Shown: in pieces, positions 1-64,000 of the stretch
Numbering within the stretch: the stretch's first letter is position 1
How the letters are laid out: every line of letters begins with the position of its first letter
NCBI RefSeq assembly: GCF_051622035.1
Contig: NC_135366.1
Span: forward strand, 2,821,001-2,885,000
DNA from: Arctopsyche grandis
Taxonomy: Eukaryota; Arthropoda; Insecta; Trichoptera; Hydropsychidae
Direction of reading: 5' to 3'
DNA: 64,000 nucleotides
Notes under the pieces: generated by a model
What the model was told of the DNA's origin: nothing
Database searches by the model: none
Seen by the model: only the letters and a program-made list of their open reading frames with translations
Made by a program: the position numbers and the translations under genes

Positions 1-407
1 AGTTTCAGTGTTTCAGTTTCAAAGATATTTAATGGTGTTTGAATTATTACTAAAATACACAGCCAAACACGCACATTTTTTAAAAACAGTGATCGACTTC
101 ATCTATTAATAAAATATAAATTTTAAAATACAACTTAATATTTTATTTTGTTTTAAATAATCTTGAAATTATCAATGCAAAAGTGCCATCTATCCGTCAA
201 CGTAAAACAACCTTCATTCGATCAATTTGTATTAGGTAAACTGCAGTTAGGTATGTATGACATTAGGTATGGTCGTCGTTCGGTATGTTGATATTCGACC
301 AACTCGCTTAGGTATACTCGAATTAGGTGAATTGCATTAGGCGAACTTACAGTGAATCAACGCATGCACCCCGTCTACCTTTCAACAAACATGAACATCT
401 GATGATG

Positions 408-443
<36 letters not shown>

Positions 444-740
444 TCCACAAATCTGAAAATATCCCGGACAAATTTATATTCACCTGCGCGTTGACTTTTT
501 CCTGCAAAATGGATCGATCGATTATGATTCCCTAATGTGCCTCTGCGTATATTGCACGCGTATCAATTGGAAAAGAGGACGATTCAAATTAACCGATTTC
601 GCCTCTCATTAACGCGAAATTTAGTTCACACTTTACGCTGCTGCTTAAAAAAATTTCTACACGTTGATCACTCTCAAAATTGGCGGAATAATCACACTCT
701 TTGATTTAACAAATATTTCCAAGAAAACGTTATGTATGTA
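1..740. other. Intergenic stretch, no gene seen
   Basis: No open frame with recognisable protein similarity. It holds a (CA)n microsatellite at about 411-438 and a degenerate 15-bp-period repeat at 231-345 (separate entry). Confidence 0.6.
231..345 (+). repeat. Degenerate 15-bp-period repeat with TTAGG core
   Basis: TTAGG occurs at 232, 247, 263, 308, 323 and 337, so nearly all spacings are 15 bp or a multiple of it. The approximate unit is ATTAGGTRWAYTGCA. TTAGG is the insect telomere unit, but a true telomere array has a 5-bp period, so this is a minisatellite relic. Confidence 0.5.
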
Positions 741-834
741 TGTATCGGTGATTATTGATCTCGAAGCGCTAGCCCAAAAGTCACTAAAATCTCTATAATG
801 GAATATCGGGCAGCTGAAAAGTCCATCATACTAA
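741..834 (+). mobile_element. MITE family R1, partial copy
   Basis: Similar to the sequences at 2636-2835, 56058-56265 and (inverted) 58609-58803. Shared landmarks are GGTGATTATT, a GCCCAAAAGTCACYAAAATCT block and a GCAGCYGAAAAGTC block. Only the left part is present here. Confidence 0.55.
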
Positions 835-1070
835 CTAGTGAGCGGCGCTAGGATGCGCCAGCTCGAAATAAATGGGTTTCTCGAAATAACAATAGGATCC
901 CGATCTCTGATATCACCAGTGGCGGCTCGTCCTAATGGGCTGCCGGGCTGCAGCCCCTCCTATAAAATTCTAAGATATATGTTTAATAATACATTTAATA
1001 TTTTATTTATTAATGATATTTTTTTTATTAGTTGGATGGACGAACTATTGAGGCCTTCGACAGAGTAAAT

Positions 1071-1118
1071 ATTACTTACAATATCACCCACATCCAAAAG
1101 GGTGATATTGTAAGTAAT
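1071..1118. repeat. Perfect 19-bp-stem hairpin inside the hAT element
   Basis: ATTACTTACAATATCACCC (1071-1089) and its exact reverse complement (1100-1118) enclose a 10-nt loop. A second weaker hairpin of GAAAGAGAAAGAG type lies at about 1240-1285. Confidence 0.85.
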
Positions 1119-1628
1119 GTTGACCGTTTCGAAGACCCCACTAACTTGTATGGTGACAGATGAATTAAAATGTTGCTGTACTGGCTGTAAAGTGTTACAG
1201 CGCCGCGCTGAACGCTGCGCAGCCCGGAGTTTCGGAACGAGAAAGAGAAAGAGCTATTTGCAACTGCAGATAGTTCTTTCTCTTTCACTCACTCTGCCGT
1301 TTTGGGCTGGACAGTCGGCAGCCTTCGCCTGTTAAACTACATTCATCTGTCAGTTTGTTTAAGATTTCGCGCGCTTGATCTTACATTTGATTAGTTGAAT
1401 CGCACGATCACAGCTTTATTCGTTTTCGTTACTCTTAATTGGTTGTGTACGCGCCCTCATCAAATCTTCGGTGAGTCGTTTTCATTTTGGTAACAGCAAA
1501 CTTTTTTCAAATCTGTTTAACTTTGTCTCGTAATTTTTATATAAATATATTAAGATTTTTTTTCTTTTAAAAATGGAAGAACAAAAGAATTTATTTCACA
1601 GCCTGCAACTAGTAGATCTTTTAGTTAC

Positions 1629-2260
1629 TTGCGAAAATTTAATCCAGACATTTATAAAAAATACAATTGGTTAACGAGATGTACAGAAAAAAACACGCTA
1701 TTTTGTTATCCGTGTCTTTTGTTTGGAGGCGAGTCGCCAGGCGAAGCATCTTGGACGAAAACAAAAGTTATTGACTTACAACATTTAAACGATAAATTTA
1801 AAAACACGAGGGAAGTGTCGAACACTTAAAAAATGTGTGTAATCTCACGATTTTGGGAAGCTTGTCGGCGGGAAATAGATAAGCATAACGAAAACGTCAA
1901 AAAAATCGGGATGTTTTATTTAAAATTATTAATTACGTTCAATTTTGCGGTAAATTTGAAATTCCAATGAGGGGACACGATGAAACAGATAATTCAAAAA
2001 ATCCAGAAGTTTTTCGGGGGCTTCTAGAATATTCACAAAATTTCGACAATTCTTTAAAAAAACATTTTCAAACTTCTTCGGTTTTTAAAGAGACATCAAA
2101 AACTATTCAAAATGAACTTTTAGATTGTATTTTGAACGTGTGTAGGGAACAAATAAGTGCTGAAATAAAAAAAAGCAACTTATCTAGCTGTTATGGCAGA
2201 TGAAACAACCGATGTATCGATGCATTGTCAACAGGTTAATGTTTTTCGTTACGAATTAGG
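1629..2260 (+). pseudogene. hAT transposase remnant (TTF zinc finger and DUF4371-like)
   Basis: Two frames separated by a shift encode hAT transposase pieces. Positions 1629-1829 give a TTF-type zinc-finger segment (NWLTRC...LFCYPCLLFG). Positions 1967-2203 give the FRGHDE-type DUF4371 segment, and 2191-2260, in another frame, continues with ADETTDVS, which carries the first catalytic Asp region of the family. Frameshifts, stops and a missing C-terminal catalytic and dimerisation part show it cannot make transposase. The resemblance is to ZMYM1/SCAND3-like hAT proteins rather than to Ac or hobo. Family assignment is by motif only. Confidence 0.75.
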
Positions 2261-2635
2261 GGGTTAAGTTTTTGAAAGGTTTTGGGGTTTTTTTTTAATC
2301 CGCGTCGCGAAACCAGCAAGAACTAATTTTTTTTAGCAATCTTACTGGAGTACCAGCGTATTTTTCGAAATCTTCATCGCGTTTGGACGCACCCCTTTAA
2401 TGGGTGGTGAATTTTGCTAGTTTTTTTTTCAATAATACTTAAATCCACATGTAAGTGGTCGTACGCCAAAAATTGTGCTTATTTTGTCCTGTTATGACAT
2501 GATAGAATAATTATGGTGACATTTTTTAGACATCTTTTCAATGCAGCCCCGCCACTAAAAATTATCACGAGCCGCCACTGGATATCACTGCCTGTTTCAA
2601 TGTCGTTAATAACTGTATGTATGTATGATTGGTTC

Positions 2636-2835
2636 GGTGATTATTGCCCACAAAGCTCTCGCCCAAAAGTCACCAAAATCTATAATTACGGAACATCTGG
2701 CAGCCGAAAAGTCTATCATACAAACGATAACTATCATACTAACAAGAACTCGAGTGCCAAGTATTCCGTATTCGCGATTTTCATGGCAAAAATTGTCTTT
2801 TGGGCGATCGCAATGTCACGAATAATCTAATTACC
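2636..2835 (+). mobile_element. MITE family R1, near-complete copy
   Basis: About 200 bp between GGTGATTATT and AATAATCTAATTACC, which are imperfect inverted termini. Closely similar to 56058-56265, including the interior GGGCGATCGCAATG. Confidence 0.6.
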
Positions 2836-2843
2836 GTATGTAT

Positions 2844-2994
2844 CAGTGGCGTGCCGTGAAATTCTCTCTCTTTTTGTCGTACAGCCTTACTTAATGTAAT
2901 ACAAGAGGAACAGGCCGTTCCCCTTGTATCCTGCTCGCGCACATTAACTAAGGCTGTACGACAAAAAGAGAGAGAATTTCACCGCACGCCACTG
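2844..2994. mobile_element. 151-bp hAT-type MITE
   Basis: Inverted termini CAGTGGCGTGC / GCACGCCACTG, extended by a longer inverted block around CTCTCTTTTTGTCGTACAGC, lie inside a perfect 8-bp target duplication GTATGTAT (2836-2843 and 2995-3002). Related sequence appears at about 5180-5310, 5485-5600 and 46855-46906. Confidence 0.85.
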
Positions 2995-3002
2995 GTATGT
3001 AT

Positions 3003-3515
3003 GCAGGGCCACGCCTAAGAGTTCAGTCGCCTGTGTGCAAAATTAAATCGACCGCTCTTTAATGTTATCAGCATTTGTCTAAATCATATTAACAAAAAAA
3101 AATGAAGTGCATGCGAGTAGTGCAAATATCTTACCTTGTGAGAAATATAGTGTTGAAAATTTTAATCACAATAAATATTAACCAGAAAAACAGACAGCAA
3201 ACCAAAACGTTTAGTTCTGAACAGGATCAGACGACAAGAGAAACTGAATGTTTTCAAGTTCATTCATGAAAATATGAAAATATCTTTTACCCTCAATCCC
3301 ACATCTAGAACATTGTTCTTTCGATGACCAACCAATACTCAATATCCTTGAAGAAATACATCTGGCAGTCGCAAAGATAATAAAACATAAAAGACCTAGC
3401 TGTCTGCGGACTGAAGTTATACCTGCTATCCCATTTCCCCGAATTATAAATCAGGTATGTTAACAGCAATCCACAAGTATACAACAAGACAACCTAAATG
3501 CATTTTAAAAAGTAC
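3003..3515. other. Stretch with no recognised gene or element
   Basis: Only short unsupported frames; the 60-residue minus-strand frame at 3305-3487 resembles no family I know. Confidence 0.5.
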
Positions 3516-3910
3516 TGTAGGGATATAGTACGACTTGTACCATACGAAACTAGGTCGATGATATTTCCCTCATCGAACTTGAAATCCGAAGGAGTTACGC
3601 AACTACGCATTAAACATAGAACACAAAGGAAGACCTCGACCCCGTCGGAATCTTCCAGAACGTGATCTCACCAGCCCAGCTACACGTTGTCCAAGCAACA
3701 CCTTTATAAACCATTGCATCGTCCCCAGATGCCAGTGAGCTTCAGCACCTCGAACATGGCTCACTCCGCGAAGCAACCTCATTACATTTATACTTCGTCG
3801 TCAATACAAGAACAAATGTATTAATCGAGTAATAAAGATCCTCTTCAAAATTCAACTGAATTTCCATAGGACGGGAAACGGTCCGAACCCTTAACCCGCC
3901 CTATAGTACA
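3516..3910 (+). mobile_element. Possible solo LTR
   Basis: The sequence begins TGTAGGGATATAG and ends CTATAGTACA (TG...CA). It contains a TATAAA-like motif near 3700 and AATAAAG near 3830, an LTR-like layout. No clear target duplication is visible, so the call is weak. Confidence 0.35.
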
Positions 3911-4393
3911 ATTTCTTGTTTCATATTTTTTAAGGAATATAATTTTTTCGACGCCCATTTCTATCGGCCGCCCGTGTGTGTTGCACACATTGGTACATAT
4001 GGTAGGAATATGGAGTTAAAAGTAGCTGCTTTTATATAAGGAAAGCACATTATGCAGGTTTTAAGCTCTACCATGATACAGCATACAACTTATTAATTAA
4101 TTGATTGAATAGAGATCGTGGGTTCAAATCCCAGCTGAAATCGAAAAAATATTCGATTTTTCGATAATTACGAGCACGTCTTTCGCTGTTGGATTTAAAA
4201 ACTGTCCAAAACAGCTATTTCTGTTTAAAGTCGCTAATTTATTTAATTTGATTGTTGTGACTGTAAGATTATCAATCTAATATTTGAATATTCGCTCGAT
4301 TTTTGTCTATACGAATATTCGAATAATCCACCGAAAATTCGTAAAATATTAATTTATACTATTTCAAATGAAATTTTAAAAATATCTGAATGA

Positions 4394-4989
4394 ATGAAAA
4401 AAATTGCACACTTGAGCAATATAGGTAGTCATTTTTTCTTTCAATGTACCGAGCGGGTACCCCGACTATTCATTCGGTCAATAAGCGCCAAATCGAAACA
4501 GATTTTACTCTCTACCGAGATAACGCGCGAGCGCAACTTGCATCTGACAGCGGATTCTGGCGCGGTTTTGTCGCGGCACGGTAATGTCAGCGCGCTTATG
4601 TCAGGGCGCTTATTGACCGAGCGGTTTTGACGACACCACCCGAACGACCGCGCCGATGATGTCGTTCCAACATAGTCCTTTTGATTTCGATTTTCATTTT
4701 TCAGTTCCGGTTTCCGATACCTTGTTCAGTTCCGGATCCCGATTGCTTTTTCAGTTGCGGTTACCGATACCTTTTTCAGTTGCAATTTCCGATTCCTGTT
4801 TCAGTTCCGATTCCCGATTCTTGCTTCAATTCCGATTCCCGATCCCTGTTTCAGTTCCGATTCCCGATTTCTGATTTTTGTTTTAGTTTCGATTCCGATT
4901 ATTACTGTACGTATTGTAACTTTATTTTAAATCATGTATCAATTTGTTTCCGAAACCACCCATTGAGATTTCAACGGATACAACACTAG
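4394..4989 (+). mobile_element. Helitron-like element, 3' part, carrying a minisatellite
   Basis: The 3' end has a decayed stem (CCATTGAGATTTCAACGG), a short spacer, then CTAG followed by T (4986-4990), the layout of a Helitron 3' terminus. The reverse complement of the same terminus occurs at 28710. An inverted pair, CGGTCAATAAGCGCC and GGCGCTTATTGACCG, lies at about 4473 and 4605. The 5' end was not located. Confidence 0.45.
4690..4885 (+). repeat. Minisatellite, TTCAGTTCCGATTCCC-type unit
   Basis: Seven or more degenerate units of about 24-30 bp (CCGATTCCTGTTTCAGTT). The same unit is found inside another Helitron-like element at 21392-21618. Confidence 0.7.
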
Positions 4990-5040
4990 TCTATAACACT
5001 AGAAAATAATAGTATATCCACTGTACAACACTAGAAAATA

Positions 5041-5715
5041 GGGTCTACCTCACGGGCCCGAAAGTGAAACGTCCGAAAACGTAAATATCGGAAGGCAAAG
5101 ATCGAAAATCGAAAGATCTTAAGTGGAAAGATAAAAAAGAGTGTATGGTAAACAGTACTATGTATTTATAAAATATATAAGTGGCATGCGGTGAAATTAT
5201 CTCTCTTTTTGTCATACAGCCTTGTTTAATGTGCGCGCGCAGAATACGAGAAGAAAAGCCTGTTCCTCTTGTTCCTGTTGTATTCTGCTGGCGCAAATTA
5301 TGTGAGTATGTACCGTTGAGTATGTACAACACTAGAAAATAGGGTCTACCTCACGGGCCCGAAAGTGAAACGCCCGAAAACGTAAATATCGGAAGGCAAA
5401 GATCGAAAATCGAAAGATCTTAAGTGGAAAAATAAAAAAAAAGAGTGTATGGTAAACAGTACTATGTATATATAATATATATGAGTGGAATGCGGTGAAA
5501 TTATCTCTCTTTTTGTCATACAGCCTTGTTTAATGAGCGCGCGCAGAATACGGGAGGAAAAGCCTGTTCCTCTTGTTCCTGTTGTATCCTGCTCGCGCAA
5601 ATTATGTGAGTATGTACCGTTTACCATGCACCCTTTTTTATCTTTCGACTTAAGATCTTTCGATTTTCGATCTTTGCCTTCCGATATTTGCGTTTTCAGG
5701 CCCGTGAGGGAGACC
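5041..5715. mobile_element. Nested foldback elements, two overlapping copies
   Basis: GGGTCTACCTCACGGGCCCG starts at 5041 and again at 5341. The inverted end GGCCCGTGAGGGAGACC lies at about 5699-5715. Interior arms contain ATCGAAAATCGAAAGATCTT and its complement, and each copy embeds part of the CAGTGGCGTGC-type MITE. The host sequence TAGAAAATAATAGTATATCC occurs on both sides (about 5005 and 5719), compatible with insertion and rearrangement. Confidence 0.6.
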
Positions 5716-5771
5716 GTAGAAAATAATAGTATATCCACTGTACATTTGTGAAATGCGTTTTCCTATTCATA

Positions 5772-6213
5772 GCCAGCAGCATAGCTCGGACGTTAAGCTT
5801 CTGCTTACCGTCAAGAAGGTGCCGGGTTCTATCCCTGAATGAAAATGAATTTTTCAGAGTATGCTGTTGGTCAGACCTGGATTTGTGACTCCAGGTTGAT
5901 CGTTTCCTATCAGAGTTTGCCAATTTTCTCTGATTTCATTGTTGAAACGGTTCCCGGAAAAAAAATTGGCTAAAAATCCTTCCTACCTACTATGTCACCA
6001 CTATTTGAAAAATTTGATTGATGTACAATAAAAATTTATGTACAATTCATAGATGTCTCGTTAATTTGCGAGTTTTTTCAGTGTCTCGCAATTCAACGAC
6101 TTATAATAAAAATGCTGTATTTGTATTTGTAATTGGCCAGGAAGGCGCATTGGGATTTACCTGTAAGGCCTTCCTGGTATATATGTAAAAATAAAATAAA
6201 ATTAAATAAAATA
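5772..6213 (+). mobile_element. tRNA-headed SINE, copy 1
   Basis: A tRNA-like head with a B-box-like GGGTTCTATCC is followed by a conserved body (GATCGTTTCCTATCAGAG, TCTGATTTCATTGTTGAAAC). The 3' end folds as CCAGGAAGGC/GCCTTCCTGG and ends in an A-rich tail. Similar copies lie at 47407, 52530 (minus) and 63460. Confidence 0.75.
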
Positions 6214-6542
6214 TATTAGCATATTTTGGCAATTTTAACCATTTATTATTGTTTTTTTCTCACTCACTCCAATATACATGAGATGAAATAAATAATTTTT
6301 TGGAATATTTATTCAATGCACATATGCACATATGTATTGCAAAAATTCTACATTAAAAATTATTAAACAAGATGGCGTAATAAGTAAATTTGAAATATAA
6401 TATAATGTATTTTTTAGAAAGCGAGCAATGGCCGGTTTACAAAAAATAACTACGACCTAAAATTGAAAGGTGAGACAACGTGTGCGAGTGACAGGTGGCA
6501 GATTAGTCTTGGAGTGAGACTTCGTGCGGTCGCTATACTGAG

Positions 6543-9500
6543 ATGGAAGGCGAAATGGAGGGGGAGCAGCCGGTGAAGTCCGCCAAGCAGTTGGAGAAGG
6601 AAGCCAAGAAGGCCGCCAAGTTGGAGAAACTTCGGCTCAAGCAAGACAAACTGTCGACTCCTGCTCCCACTTCCGCCGAAGCGAAGCCACCACCGCAGGT
6701 TGCCTTCCATTCCACTCACTATTGCATCAGCCATACCTTCTTTTCAATGCACAAGCCTCACAAATCCACATTTTCATTCAGAAAAATCGCTTTACAAACT
6801 ATTTTATTTGAATGCTTATTTTATAATTGTGAAACTATATTATATTAGTACACAACTATAATTACACATGCTTGTGCAATGTACTGTAACAATTAGTAGT
6901 ACGGTTCTTTATGACGTCATAAAAAATATATCAATATTGTTTTTGCAAGTACATTCAATGAGATGCAATAATATACTAACATTGTTTTCAACAAATGAGT
7001 TTTTTAAACTTTAAATGTAGAAAATCGTATTGTCCGAGTTATTAAGATTAATTTAATCGAATAATTTTGATCTGGGATACACTTGGTATATATTTCTACA
7101 TATGTACAATATTTATGTTTGTCCAAAATGTAAGCCAACTCATATTACTACTTCGTAAATTGCTTTTAAATTCATTATATCTATATATATAAAAATTAAT
7201 GTCTTTGTGTGTGTGTATCGAATAGGCTCCTAAACGACTGAACAGATTATGATGAAACTTTCAGTTTGTTGTATGCATGTCCGGGAAGATTACTACGAAA
7301 CAAATTGCCCAAAAACGGGAAAAATGGGAATGAATCATTGCAACGCTATAATTTAAAATTTTTTCGCTTCGCGATCAACGTGTTCGCTGCCTGCGTGTTA
7401 CCGACAAATGGGAACGGGAATTGTATGCGTTATTATGGAATTTAATAACGCATGCCGGCTTCAGCTAGTTATTAATGAAATATAAATTTGTTATTTAACC
7501 TCTAAAATGAGTCTCAAAAAAAGGCAAATCGCTTCCTTATACCCGATAATGGTAGATTCACTCACCTAAAAGCCCATTTTCAAGATAAAAGTTTGTAAAT
7601 TCATAAGAAATGTTAATTTAATACTATATATAATAGTTCTTATGATGTAAGACTTATGTAGAATGAGTATATAAATCTAGGACGAACATACTTTCAATTT
7701 TATAAAGTCGATAATTAATAATTAACCATTTACCCGCGGCAATAAATAAATCGAACAAGCCCTGTATGCGGCACCTTTCGCGAATTTGGAAATCGAGTTT
7801 TCGACCTTAAATACAGATTTTAATATTTACTCAAGTAACCAGATATGTTAATTAACACATAAAGTATTATTTTAAACAATAAAATACATAATATATCTAG
7901 TAGTTTTGGATTAATTGTCAAATAATCATTCTTCATAATTGTATGAAGACGTGACGTCACATAAACGAGGTTTCAGTATGGTTCCACAAAAACTAATTTT
8001 TTGACTGGTATATATTAATTTTAAGCAAATTGAATAGATGGCATTCAACTCAGTAATATATTCAACCAATTTTGAACCTTAAAACAGTTGAAATAGGCCC
8101 ATATAAGTCTCAAAATCCCGTGCAAACTTCAGAATTTTATCGAAGACAGCCGCGCTACAGACTTGTCGCCCAAAGCTTCCATAGAAGACGGCCACGGGCA
8201 AACAGTTAACAAAATTATTAATTAAAAATTTATTATCATTTCAGAAAAAAGTTAAAGAGGTTAAAGAATCTGCCCTGTATACTACTAATACAAATCCCGG
8301 TGAGAAGAAGGATGTTAAATGCCAAATGCCCGATGGTTATAGTCCACAATACGTCGAAGCTGCTTGGTATAGCTGGTGGGAAAAGAGTGGATTTTTCAAA
8401 CCAGAATATGGAGTGTGTATTTTCATAATTTTTCAAATTGAAATACTTTCAATATACATATGTAATATTTATTATTTTTTTAATTATTTAATTCCAGCGA
8501 AAATCTGTATTGGAAAAAAATCCAAAAGGTAAATTCACCATGGTGATCCCTCCCCCCAACGTCACTGGAAGCTTACATTTAGGACACGCTCTAACCAACG
8601 CAGTCGAGGATTGCATCACGAGATGGCACCGTATGAACGGCCGAACCACACTGTGGAACCCGGGATGCGATCACGCAGGCATTGCGACACAGGTCGTGGT
8701 GGAGAAGAAGATTTGGAGAGAAGAAAAACTGACGAGGCACGACTTAGGTAGAGAGGAATTCGTCAAGCGCATTTGGACCTGGAAGAACGAGTACTATTTT
8801 CATATCATATCCTATTTATTTATTGTATATACAATTGTTACAAATCTTATTTGTTCCACAAAGGAAGGGTAATTCTATATACGAGCAGTTGAGATCGTTG
8901 GGTTCGTCATACGATTGGTCTAGGGTGAGATTCACAATGGATCCTATTATGTGTCGAGCCGTTACTGAAGCCTTCGTCAGACTGTATGAGAGTGGTGATA
9001 TATACCGGGCTAATAGATTAGTGAACTGGTCATGTACACTCAAATCAGCTATATCGGATATTGAAGTGGATAAAATTGAACTCCCCGGAAGAACTTTTAT
9101 GTCTATTCCGGGTTATGAAAATAAGGTTATTTTATTTTTTATATTCCAGTTTTATAATTCGTATCATTCAGTATACATTCTATACATTCTCAATTCTAAT
9201 TTGATGTCATATATATATATGTACGTATATACTTTCAGGTTGAGTTTGGAGTGTTGGTGTTCTTCGCCTACAAAGTGGAGAATAGTGACGAGGAGATCAT
9301 AGTGGCTACGACCCGTGTAGAAACCATGCTGGGAGACACAGCTGTCGCCGTCAATCCTAATGATCCCAAATACAAACACCTCCACGGTAAATTCGTTACA
9401 CATCCGTTCTGCAAAAGGAAACTACCCATCATATGCGACGAATATGTCGACATGAGCTTCGGATCAGGTATTAAAGCCACCGTTACGATCAATTCAACTG

Positions 9501-12500
9501 CTGAATGTATCAAATAATCACACGTCGCATACCATAGGTGCCGTAAAGATAACTCCAGCTCATGATCCAAACGATTACGAAGTCGGAAAGCGACACAACC
9601 TTCCATTCATTACTATACTCAGCGATGATGGAATAATCATCGGGGATTGTGGCCAATTTACCGTACGTTTTATCAACAATGATTTGTTTTGTATTGTTTG
9701 TTTCGTGTTGTATAATTTATATTGTATTTTAGGGCATGAAAAGATTCGACTGCCGAGTTGAAATATCGAAAGTCTTACAAACTCTAGGTCTGTACAAAGA
9801 AAAGAAGGATAATCCTATGGTTGTTCCGCTTTGCAGCCGCTCTAAAGACATCGTTGAACCACTTTTGAAACCGCAATGGTATGCTTTTAATACTTGAGAC
9901 TGATTAATTTTGATTTTTTCGAAACTTCTATACTTTGTTGTGTGTGTATATTCAGGTATGTAAAGTGTGATGAACTGGCTGCAAATGCCGTCAAAGCCGT
10001 GCAGAGTGGCGAATTAAAAATTATACCGGAATCTCACGAAAAGACTTGGTATCATTGGATGAGTGGTATCAGAGATTGGTGCGTGTCTCGTCAGCTCTGG
10101 TGGGGACATAGGATTCCTGCTTATCGTGTCACCATAGATGGTGGATTCACTGTACGTACATTGTTTGCAATTTTGCTGAATTTTCTCTCGCTGGTTATGT
10201 TTGAACGGAATATGTTATATGTTATATATTATGCATTGAAAGATTAAATTAAAATGTATTGTGACTTTTTTACAGGTTAATGTAGTACCTTCGACTACGA
10301 AAGTAAAACGTAGTCATAAACGAAGATGTAGACAACGAAAGACATTAAAGAAATCGTTGAATACGTCAGTAAATATAACGAGTACTGTTGTACGTTGAGG
10401 TTTTATAAATCGCATTGCATGGATTTGATTTGATGCTTTGATTTGTTTTTGCAATCATTTTTGTATTGTAATATACATTTGCACATGTCATTTAAACATG
10501 AATTGATTAGAATAGTATGAAAAGCTCCTTGTGTACATATTGTTGCGTAGGGGTAGGTTCAGGGATTCAAATGATAGGCCAAAGTCGGTTCACAGTATTT
10601 ATTCTACAACTGAAGAGGTCCACACGGAACGGCAACTCACTCCGGAGTGGCCAGTCCACCGTGTGCACCTTCTTTCAAAGGCAGGTAGCCGAGTGTTCAG
10701 ACATGCAGTAGTCCGGACGGCCTAGGCATTCCCCATGAACGTTATTCCCTACGAACTCTGAATTCTCCACTTTACATTGATCCGGAATCCTTATTTTACA
10801 ATATGTATATATGTTACAGTTGAAGTATATCTTCCAGTTGTAATATATATTGTTGCGTAGGGGTGGGTGGAGGATCCAAGTAAAAGGCCAACAGTCGTCT
10901 CACAGCATTTATTGATGATTAAGGAGATACACGCACTGTCACTGCTCAGTCCAGAATGACATGATATCGCCTACGTACCGCCTTATAAAGGGTAGATCTC
11001 TCAGGACGCCTAATCTGTTTACCTGTTGTATAGTTACGTATTCCGATATGTATTTCCACGACATTGGGTCTCCCCGTACCGATTCTGAGAAATAACTAAT
11101 AATGGTCATTGTTTAGCCTAAATGCACTTAGAGTCCAGATATAATCCTTGGAAGTAAGTGCAAGCACTTAGTTAATCCGATAACAGATATCCGTTGGTCT
11201 AAGTGCAATTCGCTCAATCCGCGGCGTACGTAACAATATTTTTACTAGTTGTGATATATTCCATCCAACCTGGTACCAACTACTGTCAGAGGTGAAGTGT
11301 ATTTTCAGTTGTAATATATTTTGATGAGTTGGAATATATTCCGTCTAACCCACGTAAGTTGATTCATATGGCGAATTATGTACATTCCAACTGGTCAAAA
11401 TATATTACAACTGAAAATACAGTTCGATTATAAATTAGTATCAGGTTAGATGGAGAGGTTAGGTTTTCGTGAAAACGTCATTCGACTAGTAAATTGAATT
11501 GGAAAGTCATATTTTTGTTTTGAACACTTTATTAGAACTATTGTAATACAGTACTCATTACCTTTATTCACAATATCTAGCAAATATTAAAGAATTATTG
11601 AATTCTAAAGCATTCGTATAAACATCAGAGCTGTCACAACTCAACTGTTATATTACAACTGGTGCACATTGTTGAAAGTGTATTTGCTCTTGTAGAAATA
11701 TAATTTACTAGTTGAATTGTATTCGAATATGAATGACCTAAAATGCAAGTTGGAATATATTACAATTGAAAATATAACTATATGTTATAGCTTCGAATGT
11801 AACATATTGTTGCGTAGGGGTGGGTGGAGGATCCAAGTAAAAGGCCAAAGTTGTTTCACCGCATTTATTGGTGATTAAGGAGATACACAGAATGTCTTGA
11901 TATCGCCTAAGTACCGCCTTATAACAGATAGGTCACTAAGGGCATCTTCGACGTCCGGTTACCTCCCTATTGTTTAGGCGTGTACCCGGATATGTATTCC
12001 CACGACACTCAGTCCCACGATATCGATCACTTCTGAGAAGGGACCAATAGCGGCCAATTCGGTGGCCATTGTTTTTTAGCCTACTTGCACTTAGTCTGGA
12101 GATAATCCTTGAAACCAATTATAATGGTCACAGTCTCTGGGATGCCTAATCCGATTGCGCTTACTCGGCGGTGTATGTAACAATATTAATAAAAATAATG
12201 ATAATACATAGTCGTTTTTTGTTTTTGCATAATTGTGTTGATTCAAGCTGCATATAGTTGTAGTTTTGCGTAATGGATCTAACACTTATCTTATATCTTA
12301 TATAATATGATAATACCGACTTATTAATAAGTCATTGAGATTAGTTGAAATTTAGTTAATATGTCTTTTTTTATTTAGTTTATTTTTTATTTAAATTATT
12401 TTTTATTTAAATTATTTCAAAAGATAATTTCTTTTAGCATGGTATTTTTTTTATGTAAGCTTATAACATAATAAATATAGCTACATTTCGGTGTAATTCC

Positions 12501-15500
12501 GAAGACAAATTCAACACATTGCTTTTGCACACTATCCATTATTTATTCAAAGAATGGAGTGTATTTGACCGTATAAAAAAAGATTATACTGACCAATGAG
12601 TACTCTTCATTCAACCGGAATAGTTATGAACCGTTTTTGTTTATTGATTTTGTGTAGATTTGTAAAATATGTAGCATGTGCGTGTGTTTAAAATATATGT
12701 CATTAGTAAATTAAATTGAGACTTAAAATTCTAGGATACTGTGGATGAAAACGATCGTTGGATATGCGCTAGATCCGAAGCTGAAGCCAAAGAAAAAGCT
12801 GCGCTCAAATTCAAAGTGGACCCGTCCAAAATCACCCTCGAGCAGGACCATGACGTGTTGGACACTTGGTTCTCCTCCGGACTGTTTCCATTTTCTATCT
12901 TCGGTTGGCCAGACAATACGGACGACCTTCAGGCGTTTTATCCCGGCTCTTTGTTAGAAACGGGACACGATATTCTGTTCTTTTGGGTCGCGCGTATGGT
13001 CTTCTTTGGTCAGAAGTTATTAGGAAAATTACCATTCAAGTTCGTTTGTTTAATTTTGTCTTATTTCACGGTTGTTTATTTGCAAAATATAATGATTCAT
13101 ATTTGACTTTGTAGGGAAGTTTATCTGCATCCGATGGTGAGAGACGCACACGGTAGAAAAATGTCTAAATCTCTCGGTAATGTGATCGATCCGATCGATG
13201 TTATCAAAGGTATCGATTTGGAAAATCTACATAAGCAATTATTGAATTCTAATCTTGATCCTAAAGAGATTGAAAAAGCAAAATTAGGACAGAAGCAAGA
13301 TTATCCTAATGGAATACCCGAGTGCGGAACGGACGCTTTGAGGTTATGTTCTATCATTTATTCAACTTCATACTAAAACATAATATGCTAACTGAGCTAA
13401 ACAGGCGAAGAAGTCTTACTTTTAAGGCTTTCAATTTAAGAACATGTTAAACTGGACGCAGTCCTTCAGCTATTACTATCGATGAGCATATCATTTATTT
13501 ATTTAAGTTTAAGTTTGGACCATTGTGGCATTACAAGAGTCCTTAATGCGCAACAAGGGTCGAAAAATAAAAATATACACACATAAAAAATAGATGTATA
13601 CATTATCATAAAAAACAAAAGCATTATAATAATAGCAGATAAAGTAAAAATATCAAATATCAAATACAGCTAACACCAATATATAAGAAGCAGCCGCAAA
13701 TACAAAACATCCCTGCAAGGCCCAAATGAAAGAGAGAATATCAAAATTCCATTCATACATCACGTTCAATTATGAAAATAACGATGAGTGCAGGCTACCA
13801 GATACATAAGTTAAAATAATCTCCGATAACCTACGCTCACTGAGGTGGAAAATATCGCATTCAGGATAAGCATTAACGATTAATTGAGAAGTTGGATAGC
13901 TCTTGGAATAGGAGCCATTCGATAAAGATCAATAAATCATATTTGATGATATGCAAAACAATAAATCGACATTTCTCTTTCTGGTCATGGACCAAACACT
14001 TGTATCGGAATGTAGCTTGTATGTATTTCGAGTCTGTTTTAACTTGGACCTAATACCGGGTTAACCCTTTGCATGCGGCAATAAATATAGCGAACAAGCC
14101 CTGTACGCGGCACATTTTTGGCAATCGAGTATTCGACCTTAAATACAGATTTTAATATTTGCTCAAGTAACCAGATATGTTAATTAACACATATAGTATT
14201 ATTTTAAACAATAAAATACGTAATATATCTCGTAGTTTTGGATTAATTGTCAAATAATCATTCTTCATACTTGAGACGTATCGTCGCCATTGTTCAACAG
14301 ACGTGACGTCACATAAACGAGGTTTCAGTATGGTTCCACAAAAAACTAATTTTGACTGGTATATATATTCATTTTAAGCAAATTGAATAGATGGCATTCA
14401 ACTCTCAGTAATATATTCAACCAATTTTGAACCTTAAAACAGTTGAAATAGGCGCATATAAGGCTCAGAATCCCGTGCAAAGTTCAGAAGTTCTATGGAA
14501 GACAGCCGCGCTACAGACTTGTCGCGCAAAGCTTCCATAGAAGACGGCCGCGGGCAAACGGTTAAAATTGCGACTTTATGCTGACAAATTTATCATAATT
14601 TTAACAAACTGACAGCATCATTATTTTGTCAATCCGACTTTCCATGCAGTTTATTTAAATTTTATTTTAATAATTTCAGATTTGCTTTATGTGCAATGAC
14701 GCAAGGTAGAGATCTAAATTTGGACATTCTTCGTGTGCAAGGTTACCGTTTCTTCTGTAATAAATTGTGGAATGCTACTAAATTCGCCCTCACATACTTT
14801 GATAGTGATAAAACATACGAGGTATACCAATTTGATATATGTGCTATGGTTTAATAGGCAATTTCTATGCTGTGTTGTTAAATTATTATTTCGTAAACTT
14901 TCAGCTATGCGACGGCAAAAATTCAACCGACTATGCCCCAATGGACCGCTGGATACTCTCGAAAGTGTCAGCGGCTGTATCGCAAGCAAACACCGGTTTT
15001 GAAACGTACGATTTCCCATCGGCCACGACAGCCTGCTACAACTTATGGCTCTACGAAATATGCGATATATACTTGGTATATATATAATAACATCATCAAT
15101 ATTTAATATTCTATACGAATCGACGTATAATATATTATAATATTTTAGGAATATTTGAAACCAGTGTTTGCCAGAAATGATAAAGACGAAATTGCAAAAG
15201 CCCAACGCGTACTCTTCACATGTTTGGACTTTGGTCTGCGTTTGCTCAGTCCGTTTATGCCGTTCATAACTGAAGAACTATATCAGAGGCTTCCGAGGAA
15301 AAAGATGGATGCTCCGTCGATCTGTGTGGCGCCGTATCCAGTTGTAAGTTTAATTTGAAGCAAATAAAACAATAATACAGACTTGAATTTGATGTTTTTG
15401 GCATGATATTAGAGATCTTTTATTATTTGTAGGTATCTGATTGCGCATGGCGAGATGTAGATTTAGAAAACGACGTTGATATTGTCATGAAGACGGTGCA

Positions 15501-16004
15501 TTCCATTAGATCTACCCGGTCTGATTATAACTTAATCAATAAGCAGAAGACTACTGCCTATTTAACATCAGGCTCATCGGGCCGTATTCCCGAGCTGTTC
15601 CGCAGCTTGTCGTCTTTGGCGTTCACTCAGGTTGAAGATGCGACTCCACAGTCTGGATGTGTAATACTCAACATGTCTGAAAAAATTCAAGTGCACTTAC
15701 TTCTGAAGGTGGTTTAATATAGATCAATCGATATTGTACGTTTTGTTTATTAGCTTTTGAATATTATATAATATGTGTGTATTTACAGGGTTACATTGAT
15801 ACTGAAAAGGAGATGGCAAAGCTGTTGAAGAAACAAGAACAGTTGAATCAGACCGTTTCGAAATTGACACAAGCTATGGGTCAGTCGGATTATACGACAA
15901 AAGTTCCAACAGATGTACAGTCGGCTAATGTTGAGAAACTCAACGAGACTCATAAAGAATTGGATGGTTTGGTTGCGGCTATGGAACTACTTAAAACAAT
16001 GTAG
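6543..16004 (+). CDS. VARS1: Valyl-tRNA synthetase, cytosolic (16 exons)
   Basis: Charges tRNA-Val with valine in the cytosol. Exons: 6543-6698, 8245-8412, 8498-8790, 8864-9125, 9239-9467, 9538-9662, 9733-9878, 9956-10151, 10276-10389, 12735-13039, 13115-13342, 14680-14821, 14905-15075, 15149-15343, 15433-15708, 15789-16004. All join in frame through GT-AG sites to 1073 residues. The class Ia signatures are clear: [10 protein letters not shown] (HIGH motif, residues 135-138) and [10 protein letters not shown] (KMSKS, 680-684). [22 protein letters not shown] and the anticodon-binding region ([16 protein letters not shown]) are also present, and the C-terminus is a coiled coil. The N-terminus is a short lysine-rich helix; the GST-like domain of vertebrate VARS1 is absent. 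Exon 9 (residues 526-563) is unusual; skipping it also keeps frame, giving 1035 residues. The start at 6543 is chosen as the first ATG; 6555 is a possible alternative. A poly(A) signal AATAAA lies at 16120. Introns hold many transposons. Confidence 0.96.
7180..7468 (+). mobile_element. Short Helitron-like element (289 bp)
   Basis: Starts TCTATATATATAAAAATTAA after an A and ends GCATGCCGGCTTCAGCTAG before a T. Matches 54987-55313 at both ends and through the GTATCGAATAGGCT...GATGAAACTTTCAG block. Lies in VARS intron 1. Confidence 0.7.
7722..8209. mobile_element. piggyBac-like MITE, copy 1
   Basis: Bounded by TTAA at both ends with inverted termini of TTAACCATTTACCCGCGGC type. The sister copy is at 14061-14565. 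It ends 35 bp before VARS exon 2. Confidence 0.75.
10276..10389 (+). other. VARS exon 9: in-frame basic cassette exon
   Basis: The 114 nt are preceded by a strong acceptor (CTTTTTTACAG) and followed by GTACGT. The neighbouring exons are both phase 0 here, so inclusion adds 38 residues and skipping leaves the frame intact. The insert is Ser/Thr-rich with a cluster [18 protein letters not shown] that looks like a bipartite nuclear-localisation or RNA-binding patch. It falls in the variable loop between WWGHRIPAY and the conserved RSEAEA segment, where other animal enzymes have short, unrelated insertions. Read without splicing, the frame stops six bases after the donor. Confidence 0.65.
10541..10800 (+). 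mobile_element. LTR-like insertion 1 (shortened)
   Basis: TGTTGCGTAGGGG... to ...TTTTACA, flanked on both sides by ATAT (10537-10540 and 10801-10804). 260 bp, with an interior that diverges from the other two copies. Confidence 0.55.
10851..11235 (+). mobile_element. LTR-like insertion 2
   Basis: TGTTGCGTAGGGGTGGGTGG... to ...GTACGTAACA, 385 bp, flanked by ATAT. The TG...CA ends and 4-bp target duplication fit a solo LTR of Gypsy type; a TIR MITE (TGTTGCGTA/TACGTAACA) is the alternative. Confidence 0.6.
11236..11807. repeat. Host repeat with inverted CAGTTGTAATATAT blocks
   Basis: Several direct and inverted copies of CAGTTGTAATATATTTT (about 11307, 11397 and others) form the AT-rich host sequence into which the LTR-like insertions landed. 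Confidence 0.5.
11808..12182 (+). mobile_element. LTR-like insertion 3
   Basis: 375 bp, same ends as copy 2 (TGTTGCGTAGGGG... / ...GTATGTAACA), flanked by ATAT at 11804-11807 and 12183-12186. Confidence 0.6.
12187..12734. other. End of VARS intron 9, nothing recognised
   Basis: AT-rich intron sequence with no repeat or frame that I can name, ending at the acceptor of exon 10. Confidence 0.5.
13493..14040. repeat. Interspersed repeat fragment (GACCATTGTGGCAT type)
   Basis: TTATTTATTTAAGTTTAAGTTTGGACCATTGTGGCATTAC resembles a fragment at 35789-35876 (TTATTTATTT...GACCATTGTGGCAT), suggesting the 3' end of a dispersed element. Within VARS intron 11. Confidence 0.4.
14061..14565. mobile_element. 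piggyBac-like MITE, copy 2
   Basis: TTAACCCTTTGCATGCGGC at the left and GGCCGCGGGCAAACGGTTAA at the right, with TTAA as target duplication. Interior closely similar to 7722-8209. In VARS intron 11. Confidence 0.8.
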
Positions 16005-16125
16005 ATAAATATTTAATATTTATTTTACTATGATGCAATAATTTATTTTGATATAACTTAATGTTAAACTACATACACCTGTAACGGTATTTATTTGATT
16101 ATAAAATACGTTATAAAACAATAAA

Positions 16126-17844
16126 TGTCTTTTAATTTATTATATACCGAAATATGAAGATCATTGTTTTACCCTTTTAATCTCATGGTATATGCGAAGA
16201 CTTATTCTTTAATTTTATGCATTTATACATCTGTTGATTTTTCAATAGATAAATAAATTACTTCAAAAGTCGTCCAACATTCAAACTCAAAAATTATTTT
16301 TATGATGGCGAAATTTTTGTATTGATTAATTTTTATTTTTATTTATTTGCTTTACAACCAATACTAGACATCATGGAGATGAAATCATAAAAAAATTGTA
16401 TATTAGCCGAGATAAATAATAAAATAAAGACTACCCTTTTTTCGAAAAGATGCCTTGGGATTTTTCTTGGGAAATATCTTGGGATTAAAAGGGTTAATAC
16501 AGCGTGAAATATACTGGAACAAATCTGCTTTCATTAATTACTATAAAAATAAAATCAGAAAATGACTGGTTACATGGCGCTTAGAGTACGTCCAAATACT
16601 ATTATATATTATATATTTAAACAAACTATGTACATAAAGGCAAGATGAAATAAGAAAATTCTGGGTAAATGACATGTAAACGATTGTTTTTTTCGTTTAG
16701 TATTCCATCAAATCATAATTTGCCAGTTGGTGAATCTCTTCCAGCCCTTCAAGAATTTAGTAAAGAGGGCAGTTATCAATCTGCACTGCCCATAAAGTAC
16801 ATATGTACATACATACATACATTCACCTACGTATATAAAAGTCTTGGAAGCTTTGCTTCAGGTTGCAATTTGATTATAATTTATCACCTCGAAATATTTA
16901 TGCCTACAGTCTATTTAATGTAATGAGCGGACGAGTTTCCGTTACCGGTGTGTTTCTTCACACGAAAATTATAAAGACTAAATTATATTATTATATGAAT
17001 CTTTGGTGTGTTATTTTTGATTTTTAAATGCTTTTTATCATTACGAAATTATGTTCACAATACATCTTATATCTATTTTAATAGCTACTAATTTACTGAT
17101 CATTTTCTATTTTACAATTTAATTTAATTTGGTTAGTAATCATAGTATTATATTATTCTAATGTTAATCTACAGCATAATAGGAAAAAGAGCTCAAAAAC
17201 CTATTTATCCTTATAAATGCTCATAATACATCTAATACATAATATTAATTAAAGACTTTCTAAAGTCGATGACCTAAAGCAGATTGTATTTAGGTAATCT
17301 GTGTTTAAACCTGAAGGGTATAGACATTTAGTTGTAATCACCGAGACTCTTCACAAGTGTGTTAGTATGGTTATTAGTGATTCTGTCTTAGAATCTACTG
17401 GTTAGTTTGTTAGTAATTTTTGTAACAAACGGAATATTATATATGGCATGCAGTTTTTTCAAGTTAGTATATATGGGTGTATTATAAATTATTTTTAGGT
17501 ACATTGTATATTGAAATTCAATATATGTATGTATTACACACTAATTTGAGTATTCTATTATAATACAATTTCCAGTTAAACTGCATTATAATAATACATT
17601 TTTCACGCAAATATTGATCTCCGTACACACATGTATGTATATTACGAATCGTCAGGCCATTTGTGGAAATAATGATGGTAGATATAATATAAGAAATAAA
17701 GCGATCAAATGGGAATTCGTTGAAAATTCTCATGGAAAGGGACTCGCATAGGAATGCGAACTCCACAATGGTGGCGTCCCCTTATTGCATTCCGCAAATC
17801 CGCATTTTGAATAATTCACAACAGGTACTTCCAACTATTCCCAA

Positions 17845-17928
<84 letters not shown>

Positions 17929-18180
17929 TTCATCCTTTTTTGTTTATTCTAATGTAACCATATAATTGGAATAATGTTTAATGCTACCACTATATGAATG
18001 TGAACTATTTTAACCAAAGAAGAGATCCCGTGTAGGCGAATTAAAATTAAAAATTATTTCTGAATGAACAACCCCTGTATTTCGAACGAAAGACATTACA
18101 TGACATATGTACATAAAGTAGAAGGTTCCATACATGTAATATATGTACATATAACATAAAATATTTTATTACAGCCAGTC
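16126..18180. other. Intergenic, no gene supported
   Basis: AT-rich DNA downstream of VARS. Short frames at 16669-16923 and 17518-17766 resemble no known protein. A long (TA)n tract lies at about 17851-17922. Confidence 0.5.
17851..17922. repeat. (TA)n microsatellite
   Basis: About 36 uninterrupted TA dinucleotides. Confidence 0.9.
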
Positions 18181-18685
18181 TTAAGAGGGCTGGACACCAG
18201 CGCCTTGTCCATACAAACGTATTACACTTCTCCCTTCCTCAATTATGGCACTAGAGAAATTATTTTTTAATATGCTATGGATATCTACCATTGGGTTGCA
18301 TCTATTGTTTTATTTTTTTGATTAGTTATTTTTTATAGGAGCTAGGAGCCGCCAAACATCTATAAAATCGCCTCTTTTTTACACCCACGAAAAGAGTCCA
18401 GCGTGCTTATTTAACGGTCGATTTAAAAAAAATACGCGCATAGTTGCACAGAAAATATCTTTCTCATACCGATGATGATTTTTTTTTAAAAATTGGTCCA
18501 GTTTTGGAGGAGAAAATAGGAGAATACGAAATCTCGATTTTGTCGATTTAAAATACGAATTATCTGGTCGAAGCGTCGTATTCACTCAATATGTATATTG
18601 ATATATATTGTTGCATTCACTCAATATATATATCGAAGAAAGGAACGGCAACAAAATTAAGGTTTCGGGTGTACAGCCCTCTTAA
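18181..18685. mobile_element. TTAA-flanked MITE (GAGGGCTG termini), copy 1
   Basis: TTAAGAGGGCTGGACACC at the left and GGTGTACAGCCCTCTTAA at the right. The reverse-oriented sister is at 56538-57411. The TTAA target suggests piggyBac-type mobilisation. Confidence 0.75.
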
Positions 18686-18911
18686 TTTAAAAGTTCCATT
18701 GATATGATACAAAAATTGTATTTCTGTCATATTAAGTCTATCTATTTGTATCAAAGAATTATCTAGTGCGTTTTCTGTCAAAGGTTCGAAATCTTAATCG
18801 CAATTTTACCTTTAAACACCACTTGTTCCTCTCACACTATTCACGCAAATTTTTAAGCCACAAGATCGTCCTTCAATCTCCATCTCCATCTGCCCTCAAT
18901 TTTTTCCCGTA

Positions 18912-19215
18912 TAATGGGTGTGAGAAGTATAACAAGGGTAGTGGACATAGTGGATAGAGTAAAGAGATTGAAATGGCAATGGGTAGGCCACGTGGCTAGA
19001 AGAATGGACGAAAGGTGGACAAAAGAAGTGCTTGAATGGTACCCGAGAGAATGCAAAAGGGTAAAAGGAAGACTGCAGTGAAGATGGGTAACGAAATTAG
19101 GAAAATGTGTAGGGTGAGATGGATGAAACGAAGAGACGAATGGAAGCGTGTTGGAGAGGCTTTCATCCAGCAGTGGATGGTGAATGGCTTTAGGTGATGA
19201 TGATGATGATATATT
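18912..19215 (+). pseudogene. RTE-type LINE, 3' end remnant
   Basis: Translates, with two in-frame stops, to the end of an insect endonuclease-reverse transcriptase: segments RVKRLKWQWVGHVARRMDER, EWYPRECKRVKGR, DEWKRVGEAFIQQWM. It is followed directly by a (TGA)n tail, the tail type usual for RTE elements. Heavily 5'-truncated, as most LINE copies are. Confidence 0.75.
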
Positions 19216-20480
19216 GGCTTTCTACCGCCCCTTGACAACTCACTAGCTAAACCGTTAAAACAGTTACTTTTTTCCCTCTCATTCATTACATTCAAATTTT
19301 AAACCTTTAATTTTAATTGTGCATTTAGATGTTCAAGACGACTTAAATTACTTATTTTTATAGCCATTATTAACTTCTTCTTTATTTATCTGTACTTTTC
19401 TTTCGTATATTTAAATCCGCTTTTTTATCATTCTAATATGAATTCGCTTATTCACAGTTAAGATTAATGCGCTTATTCGCGGAATTTGGAAGCATGCCTT
19501 AACATTTTCATCTTTTCTACCTTTAGATCATCTAATATTTTGTATATCATTCATCTTAAATCACAATTAAATACCGTAAGCGTACTAATTCTTCAATGAC
19601 GAATAGTGAAAGCTCGTTATAATACTAGCGGATATTTACAATCATTAGTCGATTGTCGTTTCCTTTGGATATCAAAATTAGTGCAGTTACGTACATACAT
19701 ATGTACATACTTCCAAAAGTCCAGTTTCACATGAAGAAACTTCTTACGCAACTCGATTTTATAATCATTCTACCATCTTGAATCTTGCACTTTCACATGC
19801 TGAAATGAAAGATGGTAAATGACTGTAGATGATGACGAATGAGGCAGTATTTCCATATTATCAATACTTTCAACCCGCAAGATGCAGATTATTCATCTAT
19901 AAATCCACATCTCCAACGTTTCCAATATTTTGTATAAAGTTTGAGTTAATATTCACATAGCATTTATTAAAAGTTCAAACGTTTAAAGTAATTATTTATT
20001 TATACTATTGCTACAGTTTTCATTTGAGAAAATATTTATATATTGTACATTTATACATGATATACATATGTATATATATTTTTTAATTCGCGAAAATTGT
20101 GTGAAAAGCTTACGATAAATGTAAATTTGTTTTATATAATACTCATTTAAATTCCAATAATACGTATTCATTTTTTTTAATAATAAACTTTCAACTTGGT
20201 TTTGTCTCCATTTTGACGCAGCAAGCGAAAATACGTGTAAAAATATACTTGTGTTATTACTGTTGATCTGCCCTCAAATTCTACATCAACCCTTTCATAA
20301 TATGTCTAGAGATGCATTATTTAATAACGTTATGTAGAATTCGTACTAATATATGATATCAGACTTCAAAGCATTAATATACAGCTTCTTTACCTCTGTA
20401 TTAGATGTACGTATACGTGTATAATATAAGTCTATAGTCTCTATAGTCTATACATATGTATAATCCCACACCACTAGAAC
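19216..20480. other. Intergenic, nothing recognised
   Basis: AT-rich sequence with short ACATATGTACAT-type simple repeats; no supported gene. Confidence 0.5.
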
Positions 20481-20490
20481 GAATCGAAAG

Positions 20491-20525
20491 TATATAAGGG
20501 ATGAAAATGGCGAGCCGCCTTTAGT
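20491..20525 (+). promoter_or_regulatory. Probable core promoter of the DBH-like gene
   Basis: TATATAAGGG at 20491-20500 is a strong TATA box, with a plausible start around 20521-20525 (TTTAGTAGG) about 30 bp on. The first coding exon at 21857 has an acceptor just before it (about 21831), implying a 5' non-coding exon near 20525-20700 and an intron holding a Helitron-like element. Inference from spacing only. Confidence 0.45.
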
Positions 20526-20750
20526 AGGTTTGTACGCATCGGTGGTGGAAAACTAGTGGTATTCAACTATGGTAGTAGCTTGTGATAGTAATTTAAACCT
20601 TCTAACATATGTATTTTGATTCAATTAATTCAATTTTAAATACCTCCATACATTTATAATTGAACATTAAAGTGAACTTTGCATTACATGATTAAGTATG
20701 GGAGGAAATTGTAATGAATATGTTAAAATACATACAAATTTATTTATATA

Positions 20751-21809
20751 TCTAATATATAATTTCGAAAGAGACTTCGTATGTAAGGTTTGGTTAGAAG
20801 AATCTGTGACCAGGATTGCCAGACGTCCCTATTTGAGCCGAGTTCAACAGAAAAATCCCGAGTCCCAAATTGCCTCTGAAAATCCCTACTTAACAAAATT
20901 TGTATATGTACAATAATGTGCGTAAATAGAAATGGTAAATTTCAATCCATTTAAGTCTTGTCCTTAAACCAAACATGAAAATCGAATTTTCTTCAGTTGC
21001 AGAATTAAAAAAAATTATTTAATATTATTTGCAATGTTGACCTTCTATACAAAGATGTCTGTTTATTAAACAAATTTTTATTTAAACATATTCTCAAACA
21101 AGTTAAAAGCTAGGATTTTTTTTTTAATAAAACTGTTATGATTGCATAATTTTTTGCATTTAAACCAAAATATAATTCCTGTAATTGTATCCATTATATT
21201 TTAATAACTGTGATCTCTGTGGATTATTATTAAGCGACTATTTTTTATATGTCCTCATCTACATATATACTTATGTATGTACTTATTTACATACATTATA
21301 ATTTAATTAAAAATATTTTTTTCTTGATTTCTTCATTAATTCTTAAATTATTTTTTTTTTGATCGTTCGAAATAGTGAATATCCGAAATAGTGATTCCCG
21401 ATTCCTGTTTCAGTTCCGGATTCCGATTTCATGTCGGATCTGGATTAATTTTTCAGTTCCAGTTCCGAATTCCTTTTTCAGTTCCGGATCCAGATTCCGA
21501 TTTCAATTCCGGTTCCGGATTCCTGTTTCAGTTCCGATTCCAGATTCCTGTTTCAGTTCCGGAACCCAATTCCTCTTTCAGTTCGGGATCTGGATTATTT
21601 TTTCAGCTCCGGTTCCCTTATATATAATATTAAAAAAATCATCCGCTGTGTTTGTGTAATTCATTTCTGATTAGCTGTCGTTAAATATATATTTTTTTCG
21701 ATTTAAATAAATTTAATAAAAAAAAAACAAATCAATGTTTACTATTAGATTAGCCATGCTTAAGCGGTTTATATTACAAATACTGAGCGAAGCCGGGTAA
21801 AACCACTAG
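20751..21809 (+). mobile_element. Helitron-like element with minisatellite
   Basis: Starts TCTAATATATAATTTCGAAA and ends TGAGCGAAGCCGGGTAAAAC CACTAG before T. The termini match the elements at 28386 and 30232. The interior contains the TTCAGTTCCGGATTCC minisatellite (21392-21618). Confidence 0.65.
21392..21618 (+). repeat. Minisatellite, TTCAGTTCCGGATTCC-type unit
   Basis: About eight degenerate units of 24-30 bp, the same family as 4690-4885. The repeats are open in more than one frame, which explains the spurious F/S/P-rich reading frames here. Confidence 0.75.
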
Positions 21810-21856
21810 TATATTATAATTATAATTTACAGTCAATTTCGAAACGACTCGGCAAG

Positions 21857-24800
21857 ATGATTTTCATGTTGGGTTTGATGTCGGCTGTTATGGCAATCAT
21901 CATTGATCCGGAGCACCGAATGCATTTGGAAACAGTTCTACCTCCATATGGTTGCTGCAATAATCAATTTATATGTACCATTACTTTTGCGTTTTTAAAA
22001 CCAAAATTAACTTAAAATATAACATTCGATTTTAGGGATTGTGCCACGGCACGACATATATAAAGCGGCACTTTCTCCAAAGGGAGATGTACAACTGAGC
22101 TGGTGGTTGGACTATGCCACACAATTGGTTACCATAAGGGTGGATTTGAGCCCTGACGAGGACTTCGACTGGTTCGCTGTGGGATTTTCCGATTATGGAG
22201 ATACGAAGAACGCCGATTATTGCATCATGAGACACCTTGATGACGTTGGCGTTATACAGGTATAGAAGTGTTTACCAACACAAATAAATTCTTTATCATT
22301 CTCAAGACATGATGGCAGATCTATAGCATGTAGTGAATTAAAAATGTTTCAAGGATTATATCGCCGATGGTGACGGTCATGTGACACTGGACAAGCATCA
22401 AGATTGTCTGAACCCAATTTGGAACCAAAATCAGAACTACATGCAGTTCTCTAGACACTTCGATACTTGCGACGATGAAGATTATATCATTGAAGTGAGA
22501 ATTTATAGCAGTAGTCAATCGAAATAGTGGTTTCAACTGCTTTATAAATGTATTCGATGTAATTTCAGGAAGGCACCACTCACATCTTGTGGGCTGAAGG
22601 AAAGGGACTGTGTGGACCGCAACCAGATTCGCAAGCTACCCACAAAGGAATGGTGAGAGTACAACTGCTGAAGAACAATGCCACCGCTGAAACAAACCAG
22701 ATATCAAGCATGGACAGTCGTCCGCTGGTCTTCGGCGTTGAAGATGTAAAGGTACCCGGCACAGATACGACCTACTACTGCTCCACCTTCAAGCTACCCG
22801 ACTGGTTGCTAGAAAAACAACATCAAATCATCATGGTGGGTATCTTCCACACTCGCCGTATCAAATATCAAAAACGAATCGAAACAAACTTGATACTTTC
22901 AGTACGAGTCGCTGGTGACGCCGGGAAACGAGGGTCTCGTCCATCACATGGAGATATTCTACTGTGACGCACCCAATGATCATGTGGTCGAAAGTTATGA
23001 GGGACCTTGCGATCAGAAGCCACAGAGTGCCATGGTGTGCTCAAAGGTCCGAGCGGCTTGGGCTATGGGAGCCACACCGTTCCACTATCCGATAGAAGCT
23101 GGATTGTCCATCGGCGGACCTGATTCCAATCCTTCGGTTATGATAGAAGTCCATTACAACAATCCAGATATGAAAGACGGTTTGATTTGTGATATAATAC
23201 ATATTTGTACATAAACATATTAAAAAAAAAGGATAATTATACTGATCTTAAATGTATAGATTGGGTCGACAGTTCTGGAATTCGTCTATTGGTCACGTCA
23301 AAGTTAAGAAAGTACGAAGCATCAATAATGGAATTGGGCCTTGAATATACGGACAAGATGATGATACCTCCGATGCAGCAGTCGTTTCAACTTTCAGGAT
23401 ATTGCACTTCAGCTTGTACTAATACAGTTCGTATTCCCGTGATCATATTTTTTTCATATATTAGAACTGTTTCACGATTGGGGGGTTGTTTCAAATGCTC
23501 GTTACTGATACTGATTGACGTTAGAGATTGACTGAATTTGCAGATGTAAAGTATCAAACAAATATCATATCATACATATATCCGATATTCTGGGTGTCTG
23601 ATTAAGATGACGTTCGCCGTACTATAACACTGAACAACAAAAAAAATTACCAGAGCGCAGACTAACCAATCTTTACTGAGTTTGACACACTGAATTCGAA
23701 TATGATAATGATTTTTGTTGTTTGGGCCTCCTTTACAAGATATGAGGGTTTAAAAAAATGCGCAATTTTTACAGTTTTTTGGCTTTTGCTGTCTTTAATT
23801 CAAAATCTAGTATTGCTGTGCTCAAAGTAAGTATTGTAATCAATAGTCAGATGTTTTTTCTAATGATTGTAATTTTTTATTGTTTTAAAATACGTATAAT
23901 TAGTTTTCTAGCGAATTTTAAAAGTCAAAAATATATATTTTTTCCGGTTTACGAATTCTGGTTTACGAACTTCCGGTTTACGAATTCTGACCAAAACCCT
24001 ACCAGGTCTAAGTTAGTACATAAAGGATAGAAATATAAATTTTCAGCTTAATACGTTCAGGGATGTGGACAGAGTAGTGGGCACAACATTTTCGACCTTT
24101 CCTTTCTAAGAGAAAAAAATCTCACTTCTGGTTTATAAAATTTAATAATTTGTTTTTATTTTCATCTCATTGATACAAGAATTATACTTGAATTTTTTTG
24201 TGACGATCACACATGTTTAAGGGGTCGAACAAAATAGTGGAAGAAAAATCGAACAAGAGTAAAATGCCACTTCCGGTTGACAGATACTTACTAAATTTTA
24301 TATATAAGTTGCTATTAAGCTTAAACTTTTAGATATGAAATTTCAGTTCAACAAACCAAAAGGTTTCTGAGAAAAACATAAAAAACCTCGATTCTCTAGA
24401 GTAAAAGTACTACTTCCGGTTCAGGTAGAAATATTTAAAAAATATAAGGTTATAAAAATTATTATTTCTATCATATTTAAAAAAAATTCAGTCTGATTCA
24501 GTTAGTGGTTTGGGAGATAATTGAATTCAAAAACTTAAAAAAAAGAGGACACCGTATAATTCTTGTAGCAGTGTGATGAAAATAAAAAAAAATTATTAAA
24601 ATTTATAAACCGGAAGTGGGATTTTTTTCCTCGTGGAATGGTTGAAAATGTTGTGCCCACTACTCTGTCCGCACCCCTGAACGTATTAAGCTGAAAATTT
24701 ATATTTCTATCCTTTGTGTACTTACTTAGAGCTGGTAGGGTTTTGGTCAGAATTCGTAAACCGGAAGTAGTATTTTTTTTAAAAACAATATTTCATTATT

Positions 24801-26567
24801 TTTTTATTATTTTATTTTGACCTTTTTAATTGTTTTAAGCTTCTTGATATTTAATGTGTATAATAAAAATAGTGATTTTAAGTAAAAATAAAAAAAAAAT
24901 TACTTAATTTAATGAACCGGAAGTGGGATTTTTTTCCTCGTGGAAAGTTCAAAAATGTTGTGCCCACTACTCTGTTCGCACCCCTGAACGTATTAAGCTG
25001 AAAATTTATATTTCTATCCTTTGTGTACTAACTTAGAGCTGGTAGGGTTTTGGTCAGAATTCGTAAGCCGGAAGTAGTATTTTTTTTTAAAACAATATTT
25101 CATTATTTTATTTTGACCTTTAAAATTGTTTTAAGCTTCTTGATATTTAATGTGTATAATAAAAATAGTGATTTTAAGTTAAAATAAAAAAAAAATTACT
25201 TAATTTAATCAACCGGAAGTGGGATTTTTTCCTCGTGGAAAGGTCAAAAATGTTGTGCCCACTACTCTGTCCGCACCCCTGAACGTATTAAGCTGAAAAT
25301 TTATATTTCTATTCTTTGTGTACTAACTTAGAGCTGGTAGGGTTTTGGTCAGAATTTGTAAACCGGAAGTAGTATTTTTTTTTAAAACAATATTTCATTA
25401 TTTTATTTTGACCTTTAAAATTATTTTTATTTTCTTGATATTTATTGTTAGTGATTTTTAGTAATAAAAAAAATTTGAACAAAATCTGATAACCGGAAGT
25501 AGATATTTTGTTTTGTGCAAGTTTCCATACATTTGCGCTCAATTTGTATCGCTATCATAGTCATCAGTTCAATATCGAATTTTGTTTTGTAACCTTCTTA
25601 TATTCATCAAATACATAGATAAAGTCATGGGTTGGTCACACCCGAATTTTTTTCATATAATATACCCCCCCGCACCCTAGAAAGTCATTCCTTAGTGGTC
25701 AAAAAATTTGCCCCCCACGCTGAGAAAAGCTGAAATGACGCCCCTGATATATTTTGTATATAAATTTAATATATTTGGTATATAAATTTAAAGGGTCTTC
25801 CAGAAGGTGGAATCATAGTATTTGGATCTCAATTGCACACTCACTTGACGGGAACGGCAGTCGAGACTCGCCATTATAGAGACGGGAAAGAGCTGCCGAT
25901 GTTAAATCAAGACAAACACTACAGCACTCACTTTCAAGAGATTCGCATCTTGAAAAGATTCGTACACATAAAGCCGGTAATATAACATACATTATTATAC
26001 ACATGAATGTATGCATATTTCGATCGGTACGTATTGAGTCATGGGTATGTATGTGATTGAAGGGTGATCATCTCGTCACCTCGTGCAATTACAAGACCAT
26101 GGACAGACCGAACATTACGTTTGGGGGACATTCGATACAAGACGAAATGTGCGTCAACTATATTCACTATTATCCCGCTACTACTTTGGAAGTTTGCAAG
26201 AGTTCCGTCAGTACTGAAGCTCTGAAGAATTTCTTCGATTTTGAGACTAAGTATGTTGATTTTTATTTTTTTGATGATGATGCAGTATGAGTGTTTTTTA
26301 TTTTTATTTTTATTTTTGTTTCTTAGTGAAAATGGTGTGACAATTAACGACAATATGACGATGAGAGAGAAGTATGGAGCGATTCCGAGCTGGAGTCCGT
26401 TGATGGTGGACACGTTGACGCTCTTATTCGACAACCAATCGATCGCTATGCAATGCAATACTTCAAGCGGAGAACGATTCCCTGGAAAGTGGGATCCGTC
26501 TGAGAAAGATATTGTTTTGACTAGATTGCCGACGATAAATACAAGGCAATGTCCATCAGTTAAATAA
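21857..26567 (+). CDS. DBH-like monooxygenase (MOXD1 type)
   Basis: Secreted or lumenal copper- and ascorbate-dependent monooxygenase family (DBH/PHM); the substrate is unknown. Exons: 21857-21950, 22036-22259, 22354-22494, 22569-22835, 22903-23179, 23260-23426, 25794-25976, 26063-26250, 26327-26567; 593 residues, normal for the family. A signal peptide (about residues 1-13) is followed by a DOMON domain (about 33-150) and the two monooxygenase domains. Copper ligands are visible: HHMEIFYC (256-263), His326 in EVHYNNP, His405/His407 in QLHTH, and Met480 in DEMC. All key ligands are kept, so the enzyme is probably active. No C-terminal membrane anchor is seen. Intron 6 (2.4 kb) is filled with the ACCGGAAGT repeat. 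Poly(A) signal AATAAA at 26826. The last exon is duplicated at 39539-39757. Confidence 0.93.
23935..25520. repeat. Tandem repeat array with recurrent ACCGGAAGT motifs
   Basis: Three tandem units of about 300 bp (starting near 24671, 24976 and 25276) carry a CTGAACGTATTAAGCTGAAA block, a GGTAGGGTTTTGGTCAGAAT block and paired CCGGAAGTAG / CCGGAAGTGG motifs. An inverted, diverged part covers 23935-24500. The family recurs at 42700-43025 and 62280-63070. The array lies in intron 6 of the DBH-like gene. Confidence 0.75.
25650..25750. mobile_element. Fragment of a CAGGGGCGTCATTTC-type element (reverse)
   Basis: GCTGAAATGACGCCCCTGAT and the neighbouring CTAGAAAGTCATTC block are shared, inverted, with 51770-51840. 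Confidence 0.5.
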
Positions 26568-26831
26568 GCCACTATATTATCTTGCTTGTTAATCAAATTA
26601 AATCATGTAAATTGTTTCATTTGTGTGTTGTGATTTAAACAATATTAAGAAAGAAATTCTTTTAACATCAATACCTATTGTATTGATGAATGTAAAATAC
26701 TATAATGATCTGTATAAATATTTTCTTGAGCTGTTGTGTGAACAATAATTATTATTGTGTAAAAATTAATGTACCTACATTATGTGTATGTACTATATTA
26801 TATTACATTTATGAAATTTGAATTAAATAAA

Positions 26832-27625
26832 GATGATATTTCTAGTATAAAGAATGATATACATATACATATATACATATATGTATTCTTGTTGATAAAA
26901 AAATACAAAATATGTTAATTAAATCTCCATTTTATTTACAATACTTTTACATAATACTCGTATAATATGGGTGCAATTAACAAGAACTTTTCGAGTAGAT
27001 ATACAATATACTTATGCATATGTACATTTATGTATAAGCAATTGTACTATACATACATATATAGTCCGATACAGGAAAATTAATTTGGTCTGGACAAGTC
27101 CAATTCATGCATTAAAGCCGTTTCCCTGATCAAGATAAATTCATTAGTATATTTTATCATACAATGTAGTGGCTTGATAAAAGGTTTTTGAATATAACTA
27201 GTAAAATTCTAAATTCAAATCTGTAATACATATGCACATATCTACTGGTTAATAATAAACAAATTAACTATCGAGCAATGAAATCCTCATAATAATTAAA
27301 TTTTAAAAATCGAAAAGTTCTTGCATATATATTATATTATATTTAATAACTTTACTGACACTGTGACGCATCCATTAATATATACATACATAGTATGTTG
27401 AACTTAAAATGAGGTAATACAGATTAAACCTCAGCCAAACACACAAACATACACACTAATTTTATGCATTAATAGATTAAAGTGAACACATAAAAATCTA
27501 AACAATAATTCACTATTTGTTCTTAGATGTATTTTTATTATTATTATTACACATTTTAAAGCTTGAATGATTGTGAATACTTATTTAATGTATATTTGTA
27601 CTAAAATATATTGCTCTTCTTAAAT
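26832..27625. other. Tail-to-tail spacer between DBH-like and AIP-like 3' ends
   Basis: AT-rich, no frame supported; fully inside the duplicated block, so it occurs again at about 40020-40673. Confidence 0.6.
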
Positions 27626-28304
27626 TCATGTAAACATATTCTTTAATTTCACCCGATCTTTGTCATCTTGTTCTTTTTGCATAGCTTCAAGTTCTTTGAG
27701 CGATTTGTTTATTGCCGTGTTCAACGAGGAATCCAATTCTTTCAATCTTTGAAAGTCTTTTATTGCTGCGGCTGGACTCCAAGCACCCATGTGAGCTTTA
27801 GCTCTTTTATACAACGCTTTTACATTATCTATGGACAAAAATCTTAAGAAAAATCAAAAAAATATATCAAAAATTAAGAGAATATGCTTTAACAAACCTG
27901 GTTCAGTTTCTAGTACTGTAGTACAATGTTCAATGACTGCATAAAAATCGCCCTGAGCGAGTTTACATTGAGAGTAATTCAATAATAATGGTAGTTTTAA
28001 ATTGTTTATATTTTTCCAATCTACGTCGTGCGGTTTTTCTCTGAAACACCAAACCAAATATATCTAATACTATTTGTACGATTGAATTTATACAAGGTTA
28101 ATCAAAAATTAGCACACTTAAGCATTAATTGTTCACAAAAGCAAATCGCCTCGGAATAAGCATCAGCAGCTTCTGAATAAAGCTTATCTTTGAATAAATT
28201 ATTTCCTTTTTCTTTAAGTACAGGTATCGCCGTTAGCTTCTCATCGTCGCTCAATTGCCAAGAGTCTTTGCAGTAATCCTCAGGAAATTCAACTTTTAAA
28301 AGTT
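27626..28304 (-). pseudogene. AIP-like gene, truncated copy (3' exons only)
   Basis: Three exons on the minus strand, 28118-28304, 27898-28040 and 27626-27828, encode the TPR half of the co-chaperone and match the last three exons of the complete gene at 40674-42071. Exons 1-3, which encode the FKBP-like domain, are missing: similarity stops at 28379 and a Helitron-like element begins at 28386. Splice sites and reading frame are still intact, so it is either a very recent pseudogene or could be captured as a 3' end by another transcript. No promoter is visible. Confidence 0.85.
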
Positions 28305-28859
28305 CTATAAACATAATACTTTATATAATTTCAAATAATCATTAAATAAATTTATTTAAAAAAAAAAGTAATGTAATACTAGTAATCTAATATATAATTT
28401 GGAAAGAGACTTTGTATGTATGTATGTATCCTTGGTTTGTTCGTTCGTTGGTATGTTCGTCGTCCGTAGATCGGTGACGTCATCGAACAAATGATCCGAT
28501 TTTTTTTTTTTCGATTCATAGACGCCGATTCGATTTTTCGGGCGAAGCCCTAAACGGCAAGAAGGGCTCAGAAGGGCGCCGAGGGCGAAGCCTTAGAAGG
28601 CAAAGTCTCAGGGGGGCGCCGAGGGCGAAGCCCTAGAAGGAAATAAAATAAAAAAACAAAAAAATTCAAAATTTTAGATTAGTCATGTTTAAGCTGTTTA
28701 TATTATAAACTAGTGTTGGACCCGTTGATTTCAACGGGTGGTTTCGAAAAGGAATTGAAACTCGAATAAAAATAAAGTTAAAGATATTGAATCGACTGGT
28801 TTCGGAAAGAAATTGATGCACGAATTACGAAGTGATTACGAATTACGAACTACGTTTTG

Positions 28860-29655
28860 TGCATCGCCGACCTCCTGACGCCTTTGCCCCCGATGCCTCC
28901 GTCGCTCCGGGGCCTTCGGCCCCAGCGCCGCCGGCGCCCCCGACGCCTTCGGCACCCCGGGGGCTTCGCCCCCCAGCGCCGCCGACGCCTCCGGCGCCCC
29001 CAGCACCCCCGATGCCTTCGGCACCCCGGGGGCTTCGCCCCCAGCGCCGCCGACGCCTCCGGCGCCCCCGACGCCTTCGGCACCCCGGGGGCTTCGCCCC
29101 CAGCGCCGCCGACGCCTCCGGCGCCCCCGACGCCTTCGGCACCCCGGGGGCTTCGCCCCCAGCGCCGCCGACGCCTCCGGCGCCCCCAGCACCCCCGATG
29201 CCTTCGGCACCCCGGGGGCTTCGCCCCCAGCGCCGCCGACGCCTCCGGCGCCCCCGACGCCTTCGGCACCCCGGGGGCTTCGCCCCCAGCGCCGCCGACG
29301 CCTCCGGCGCCCCCAGCACCCCCGATGCCTTCGGCACCCCGGGGGCTTCGCCCCCAGCGCCGCCGACGCCTCCGGCGCCCCCAGCCCCCCCGATGCCTTC
29401 GGCACCCCGGGGGCTTCGCCCCCAGCACCCTCGATGCCTTCGGCACCCCGGGAGCTTCGCCCCCAGCGTCCCCGATGCCTTCGGCACCCCGGGGGCTTCG
29501 CCCCCAGCGTCCCCGATGCCTTCGGCATCCCGGGGGCTTCGCCCCCAGCGCCGGCGACGCCTCCGGCGCCCCCAGCGCCCCGATGCCTTCGGCACCCCGG
29601 GGGCTTCGCCCCCAGCGCCGCTGACGCCTTCGGCGCCGCCAGCGCCCCCGGAAAT
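28860..29655. repeat. GC-rich minisatellite, about 54-69-bp unit
   Basis: More than ten units built from GCCGACGCCTCCGGCGCCCC, CGATGCCTTCGGCACCCC and GGGGGCTTCGCCCCC. The last is a perfect 6-bp GC stem with a TTC loop, repeated in almost every unit. Composition is unlike the AT-rich surroundings. All frames stay open for long stretches, producing spurious A/P/G/R-rich open frames. Confidence 0.9.
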
Positions 29656-30032
29656 GAAAAAACTGAAAAAATGAAAAAAATGAAAAAACTGAAAAAATGA
29701 AAAAACTGAAAAAATGAAAAAAATGAAAAAAATGAAAAAACTGAAAAAATGAAAAAACTGAAAAAATGAAAAAACTGAAAAAAATGAAAAAACTGAAAAA
29801 ATGAAAAAAATGAAAAAACTGAAAAAATGAAAAAAATGAAAAAACTGAAAAAATGAAAAAAATGAAAAAACTGAAAAAATGAAAAAAATGAAAATTATGA
29901 AAAAAATGAAAATTATGAAAAAAATGAAAATTATGAAAAAAATGAAAAAAACTGAAAAAACCTGAAAAAAACTGAAAAATATGAAAAAACTGAAAAATAT
30001 GAAAAAATGAAAAAACTGAAAAAATGAAAAAA
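29650..30032 (+). repeat. GAAAAAACT / GAAAAAATG tandem array
   Basis: About 380 bp of 9-13-bp units such as CTGAAAAAATGAAAAAA. It follows the GC-rich block directly. Confidence 0.9.
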
Positions 30033-30404
30033 AAAAATTTTTGTTCCCCATACTGGTTGACGGTTGATCGTCCGTCACATATATACATATATACAAATAT
30101 ACAAATATACAAATATACAAATATACAAATAAATATACAAATATATTTAGCGACAGTCCGTTTTTATATATATTATACTGAGCGAAGCCGGGTAATACAG
30201 CTAGTCTATCTTCTTCTTCTTCTTTCTTCTTTCTAATCTATAATTTGGAAAGAGACTTTGTATGTATCCTTGGTCGTCGTTTTCGTCGTTTTCGTCGTCG
30301 TCGTCGTCGTCCGTAGATCGGTGACGTCATCGAACACGTGATTCGATTTTTTTTTTTTCGATCCATGGGCGCCGATTTGTTTTTTTCGTTTCAATGGATT
30401 CACC

Positions 30405-30990
30405 CCCGCGGGGGCGCAAGGCGAGTAGCTTCATGGGGCCCCGCCAGGGGCGCCACAAGGGGCGCAGCCCCGTGGGGCCCCAGCCTCATGGGGCGCAGCC
30501 CCATGGGGCTCAAAAGGGGGCGCCACAAGGGGCGCAGCCCCGTGGGGCCCCGAAGGGGGCCCGGGGGGCCCAGCCTCATGGGGCGCAGCCCCATGGGGCT
30601 CAAAAGGGGGCGCCACAAGGGACGCAGCCCCGTGGGGCCCCGAAGGGGGCCCGGGGGGCCCAGCCTCATGGGGCGCAGCCCCATGGGGCTCAAAAGGGGG
30701 CGCCACAAGGGGCGCAGCCCCGTGGGGCCCCGGGGGGGCCCAGCCTCATGGGGCGCAGCCCCATGGGGCTCAAAAGGGGGCGCCACATGGGGCGCAGCCC
30801 CGTGGGGCCCCGAAGGGGGCCCGGGGGGCCCAGCCTCATGGGGCGCAGCCCCATGGGGCTCAAAAGGGGGCGCCACAAGGGGCCCAGCCTCATGGGGCGC
30901 AGCCCCATGGGGCTCAAAAGGGGGCGCCACAAGGGGCGCAGCCCCGTGGGGCCCCGAAGGGGGCCCGGGGGGCCCAGCCTCATGGGGCGC
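30405..30990. repeat. GC-rich minisatellite with GCCCCATGGGGC palindromes
   Basis: About six units of 55-90 bp, each with GCCCCATGGGGCTCAAAAGG and GGGCGCCACAAGGGGCGCAG. Perfect palindromes recur. Long open frames on both strands are a by-product. Confidence 0.9.
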
Positions 30991-30994
30991 AAGC

Positions 30995-31548
30995 CCTAAT
31001 AGGCATTAACTAAGGGGGGCGAAGCCCTAGACGGCAATTAATCATGGGGGCGCGGAGGGGCGAAGCCCTAAAAGGCAACTGATCATGGGGGCGAAGCCTT
31101 AGACGGCATTTAATCATGGGGGCGCGGAGGGGCGAAGCCCTAAAAGGCATTAACTAAGGGGGGCGAAGCCCTAAACGGCAATTAATCTTGGGGGCGCGGG
31201 GGGCGAAGCCCTAAAAGGCATTAACTAGGGGGGGCGAAGCCCTAGACGGCATTTAATCATGGGGGTGCGGAGGGGCGAAGCCCTAAAAGGCATTAACTAA
31301 GGGGGGCGAAGCCCGAAACGGCAATTAATCTTGGGGGCGCGGGGGGCGAAGCCCTAAAAGGCATTTACTAAGGGGGGCGAAGCCCTAGACGGCTTTGAAT
31401 CATGGGGGCGCGGAGGGGCGAAGCCCTAAAAGGCAACTGATCATGGGGGCGAAGCCCTAAACGGCAATTGCTCATGGGGCGTGGAGGGGCGAAGCCCTAG
31501 AAGGCAAAGGCTCAGGGGGGTGCCGAGGGCGAAGCCCTAGAAGGCAAA
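30995..31548. repeat. Minisatellite of GGGCGAAGCCC hairpins
   Basis: Around 14 units of 35-45 bp: GGGGCGAAGCCCTAAAAGGC alternating with ATTAATCATGGGGGCGCGGA. Each contains GGGC-GAA-GCCC, a short hairpin whose core GCGAAGCC also occurs in the 3' terminus of the host element. Confidence 0.85.
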
Positions 31549-31757
31549 AAAAAATTTTGATTTTTTTTTTTTGATTTTTTTAAATTTTTTTTTTTGATTT
31601 TTTTTTTTTTTGATTTTTTTTTTATTTTTTTTTTTATTTTTTTTTTTATTTTTTTTTTAAATTTTTTAATTTTTTTTTTTTTTTTAATTAAATTAGCTTA
31701 GTCATGTTTAAGCGGTTTATATTATAAACACTGAGCGAAGCCGGGTAATACAGCTAG

Positions 31758-32521
31758 TTTACTATAAGATAAAGCCAGGACAGTCGTTTTAAAATTTATC
31801 GACTACGACTATGACAGTAATAAAAATAATAGTGATTCTCAAAAGATGAAAATTAAAGGAATTACTATTTTCTAAATTGTCATAAATTGTCAGTTATAAC
31901 GATTTTCCAAATTGTCAATTTTAAATGCTTTACACAATCAACATTATGACGTAATATTAGAGTACTAGTGAATATCCCGATGATATATCATCGCATGGGT
32001 ATAAAATTATTATATACTCGTATAAAACTAAAAAAAAATCCGGAACCAGTCAAAATATAAATAATTTAAATTTAATTAAAAATAAATATATAAAAAAATG
32101 GTTCAAAACCTCGCTAAATGAAATTATTAAAATTACGTATTTTTATATGGTGAGAAGGAATATTTTGTGGCGGCTCGCTTATACGACATGGTCGAGTTTG
32201 GTTGCCTTCCTGCGAGTGGGGACCAACCCGGCTGGGTTCGGAGAGCTGCTACCCACTCCGTCTTCAGCTGTCATATAATAAACACGTGCATTAACATGCC
32301 AGTCGTCTCATTCGTTCATCCCCTATAATTTCAATTAATGTTTAAAAAAAAAAAGACGAAATGAAGAATTGGATTTGGCGTGATGTTCGTGACCATTAGC
32401 TCAATTTAGACCTATATTCAGGCTAATTTAGATGATTGGTTCGAGTCGCGGCAAAGTCGACTCGACGAAAAATTAATTTATCGTTTTTTATCGATTCATT
32501 CATTATGTTCGGCGAGAGTTA

Positions 32522-32585
<64 letters not shown>

Positions 32586-34089
32586 GCGTAGTTTTTTATC
32601 AAACTTAGTTTTGATAAAAAAAATAGTAATATCTTAGATGCGTACTCCATGATACTTCTCACCAAAGGATTGTGAGAACACAAAACAGCCTCAGAAATGC
32701 CAGGAATTGCGAAAAACAAACCCGTAGACATCTCACTCCAGTTTCGTTCAAAATGTCATGACAGGTTTAGCCGTATAAAACCAATTCACTCTACCGTGCG
32801 TAAAAAGAGTGGAACTATCAAAAATGAAAAAAAAAGATTAATCAAAAGAAATACCGATTCTTTAAGTAAATCCAAATAATTCAAATTTGTATGTGAAAAA
32901 ATATATATAAAGAAATATTACATTTCAGAAGCGCTGGTATAAAGAAAATTCCAGAAATTCATAATATTAAAGAAATATTTTGACTACTTTGAATAAATAA
33001 TTAAGAAAATAAAAAAATAAAAATAAATTAAATAATTGAGAAACGTTTCTTGAAATTGTTGACAATTACTGAAAACATAGATGAATAAAATTATCCCATA
33101 AAAATACTATTAAACTTATTAAAAGTGTGAAAAAACACCTTAAAATCAGTCGAAAATCATTGAAAACACAAAAATATGTATTTATCAAAAATTTTTATCG
33201 GAGACTCTGGTAGTATTTGAAAATTGTTTATTGACAAGAAAAAAAAAAGGTTTTCTTCGCCGAAGAGAGCGTGAAAAACAATTCTACAAACCATTTAAGA
33301 ACAACTGGAATTTAATAAGTGGACGGAAATCTGTGAAATCATTTGAATTTTTTCAAGTCACATTATTTGGAAATTAACTTTAGGATAAAAACATATTAAT
33401 AAAAAAAAAGTTTCAGAGCCACTGACATTAACATATTGATTAATTCTCATAAAAGTTAACAATACTAGAAAATTTCACAATTCGATAAAAACCACGATAT
33501 AACAGAATAAAAATGGAAAAGTACCTTCGTATAATCATTTGAGAGCCGTTGGAATGTAGCAAATTGCAAAAACATATATGAAATTCATCTTCATTTTTAA
33601 ATAAAAGTTATAATTATGAAAAGTTTGAGAATCACTCAATGAATAATGGAAAATAACGGAAATGTTGAGAATATTTGACAGTTTGACTGTTTGAAATAAA
33701 TTTAAAGAAATATACAAAATTTATTTTCAATTTAAGTCACTTTTAATTTAATTTTAGGAATTTAAAGTTTTATTATTTAAACAAGAAAAATTATAAGAAA
33801 TGAAATATAACATTTCTGGATTGAATTGAATTGAATTCATTTTTATGTTTAAAATATGTATGTATGTATATGTTTTTGATTTTGGCAATTCTCTGATTTT
33901 TCAGTTCATTTAGATAATATTAATTATTCATGTAAATAAACATTAAATATTCACAGAAAAATAAAATATATTTTGAGAAGTTGTTGCATATTATGTATTT
34001 ATTCAAACATTTGGATACATTCAAAAAGTACATTTAATGATTAATTCATGTTACACTTTATTTAAATAATACAAAAAAACTGCAGTCGA
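31758..34089. other. Intergenic, no gene supported
   Basis: AT-rich. ACTAGTGAATATCCCGATGA at 31965 looks like a Helitron 3' terminus in reverse (stem CGATGATATATCATCG). Positions 32166-32330 have an LTR-like look (TGTGGCGG..., AATAAACACG) but no clear ends. A (CA)n tract lies at 32524-32583. A basic 60-residue frame at 32697-32879 resembles nothing known to me. Confidence 0.5.
32524..32583. repeat. (CA)n microsatellite
   Basis: About 30 CA dinucleotides. Confidence 0.9.
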
Positions 34090-36471
34090 TCAAATAATCG
34101 AATCATATGGGATGACATGTGCAACCGCAAATTCTCTCGTTCTGCTCAGACTTGTTGAAGTTTTCCAAGATTTGTTCGTCTCGTCGTATTCCCAAACATC
34201 ACTTTTATTGTTTCCACCTGAAAATCAAAACAATAAATTAATTCTACATTCAAGACCCATAAATTCAACTTAAGTTGCTAAAAAAACTCACCCATGCTAA
34301 ACAGTTTATTTAGGAACCAGCAGAGAGTGACTCCGTATATAGATATCGGTAGTTTGGTGAATGCAGTCCACACATTTGCATTCGGATCGTAATGCTCCAC
34401 ACTGTCTAAATTAGAAGAAGTTTGCAAATCATATCCACCAGCGACGTAAAGTTTCCCTTTGAATGCGATGCACTAAAATGGTGAAATCAAAATTTAGTTA
34501 ATTTTATTTTGGAGAGTTGTATATTATTTGCGATAGTTGTGAATAAAATTAATTGATGTTCACCGAATGATTATGTCTTCTCTGAATCATCTGAGCGCGG
34601 TAAGTCCAAGAATTGGTCGCCACTGAATACATCTGCACTTTATTCGTGGATATCCTTTTTCTGTTTTCATTTGTACGCCCGCCTGTTATGTATATTTTAT
34701 CGGCGATGACAGAAGCACTCTGATCACGAACTGCCACCAACAATGGAGCGATGATCTTCCAATCCCTAGTGTTGGTATTCCACCTAATCGAAATCAATAA
34801 TCGAATCGTCAACTTCTCTTTCAATCGATCTGATGAAATGATTGCAATTTAATCACCTTTCCACTGAAGATAAAAAGCCATTATCATAACCACCAATGGC
34901 GTAAACATCCGTGGACGAATCGCGCCGAAGTGTCACTGCTGATAAGTCATAACGAGCTTGATTTAACGGCTTCAATGGCTGTTTCTGACCGCTTTTCAAA
35001 TCGATGTATTCCACCTGAAAACAAATAAATTGGTTATATTCCGATTTCTCTAAGCAGGTACTTCGTGACACCGGAAAACGTTACTGAAGTCACTGATTCA
35101 TTTGAAGAATTATATCCGCCGATGATAACGATCCAATCTCCCACGAGGACAGACGCAAAAGAATGTTTATTTATTCCAATGTTTTTGGATAGAGTCCAAC
35201 TGTTATTTAGTCCGTCAAATATGTCGATGGTGTTTGCCACCTGAAAACACGTTATGCAATAAAATAATTAATTTACAATACAATCAAAATATTATACTTG
35301 TGATACAAAACTCACATGAATACCCCATCCCCCAACCAGTGCCATTTTTTGTATTTTGCTACGAGGGGTCTCTCTTGGGACGAAAGATTTATCATTCTTG
35401 TTTATAATTTCTTGTCTAATAGTGGTCATACACTCTGCACACGAATGACAGAACGTCATTACTACGTTGATGATAAACTGAAAATATAACACATTATTCG
35501 AATGATTTTCATCACTAAACTGTAACATTCATTTAATTTCAAATACCTCCACCGACAGCAAGGATAACCTCACGGATCTCATCAGCTGTGCCAAGTTACT
35601 TTTACGGTTAGCATTATCATGATTTACCCACAATTTCACAGCATTGAATACGCTTTCTTCGGAAGGTACGTTCAAATAATTCGATTTCAAGATTTCGATC
35701 ACGTTGGAGACCGGCAGTTTGAGAAAACCTTGAGTTTTGTGCAGCTGAAACAGAAGTGGAATTGAAAAATATTTAAGTGACATATTTTTTTATATTTATT
35801 TATTTATTTTATTCTAAACAGACCATTGTGGCATAACAGGAATTCCTAAAGCGCCACAATGGTCAAAATAATCCACACTCACCGTTTCGAAGTTTTCCAG
35901 AGTCAAATACATTGCCTTTTTTAATAATTCGGAATCTCCCGTTGATTTCAAAACGTTCAGACAATTAGATTTATTTACTGTTTTAAACTGTGGTGGAATT
36001 TTCACTTCGAGTAGATTGGCTAGCTCCACTAATTTCTTGCGGTGTTTGTCTCCTATGTCTAAAATTATATTTAAATGATTGCATTTAATGACGAAATCTC
36101 GTATTTGAAATTGATTATTTTAGATATTTATGAACTCGTACTTATTTCTCCAGTGTAACAATACTTTAGGATTGCATCGATAACTTCGTAGTCAAATTGT
36201 GACATAATCCCCTCCACTAGACCTTCGTGTGTCCCAAAGAATTCGCTACACGCCATTAGAATGATCAAGTGTGCGGGGAACCTGCAATTATTTAATAGGA
36301 TAATTAAACTGACGAAACGATTTGGATTTCAAATACTTTTGGATTCGAATTAGGATACATTCGGCCTCGAACAGTAAAAGCGGTATCGCATTTCTTATCT
36401 TGTTGCATGGCCTCATACAAATACTCCACCCGTTTTGCAGCAAAATTGGAACTCGCCTTCACTATTAACAT
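34090..36471 (-). CDS. Kelch-like protein (BTB-BACK-Kelch), 10 exons
   Basis: Probable substrate adaptor of a Cullin-3 ubiquitin ligase, or an actin-associated Kelch protein; the family does not fix which. Exons in transcription order: 36359-36471, 36142-36281, 35883-36058, 35547-35744, 35316-35477, 35085-35240, 34860-35014, 34564-34783, 34292-34472, 34090-34217. All join in frame to 542 residues. An N-terminal BTB domain (KKCDTAFTVRG, FPAHLIILMACSEFF) is followed by BACK (LPVSNVIEILKSNYL, VFNAVKLWVNH) and six Kelch repeats with diglycines: ALVGGWG, VIIGGYN, YAIGGYD, YITGGRT, YVAGGYD, FSMGGNN. The size is a little short for the family because the region before BTB is minimal. The intron before exon 3 junctions and repeats is compact, unlike neighbouring genes. 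It lies between the two copies of the 2-kb duplication. Confidence 0.92.
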
Positions 36472-38383
36472 CTTGTTTCTGATTTTCTCTTAGATTTCTC
36501 CTGAAAAACAAAGTTGAAATTTATATAAAAAGACAATATAACTATAAGTGCTGAGCATTATAAAGTTCGACTTACCAATTGGAAAGATTAGCAGCGAATG
36601 ATGTGGAGCTCTGTCGTTCTGCGGTTTTATCTCGATAGATAAGGATATCTCAACCCTTTCGTTGCATTGAAACGTATATTAATTATTTACTGAAGTTAAT
36701 TATTTCTCATAAATGCCATAGTGCCATGACAGGTGACCAACATACAGGGAATATATAATTGAACTTTAGTTTAGATTAGGGCTGTGGAGTCGGATCAGTA
36801 TTTACCGAATCCGACGTTTTGCTATGATTCGACTCAGACTCGAATATATTATAGTATGATCGACTTTTCTTGCCATCTTATAAAATTGTTAAAAATGAAA
36901 ATAATTGCGATATTTAAAATATAAAAAAAATTAAAGGAATTACAAAAAAATCACTAAAAATTATAAAATAAAAAAAAACTCAAGTAAAAAAAAACTGTAG
37001 TAAAAAAATAAATGTATTTACTAAAACTGTAGTAATAAAATAATGTACTAAAATATAAATAAAATAAAAAGGCAATTTAAACAATATTGAAACTACAAAT
37101 GTACAAATATGTGAGATTTCAAGATTAATATTTCAATCAAAGAGTTTTCAATGAAAATTATGATCCCGGCTTAAACTAATGTAATTAAATATATTACTAA
37201 GAGGTTTGGGCCGCATGTGATAATATATGTACGTATGTGATGATTTTTTAAAAATTACCATGTTACCCAATTTATCGAATTATTGGTAAATAAATATTTA
37301 AGTACATCAAATACGTGCTAGTCAACTATTTTATTAATAAGGTAAATTAAATAAGGTTAAAATAAGCAAAGTAACGTTAAGTTATTTTATTTATTTATTC
37401 ATAATCATTGAAAAGAATGAATTTATTTTTATTCCCTCTCAATTTTGTAATAAACGTTATCTTTAAATAAACAAAATTTTTTAATAGTGATGGCTAAAAT
37501 GAATAATTTGAACAAAGATGTTGTGTCTGGATTGGTATTTGGATTTTGATTTATGAAATTTCAATGATTAAATTTTAAAAGCGATATTCACATATTTTGC
37601 AGGAATAAAAACAGTTTTTCGAGTTTTTTGAAACGAACTTACAGGTAAAAGGTTAGCGTTTGATTATTTACGCGGATGTGGCATTATACTACAGACAAAC
37701 ATGTTTTTACAATAATAATAAAAAACCGCATGGAAATAACCACTCAATAACAATAATATTAAAATAATCGTCTTCTCACAGATAAAACACATTTATAAAT
37801 TAAAAATAAGATCATCTATTATAGAACTCGACAAACTACTCAAATCCGCCATGCATATTTTGGACTTAAAAGGAATAAAATTTAAAGTAATCAATTAATA
37901 AGAATTGATGAATAACCGAAAAATGTATTTTCTTCAAGATATGTAATTTCAATGATAGTGGAAAAACCGCACAAAAAAACAACCGACTACTGAAAATAGA
38001 AGAAGGATTGTTGACACTGGTTTTAACTCTTATCTATAATATTATATTATATACTAAATGCATTGCTCCGATGCTAATTCATTTTATTTTCGTTTATAAA
38101 CACGAAATAATTTTAAATAATGTGTATTAAATTTGAGGTCTTTTCTTAAGTTTTTGGATTCAATCGTCTCATAAGTCACTCAACGGATTGAGATGAATCG
38201 TAAAAGTTATGATAGATAAAAGTAATGATAGTCCTTTCAAAAACGTATAACTGACGCTAACATATCTGGTAGTTATTGTATATCTATATATTTAAATGAA
38301 AGGAACAGGAAAGAAACCTGCAAAGATCAAAAACGTTTATCGACTTGGAAACAATCCAATTTGAATTTGTTAGATCAGCATAC
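36472..38383. other. Upstream of the Kelch gene; nothing firm
   Basis: The 5' untranslated region and promoter of the Kelch gene should lie in 36472-36700; no TATA box stands out. GGGCTGTGGAGTCGGAT at 36779 is the terminus of a dispersed element (see 60523-60985), without a matching right end. The remainder is AT-rich and unrecognised. Confidence 0.5.
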
Positions 38384-38476
38384 GATGAAATCAATTTGTC
38401 CATTTATCCAGCTATCCGAGCTGAAACTCAAATTACAGCGATTATTCGCATATCCGAGAATCGCTAATATTATGGG

Positions 38477-38479
<3 letters not shown>

Positions 38480-38535
<56 letters not shown>
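38480..38535. repeat. (AT)n microsatellite
   Basis: About 27 AT dinucleotides in an intron of the micro-exon array. Confidence 0.85.
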
Positions 38536-38543
<8 letters not shown>

Positions 38544-38548
38544 TATAT

Positions 38549-38588
38549 AGTCACACCGATTAATATGTGTATATTAATCGGTGTGACT
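38549..38588. repeat. Hairpin with 17-bp perfect stem
   Basis: AGTCACACCGATTAATA and its reverse complement are separated by 6 nt. One arm overlaps the donor side of the type II exon at 38592. Confidence 0.85.
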
Positions 38589-38820
38589 TACTCAGTTATT
38601 GAGGACGCAGCCTCTCCATTGGACCTGAAAGTAAAGTGGTTGTAATTGTTATTGTAATTGTCTACCATCGATAAATAATATTAGCAGTTACTACTTAGAT
38701 TTCAGATAGCATGGCCCAGCCCCGATTTTTGTTTTCAGAACCGTATCAGAGCTGAAATTTAAAATAATTCGATTAATAACAATATATGTGATTTACTATA
38801 AATAATCATACGTATAATAG

Positions 38821-39211
38821 TGGTCTCCGTGATGAGACAGAATGTTAAACGACAGAAAACGCAAATATCGAAAATCGAAAGATCTTAAGTCGAAAGATCA
38901 AAAAAAAAATGGTGCATGGTAAACGGTACATACTCACTTAATTTGCGCGAGCAGGATACAACAGGAACAAGAGGAACAGACTTTTCCTCCCGTATTAATG
39001 TGCGCGCGCAGAATACGGGAGGAAAAGCATGTTCCTCTTGTTCCTGTTGTATCCTGCTCGCGCAAATTAAGTGAGTATGTACGTGAGTATGTACCGTTTA
39101 CCATGCACCATTTTTTTTTTGATCTTTCGACTTAAGATCTTTCGATTTTCGATCTTTGCCTTCCGATATTTGCGTTTTTTGTCGTTTAACATTCTGTCTC
39201 GTCACATAGAC
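38821..39211. mobile_element. Foldback element (391 bp)
   Basis: Arms of more than 150 bp fold on each other: GTTAAACGACA, ATCGAAAGATCTTAAG, GTTTACCATGCACC, centre CTCCCGTATTAATG. A CGTATAATAG-like direct repeat flanks it (about 38811 and 39212). Related to the nested elements at 5041-5715. Confidence 0.75.
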
Positions 39212-39538
39212 CCGTATAATAGATATAAGCAGTTACAACTTACGTTGCGTATGTGATCGAGCTTTCACTTTTTGTTTCGGAATCACAATCTGAGCTGAAA
39301 TTTATAAGCGATTGAGATTATTAATAGATATCCAAGAATCGATAATAATACAGAAACAATATATAAATTTACTCGTTTGACGACGTTGGTGTCTCGGTGA
39401 TGGACCTGAAAGAAAAGTGATTGTAATTATGAATATTGACAATCATTGCTAAATAATCATACTCGTACATTGAAACTTACATTTCCGATGGCGATGCCGA
39501 GCTTCGACTCTACATTTTCACACCGAGCTGACTTTCCG

Positions 39539-39757
39539 GACAATATGACGATGAGAGAGAAGTATGGAGCGATTCCGAGCTGGAGTCCGTTGATGGTGGA
39601 CACGTTGACGCTCTTATTCGACAACCAATCGATCGCTATGGAATGCAATACTTCAAGCGGAGAACGATTCCCTGGAAAGTGGGATCCGTCTGAGAAATAT
39701 ATTGTTTTGACTAGATTGCCGACGATAAATACAAGGCAATGTCCATCAGTTAAATAA
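39539..39757 (+). pseudogene. Duplicated last exon of the DBH-like gene
   Basis: Carries the final 72 codons of the DBH-like protein without any upstream exon. Two amino-acid changes are seen relative to 26349-26567: AMQC to AMEC and SEKD to SEKY. The open frame extends left by chance into the micro-exon region (39446). No acceptor precedes it, so it should be dead as coding sequence. Confidence 0.85.
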
Positions 39758-41426
39758 GCCACTATATTATCTTGCTTGTTTATCAAATTAAATCATGTAA
39801 ATTGTTTCATTTGTGTGTTGTGATTTAAACAATATTAAGAAAGAAATTCTTTTAACATCAATACCTATTGTATTGATGAATGTAAAATACTATAATGATC
39901 TGTATAAATATTTTCTTGAGCTGTTGTGTGAACAATAATTATTATTGTGTAAAAATTAATGTACCTACATTATGTGTATGTACTATATTATATTACATTT
40001 ATGAAATTTGAATTAAATAAAGATGATATTTCTAGTATAAAGAATGATATACATATACATATAAAAAAATACAAAATATGTTAATTAAATCTCCATTTTA
40101 TTTACAATACTTTTACATAATACTCGTATAATATGGGTGCAATTAACAAGAACTTTTCGAGTAGATATACAATATACTTATGCATATGTACATTTATGTA
40201 TAAGCAATTGTACTATACATACATATATAGTCCGATACAGGAAAATTAATTTGGTCTGGACAAGTCCAATTCATGCATTAAAGCCGTTTCACTGATCAAG
40301 ATAAATTCATTAGTATATTTGAGCGATGAAATCCTCATAATAATTAAATTTTAAAAATCGAAAAGTTCTTGCATATATATTATATTATATTTAATAACTT
40401 TACTGACACTGTGACGCATCCATTAATATATACATACATAGTATGTTGAACTAAAAATGAGGTAATACAGATTAAACCTCAGCCAAACACACAAACATAC
40501 ACTCTAATTTTATGCATTAATAGATTAAAGTGAACACATAAAAATCTAAACAATAATTCACTATTTGTTCTTAGATGTATTTTTATTATTATTATTACAC
40601 ATTTTAAAGCTTGAATGATTGTGAATACTTATTTAATGTATATTTGTACTAAAATATATTGCTCTTCTTAAATTCATGTAAACATATTCTTTAATTTCAC
40701 CCGATCTTTGTCATCTTGTTCTTTTTGCATAGCTTCAAGTTCTTTGAGCGATTTGTTTATTGCCGTGTTCAACGAGGAATCCAATTCTTTCAATCTTTGA
40801 AAGTCTTTTATTGCTGCGGCTGGACTCCAAGCACCCATGTGAGCTTTAGCTCTTTTATACAACGCTTTTACATTATCTATAGACAAAAATCTTAGTAAAA
40901 ATCAAAAAAATATATCAAAAATTAAGAGAATATGCTTTAACAAACCTGGTTCAGTTTCTAGTACTGTAGTACAATGTTCAATGACTGCATAAAAATCGCC
41001 CTGAGCGAGTTTACATTGAGAGTAATTCAATAATAATGGTAGTTTTAAATTGTTTATATTTTTCCAATCTACGTCGTGCGGTTTTTCTCTGAAACACCAA
41101 ACCAAATATATCTAATACTATTTGTACGATTGAATTTATACAAGGTTAATCAAAAATTAGCACACTTAAGCATTAATTGTTCACAAAAGCAAATCGCCTC
41201 GGAATAAGCATCAGCAGCTTCTGAATAAAGCTTATCTTTGAATAAATTATTTCCTTTTTCTTTAAGTACAGGTATCGCCGTTAGCTTCTCATCGTCGCTC
41301 AATTGCCAAGAGTCTTTGCAGTAATCCTCAGGAAATTCAACTTTTAAAAGCTCTATAAACATAATTCTTTATATAATTTCAAATAATCATTTAATAAATT
41401 TATTTAAAAAAAAAGGAATGTAATAC
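39539..41426. repeat. 2-kb segmental duplication, right copy
   Basis: Matches 26349-28379 apart from scattered substitutions and a net 142-bp deletion. It continues without a break into the upstream exons of the complete AIP-like gene, so for AIP this is the original setting. Confidence 0.9.
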
Positions 41427-42071
41427 CAATGATAAATTCTAGATCGCACGGCTTTGCTATTAGCGCGTTCAGATCTTTATATCCAATTCCCTCGTTTTGT
41501 AATGTAACGGCGCAAAAATGTGTCCGACGTTCACTAACATCTTTATCGAGATCTCTCATAGTTTTAGATATGAAAGGATATTCCACGACCAACTAAATTG
41601 TAATATTAAAGACAAAATTATATTTATTGTAATGTGTGGCATGAATAGAATGGTGAGGAATGCGTACACTTTTATCGACGGTAAACTTTGCAACTTCGTT
41701 GATGGCCATCTTTTTGACCAAAAGTTCCCATGTTTCGAGTTTGAACTTTTTTCCGAGTACTAAAACCATCGGTTCTTTTTTACCTATTTGACGGCTGTCG
41801 TCGATAAGAGTGTTATCTGCATCCGTTTTCCTAGTCTGGAAGTGGAAGTGGACCTGAAATTTGTCACAAGAAAGTTTAAAATTCATAAAAAGAAATTCAA
41901 ATCAAAAATTTAGCTTGACTTGGGTTAGATTGTTCTAGAACTGTTATATATTTTACAATGAATCAATAATTAAAATTCACTCACCTTGCAACCATCTTTT
42001 AATGGTTTGAAAGACGATCCAGGATGTAAAATTTTCTTTTTAATCAAACAATTGTCTATATCTGGATTCAT
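40674..42071 (-). CDS. AIP: AIP-like FKBP/TPR co-chaperone, complete
   Basis: Homologue of aryl-hydrocarbon-receptor-interacting protein, a cytosolic HSP90 co-chaperone. Exons in transcription order: 41985-42071, 41668-41853, 41427-41592, 41166-41352, 40946-41088, 40674-40876; all join in frame to 323 residues (human AIP is 330). An FKBP-type fold without the usual catalytic set covers about residues 20-150 (PMVLVLGKKFKLETWELLV), followed by three TPR motifs (EKGNNLFKDKLYSEAADAYS, LLLNYSQCKLAQGDFYAVIE, NVKALYKRAKAHMGAWSPAA) and a C-terminal charged helix ending KNMFT. The TPR part should bind the EEVD tail of HSP90. A truncated copy is at 27626-28304. Start ATG at 42071; no TATA box seen. Confidence 0.92.
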
Positions 42072-42371
42072 TTTTACAGTAGCAAATTCAGATGACAATT
42101 GTAAACGTCACTATGACGTCTCTCACATACCCAAAGTTCAACATTTACGACCATAGCAAAACTATCAAATTTTTTTTTTACAATATGGGTTTAACTTGTA
42201 TACAGATACCTACTAGAGCAAAATTAATTTTAATTATGAACTCCTTTGGTATTCCTTTGACCTCTGCTCAAGTTCTACATAACCGCTGTAACAACACATA
42301 AACATAGATATTGTAAAATAATGGGTTAACGGACTACTAGTCATATGTGAACCAGTCACAGGACTGTGAAC

Positions 42372-42678
42372 GGTCACACCCCAAAACTGGTTTTCCCTAA
42401 AATCGGTAACGAGAAAACTAGTTGACTATTTTCAAATTCAAAACCACTATTTTCAAATTCAAAACCAAAACGAGGATATTAAAAAAATATTTCTACTTAT
42501 ATATGTTTTTATTATTAAAAAAGAAACATTGTATAATCATGGAAGCACAATTTCAAAAACAAATCATTTTCTCGAATGCTCTTATAAAATTCTACACAAG
42601 ACTGGTTAAAACTTTATTTAGTTATGATAAATAAACATTTTAAAGTTTCAAGATCAAGACCAGTTTTAGGGTGTGACC
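42372..42678. mobile_element. TIR element, GGTCACACC termini
   Basis: GGTCACACCCCAAAACTGGT at the left and ACCAGTTTTAGGGTGTGACC at the right form inverted ends. No clear target duplication. Confidence 0.5.
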
Positions 42679-42699
42679 AGTTTTAGGGTGTGTCACAAC

Positions 42700-43025
42700 A
42701 TTTTTGACTTTTCTAAGAGAAAAAAAACCCACTTCCGGTTTTATTAATTTTTTTTTTTCATCACATCGATAGAAGGATTAGTCTTGAATTTTCTCGTGAA
42801 GAGCACAAATGTTTAAGGAGTCGAAAAAAATAGTGGGAGAAAAATCGAACAAGAGTAAACTGCCACTTCCGGTTAACGGATGCTCACCAAATTTTACACA
42901 TAATTTGGTATTACGTTTAGTTCATTAAAATAAAAGGTTTCTGAGAAAAACATAAAAAAAGCCTCAATTCTCTAGAATAAAAGTACTATTTCCGGTCGAG
43001 GTAAAAATATTAGTTAATTGAATTG
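42700..43025. repeat. ACCGGAAGT-type repeat, second locus
   Basis: CACTTCCGGTT at about 42731 and 42865 and a TTTCCGGTC variant near 42990 lie in sequence matching the intron array at 23935-25520. Confidence 0.7.
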
Positions 43026-43205
43026 AATTCAAAAACAAAAAAGGAAGACACAAACACGCTTCGGAAATGTGAAACTATTTTTTGGAGAGGCATAATAGAA
43101 ATATAATACAAAGTGAATGCGCCTTCACTCAATGAATAGAATATGCCGAGCACAACATTTTGAGCATACAAAGTAGAGTAAGAGCAGTGCGCACACATAA
43201 GGTAC

Positions 43206-43448
43206 GGTTACCTGACAACTCGTTCACAGATTTTCCGTAAACCGATGATGCGCTCCAGGCATTACGTATACGGCCATCCATTTTTTCAGCGATAACAGAC
43301 GGTCTGTGAAAGAGATGGCTGCATACGTAATGGCAGAGTAAACGAGATCATGGTGAACAGACGGGATGAGAAAGAGATGGCCGTATACGTAATGCCTGGA
43401 GCGCATCATCGGTTTACGGAAAATCTGTGAACGAGTTGTCGTGTCACC
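43206..43448. mobile_element. Foldback element with 9-bp target duplication
   Basis: ATAAGGTAC (43197-43205) is repeated exactly at 43449-43457. The arms, about 80 bp each, are nearly perfect inverted repeats (GACAACTCGTTCACAGATTT, GATGATGCGCTCCAGGCATT). The termini read GGTTACCTGACAAC and GGTGACACGACAAC. The 9-bp duplication and long arms fit a Mutator-like foldback MITE. It is inserted in a copy of the element also seen at 48837-49209. Confidence 0.85.
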
Positions 43449-43457
43449 ATAAGGTAC

Positions 43458-45534
43458 ACGTGTCGTTAATCTGTGCTTCAGTCTGTCTGGCGCTTGTCGA
43501 TCGTTTTTATTCTAACCACTTAACATTTTTATTATTCTAACCAAAAATAATGTAATTCTGACCATGAATAATATAATTCGGACCAAGATTCGAATTTTAT
43601 TCTGACCAAAAGGTGATTTAAATTCTGACCAATTGATTTGTTGACGACTGTGATGTTTCTCTTTTAAGCTTTCCTCTCCGAAAAAAAATCGCTTTCGACT
43701 CATTTTTCTATTAAAATCTCTTACATCAGATATAAGAATGCCAATAATACTAGTCACAATCCTACGAGATCGTCAATGAAATCGACATTATTTACAAATT
43801 AGTTTCATGCCTGGTTTAAGGCCTCTGTTTGCCGAATACTAAACATAAATGTATATGCATATAGTACGCTTGATACATCCTCCGTATCGGACGTGCATGC
43901 AGCTCACGTCGTGCTACGTAACAGTATAATTATATTGTAACAGTAGAATATATTGCCGGTGTTGGCATATGAGCTGCCGGTACCGAGAATGTTTTGAATG
44001 GTCTGGCCCCATTTCGATCAGCACTAATATATATTTATACACCTGTTCAGAGATCGAGTATATGTACGTACTTTGATATTTCATTATTTCACGTTATTGT
44101 ATTCATATACAACTTATACTACGTAGATATACGAAACGTGCTAGATATGTACATATAAAGAAGTTCTTCATCCTAATGAAGTATGATAGTATATTTATTT
44201 GGTAAATGTGTACAATGGCCTTTGTTAGCTTTTTTGTTGCAGTAATTGGCCTCGTTAAGGGGACCACTATGTTCTCATTCATAGTTCAGTACATATTCAC
44301 CTACTTTCGCGCTGTTTACCTTTGTTAAAGACCGCTAGTGTATATGTAATACTGCTAGTATATACATATGTAAGTTTGTATTATTGATCTGTGTATCGTG
44401 TATTGCTATATCTTCAGAATGATTATGTTAGATATTGGCACTTGTGCTCGGTAGGGTGACGGTCCGTTCACCCTGAATGTTATAATGATTCCCCTTTTTA
44501 TTGTAGGGTTTTGAATTTAAATAATTTTGTGCATGTGTTAAAGGATTTTTTGTGCCCTAGAATTTTTTGAATAATTGTGTTTGAACTTTATAAAAGGATC
44601 AAGTGAAAAATATGAGTGTAATCATATTCTTAAATATCAAATTACACACGAGGACATTTCCCTTGTATGTGTCTGTCACTTGAATTGTTTTGGAGATAGT
44701 CAACAATGATTTTTGTTTGCCAGGAAGTGTGATTCATTTTAAAAGGCGCGTTTGTATGCCCTTTGATGAAATCAGTTTAAATATACAAGGATAAAATATT
44801 GATTTATTTTTTGAATTGTTCTCCAATTTGGGGAAATTTTGTTTAAATTCTCATTCATTGTTTATATGTATGCTGCTATTAAATTATCGAGCATCTTCTG
44901 AAGTGGGTCAGTAAATATATTTCTCTTTATCGATCAATTATGAAATTAAGAGAACCTGACTTAATTTCAGCGGTTTATGTAAGTCGTTTCAAAAACGAGA
45001 AATGAAAGGAAAGTTAGTGGAAGAATAAAGCACAGAATAGTATTTTATATAATTGTAAAAAACTTCAAATGTGTTTTTTATATTTTACTTGTTAGAATTT
45101 TACTAATTAGTTCTACATTCAAATCAAAACAATAGTTGACTATAAACGTCATTAGATAGTTAATGAAAGTTAATTGTTCGTATTAGTATAGCAACTTAGT
45201 ACATATCACATTTTACTATAAATTTATTATTAATCATCAATTGTATGTATATATTAGTATTCAATCATTGTGACTCACAGTAATCAATAATGTTTTATTT
45301 TTCAATTTTTCATAAAAATTTTCATTTTTATAATTATTTTCAAAACACTATTTGCTATTATTTTTTATTATATACAAAATTACTAACAGTTGCACTAGCT
45401 TCTGCCAAATCGAGTTTTTGCATTGCATTTAAAAGCAGTGGAATGTTATCAATTCTACGCCGTTATCAATATTATTGATTGCATTGAGTGAGTATTAAAA
45501 AGCAGTGGCGTGCCTTTTTCATGCATAAATTCAT
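43458..45534. other. Intergenic, no gene supported
   Basis: 43458-43520 is a half-copy of the CAGTCTGTCTGGCGCTT element. 43515-43640 is a degenerate TTCTGACCAWRA repeat, which explains the open frame at 43512-43757. The remainder is AT-rich and unrecognised. Confidence 0.5.
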
Positions 45535-45586
45535 AAATCCTGCCGCAGGACATCAAACTATAGTTTGATGTCCTGCGGCAGGATTT
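45535..45586. repeat. Perfect 52-bp palindrome without spacer
   Basis: AAATCCTGCCGCAGGACATC... is the exact reverse complement of its right half, meeting at CTATAG. CAGTGGCGTGCC, a hAT-MITE terminus, lies 32 bp to the left. Confidence 0.9.
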
Positions 45587-47406
45587 TGCTAAAATGAAAG
45601 TCGAACGAAAATACTTTAAAGAAAGTTAAATAAATGTACAATTTTGGTAAAATTTTTGACATTCTATGAAAATAACTACGTACAAATGATTTATAAACTT
45701 ATGATCCAGTTTCCTGTTATTCACTGTGGGATGATTGCTACATGTCATACTTTATTTATATAAAGATTAGCCGCTTTAAATGTGCTGTGTCACCATAAAA
45801 TTCTATTGCGTAAGTTCTTTTTGAGTGCCTATGAAAATTATGACTAAAAAGCGGACCCAGAGCGTGTTCACATGTTGTAAATGCATTGTTAAAGGTTTTC
45901 CGAACCTTTTTTACAAATCATTTACAATAATGGAACAATAGACGGCGCGCTTCCGGTCCTACCTCTAATTATGACTCCTCGACACTGCGCTACTATTCAG
46001 TGCAGTTTAGTGCATCTTTCCGGGAACCATTCAACAGCTATGCATTTTCCGAAGCAGTCTTTCTGTCTGACACGAGGAAAAAAACTCTTCTAACACATCC
46101 TATACAAAAAAGTCTACTTCGTTCTATCGACTTGAAGTAGCTTGACATTCGTTTTCTCGACTTTTAAATTTGTTTTGTCGACTATAACTGTTTTTTATAC
46201 GCATAGGTACATATTATATACAATTATTTTTGTTAATCGCCGAAACCATTTCTCATCAAGCTTTTTATTAAAGAAAACTATATTCAAACAAAATTTAAAC
46301 GGAATTTAAAGCAGAATTTCCTATGCCATGGAGCAAATTAAAAATCAAATATGTATCGTATTTTTGAAAAAAAAATAAGGTGAAAAAAGTAAAAGCTAGG
46401 ACTAATGTTCTTACTTTTTCACCAATTGCTCGAGTCTTACGTTGTTTGAATTTGTTCAACAATCATATTGATATTTCACCAGATAATCTATCCGCTTTTT
46501 TATTGTTTTTTGCTTTTAATATTTTTATCATTTTCAATTTTTGAATTAAATTTATTTTTTATGTAAAACTAGGTGAAACCGGCATGCATTGCAATGCTAC
46601 AATAACGTGGGCAATTCCCGAGCACTTTCAAGTGCGAGGTAGGCGCGGCGCGATTATTGACACACTCGCGGCGTGATGCGTTGAAGGCGGGAGGATAGCT
46701 TTACTTTCGCGCCAGTAAAATCGTTATTACGAATATTATTTTTAAGAGGTTTTTTCACAGTTATCTTCCCAAAGTTCCACCGTAATCAGTTCAGTGGTTT
46801 AGTAGCCTATTCGAGACAAACTGACAGACAGACAGACATTCATCGCGCTTACGTAAAATAAGGCTGTGATAAAAAAAAACAGGGAGATTTTCACGGCACG
46901 CCACTGGTAGTATAGAAATAAAGTAATACAAATACAGTTTTGATCATATTCATGAATGTTGTTTCGAAGGCCTTTTCCACAAGTGTGCAATATTTTATGA
47001 CTTTCTATCGTACTCATTCAATGTACGCAAATATTGGTAGCCCTATATAATATCTGTAATGCCATTAGTTCGATAACAAACCAAACAACATAACGACTAT
47101 TTTTGTTCGAGCGTTGGATATGACTCGTGTTTTAAATATTTTATTATCAGTGATCGAACTGCTGATAACTTATGGATTCATTGGAACCGAATGAATCCGC
47201 TTTGAAATGTTTTTAATTGCATTTTCCAATGAATAAAATAACGCAAATCTGTCATATTCCAATATTCAATTCATTATTCATTAAACACTTGTTCACCAAT
47301 TCGAATGTGTCATTTGATATAATGTTACAAAGTTCAAATCGAAATGCGTCTAAATTTTTTATTTATTTTTCAAACTTTTTATTTGATTGGAAAAAATGAT
47401 CATTAG
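45587..47406. other. Intergenic with element remnants
   Basis: The right end of a CAGTGGCGTGCC-type MITE (reverse) lies at about 46855-46906. A GC-richer patch at 46615-46700 has no recognised identity. No gene supported. Confidence 0.5.
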
Positions 47407-48600
47407 CCAGCAGTGTGACTCGCTGGTTGAGTTTATGCTTAGCAGCGAGAGGTTACCGGATTCGATCCCGTGCTAATCTTTAATGCTGCTGGTTAGACTT
47501 GGATATTTGTGACTCTAAGTCGATCGTTTCCTATCGGAGTTTGCCAATTTATCTGATTTCATTGTTGAAACCAGAGAAATGTTATATAAATAGAAGTGCC
47601 TTTACGAATAAAAAAATTGTGTCAATAATACGCGGTACGTCTCCATAACTAGGCTACAACGCACGGAATATAATCAGGGCCGTCACATATTCACTACAGA
47701 AATTAAAGTATTATTTTGATATAGATTTATTTACAATTTGAGTATATGGTGGTGTTGGGCGTTGGTGGCCAATCCGTTTCTTTTGTCACTTTTTTGTATT
47801 TGTCTGTCCTTGGGAACTCTTAAATTAACGTGTAATGTATAGTTTCAACAAAAATATGTATAATATAAAATGAACGATGTTTATATTAATTAAACATAAA
47901 TAATTGGTTATTAATATAATTGAGTATTCGGCGCCACTAAGAGAAATGTTTTTACATTTATTTAAAAATATATTTTTACATTTCTCTGGTGCCACCCCTG
48001 AAATTTTATGTAGAAAGCGGGCACGATCGCCATGACACAACTGTCAAACTACGATGTTAATTGAATAATATGTTACTTAAATGATCAATTTACTTATGAA
48101 AATGTATCCCATGTTGTTTACTGTGTGTTTTTGAATGCATTGTGCAATTTTTAACGATGCACTTGCCCATCTTGCGAGTAATATAAACAAACAGAGAAGT
48201 TTTTATCGGACATACGTCGAGCACCAAGCATCAAATACGATTATTTGAAAAGGTCTGTGGACATTCCTCACTTGACAACAATATGACGCCTAAAGCCACT
48301 TCTATTATTATAACATTTCTCTGGTTTAAACAGTTTTTCCATCAAATTGGCAAAAATCATCCTACCTGCTATGTCACAATATGTAAAAAATTATGTACAA
48401 GTCTAAATCCATAGTTGTCTCTTTAATTAATTAATTTCATAGATAATTAATTAAGTCATAGTTAATTAATTAATTTTTGATTTCGTGTTCTTCAGCCTCT
48501 CGAAATACAGCGATTTATGTAATAAAAAATGCTGCAATGTTTGTAATTCATTGTCTAGGAAGGCGCATTGAGTATTAGGCCTTCCTGATATATGTATATA
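47407..48600 (+). mobile_element. tRNA-headed SINE, copy 2, split by a hAT MITE
   Basis: Head GCAGTGTGACTCGCTGGTTG with B-box GGATTCGATCCC, body to GATTTCATTGTTGAAAC, then the insertion 47572-48323, then the 3' half ending in stem CTAGGAAGGC/GCCTTCCTGA. Confidence 0.75.
47572..48323. mobile_element. hAT-type MITE nested in SINE
   Basis: CAGAGAAATG... to ...CATTTCTCTG with target duplication GTTGAAAC / GTTTAAAC (one mismatch). Similar to 56554-56909 but with another insert at about 47680-48065. Confidence 0.75.
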
Positions 48601-48836
48601 GGATCCGGATGTGAAGGATTCCAAGCGAAACGCACAGATTAAGTCAGAACTATTTATTATAACATGTCTTCGGGCTCGTTCTCCAACAAGTGACCATAAC
48701 AACACGCATCCGGTCTCTCCCATGCATACCACACACACTCTATCTCGGCTCGTTTAAAAATCATCCCTACATGTATATATCTATAAATAAATAAAATATC
48801 AATAAGTCAATATATAATACCTAGGTATATAAGATC

Positions 48837-49209
48837 CGATGCGGTGCAAACGATCGAAAAGCGCCAGACAGACTGAACCACAGATTAACTGTACGTGTAC
48901 CTTATGCGTGCGCACTGCTCGCACTTACACTAAGCGAAATCTACCCGAAGTCCCGACATACCTACCCTGTATATGTTCTGTGCTTCTGATATTTTAGTTC
49001 CGAATTTTTTCTTATTAAATTATTAAAAACTCGCCAACTCAATTTTAATAATTACTATTTTAATAATTGCATCTGTGCACATCGAAAGGTAACTCGTCAT
49101 CTGATGTGCAATTTTTCATTCGTGAAGTCGAGAATTGCGTTTAAAGCAGCCATCCAGTTAATCTGTGGTTCAATCTGTCTGGCGCTTTTCGATCGTTTGC
49201 ACCAAACCC
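48837..49209. mobile_element. TIR MITE with 10-bp target duplication
   Basis: ATATAAGATC (48827-48836) repeats exactly at 49210-49219. The inverted arms, about 55 bp, contain GGTGCAAACGATCGAAAAGC and GCCAGACAGACTGAACCACA. Confidence 0.8.
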
Positions 49210-49379
49210 ATATAAGATCATATATCAATACATATGCACTGTATCTAACTTTTCCCGCATTAACATATTTTTTTTACTTGTTTATAACCACTTACTACGC
49301 AGTGGAGGATAAAAAAGATGTTGGCCATGGACGTTGACGAAATATAAAAGTTCGTCCTCGAATGAATTTTCTCGGTTGT

Positions 49380-49830
49380 AATCCTTTTTTATTGGAATTT
49401 TCGACTTAAAAACTCACAATGTCATCATCAATGGCAGAGGTCTGTTCAATCTACCGTTTCGAAATTTTCCGAACCACTTCTCAACTGTCTGGAGAGCAAA
49501 AGCACGTTCCAAATAAACGTCCTTAATGCTTTTTTATGCAGTTCCTACACTTGTTCTTTTCCTAAACTCGTATAACATATTATAATTTGGAACTGTTTGA
49601 TTGTCATGTTGATGAACTGGTCAGCTTCATGAGATTCAACACGAGTCTATTTGAATGATTGCTTATTTGTTATTGTTCTTCTTTTTTTTTGTAAGACTGG
49701 TGTGATGCATTGGGACAACCTGTCAGATCACATTGGTCATTGATTTGTTATTGTTATTTGTTTGTTATTGTTACCGCTATTCTGTGTGTGTGTGTGTCAG
49801 ATAACGCTCGCCGTACTATATTATTCGTTA
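49380..49830. other. Intergenic, nothing recognised
   Basis: AT-rich; no frame or repeat that I can support. Confidence 0.4.
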
Positions 49831-49839
49831 TTTTTCGAC

Positions 49840-50285
49840 ATCGATATGTACGTCACAGCTAAAACAATGCCAAAAAAATGTCGATAATAAAAAAAGAAAA
49901 AAAACTTCTATATATATACTGTTTGCTACCAATGTTTCCTCTAGACAAATAGGCGGCACTTCGACATATGTACGTCACAGTTAAAACACTGCCAACAAAA
50001 CGCACGAATATAATAATAGACCAACAAAAAACTCCTATATACATATACTGTTTGCTACCAATGTTTCCTCTAGGCAAATTAGTCTCTGAGTCATTTAGGG
50101 CCATCTATTGAAAATGTATTTAATTAATTAATTTATTTATTTTTATATTAGTGTTTTATACTGTTTATATGTAAGTAGGTAGGTATATTTTACCGGTTTT
50201 TTCCATATTAAACTATTAAATATAAATTTTTATAAACAGTACATATAGAAAAAAACTTCTATATGTACTGCTTGCTACCAATGTT
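49840..50285. repeat. Tandem and dispersed repeat (TTTGCTACCAATGTTTCCTC)
   Basis: A unit with ATGTACGTCACAG, GCCAA and TGCTACCAATGTTTCCTCTA is present at 49850-49950, 49965-50080 and, in part, 50250-50295. Confidence 0.65.
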
Positions 50286-50295
50286 TCCTCTATTC

Positions 50296-50477
50296 CAGTG
50301 GTTCTTAGCCTTTTTGGAGGTACTGACCCCCACCAGTTTCATATGCGCATTCACCGAACCATTTTTAATTGGAATCCTTCTTAATTGGCACCTGAATTGC
50401 CATTGGTCTTGAACTCCGCCGAACCCCTTAGACTGACTCACCCTGGGGTTCGATCGAACCCAGGTTAAGAACCACTG
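50296..50477. mobile_element. hAT MITE with CAGTGGTTCTTA termini
   Basis: CAGTGGTTCTTAGCC and GGTTAAGAACCACTG are inverted ends. The 8-bp target duplication is CTCTATTC / CTTTATTC. 182 bp, no coding capacity. The termini resemble the widespread Charlie/SPIN-type hAT families of animals. Confidence 0.85.
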
Positions 50478-50559
50478 CTTTATTCTAATAGACGGCGCTA
50501 TGTCTCTGAGCATTTACCGCCATCTATTTTTATATTGTTTATATGTTGGTAGGTAAATA

Positions 50560-51291
50560 TTTTTCACCATTTTTTTCATATTGAATAACTAAATGTAAAT
50601 ATTAAATTAAATATATTTAAAAGGTATTTGAAAAAACTTCGACCGCATGCGGATTGAACACAGGACCGACACTTTTCTTTTAATTTTTATTTATTTAATA
50701 ACCTAATTTGCCATAACACCCATGCGTTGATATTTCGTCGGGTACAAAAATAGTTTATTATAACAATAAATAAAATAAATAATATGCCGTAAATATTTCT
50801 TTACATTATCCATTTTGAAAATTTTCTCTTACGTATAAATCGACTTGTTTAAAAGGCGTCTGATGTCAAACTGATATAGGATACTATCACATAATAAAAA
50901 ATGCAACATGGCCGGAAAGAAATATTATACATCGGCACTGCCGTGCGATGTATAATATTCGTACTGGTTTTACCAGTACAGTACAGTACTGGTTTTTTGG
51001 ATATTTGTCTTGGCAGCATCTATTTATTTAATACAAATGGCCAATGAATGTAGCGCTTACCCTACTGAGTGATCATATTCTGAGCGTAAATATTAGCGTC
51101 GGTATTAAAGGTAACAACAATTTCTTATACGTACATACTTTTAATGTAACCAACTCATTTGTCACAATTATTCTTTAAAATGTAAAATAATATCGCTTTG
51201 GGAAACTCTGTTTTAGGTATTTGCCAGTATTTTACAGTCACTTAGATTATACAAGCACTTAGCTCATATCATCATATGTGTGTTCATACAT
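50560..51291. other. Intergenic, nothing firm
   Basis: AT-rich with a small inverted repeat around TACATCGGCACTGCCGTGCG (50925-50960). No gene. Confidence 0.4.
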
Positions 51292-52388
51292 CAGTGGCGT
51301 CGCTAGGGGTGGTGTCGCATAAAAAGAATATTTTTTATTATTTATTAATATTTGTTAATTTTTATGATTAACGAGAGAGAAGCGCCAAAAGAGAAGCTAA
51401 GTTCACAAGTTGTTTCTGGATTGCATCTCCGTCTGACTGAATCAGTTAGGGCGAAATCACACAGGAAAGAACGACACGTCGTGTGCTTGGCTCCCCGCTG
51501 TGGGGGTTCGCCTACATTTCTTCAAATATGGGATACACAGTTATCCACCACTGTCAAGCAAGGATACAATTTTACCGAAAACACTCCAGGGGATGATTTT
51601 GGGACGGTGTGTGCTGGGCGTGCCATTTATATATGCTGGGTATGCCACAAAAAAACCATGTTCCAAGTTCCTTACTGTGTGTTTTCGCCCTTAATCTTCT
51701 TACCTTTAGGTACGTACACTGATTTCTCAGGAATTCTAAAAAAAAGCCAATTATGGCTCATATTTGATCAGGGGCGTCATTTCAGCTTTTCCCAGAGGGG
51801 GCAAAATTTTTGATCAGTTACGAATGACTTTCTAGGGGATATATTATATTATAAAATGAGTGTCCATATATGAATTTTAACTATTTCTTTCATTATTTTT
51901 ATTTATATATTTTTATCAATAAAATTAACAGTAAAATAATTTTAAAGGATAAACGAGTTTTACAAAATATATGTGGAAGTTAACATTATTTTTCTGGTAA
52001 AAATCGTCGTTTTTATGTACATATACCTAACAGTGTTCTAAATAATTTCAGTATTCTATTTTTGTTGGTTTAGTATTTTAATTAAAATTCATAATAATAT
52101 ATTAAACAACATGAATAGTTTCGTTCATATCTAGGGGGGGGGGGGCTGCCTACACCCCCCCCCAAAATGACGTTACTATATTTGATGCTATATATAGCTG
52201 CACCAGACGGATTTCGCAGTAGCTGTATAAATACAGAAAACTGTATATATACATAAATTGCAACGAGGCGTGTAGCCGCTCGAGGACCGTCATACAAATA
52301 ATATGTCGAATAAGCGTTTTTCAATTTGAATAATTTGGTGTCACCCGGTGCAGACCGCACTCCCCGCACTGACCTAGCGACGCTACTG
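51292..52388. mobile_element. Probable hAT-type element, non-autonomous
   Basis: CAGTGGCGTCGCTAGG at the left and CCTAGCGACGCTACTG at the right, 16-bp inverted ends with one mismatch. No clean target duplication found. The interior contains a CAGGGGCGTCATTTCAG fragment and a G-run/C-run hairpin at about 52133-52162. The 153-residue frame at 51352-51813 is unrecognised. Confidence 0.55.
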
Positions 52389-52529
52389 CTACTGATATTG
52401 TATTATGTATGTAAATTTTTTGGCCTGAATTCACTCGTTGGCTACCTTAGATTTTTAAAATTAAAAGATAAGAATTATGCTTGTTGATATTCATGAAGTT
52501 TTTTTATTTTACATACATATTTTCACATA

Positions 52530-53002
52530 TGCATATATACAAATATACCAGGAAGGCTTAACAGGTAGGCCCCAAATGCACCTTCCTGTTCCACATAATT
52601 ATTACATAGATACATGTAAATCTAAATATCTGACATCTATGGTCAGTATACATATATTACAAACATCGTATTAATACGATAAATAACGATGAATAACTTT
52701 CATGTAACAATACGAATTTTATATTCGATAAACAACCACAGAGACATCTATGGTGAGCAATATGGCGAAACCTAAGATATAGAAATAACTAAAGGTTCGC
52801 AACAGAAAATTAGGAAGGAAACGCCAATTTTACAGGAATCGTTTCAATGAAAATCAGAAAAATTGGCAAATTCTGATAAGAAACGATCGACCTAGACAAA
52901 TCAAGGTCTGGCTAACAGCGAGACTTAGCGGGAATTCGAACTCGTAACATCAAGTACGAAATAATTCAACATTCACCACTAAATTTAATCACGCTGCTGG
53001 TT
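52530..53002 (-). mobile_element. tRNA-headed SINE, copy 3 (minus)
   Basis: Reverse orientation: the 3' stem ACCAGGAAGG lies at about 52537, the body (CAATGAAAATCAGA region and CGATCGACC) at 52840-52900, and the CTGCTGG head at 52994-53000. The B-box region is decayed. Confidence 0.65.
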
Positions 53003-53700
53003 AAATGTATGTTCAAGTGCTCCTTTAACTGATAGCAATATTATTTTGTCGCCAATAAATTGAATTGAAAATGCTCAGCAATATATAGCATTTCCTATTT
53101 ATGTAGGTGAAGGAACTGACATTGAAATTTTGGACTTTTTTTTACACAAAAAAAACTTTAATTGAATGGCTTCGCATTATAATTTTCACGGTTCGCGAAA
53201 CACAGTAGTAGGGGCGAAAGGCCTCCCATTGCACATACATACATACATATTACCAAAAATTCAGGGCTGTGCAGTCGCTTCAAAATTACCGACTCCACGA
53301 TTTTAGTAAAATCGACTCAACTTGCCAACGTATGAAATCAATTTTCAAAATACAAAAAAAAAATCACTAAAAATCAACATGTAACCCAATTTATTAAATT
53401 ATTGGTAATGAAATAGGTATAAACAAAACGTAGGTATGTACATTCATAGTGTTATGTGTAAGGGACGGCGGTCAGGTTGCTCTACGGCCAAAATAAAATG
53501 GTTTACTATTGTCAATTTCTAATGTCAACCATTTTTTTTTCGAGTGCATAATACTTAATTAACCGTTGTTAATTATATAAACATATGTTGAAAAAACATA
53601 GATTTTATTGTATTCTATTTACATATTTCAAAAATGTAAATAAAATCGATAGAGAATAGAACGATCACCGGACGTCACATTTCCTTTCATCACACGCTCT

Positions 53701-54330
53701 TCCGGACCCTATAGGTCATTTTTTATATTAAATAACCAGTATCTATCGTTCAGAATACGGTTCCGCGACACATCGCTCACGGACCTAACAATCAACTACA
53801 TAATGCGCACGACATATCGCTCACGCGATATTACGCCTACAAATATTTCAAAGTCAGTTGAAAATACCTGTCTCGATATTTGATTCAATTGCGGAGCATT
53901 TATTCAAGCATTAAAATTTTTCATGTTCGCAAAAGAATTTATAATTAATACATTTAAAAAAATAATTGTCACTGAACGAAAATCCCTAGTGGTACGAAGA
54001 ATTAATAAAAATTATAATAAACTGTACTTTGTGAATAAATTGAGATTAAACTGGGTTGTATATATTTTATTTATTTATCTGTGGTAGGATAGTGTGCTAA
54101 TTCGTCACGATACGCTTAATTCAGTTTTGGAATAATTCTTGTGTAAAAAAATAACGTTTTTATACGTACGAATAATTCCATTAAGGATTTATCTGTGAGT
54201 GTAATGTCCGTGAGCGATTTGTCGCATGAGCGATATATCGTGCGCGTTATGTCGTTGAGTGCAAGGTCCGTGAGCGATTTGTCGCGGAATCGTATACTGA
54301 ACGATAGATACTGGCCATTTAATATAAATA
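53701..54330. repeat. Inverted pair of a CCGTGAGCGATTTGTCG repeat
   Basis: 53701-53850 is the inverted form of 54188-54330. Shared blocks: GGTCCGTGAGCGATTTGTCG, ACTGAACGATAGATACTGG. A third copy lies at 59458-59612. Confidence 0.7.
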
Positions 54331-54986
54331 CTGACAAAAATAATTACTAGTAAAATACAAGCCTTTTATTTGTAATGTAATTTAAATTCAAGATTTTATA
54401 GTGAAATTATTAGATTTCAATTTACTAGTGGATCTAGCACAAAACTTTCGTAAAATGTACATGCTATCGCATTCACCCCCCACTCGGCCCACGATGGCCA
54501 ATTAGATTTCGTTTCAGTTTCGCATTGCAGTTTGGTCAAGAAATACAACATTGTTCGTGCGTATAGCTGTCGGTAGAATTTGACTTTTTTTTTTGTAGAT
54601 TTTGAGTTCGTATTTCGTGTTTTAAAATATGTAAATAAATAAAATTTTAATATAACATACGTAAGTTGTTGATATTATTAATTTATTTGTGGAATACGTA
54701 CCTATATATTTTATATTAATGGATATTTATATTCTTTAGACTATAAAAGTAATTGTCAACGTCATGCTATGGACAGCAAAACTTACAGTAATATTATTAA
54801 GGACCTTGCATTGAATTATATTGTAATAATATTATATAGTTAAATAAGAAATAATTTAATAAAAATAATTATTTTAGGTCCTTTCAATTTTACAACACAT
54901 TGCACGAATGCGACAGCATGCTTGGTTCTCGTAAGTCTCACGCTATATCGAATCGACTATATTTGATCTTAATACTATTAATTAAA

Positions 54987-55010
54987 TCTATATATATAAA
55001 TAAAAATGAA

Positions 55011-55060
<50 letters not shown>

Positions 55061-55313
55061 TCGAATAGGCTGCTAAACCACTGAACCGATTACGATGAAA
55101 CTTTCAGGATTTGTTGTGTGCATTTCCGGGAAGATTACTGTGAAAAAAAAAACGGGAACGGGAATGAGTGTCATTGCAACGCAATAATTTCAAATGTGTT
55201 CGCTACCTGCGTTTTTCCGACAAATGGGAACGGGAACGAGAACGGCAATGGGAACGGGAACGGGAATTGCATGCGTTATTATGGCATTGCAACGCATGCC
55301 GGGATTCAGCTAG
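54987..55313 (+). mobile_element. Short Helitron-like element (327 bp)
   Basis: TCTATATATATAAATAAAAA at the left, AACGCATGCCGGGATTCAGC then TAG at the right, with an A before and a T after. Holds a (TG)n tract at 55016-55058. Sister of 7180-7468. Confidence 0.7.
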
Positions 55314-56057
55314 TTAAATAATAAAAAATTCGATTGATTGATTTTTACAAACCTCCTTTACGCTTCACTTACGATTACAATTCAGGAAAAAATTTGCCTC
55401 TCATCCGATCGTTTTCATACTTTGCCATATTGCTCATTTTGGTCATCAATATAAGTAAATACATCCTCCGCCATTACGATAGAGATAAAATATCGTTTAA
55501 GAAGCGTTTGAAGCTTGCAAATTTGAAATCTGGGTGTCGTCTATGTAGTCTTTAGTTTTATACATATGTAGATGGCGGTAGTAAAATAAAATTATTGGTA
55601 TTTTTATTCAAAATAATAATTTGTACGACTCCGACTCCGCTTGAAATGCCACGACTCTGCGACTCCGATTCCACAGCCCTGTGGATTTTATTTTTATATT
55701 ATGTCTGCTATGACGATCACACTTGCGCCAAGCAGTTAGTCAAATTATCACCATTAAAGTAAGTAGTGCGTTGTTGATAATTATTTTCATAATATTGCAT
55801 CGTTGCTAAGAACCTTTGCTGTGATTGGTTAATGCAATATCCAATTGACCAATCAAAGATGATTAGAATTATGAACGCGCGCATTTTCTAACCTCGATAT
55901 AAATTTCCTATAAATTTTCATTTCCAATTATAAAGAGTATTTCAAATTGTAAATAGGTATATGTACATATTTATGTCTAGATTATAGATATTTTAAATTC
56001 AAATAATTGATATATCACTGCCTGTTTCAATGTTGTTAATAACTGTATGATTGGTTC

Positions 56058-56265
56058 GGTGATTATTGCCCACAAAGCTCTCGCCCAAAAGTCACCAAAA
56101 TCTACATATATGTATGTACATATAAAGGAACATCTGGCAGCCGAAAAGTCTGTCATACAAACGTGCCAAATATTCCGTAAATCAAGTGCCAAATATTCCG
56201 TATTCGCGATTTTCGTGGCAAAAATTGTCTCGGGCGATCGCAATGTGCGTAATAATCTAATTACC
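56058..56265 (+). mobile_element. MITE family R1, near-complete copy
   Basis: GGTGATTATTGCCCACAAAG to AATAATCTAATTACC, with a short ATATGTATGTACATATA insertion relative to 2636-2835. The flank TATCACTGCCTGTTTCAATG is also shared with 2583, so the repeat unit is larger than the termini chosen. Confidence 0.6.
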
Positions 56266-56537
56266 ATATAAATTATATTATATAGTTAAATAATGTAAAA
56301 GTTTAATGTAAATATATGTAGTGTAGTAGTTTTTTTATTTCCTACATATGTATGTACTTCCAATACTTACATACATACATACAGGTGTAAATGGAAATTT
56401 TAAATGAATACATAATTCGTGCTATTTAAGTCAATATAATCACATATGTAGGTATATTATACATTATCTATAATGTATGAAGTTTTATACCGAAAATCAG
56501 CCAAACAAACAGATAAGCAAAACTAATAGTTCTAGTC

Positions 56538-57411
56538 TTAAGTGGGCTGGATACAGAGAAATGTAATAATAATAGAAGGGCCCTTACGAATAAATAATTG
56601 TTGTCAATATTACGCGGTACGTCTCTATAAATACGCTACAACGCACAGAACACAATCGGATCAATATACTTATAAAAATATATCCCATGTAGTTTAATAT
56701 GTGTTTTTGAATGCACTGTGCAATTTTTACCGATGTTTGCCCATCTTACGAGTAATATAAACAAACAGATAAGGTTTTATCGGAAATATGTCGAGCACCA
56801 AGCATCAAATACGACTGATGCTAAAATTATTTAGGATTGTCTGTGGACAATCGTCACTTGACAACAATATAACGTCTAAAGCCACTTCTATTAATATAAA
56901 ATTTCTCTGGCTGGATACCCGAAACCTTAATTTTGTTGCAGTTCCTTTCTTCGGTATAAATATTGAGTGAATGCAACAATATATATCAATATATATTGAG
57001 TGAGTGCGACAGTTGCGCCTCGACCAGATAATACGTATTTTAAATCGACAAAATCGAGGTTTCGTATTCTCCAGTTTTCTCCTCGGAAAGTGGACCAATT
57101 TAAAAAAAAATTTCATCATCGGTATGAGAAAGATATTTCCTATGTTTGTGTGGTCGTATTTTTTTTTAAATCAACCGTTAAATAAGCACGCCGGACTCTT
57201 TTCGTGGGTGTAAAAAAGAGGTGATTTTATAGATGTTTGGCGGCTCGTAACTCCTATAAAAAATAACTAATCAAAAAAATAAAACCACAGAAACATGCCA
57301 ATTGTGGATATCCATAGCATATTAAAAAATAATTTCTTTAGTGCCATTATTGAGGAAGAGAGAAGTGTAATACGTTTGTATGGACAAAGCGCTGGTGTAC
57401 AGCCCTCTTAA
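56538..57411. mobile_element. TTAA-flanked MITE, copy 2 (inverted), with nested hAT MITE
   Basis: TTAAGTGGGCTG at the left and CAGCCCTCTTAA at the right. Without the nested 56554-56909 block it matches 18181-18685 in reverse and in length (about 510 bp). Confidence 0.75.
56554..56909. mobile_element. hAT-type MITE, 356 bp
   Basis: CAGAGAAATG... to ...AATTTCTCTG with a perfect 8-bp target duplication GCTGGATA (56546-56553 and 56910-56917). Sister of 47572-48323. Confidence 0.85.
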
Positions 57412-57869
57412 GTATTTGGATTTTAGAATTGAAAAATTACGTTGACAAAATACTAGTATGTTCCTAATGAATGCTATTAGTCAGCAGGGCGTATACGATT
57501 TCACTTTTAGCTTGAAAATCCAATTGAGATCTTATTAGAATTACTGTAGTAAGTCTATTACTACATTACTGTAATCTTCTGTATATTTTGAAAACAATTA
57601 GCTATGCCCCAAAATTTAAAGCAATCAAAATGCTTCTGCTCACACATTACAATGCCTCATATTACATATGTACATCGGTATATACATGTAAATATATTTC
57701 TAAAATAAGATTTTGCAATTGAAAAACATCAGCAATATATTCCATTGAACACTTGTGTAACTACGTATTTGCATGAAGGCAAATTTCAATTTACACCGTT
57801 GTGCATGTCATTGTGGTCTTTTCAACATCTTTTATCTAATTTTTTTGTTATTTTCAAGGCGACAGAGTG

Positions 57870-60368
57870 ATGATTTTTCAATTTGTCATAGTGATTGTAT
57901 TAGCAAGTTAGTATAATTTATCTACGTAATTTATTACACTGCCATGCCGTAATATATATTATGTATGATTTTAATGTTCTTATCGGTTTATCTTGTTTAG
58001 CATCAGTTTTAACATGCACACAGCATGATGACTGCATCACACGTCCACCCCAAGTGGAAACTTTTCCCGTCTCCGAAGATAAAATTTCAGAGTTTTGCAG
58101 GTCTGTATTTTGATATTTTGATCATAAAGGGCAATGTTAATTGTTAAATTTTGTGTTTGTCTTTTTTTTTCTTTTCAGAGAGTACCACGAATATAATAAG
58201 TGCGTAGTTTCGTGGGCAGATCGGTGTATTTCTGGAATTGAACGAATACAGTTTGACGTGCTGACGGATAAGTCAATGAAATTTTTGAAAACGTTGTGCA
58301 CAAACGATACATTTAAAAATGGTTAGTACACAAGTTCTAAATATATGTGTATAATATGTATAGATTAGAGATTTTCCAACCTTTGGAGTCATTAGTAGAA
58401 TGCATAATGACTGTAATTTTAATATACAGCTTCGGAAGTCCGTGATTTGGGTGTTTCAATAGATGAGTAATCTTTGTGACAACATATGTACATCCACACT
58501 ACCAAAGGCTCCAATAGTTACATTCCGTATCCTTGAGCACAACCTCCACAATACCTAATTGTTCAATGTAATAAACCGGACAGACTCAATATTTCCATAA
58601 TTCGATAATTGAATTATCACGCACATTGCGACCGCCCAAAAGACAATTTTTGTCATGTAAATCGCGACTACGGAATATTTGGCACTCAAGATCTGGTTAG
58701 CATGATAGTTATCGTTAGTATGATGGACTTTTCGGCTGCCAGATGTTCCGTTATAGAGATTTTAGTGACTTTTGGGCGAGCGCTTTGTGACCAATAATCA
58801 CTGAACCCCATAATTCATCCCAGTTAATTATCTTTAAATCATTGTGTTCCTTTAAATTTCATTTATTATCGGTGTTTTATCCATTCACATGTCAATTGAA
58901 GTTAAACAATGTTAACCCTTTGAGTGCTGAAGCCCGCCACTGAAAAATTTAGAACTAGACTTATTTAAAAATACAATAGAAAGTCGGTATAAAAATTGTA
59001 GCTAATCCAAAAAAACCCTAGATCAGTACCGCCGAAGTTTTTTAAAGGTGTGTTTAGACTCTCTAATACATCTTGCAACATTATAAAATAAATAAAAGCC
59101 TATTAATGAATGCATTTTTCCAAAACTAGTTCCATACAAAATGTAATGCTCACAATCTAAAATACTCAGCAGTTAGAGATTTACATCGGCAAATTCTGCT
59201 ATGGTTATAAATTCAGAAATTTCGGTATAAACCAGTCTTTATAAACATTGACACGGATGACATGTTCAATGCTACCTGTAAAAGGCATAGCGGGTAGTAT
59301 TCTTGTTTATTTTTTACATATTCCAAAAACAACGCCTATCGGCGTATTTCAAACTCATGAACTTGTTGGCACAAAGCCGATCGGCTATCAGCATTCAAAG
59401 GGTTAATGTGAAAAGTTACTAAATCGCACTGATAAAATATGAAAACCGGAATACACCTATTATCTGTGAGTGTAATGTCCGTGAGCTATATGTCGTGCGC
59501 ATTATGTAGTTGATTGTTAGGTCCGTGAGCGATTTGTCGCGAAACCTTATACTGAACGATACATACTAGCCATTTAAAATAAAAGTGACCTATAGGGTCC
59601 GGAATTGACACCTTTGCATTCATTTATCAAATAATTTCTAACTTGTCATATAAATATCTATTTGTATAAATTTTTGGTACAATTTATCAATTCATATACG
59701 CCCATTACTTACATTACAAACATCTGTTTTAATAAAGAGTATTATGTTCACTCAAATCATACGCCTACTGCAAAAAAATTGTCTGTACCTCTTCCTGCGA
59801 GTAATGTTCACATAATTTTTCACGTGCTTCTAATTTGATCTGTATTGAGCAATGTCTGAATGATTCCATAGTTGAATAGAGAACATTTCTCAAATGTGCA
59901 TTTAATTACATTTTAGATTATCTGAACGAGAAGGAAACATTTGAAAAGATAGCAGATCAATGGAAGAAATGCCAAAATACTTATGCAATGACAGTTGCGG
60001 ACACGCAAAAAGATCCCGCCGTGAATAAAACCATCAATGAAATTTGCTGGTAGAATTATATGATACTAAAAGTATATATGGCGCTTATTGAACAAACATT
60101 CGTTTATATTAACTATGATATGTACTCCTTTTGCAGCGCTAAGGATGAGTTTCACAGCTGCATCGACTCGTTGTGCAATAACGAATGTTCCAAAGACGGA
60201 AAATCATTATACAACAGCGTTATACAAATGATGAGAGAGGCGTCCGAAGTTCTCAATTGCGAAAACAATCCCTCGTACAAATCAACCTGCAAAAGTTCTG
60301 CATCATACGCCACAATCAGCATAACTCTCCTGTCGCTTGTGATGCTTCTTCAGATATTTTCCAAATAA
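57870..60368 (+). CDS. Cysteine-rich secreted protein, probably anchored
   Basis: Five exons, 57870-57906, 58001-58100, 58179-58321, 59917-60049 and 60137-60368, join in frame to 214 residues. A hydrophobic signal peptide (MIFQFVIVIVLA) is followed by a body with 13 or so cysteines in spaced pairs (CREYHEYNKC, TLC, CQNT, ICC, SCIDSLCNNEC). The C-terminal hydrophobic run ISITLLSLVMLLQIF ends two residues before the stop, which suggests a GPI-anchor signal or tail anchor. The cysteine spacing recalls insect 27-kDa hemolymph glycoproteins (DUF1397) and the nematode T20D4.11-like family, but I cannot assign it firmly. Function unknown. Intron 3 holds three transposon-derived blocks. The 27-bp-longer open frame left of exon 5 is intron read-through. 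Confidence 0.8.
58609..58803 (-). mobile_element. MITE family R1, inverted copy in intron 3
   Basis: Reverse complement of the R1 landmarks: TTTTCGGCTGCCAGATGTTC, AGTGACTTTTGGGCGAGCGC. Confidence 0.6.
58912..59406. mobile_element. piggyBac-like MITE, second subfamily
   Basis: TTAACCCTTTGAGTGCTGA and TCAGCATTCAAAGGGTTAA are inverted ends with TTAA duplicated. The interior is unrelated to 7722-8209. Confidence 0.8.
59458..59612 (+). repeat. CCGTGAGCGATTTGTCG repeat, third copy
   Basis: Matches the arms at 53701-53850 and 54188-54330 and ends with GACCTATAGGGTCCGGA. Confidence 0.65.
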
Positions 60369-60522
60369 TCTGATTCAAATTTAATTTATTATATTATTTA
60401 TGTGCTTATGTTTAAGTCGCTGTGTTTATATATTTTATAATGTTTTGGTCTTTATATACATATATGTACCAAAATGTGATAGAAACATAAATGAAGAATG
60501 GGTGTGTATTATGTATTAACCG

Positions 60523-60985
60523 GGGCTGTGGAGTCTTAGTCGTAAAAGATCAACTGACTCCGACTCTTTTATTATTAATTTCTTTATTATGATAACCAGT
60601 CAACCAGTCTCCAATTTTATTGAAATAAATCCACTAATAAATTCGTTTATAAAAATCATGAATTTAAATTACATTATAAATAAAATCGTTGAATTTTACG
60701 TATTTTGATATCTTGTGGCCAAAACCGATTGTTTCCTTGTTCTTTTATTTTATATTATTAAATTTATTTGTTTTTTTAATAAATTCATACTCATACACTA
60801 TGAATGTACTAACTTTATATTGATATCTATTTCATTACCAATAATTCAAGATATTTTTAGTGATTTTTTACATTCCTTTAATTTATTATATTTTGAATAT
60901 CGCTTTTATTTCTATTACTTATAATTTTATTCGTTGGCAAAAAAGATCGAAGGAGTCGGTAAATTTTGAACCGACTCCACAGCCC
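60523..60985. mobile_element. TIR element, GGGCTGTGGAGTC termini
   Basis: GGGCTGTGGAGTC at the left and GACTCCACAGCCC at the right, with further inverted GACTCCGACTC / GGAGTCGG. 463 bp, AT-rich interior, no transposase. Confidence 0.7.
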
Positions 60986-61267
60986 TGGTATAAAAAGTCC
61001 AATAGTAGAAACGATACCCTAAGATGCCACTTTTGATTAGTGGGAATAATCCTTTTCCTATAACAAGTCAAAGAATAATTTATGCATAAAACTGTAAATC
61101 TTTAGATGGCTGCTATTAATTTGTAATTAACAGTATTAGAGTATAATATTTATTCTTAGAATTTTGTAGATATTGTATTTTATATGATTTATATCGATAT
61201 TACATTTTATATAGCTTAATAATAAAAAATAAAGAAGAAGCATATAGTTATACACGTATATTCTTTG

Positions 61268-62141
61268 TTATTCACAATTTGAAGGTACATTTTTAGGCTC
61301 GACGTCGACATTTTCAGTCGTAATCGACGAACTCTCAGAGGGTGTGACCGTCGGCTCGTCCTCCTGTAATGTAAATTTATAATCAAAATCTTACAATAAA
61401 CAGTATAGTACAAGTGCGAAATATATATTTGCCTCGAGTCTTTCAAACAATAGAACCATTTCGGTATGCTTTGTAAAGGGAAACATGTCGACGGCTATCG
61501 CTTTCGTGAGAAAGAACGGATCACCGTGCATTGTCTTAGAGCTGGCCCTACCCAAGTCGACAAAGTTCTTCATCGCTGCTGCTGGATTGCACGATATATA
61601 CACAACCCTTTTGATATTTTGTATGCGACGTAATTGCACCACGGCACGCATATCTTTAAATAAAAAATGAATATTTATTACATACATAATGATTCAAATG
61701 TTTCCTTGTGTACGGAATTGATTGATTGATGAAAATATTTGTATAATACTGACGCAAGCCTGATCTGGGTGGATCTACTATGGCGATAACATCTTCGTTT
61801 TTCGCTCTAGCAACAACCGAAGACAGAATATCTTCAGCTTTGCCGCAGAAAAACTCAGCATTCTTGCACTCGTTGAATGTGGCATTCGATCTAGCGTCGT
61901 CTACGGCTTCTGAAACCATCTCCAATCCTAATACTTGATCGCAATGCTGCAACGATATATATAAATCAATTAAAAATACATTCTGAACATTGTTTGAGCG
62001 TTAAATAAAAATAGTCACCTTGGAAAAACACAGTCCAATAGTACCGGTTCCACAACATATATCAATGACGGTAGAATTGTTTTGGGAATCTGATAAATCA
62101 ATGGCACTTTGGTATAAAATTTCCGCTGCTCCTGTATTTAC
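61268..62141 (-). CDS. TRMT2A: TRMT2A-like tRNA (uracil-5)-methyltransferase, 3' exons
   Basis: Makes m5U54 in tRNA using S-adenosylmethionine. Exons in transcription order: 62019-62141, 61754-61946, 61433-61653 and 61268-61363, covering the last 210 or so residues. The 5' exons are not found before 64000, so the gene continues past the window. Visible motifs: SAM site [18 protein letters not shown], the catalytic cysteine in [10 protein letters not shown], and the base glutamate in [12 protein letters not shown]. The tail after the catalytic domain is short and acidic ([13 protein letters not shown], ending NCE). The last intron can use GC at 61432-61431 (GAG|GCAAAT) or GT at 61411-61410; both keep frame and differ by seven residues. 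An intron repeat of ACCGGAAGT type and a SINE lie upstream. Confidence 0.9.
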
Positions 62142-62279
62142 CTGAATGATACAAAGAATTTATTTTGTATTATTTGAAAATCGAAACGAAATAAAAAATG
62201 CTAATGTGGACTTTATCTATGTATTTGAGGAATATAAGGTCACAAACAAAATTCGATAATTAAGCATACACATTCTGGT

Positions 62280-63070
62280 TATGAGAGCATTTTCGATGCA
62301 AATTGAGCGCAAATGTAGGGAAACTTTCACAGGAAAAAAGTTCTACTTCCGGTTGTAGGATTTTGTTCGAAATTATTTTAATACTTAAAATCACTATAAT
62401 TATTATACACATTAAATATAAAGAAAATCAAAATAATTTAAAAGTTCAAAATAAAATAATTAAATATTGTTTAAAAAAAAATGCTACTTTCGGTTTGTGA
62501 ATTTTGACCAAAACCTTATCAGCTCTAAGTTAGTACATAAAGAATACAAATATAAATTTTCGGCTTGATATGTTCAGGGGTGTGGATAGAATCGTGGTCA
62601 CAACATTTTTGACTCTTCTAAGAGGAAAAAATCCCACTTCCGGTTTATTAAATTAAGTGATTTTTTTTTTATTTTCATCACATTGATACAAGAATTATAC
62701 TTTTTCGTGAAGATCACACGTGTTTAAGGGGTATAAAAAATTGAACAAGATTAAACTGCCACTTCCGGTTGACGGATGCTTACCAAATTTTCTACATAAC
62801 TTGGTATTACGCTTAAATTTCTAAATATGAAATTTCAGTTCAATAAATCAAAAGGTTTCTGAGAAAAACATCAAAAACCTCGATTCTCTAGAGTAAAAGT
62901 ACTACTTCCGGTTCAGATAAAAATATTTAAAAAATATAAAGTTATAAAAATTATTATTTCTATTACATGTGAAAAAATTTCAGTCCGATTCAGTTAGTGG
63001 TTTGGGGGATAATTGAATTCAAAAACTTAAAATAAAGAGGACACCTATAAGGGGAGGTACCATTTCCGGG
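62280..63070. repeat. ACCGGAAGT-type repeat, third locus
   Basis: ACTTCCGG motifs at about 62345, 62635, 62760 and 62903 lie in sequence matching 23935-24540 closely, including TCAGTTAGTGGTTTGGG. It lies in a TRMT2A intron. Confidence 0.75.
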
Positions 63071-63326
63071 CAACTTAAAAATTTGAAAAAAATTTACGGC
63101 GTGTCGATAAGAATTTCAGTAACCGATACTATATTTCAGTTCGATAGGAATAATGGTGTTCAAAAAATCCCCAAAATACGCAGACACACATTTTTCTAGA
63201 TCATGAAAACATGATCAGTGATCGGTTCTGAGTTCGAATCAGTCAAAATCTCGAGTTCGAATTTTCACATGATCACAAAACTTCATCTATTGTTACTACG
63301 TACATAGATAAAGTAAATATATACTA

Positions 63327-63329
<3 letters not shown>

Positions 63330-63395
<66 letters not shown>

Positions 63396-63406
63396 CCAGC
63401 TGGTTA

Positions 63407-63452
<46 letters not shown>
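63330..63452. repeat. Two (AT)n tracts around an AACCAGCTGGTT palindrome
   Basis: About 30 AT units, then TTAACCAGCTGGTTAA, then about 20 more units, next to the SINE head that also begins TTAACCAGC. Confidence 0.85.
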
Positions 63453-63456
<4 letters not shown>

Positions 63457-63459
63457 TAA

Positions 63460-63885
63460 CCAGCAGTATGGCTCGGTGGTTGCGTTTATGTTTAGGACCG
63501 AGCAGTTACCAGGTTCGATTCCATACTAACCTTTAATACTACTAGTCAGACTTGGATATTTGTGACTCCAAGACGATCGTTTCTTATCAGAGTTTGTCAA
63601 TTTATCTGATTTCATTGTTGAAACGGTTCCTCCATAAAATTAGCAAAAATCATCCTACGCGCTGTCACAAATATCTGAATTTGATTTATGTATAATAGGT
63701 AAAAATTTATGTAAAAGTCTCTATGGATTCATTAATTAATTAACTGTTAATTTCGTGTTCTTCAGTCTATCGAAATACAGTGATTTATGTAATAAAAATG
63801 CTGCAATGTATGTAATTAATTGTCTAGGAAGGCGCATTGGAGTCTACCTGTTAGGCCTTTCTAGTATATTTATTTTATTTATTTA
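63460..63885 (+). mobile_element. tRNA-headed SINE, copy 4 (best preserved)
   Basis: Head with A-box-like TGGCTCGGTGGTTGCG and B-box GGTTCGATTCC, body GATATTTGTGACTCCAAG, and 3' stem CTAGGAAGGC/GCCTTTCTAG. Tail T/A-rich. Confidence 0.8.
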
Positions 63886-64000
63886 TATATATTTTAGCTA
63901 TCAAGCTAATTTAAAAAAAAATACATCTTAATTATTATACTTAACTCTAAAATTTATAATTAACTTATATGTACTGTCCCTCACAGAGGTGTCTCTTCGC

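Follow-up and report, generated by a model that had tools for sequence, protein, structure and literature searches.

How did a complete Kelch gene come to lie between a DBH-like and an AIP-like gene of Arctopsyche grandis with neither of them broken? The window analysed here (a stretch of 64,000 nucleotides of contig NC_135366.1) was known from a preliminary description to carry the same 2-kb sequence, the core, in the same orientation on both sides of 28380-39538, and self-BLAST and alignment bore this out. The features that make up the layout are as follows, in window coordinates.

21857..26567, plus strand: DBH-like gene using core copy A (start codon approximate; profile matches)
26349..28379, plus strand: core copy A, with the last DBH-like exon from nucleotide 23, shared 3' DNA, and intron 3 with the final three AIP-like exons
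28380..39538, no strand assigned: inserted block X, in which resident repeats form a mosaic with part of a Kelch unit
39539..41426, plus strand: core copy B, without 24 nt and 118 nt found in copy A
40674..42071, minus strand: AIP-like gene using copy B (exons identified; PPIase_AIP match of one exon)

The DBH-like gene enters the left copy and the AIP-like gene leaves the right copy. The DBH-like exons matched, in order, DOMON (with a score under the Pfam cut-off) and the two Cu2-monooxygenase models. The start of copy B lies 22 nt inside the last DBH-like exon. At their other end, the two copies stop at the minus-strand splice donor GTATTAC of AIP-like exon 3; this exon number, like 4-6 for the last three AIP-like exons, is our own reading. 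The reciprocal splitting of the two genes that had been described was thus upheld: the left junction leaves the DBH-like gene whole and the AIP-like gene cut at an exon/intron border, and the right junction leaves the AIP-like gene whole and the DBH-like gene cut 22 nt into its last exon. Here "whole" is judged from the order of the exons.

The likeness of the two copies is far beyond chance. Self-BLAST gave 99.0% identity over 1,107 and 96.5% over 806 aligned columns, and the alignment gave 14 substitutions in 1,888 aligned bases, if column 28380, with which the block begins, is left out (with it, 15 in 1,889). The 143 gap columns consist of the 24-nt indel, the 118-nt indel (27155-27272, only in copy A) and 1 nt near 28369. 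Counting substitutions only, as in all divergences given here, the copies differ by 0.96% in non-coding sequence (11 of approximately 1,148). Of the 14 substitutions, four are crowded into the final 78 of these 1,888 positions, next to the left junction (P 0.002, or 0.004 when either edge is allowed), a cluster expected from error-prone synthesis or from conversion fading at the edge. Of the 11 matches that a search of the whole 475.7-Mb assembly returned, three belong to the two copies and the remaining eight measure only 31-118 nt; the core was found at just these two places.

Two alleles of an outbred animal could conceivably differ by 1% in the core and by two indels, and false duplications are documented in assemblies, as excerpts of PMC9516828 describe. 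Haplotypes with and without X joined end to end would yield the same A-B-X-B-C order, with the core as B. Such an error is distinctly unlikely here, however. There is no N within the window, the assembly consists of 13 chromosome-sized contigs of 29.5-42.7 Mb each, and no alternative haplotig of the core or of X was found in the genome searches (for X, 28 of 6,183 and 40 of 2,978 candidates scored). The right join also has no sequence overlap, on which assemblers usually rely.

The block itself combines a Helitron array, whose internal tandem repeats are rich in G+C, with two further repeats and part of a Kelch-gene unit that recurs in the genome.

28386..31757, plus strand: composite tandem Helitron, with 5' ends at 28386 and ~30232 and 3' CTAG ends at 30204 and 31757
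31954..32583, no strand assigned: dispersed repeat, split by a 162-bp LTR-like unit at 32166-32327
32723..39538, minus strand: repeated Kelch-unit fragment, cut at 39538, its left end unlike that of its relatives
34090..36471, minus strand: intact Kelch gene of 10 exons and 543 aa, BTB-BACK-Kelch (profile matches)
38821..39212, no strand assigned: fold-back (MITE-like) element within the Kelch unit, with CGTATAATAG on either side (38811-38820 and 39213-39222)
39223..39538, minus strand: remnant of short GT-AG-bounded exons of 33 and 51 nt, read by eye

An intact, intron-containing Kelch gene inside X had been noted, and its 10 exons with BTB, BACK and Kelch matches agree with this. The accompanying proposal that X is foreign DNA found no support. 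Most of the searched X sequence matches other places of the same genome: the Kelch unit recurs at 27 or more other places, 20 of them on one contig (28 of 6,183 candidates scored), and the dispersed repeat at 19 or more (40 of 2,978 scored). Since these parts and the Helitron are resident, a foreign or viral origin is not supported. All such counts are lower bounds, the second set of scores applying to the search with the X repeats; the Helitron searches scored 40 of 1,660 and 40 of 3,198 candidates, and one further search 150 of 340. Genome-wide, X was covered outside 28721-30139, 30331-31757 (partly matched on C9) and 38471-39538 (compared with two relatives, L024 and L025, only). Among the 40 of 2,978 candidates scored, neither a donor for the entire block nor a match to 31758-31953 or 32584-32722 was seen. 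Rfam and tRNA scans of the sequence found nothing. The 162-bp LTR-like unit often recurs elsewhere as pairs about 930 bp apart.

Sequence was taken for 16 distinct places among the 27 Kelch relatives; the coding sequences at 14 of these, the best-scoring ones and hence a biased sample, were all intact. The left end of the window's fragment differs from all 13 of the loci compared. On the right, L024 and L025 continue past the end of the block in shared sequence, and relatives of 39223..39538 run on into an ATG exon past the cut. The match to the C9 Kelch copy starts at 32863 and runs to 39534, and those to two C10 copies span 33664-38088 and 34627-38107. Since copies continue rightward, differ leftward or match to other stop points, the block has no fixed ends. 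The fold-back element is missing from both fetched relatives that span its site. The candidate that X is one discrete transposon was rejected, as independent Kelch copies do not have the same two ends. Literature searches on Kelch expansion yielded nothing usable for this genome.

In non-coding sequence X differs by 5.6% (approximately 154 of 2,738) from its nearest fetched relative, L011, and by 5.6% or more from each of nine Kelch loci (of 18 compared) for which sums were made from rounded rates. No other place was more than 91% identical over at least 600 nt in the Kelch-unit search (28 of 6,183 candidates scored). Against the roughly 1.0% between the core copies, a 5.6% difference means that no recent donor was found. 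This mismatch fits a stepwise history, in which X was an old neighbour of the gene pair and was caught up in a larger plain tandem duplication, deletions then removed the redundant AIP 5' half (or the DBH 5' part) from one copy and X from the other, and the Helitron and LTR insertions came later. Such a history needs no donor at another locus and accommodates those parts of X for which no match was found. At least two extra deletions are required, however; a second X was not found in the genome searches (28 of 6,183 and 40 of 2,978 candidates scored); and X shares no similarity with the AIP exons beyond copy B on the right or the DBH exons beyond copy A on the left. We regard this history as rather unlikely. 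X matched the sequence right of copy B and left of copy A only in dispersed repeats, microsatellites and weak A+T-rich stretches. That X continues a longer duplication split by the Helitron was rejected, the flanks being dissimilar.

The preliminary description had preferred a giant target-site duplication, in which opposite-strand nicks about 2 kb apart captured X and were filled in. The layout it called on is present, flanking direct repeats included, and the geometry fits exactly, but no evidence ranks it above a duplication and insertion of the ordinary kind. It makes no prediction beyond those of template switching, X is mostly resident and without a recent donor found, and the block has neither fixed ends nor a Helitron CTAG at its right end. 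At three of the 27 places, all with dispersed Kelch fragments, self-BLAST also found no direct repeat bracketing the fragment, apart from a common fold-back element present twice at L027, a weak test because the flanks reached only 0.9-9 kb per side. Such a target-site duplication is thus very improbable.

Helitron ends had been placed exactly at the left inner junction. An end does lie nearby, but this 5' end (A|TCTAATATATAA) starts at 28386, which is six bases into the block. At the junction the sequence is GTAATAC|TAGTAA (28373..28385, plus strand, by sequence comparison). GTAATAC is common to the complement of the AIP splice donor and to the Helitron 3' end (GGGTAATACAGCTAG), so the junction may have formed through microhomology, and its TAG may be a remnant of CTAG. 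The plus strand of the 64-kb window holds 13 GTAATAC, and by our own uncorrected estimate a chance coincidence within a few nucleotides has odds of about 1 in 1,000. The join is without the AGC expected from exact use of GTAATAC. The CTAGTAA part is not specific, as it precedes this Helitron 5' end at other loci without GTAATAC.

A Helitron with its 5' end at 28386 might have overrun its 3' end and brought the Kelch fragment with it. The TC end follows an A at 28385/28386, the Kelch fragment lies downstream, and Helitrons can read past their 3' end and take adjoining DNA along, according to excerpts of PMC4778049 on Helraiser. The terminus near a junction and the gene fragment downstream resemble that capture, but the far border of X (39538) reads CTTTCCG, with no new Helitron 3' end (CTAG, or CTRR before T, judged by sequence), and such capture would not be expected to leave a target duplication. 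The six bases before the 5' end agree with copy B at only three positions. Among the 40 of 2,978 candidates scored, neither a donor copy nor a Helitron-Kelch join at another locus was seen. Helitron insertion is not known to produce a target-site duplication, least of all one of 2 kb, and the flanking duplication is at odds with this. Read-through is very unlikely, and a Helitron end at a breakpoint need not signify Helitron transposition.

At the right junction L025 reads GACTTTCCG|AACTG and the window GACTTTCCG|GACAATATG. The uncut donor sequence comes from L025 only, because L024 has its own small gap at the breakpoint. There is no sequence overlap with the donor family; the junction looks blunt, and the Kelch unit is cut at an arbitrary point.

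The best explanation for the layout is that faulty repair or replication (template switch or break repair) duplicated the core in tandem and placed a long stretch of resident DNA between the copies; we give this a probability of about 0.55. After copying the tail-to-tail DBH/AIP junction, repair synthesis would have left the AIP template at the exon 3/intron 3 border, entered the Helitron array via the common GTAATAC, passed through the neighbouring repeats into the Kelch-gene unit and then returned to the locus at a point 2 kb upstream, within the last DBH exon. The 2 kb would then have been copied again, so that DBH and AIP are each whole once, with an additional Kelch gene and one leftover tail of either gene lying between them. 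We infer the single event, the direction of the switch and the use of microhomology; multi-step histories are possible. Either the donor has since been lost or gene conversion has held the core copies alike. A complete intron-containing gene can thus be added between two working genes with neither broken, because the flanking duplication restores any part otherwise lost. If reads confirm the locus, it would be a clean example of duplication with insertion in a genome whose Kelch family is heavily amplified. That Helitron arrays serve time and again as points of entry by microhomology, so that pieces of a fast-diversifying Kelch cluster are copied in one step into single-copy gene pairs, with kilobase-long target duplications sparing both neighbours, is an improbable generalization.

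The locus looks like an ordinary faulty-repair rearrangement and not a capture of foreign DNA. Patch-mediated double-strand break repair also leaves insertions with direct duplications, but short ones (tens of bases) compared with 2 kb. The same layout is named "cycles of templated insertions" in excerpts of the PCAWG structural variation study (PMC7025897): a host segment is re-replicated, with DNA from elsewhere between the copies, as here. Those cases are tumours and ours is an assembled genome, in which Kelch relatives exist but no donor of recent identity was found, so that copy-and-paste is no more than a candidate mechanism here. The complex chromosomal insertions in excerpts of PMC5120786 are human constitutional cases, unlike ours, for which the mechanism is inferred only, and share with it the placement of a segment at a non-adjacent locus.

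The block at 28380-39538 and its flanks show the layout of a duplication into which resident DNA was inserted. Replicative template switching, which gives this layout in one step, was the best-supported reading, with a probability of roughly 0.55. The duplication with insertion is real, but of a known kind. The features that make up the layout are:

26349-28379, core copy A, from self-comparison of the window and base-by-base alignment
39539-41426, core copy B, from the same two analyses
28386-31757, Helitron-family composite, the family being dispersed genome-wide
31954-32583, dispersed repeat, broken at 32166-32327 by a 162-bp unit
32723-39538, fragment of a repeated Kelch unit, from the genome search
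34090-36471, Kelch gene of ten exons separated by GT-AG introns, encoding a protein of 543 residues that matches BTB, BACK and Kelch

Copies A and B differed by 14 substitutions over 1,888 aligned bases; the raw alignment gave 15 over 1,889, the last of which, at 28380, was assigned to the block. Indels of 24 nt, 118 nt (27155-27272, in A only) and 1 nt near 28369 were also found. In coding sequence, the DBH-like tail carries two amino-acid changes and the AIP-like exons a single silent one, numbers too small to be informative. Alignment bore out the coordinates and genes of the preliminary description, with DBH and AIP read as exons: copy A includes the DBH-like last exon from base 23 onward, copy B begins at that base, and the splice donor of AIP-like exon 3 (as read) forms the end of both copies (28379 and 41426). 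The Helitron end that had been placed exactly on the left junction is not there, however; the 5' end lies at 28386, six bases within the block.

At the left junction copy A reads GTAATAC/TAGTAA/TCTAATATATAA and copy B reads GTAATAC/CAATGATAAATTC. GTAATAC is at once the AIP donor site in complement and part of the Helitron 3' end. Copies of this Helitron family often stand head to tail, with a 3' end GGGTAATACAGCTAG leading into a 5' end like TCTAATCTATAATTTGG, and tandem joins with GTAATAC beside the 5' end were read in eight other loci of the genome (L036-L038, L043-L047). The common GTAATAC was likely used at the left junction, and both the cut on the exon border and the Helitron end at the junction would be explained by it; we grade this as likely because the fit is imperfect, AGC being absent. 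The TAGT at this junction may be a remnant of CTAG-T. A search for CTAGTAA joined to the Helitron 5' end gave 93 matches with at most two mismatches, including two exact ones; the control gave none. Among ten other CTAGTAA contexts inspected by eye, the 3' end of this family preceded in one (L060), a hairpin-like end of another kind was present in three (L057, L063, L067), and the rest had unrelated flanks. Helitron read-through, to which an element end so near the junction might point, is the least probable origin of the layout that we considered. At the right junction the comparison locus L025 reads GACTTTCCG/AACTG, the window GACTTTCCG/GACAATATG and copy A AACGACAATATG, apparently a blunt join. 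A second locus, L024, parts from the window four bases before L025 does because it is without a short stretch there.

The Kelch unit was found in the window and in at least 27 other places (28 of 6,183 candidates scored): 20 on contig C6 (18 within 1.79-4.35 Mb, two at 6.54-6.55 Mb), three on C9, and two each on C13 and C10. At its left end, upstream of 32723, none of the 13 loci compared agrees with the window; 12 have one common sequence there and L018 a different one. On the right, L024 and L025, both loci reaching far enough, extend beyond the position of 39538; both are without the fold-back element (38821-39212) that sits between two CGTATAATAG copies. The preliminary description suggested that the insert was foreign DNA captured in a 2-kb staggered break, with the core copies as a giant target-site duplication. 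Self-BLAST of three of the 27 places (one C9 and two C10 stretches) found no direct repeats on the two sides of the Kelch fragment except in L027, which has two fold-back element copies, one at the fragment edge and one inside; a kilobase duplication could escape this check because the flanks covered only 0.9-9 kb a side. We consider such a break very unlikely.

The core copies differed at 11 of ~1,148 non-coding positions. For the block against L011, the least divergent of nine loci summed, the figure was ~154 of 2,738. Under a single duplication and insertion event, as in template switching, either the donor was lost or the core copies have exchanged sequence since. The last 78 bases at the right core edge hold 4 of the 14 substitutions (P ~0.002; 0.004 for either edge). 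Conversion that fades out where homology stops and error-prone synthesis at the junction fit this clustering equally well. A stepwise local history is unlikely, though it is the strongest of the alternatives.

The assembly comprises 475,669,232 bases in 189 contigs (C1-C13, 29.5-42.7 Mb each; C14, 26 kb; C15, 128 kb), with the window at C12:2821001-2885000. Of 11 matches listed for the 2-kb core, the long ones were itself and copy B only, and the remaining eight spanned 31-118 nt; this search of the whole assembly found no spare haplotig of the DBH/AIP locus. A mis-join in the assembly is doubtful, more so than a stepwise history.

A genome search with the BACK domain gave at least 151 matches (150 of 340 candidates scored) across 13 large contigs; nine of nearly equal score form a series at 26.04-26.23 Mb on C2. 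Kelch genes are heavily amplified in this genome, so one extra dispersed copy is unremarkable by itself. The coding sequence was intact in all 15 copies compared (the window and the best-scoring 14 of 27 relatives). Across the 15 copies (34090-36471, L010-L023), exons diverged more than introns in 105 of 105 pairs, which are not independent, with means of 11.0% and 6.0%, about twofold. All codon positions diverged alike, with dN about equal to dS. Against the window copy, dN was 0.097-0.149, dS 0.113-0.179 and intron divergence 3.3-9.1%, so that synonymous sites also exceed introns. Synonymous divergence above intron divergence is a pattern known from snake-venom genes. The Kelch family looks to be under diversifying or exon-targeted evolution, and the pattern merits separate study. 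Short exons of 33 and 51 nt with GT-AG borders, repeated with ~67% identity, lie upstream of the Kelch gene at 38414-39538 and in L025 at 7337-8313; an ATG exon accompanies them in relatives (exons read by eye). They could represent a mini-exon gene, cut in the window.

The 162-bp unit is identical to many genomic copies. It stands single here and looks like a solo LTR, probably from a very recent, short LTR-type element; we infer this class from its frequent pairing elsewhere, ~930 bp apart. Neither 31758-31953 nor 32584-32722 matched any other place in the 40 candidates scored. The Helitron composite contains G+C-rich internal tandem repeats with long spurious ORFs (28886-31550), and G+C reaches ~60% over 29-31 kb against 34% for the whole window. 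The window has a further copy of this Helitron family, retaining both ends, at 20751-21809 immediately upstream of the DBH-like gene, and a tandem array of 295-bp units occupies 24579-25448 in that gene region, with related repeats at 62.2-63.0 kb. Exons at 14836-16001 resemble a valyl-tRNA synthetase gene, with a weak Val_tRNA-synt_C match below the cut-off.
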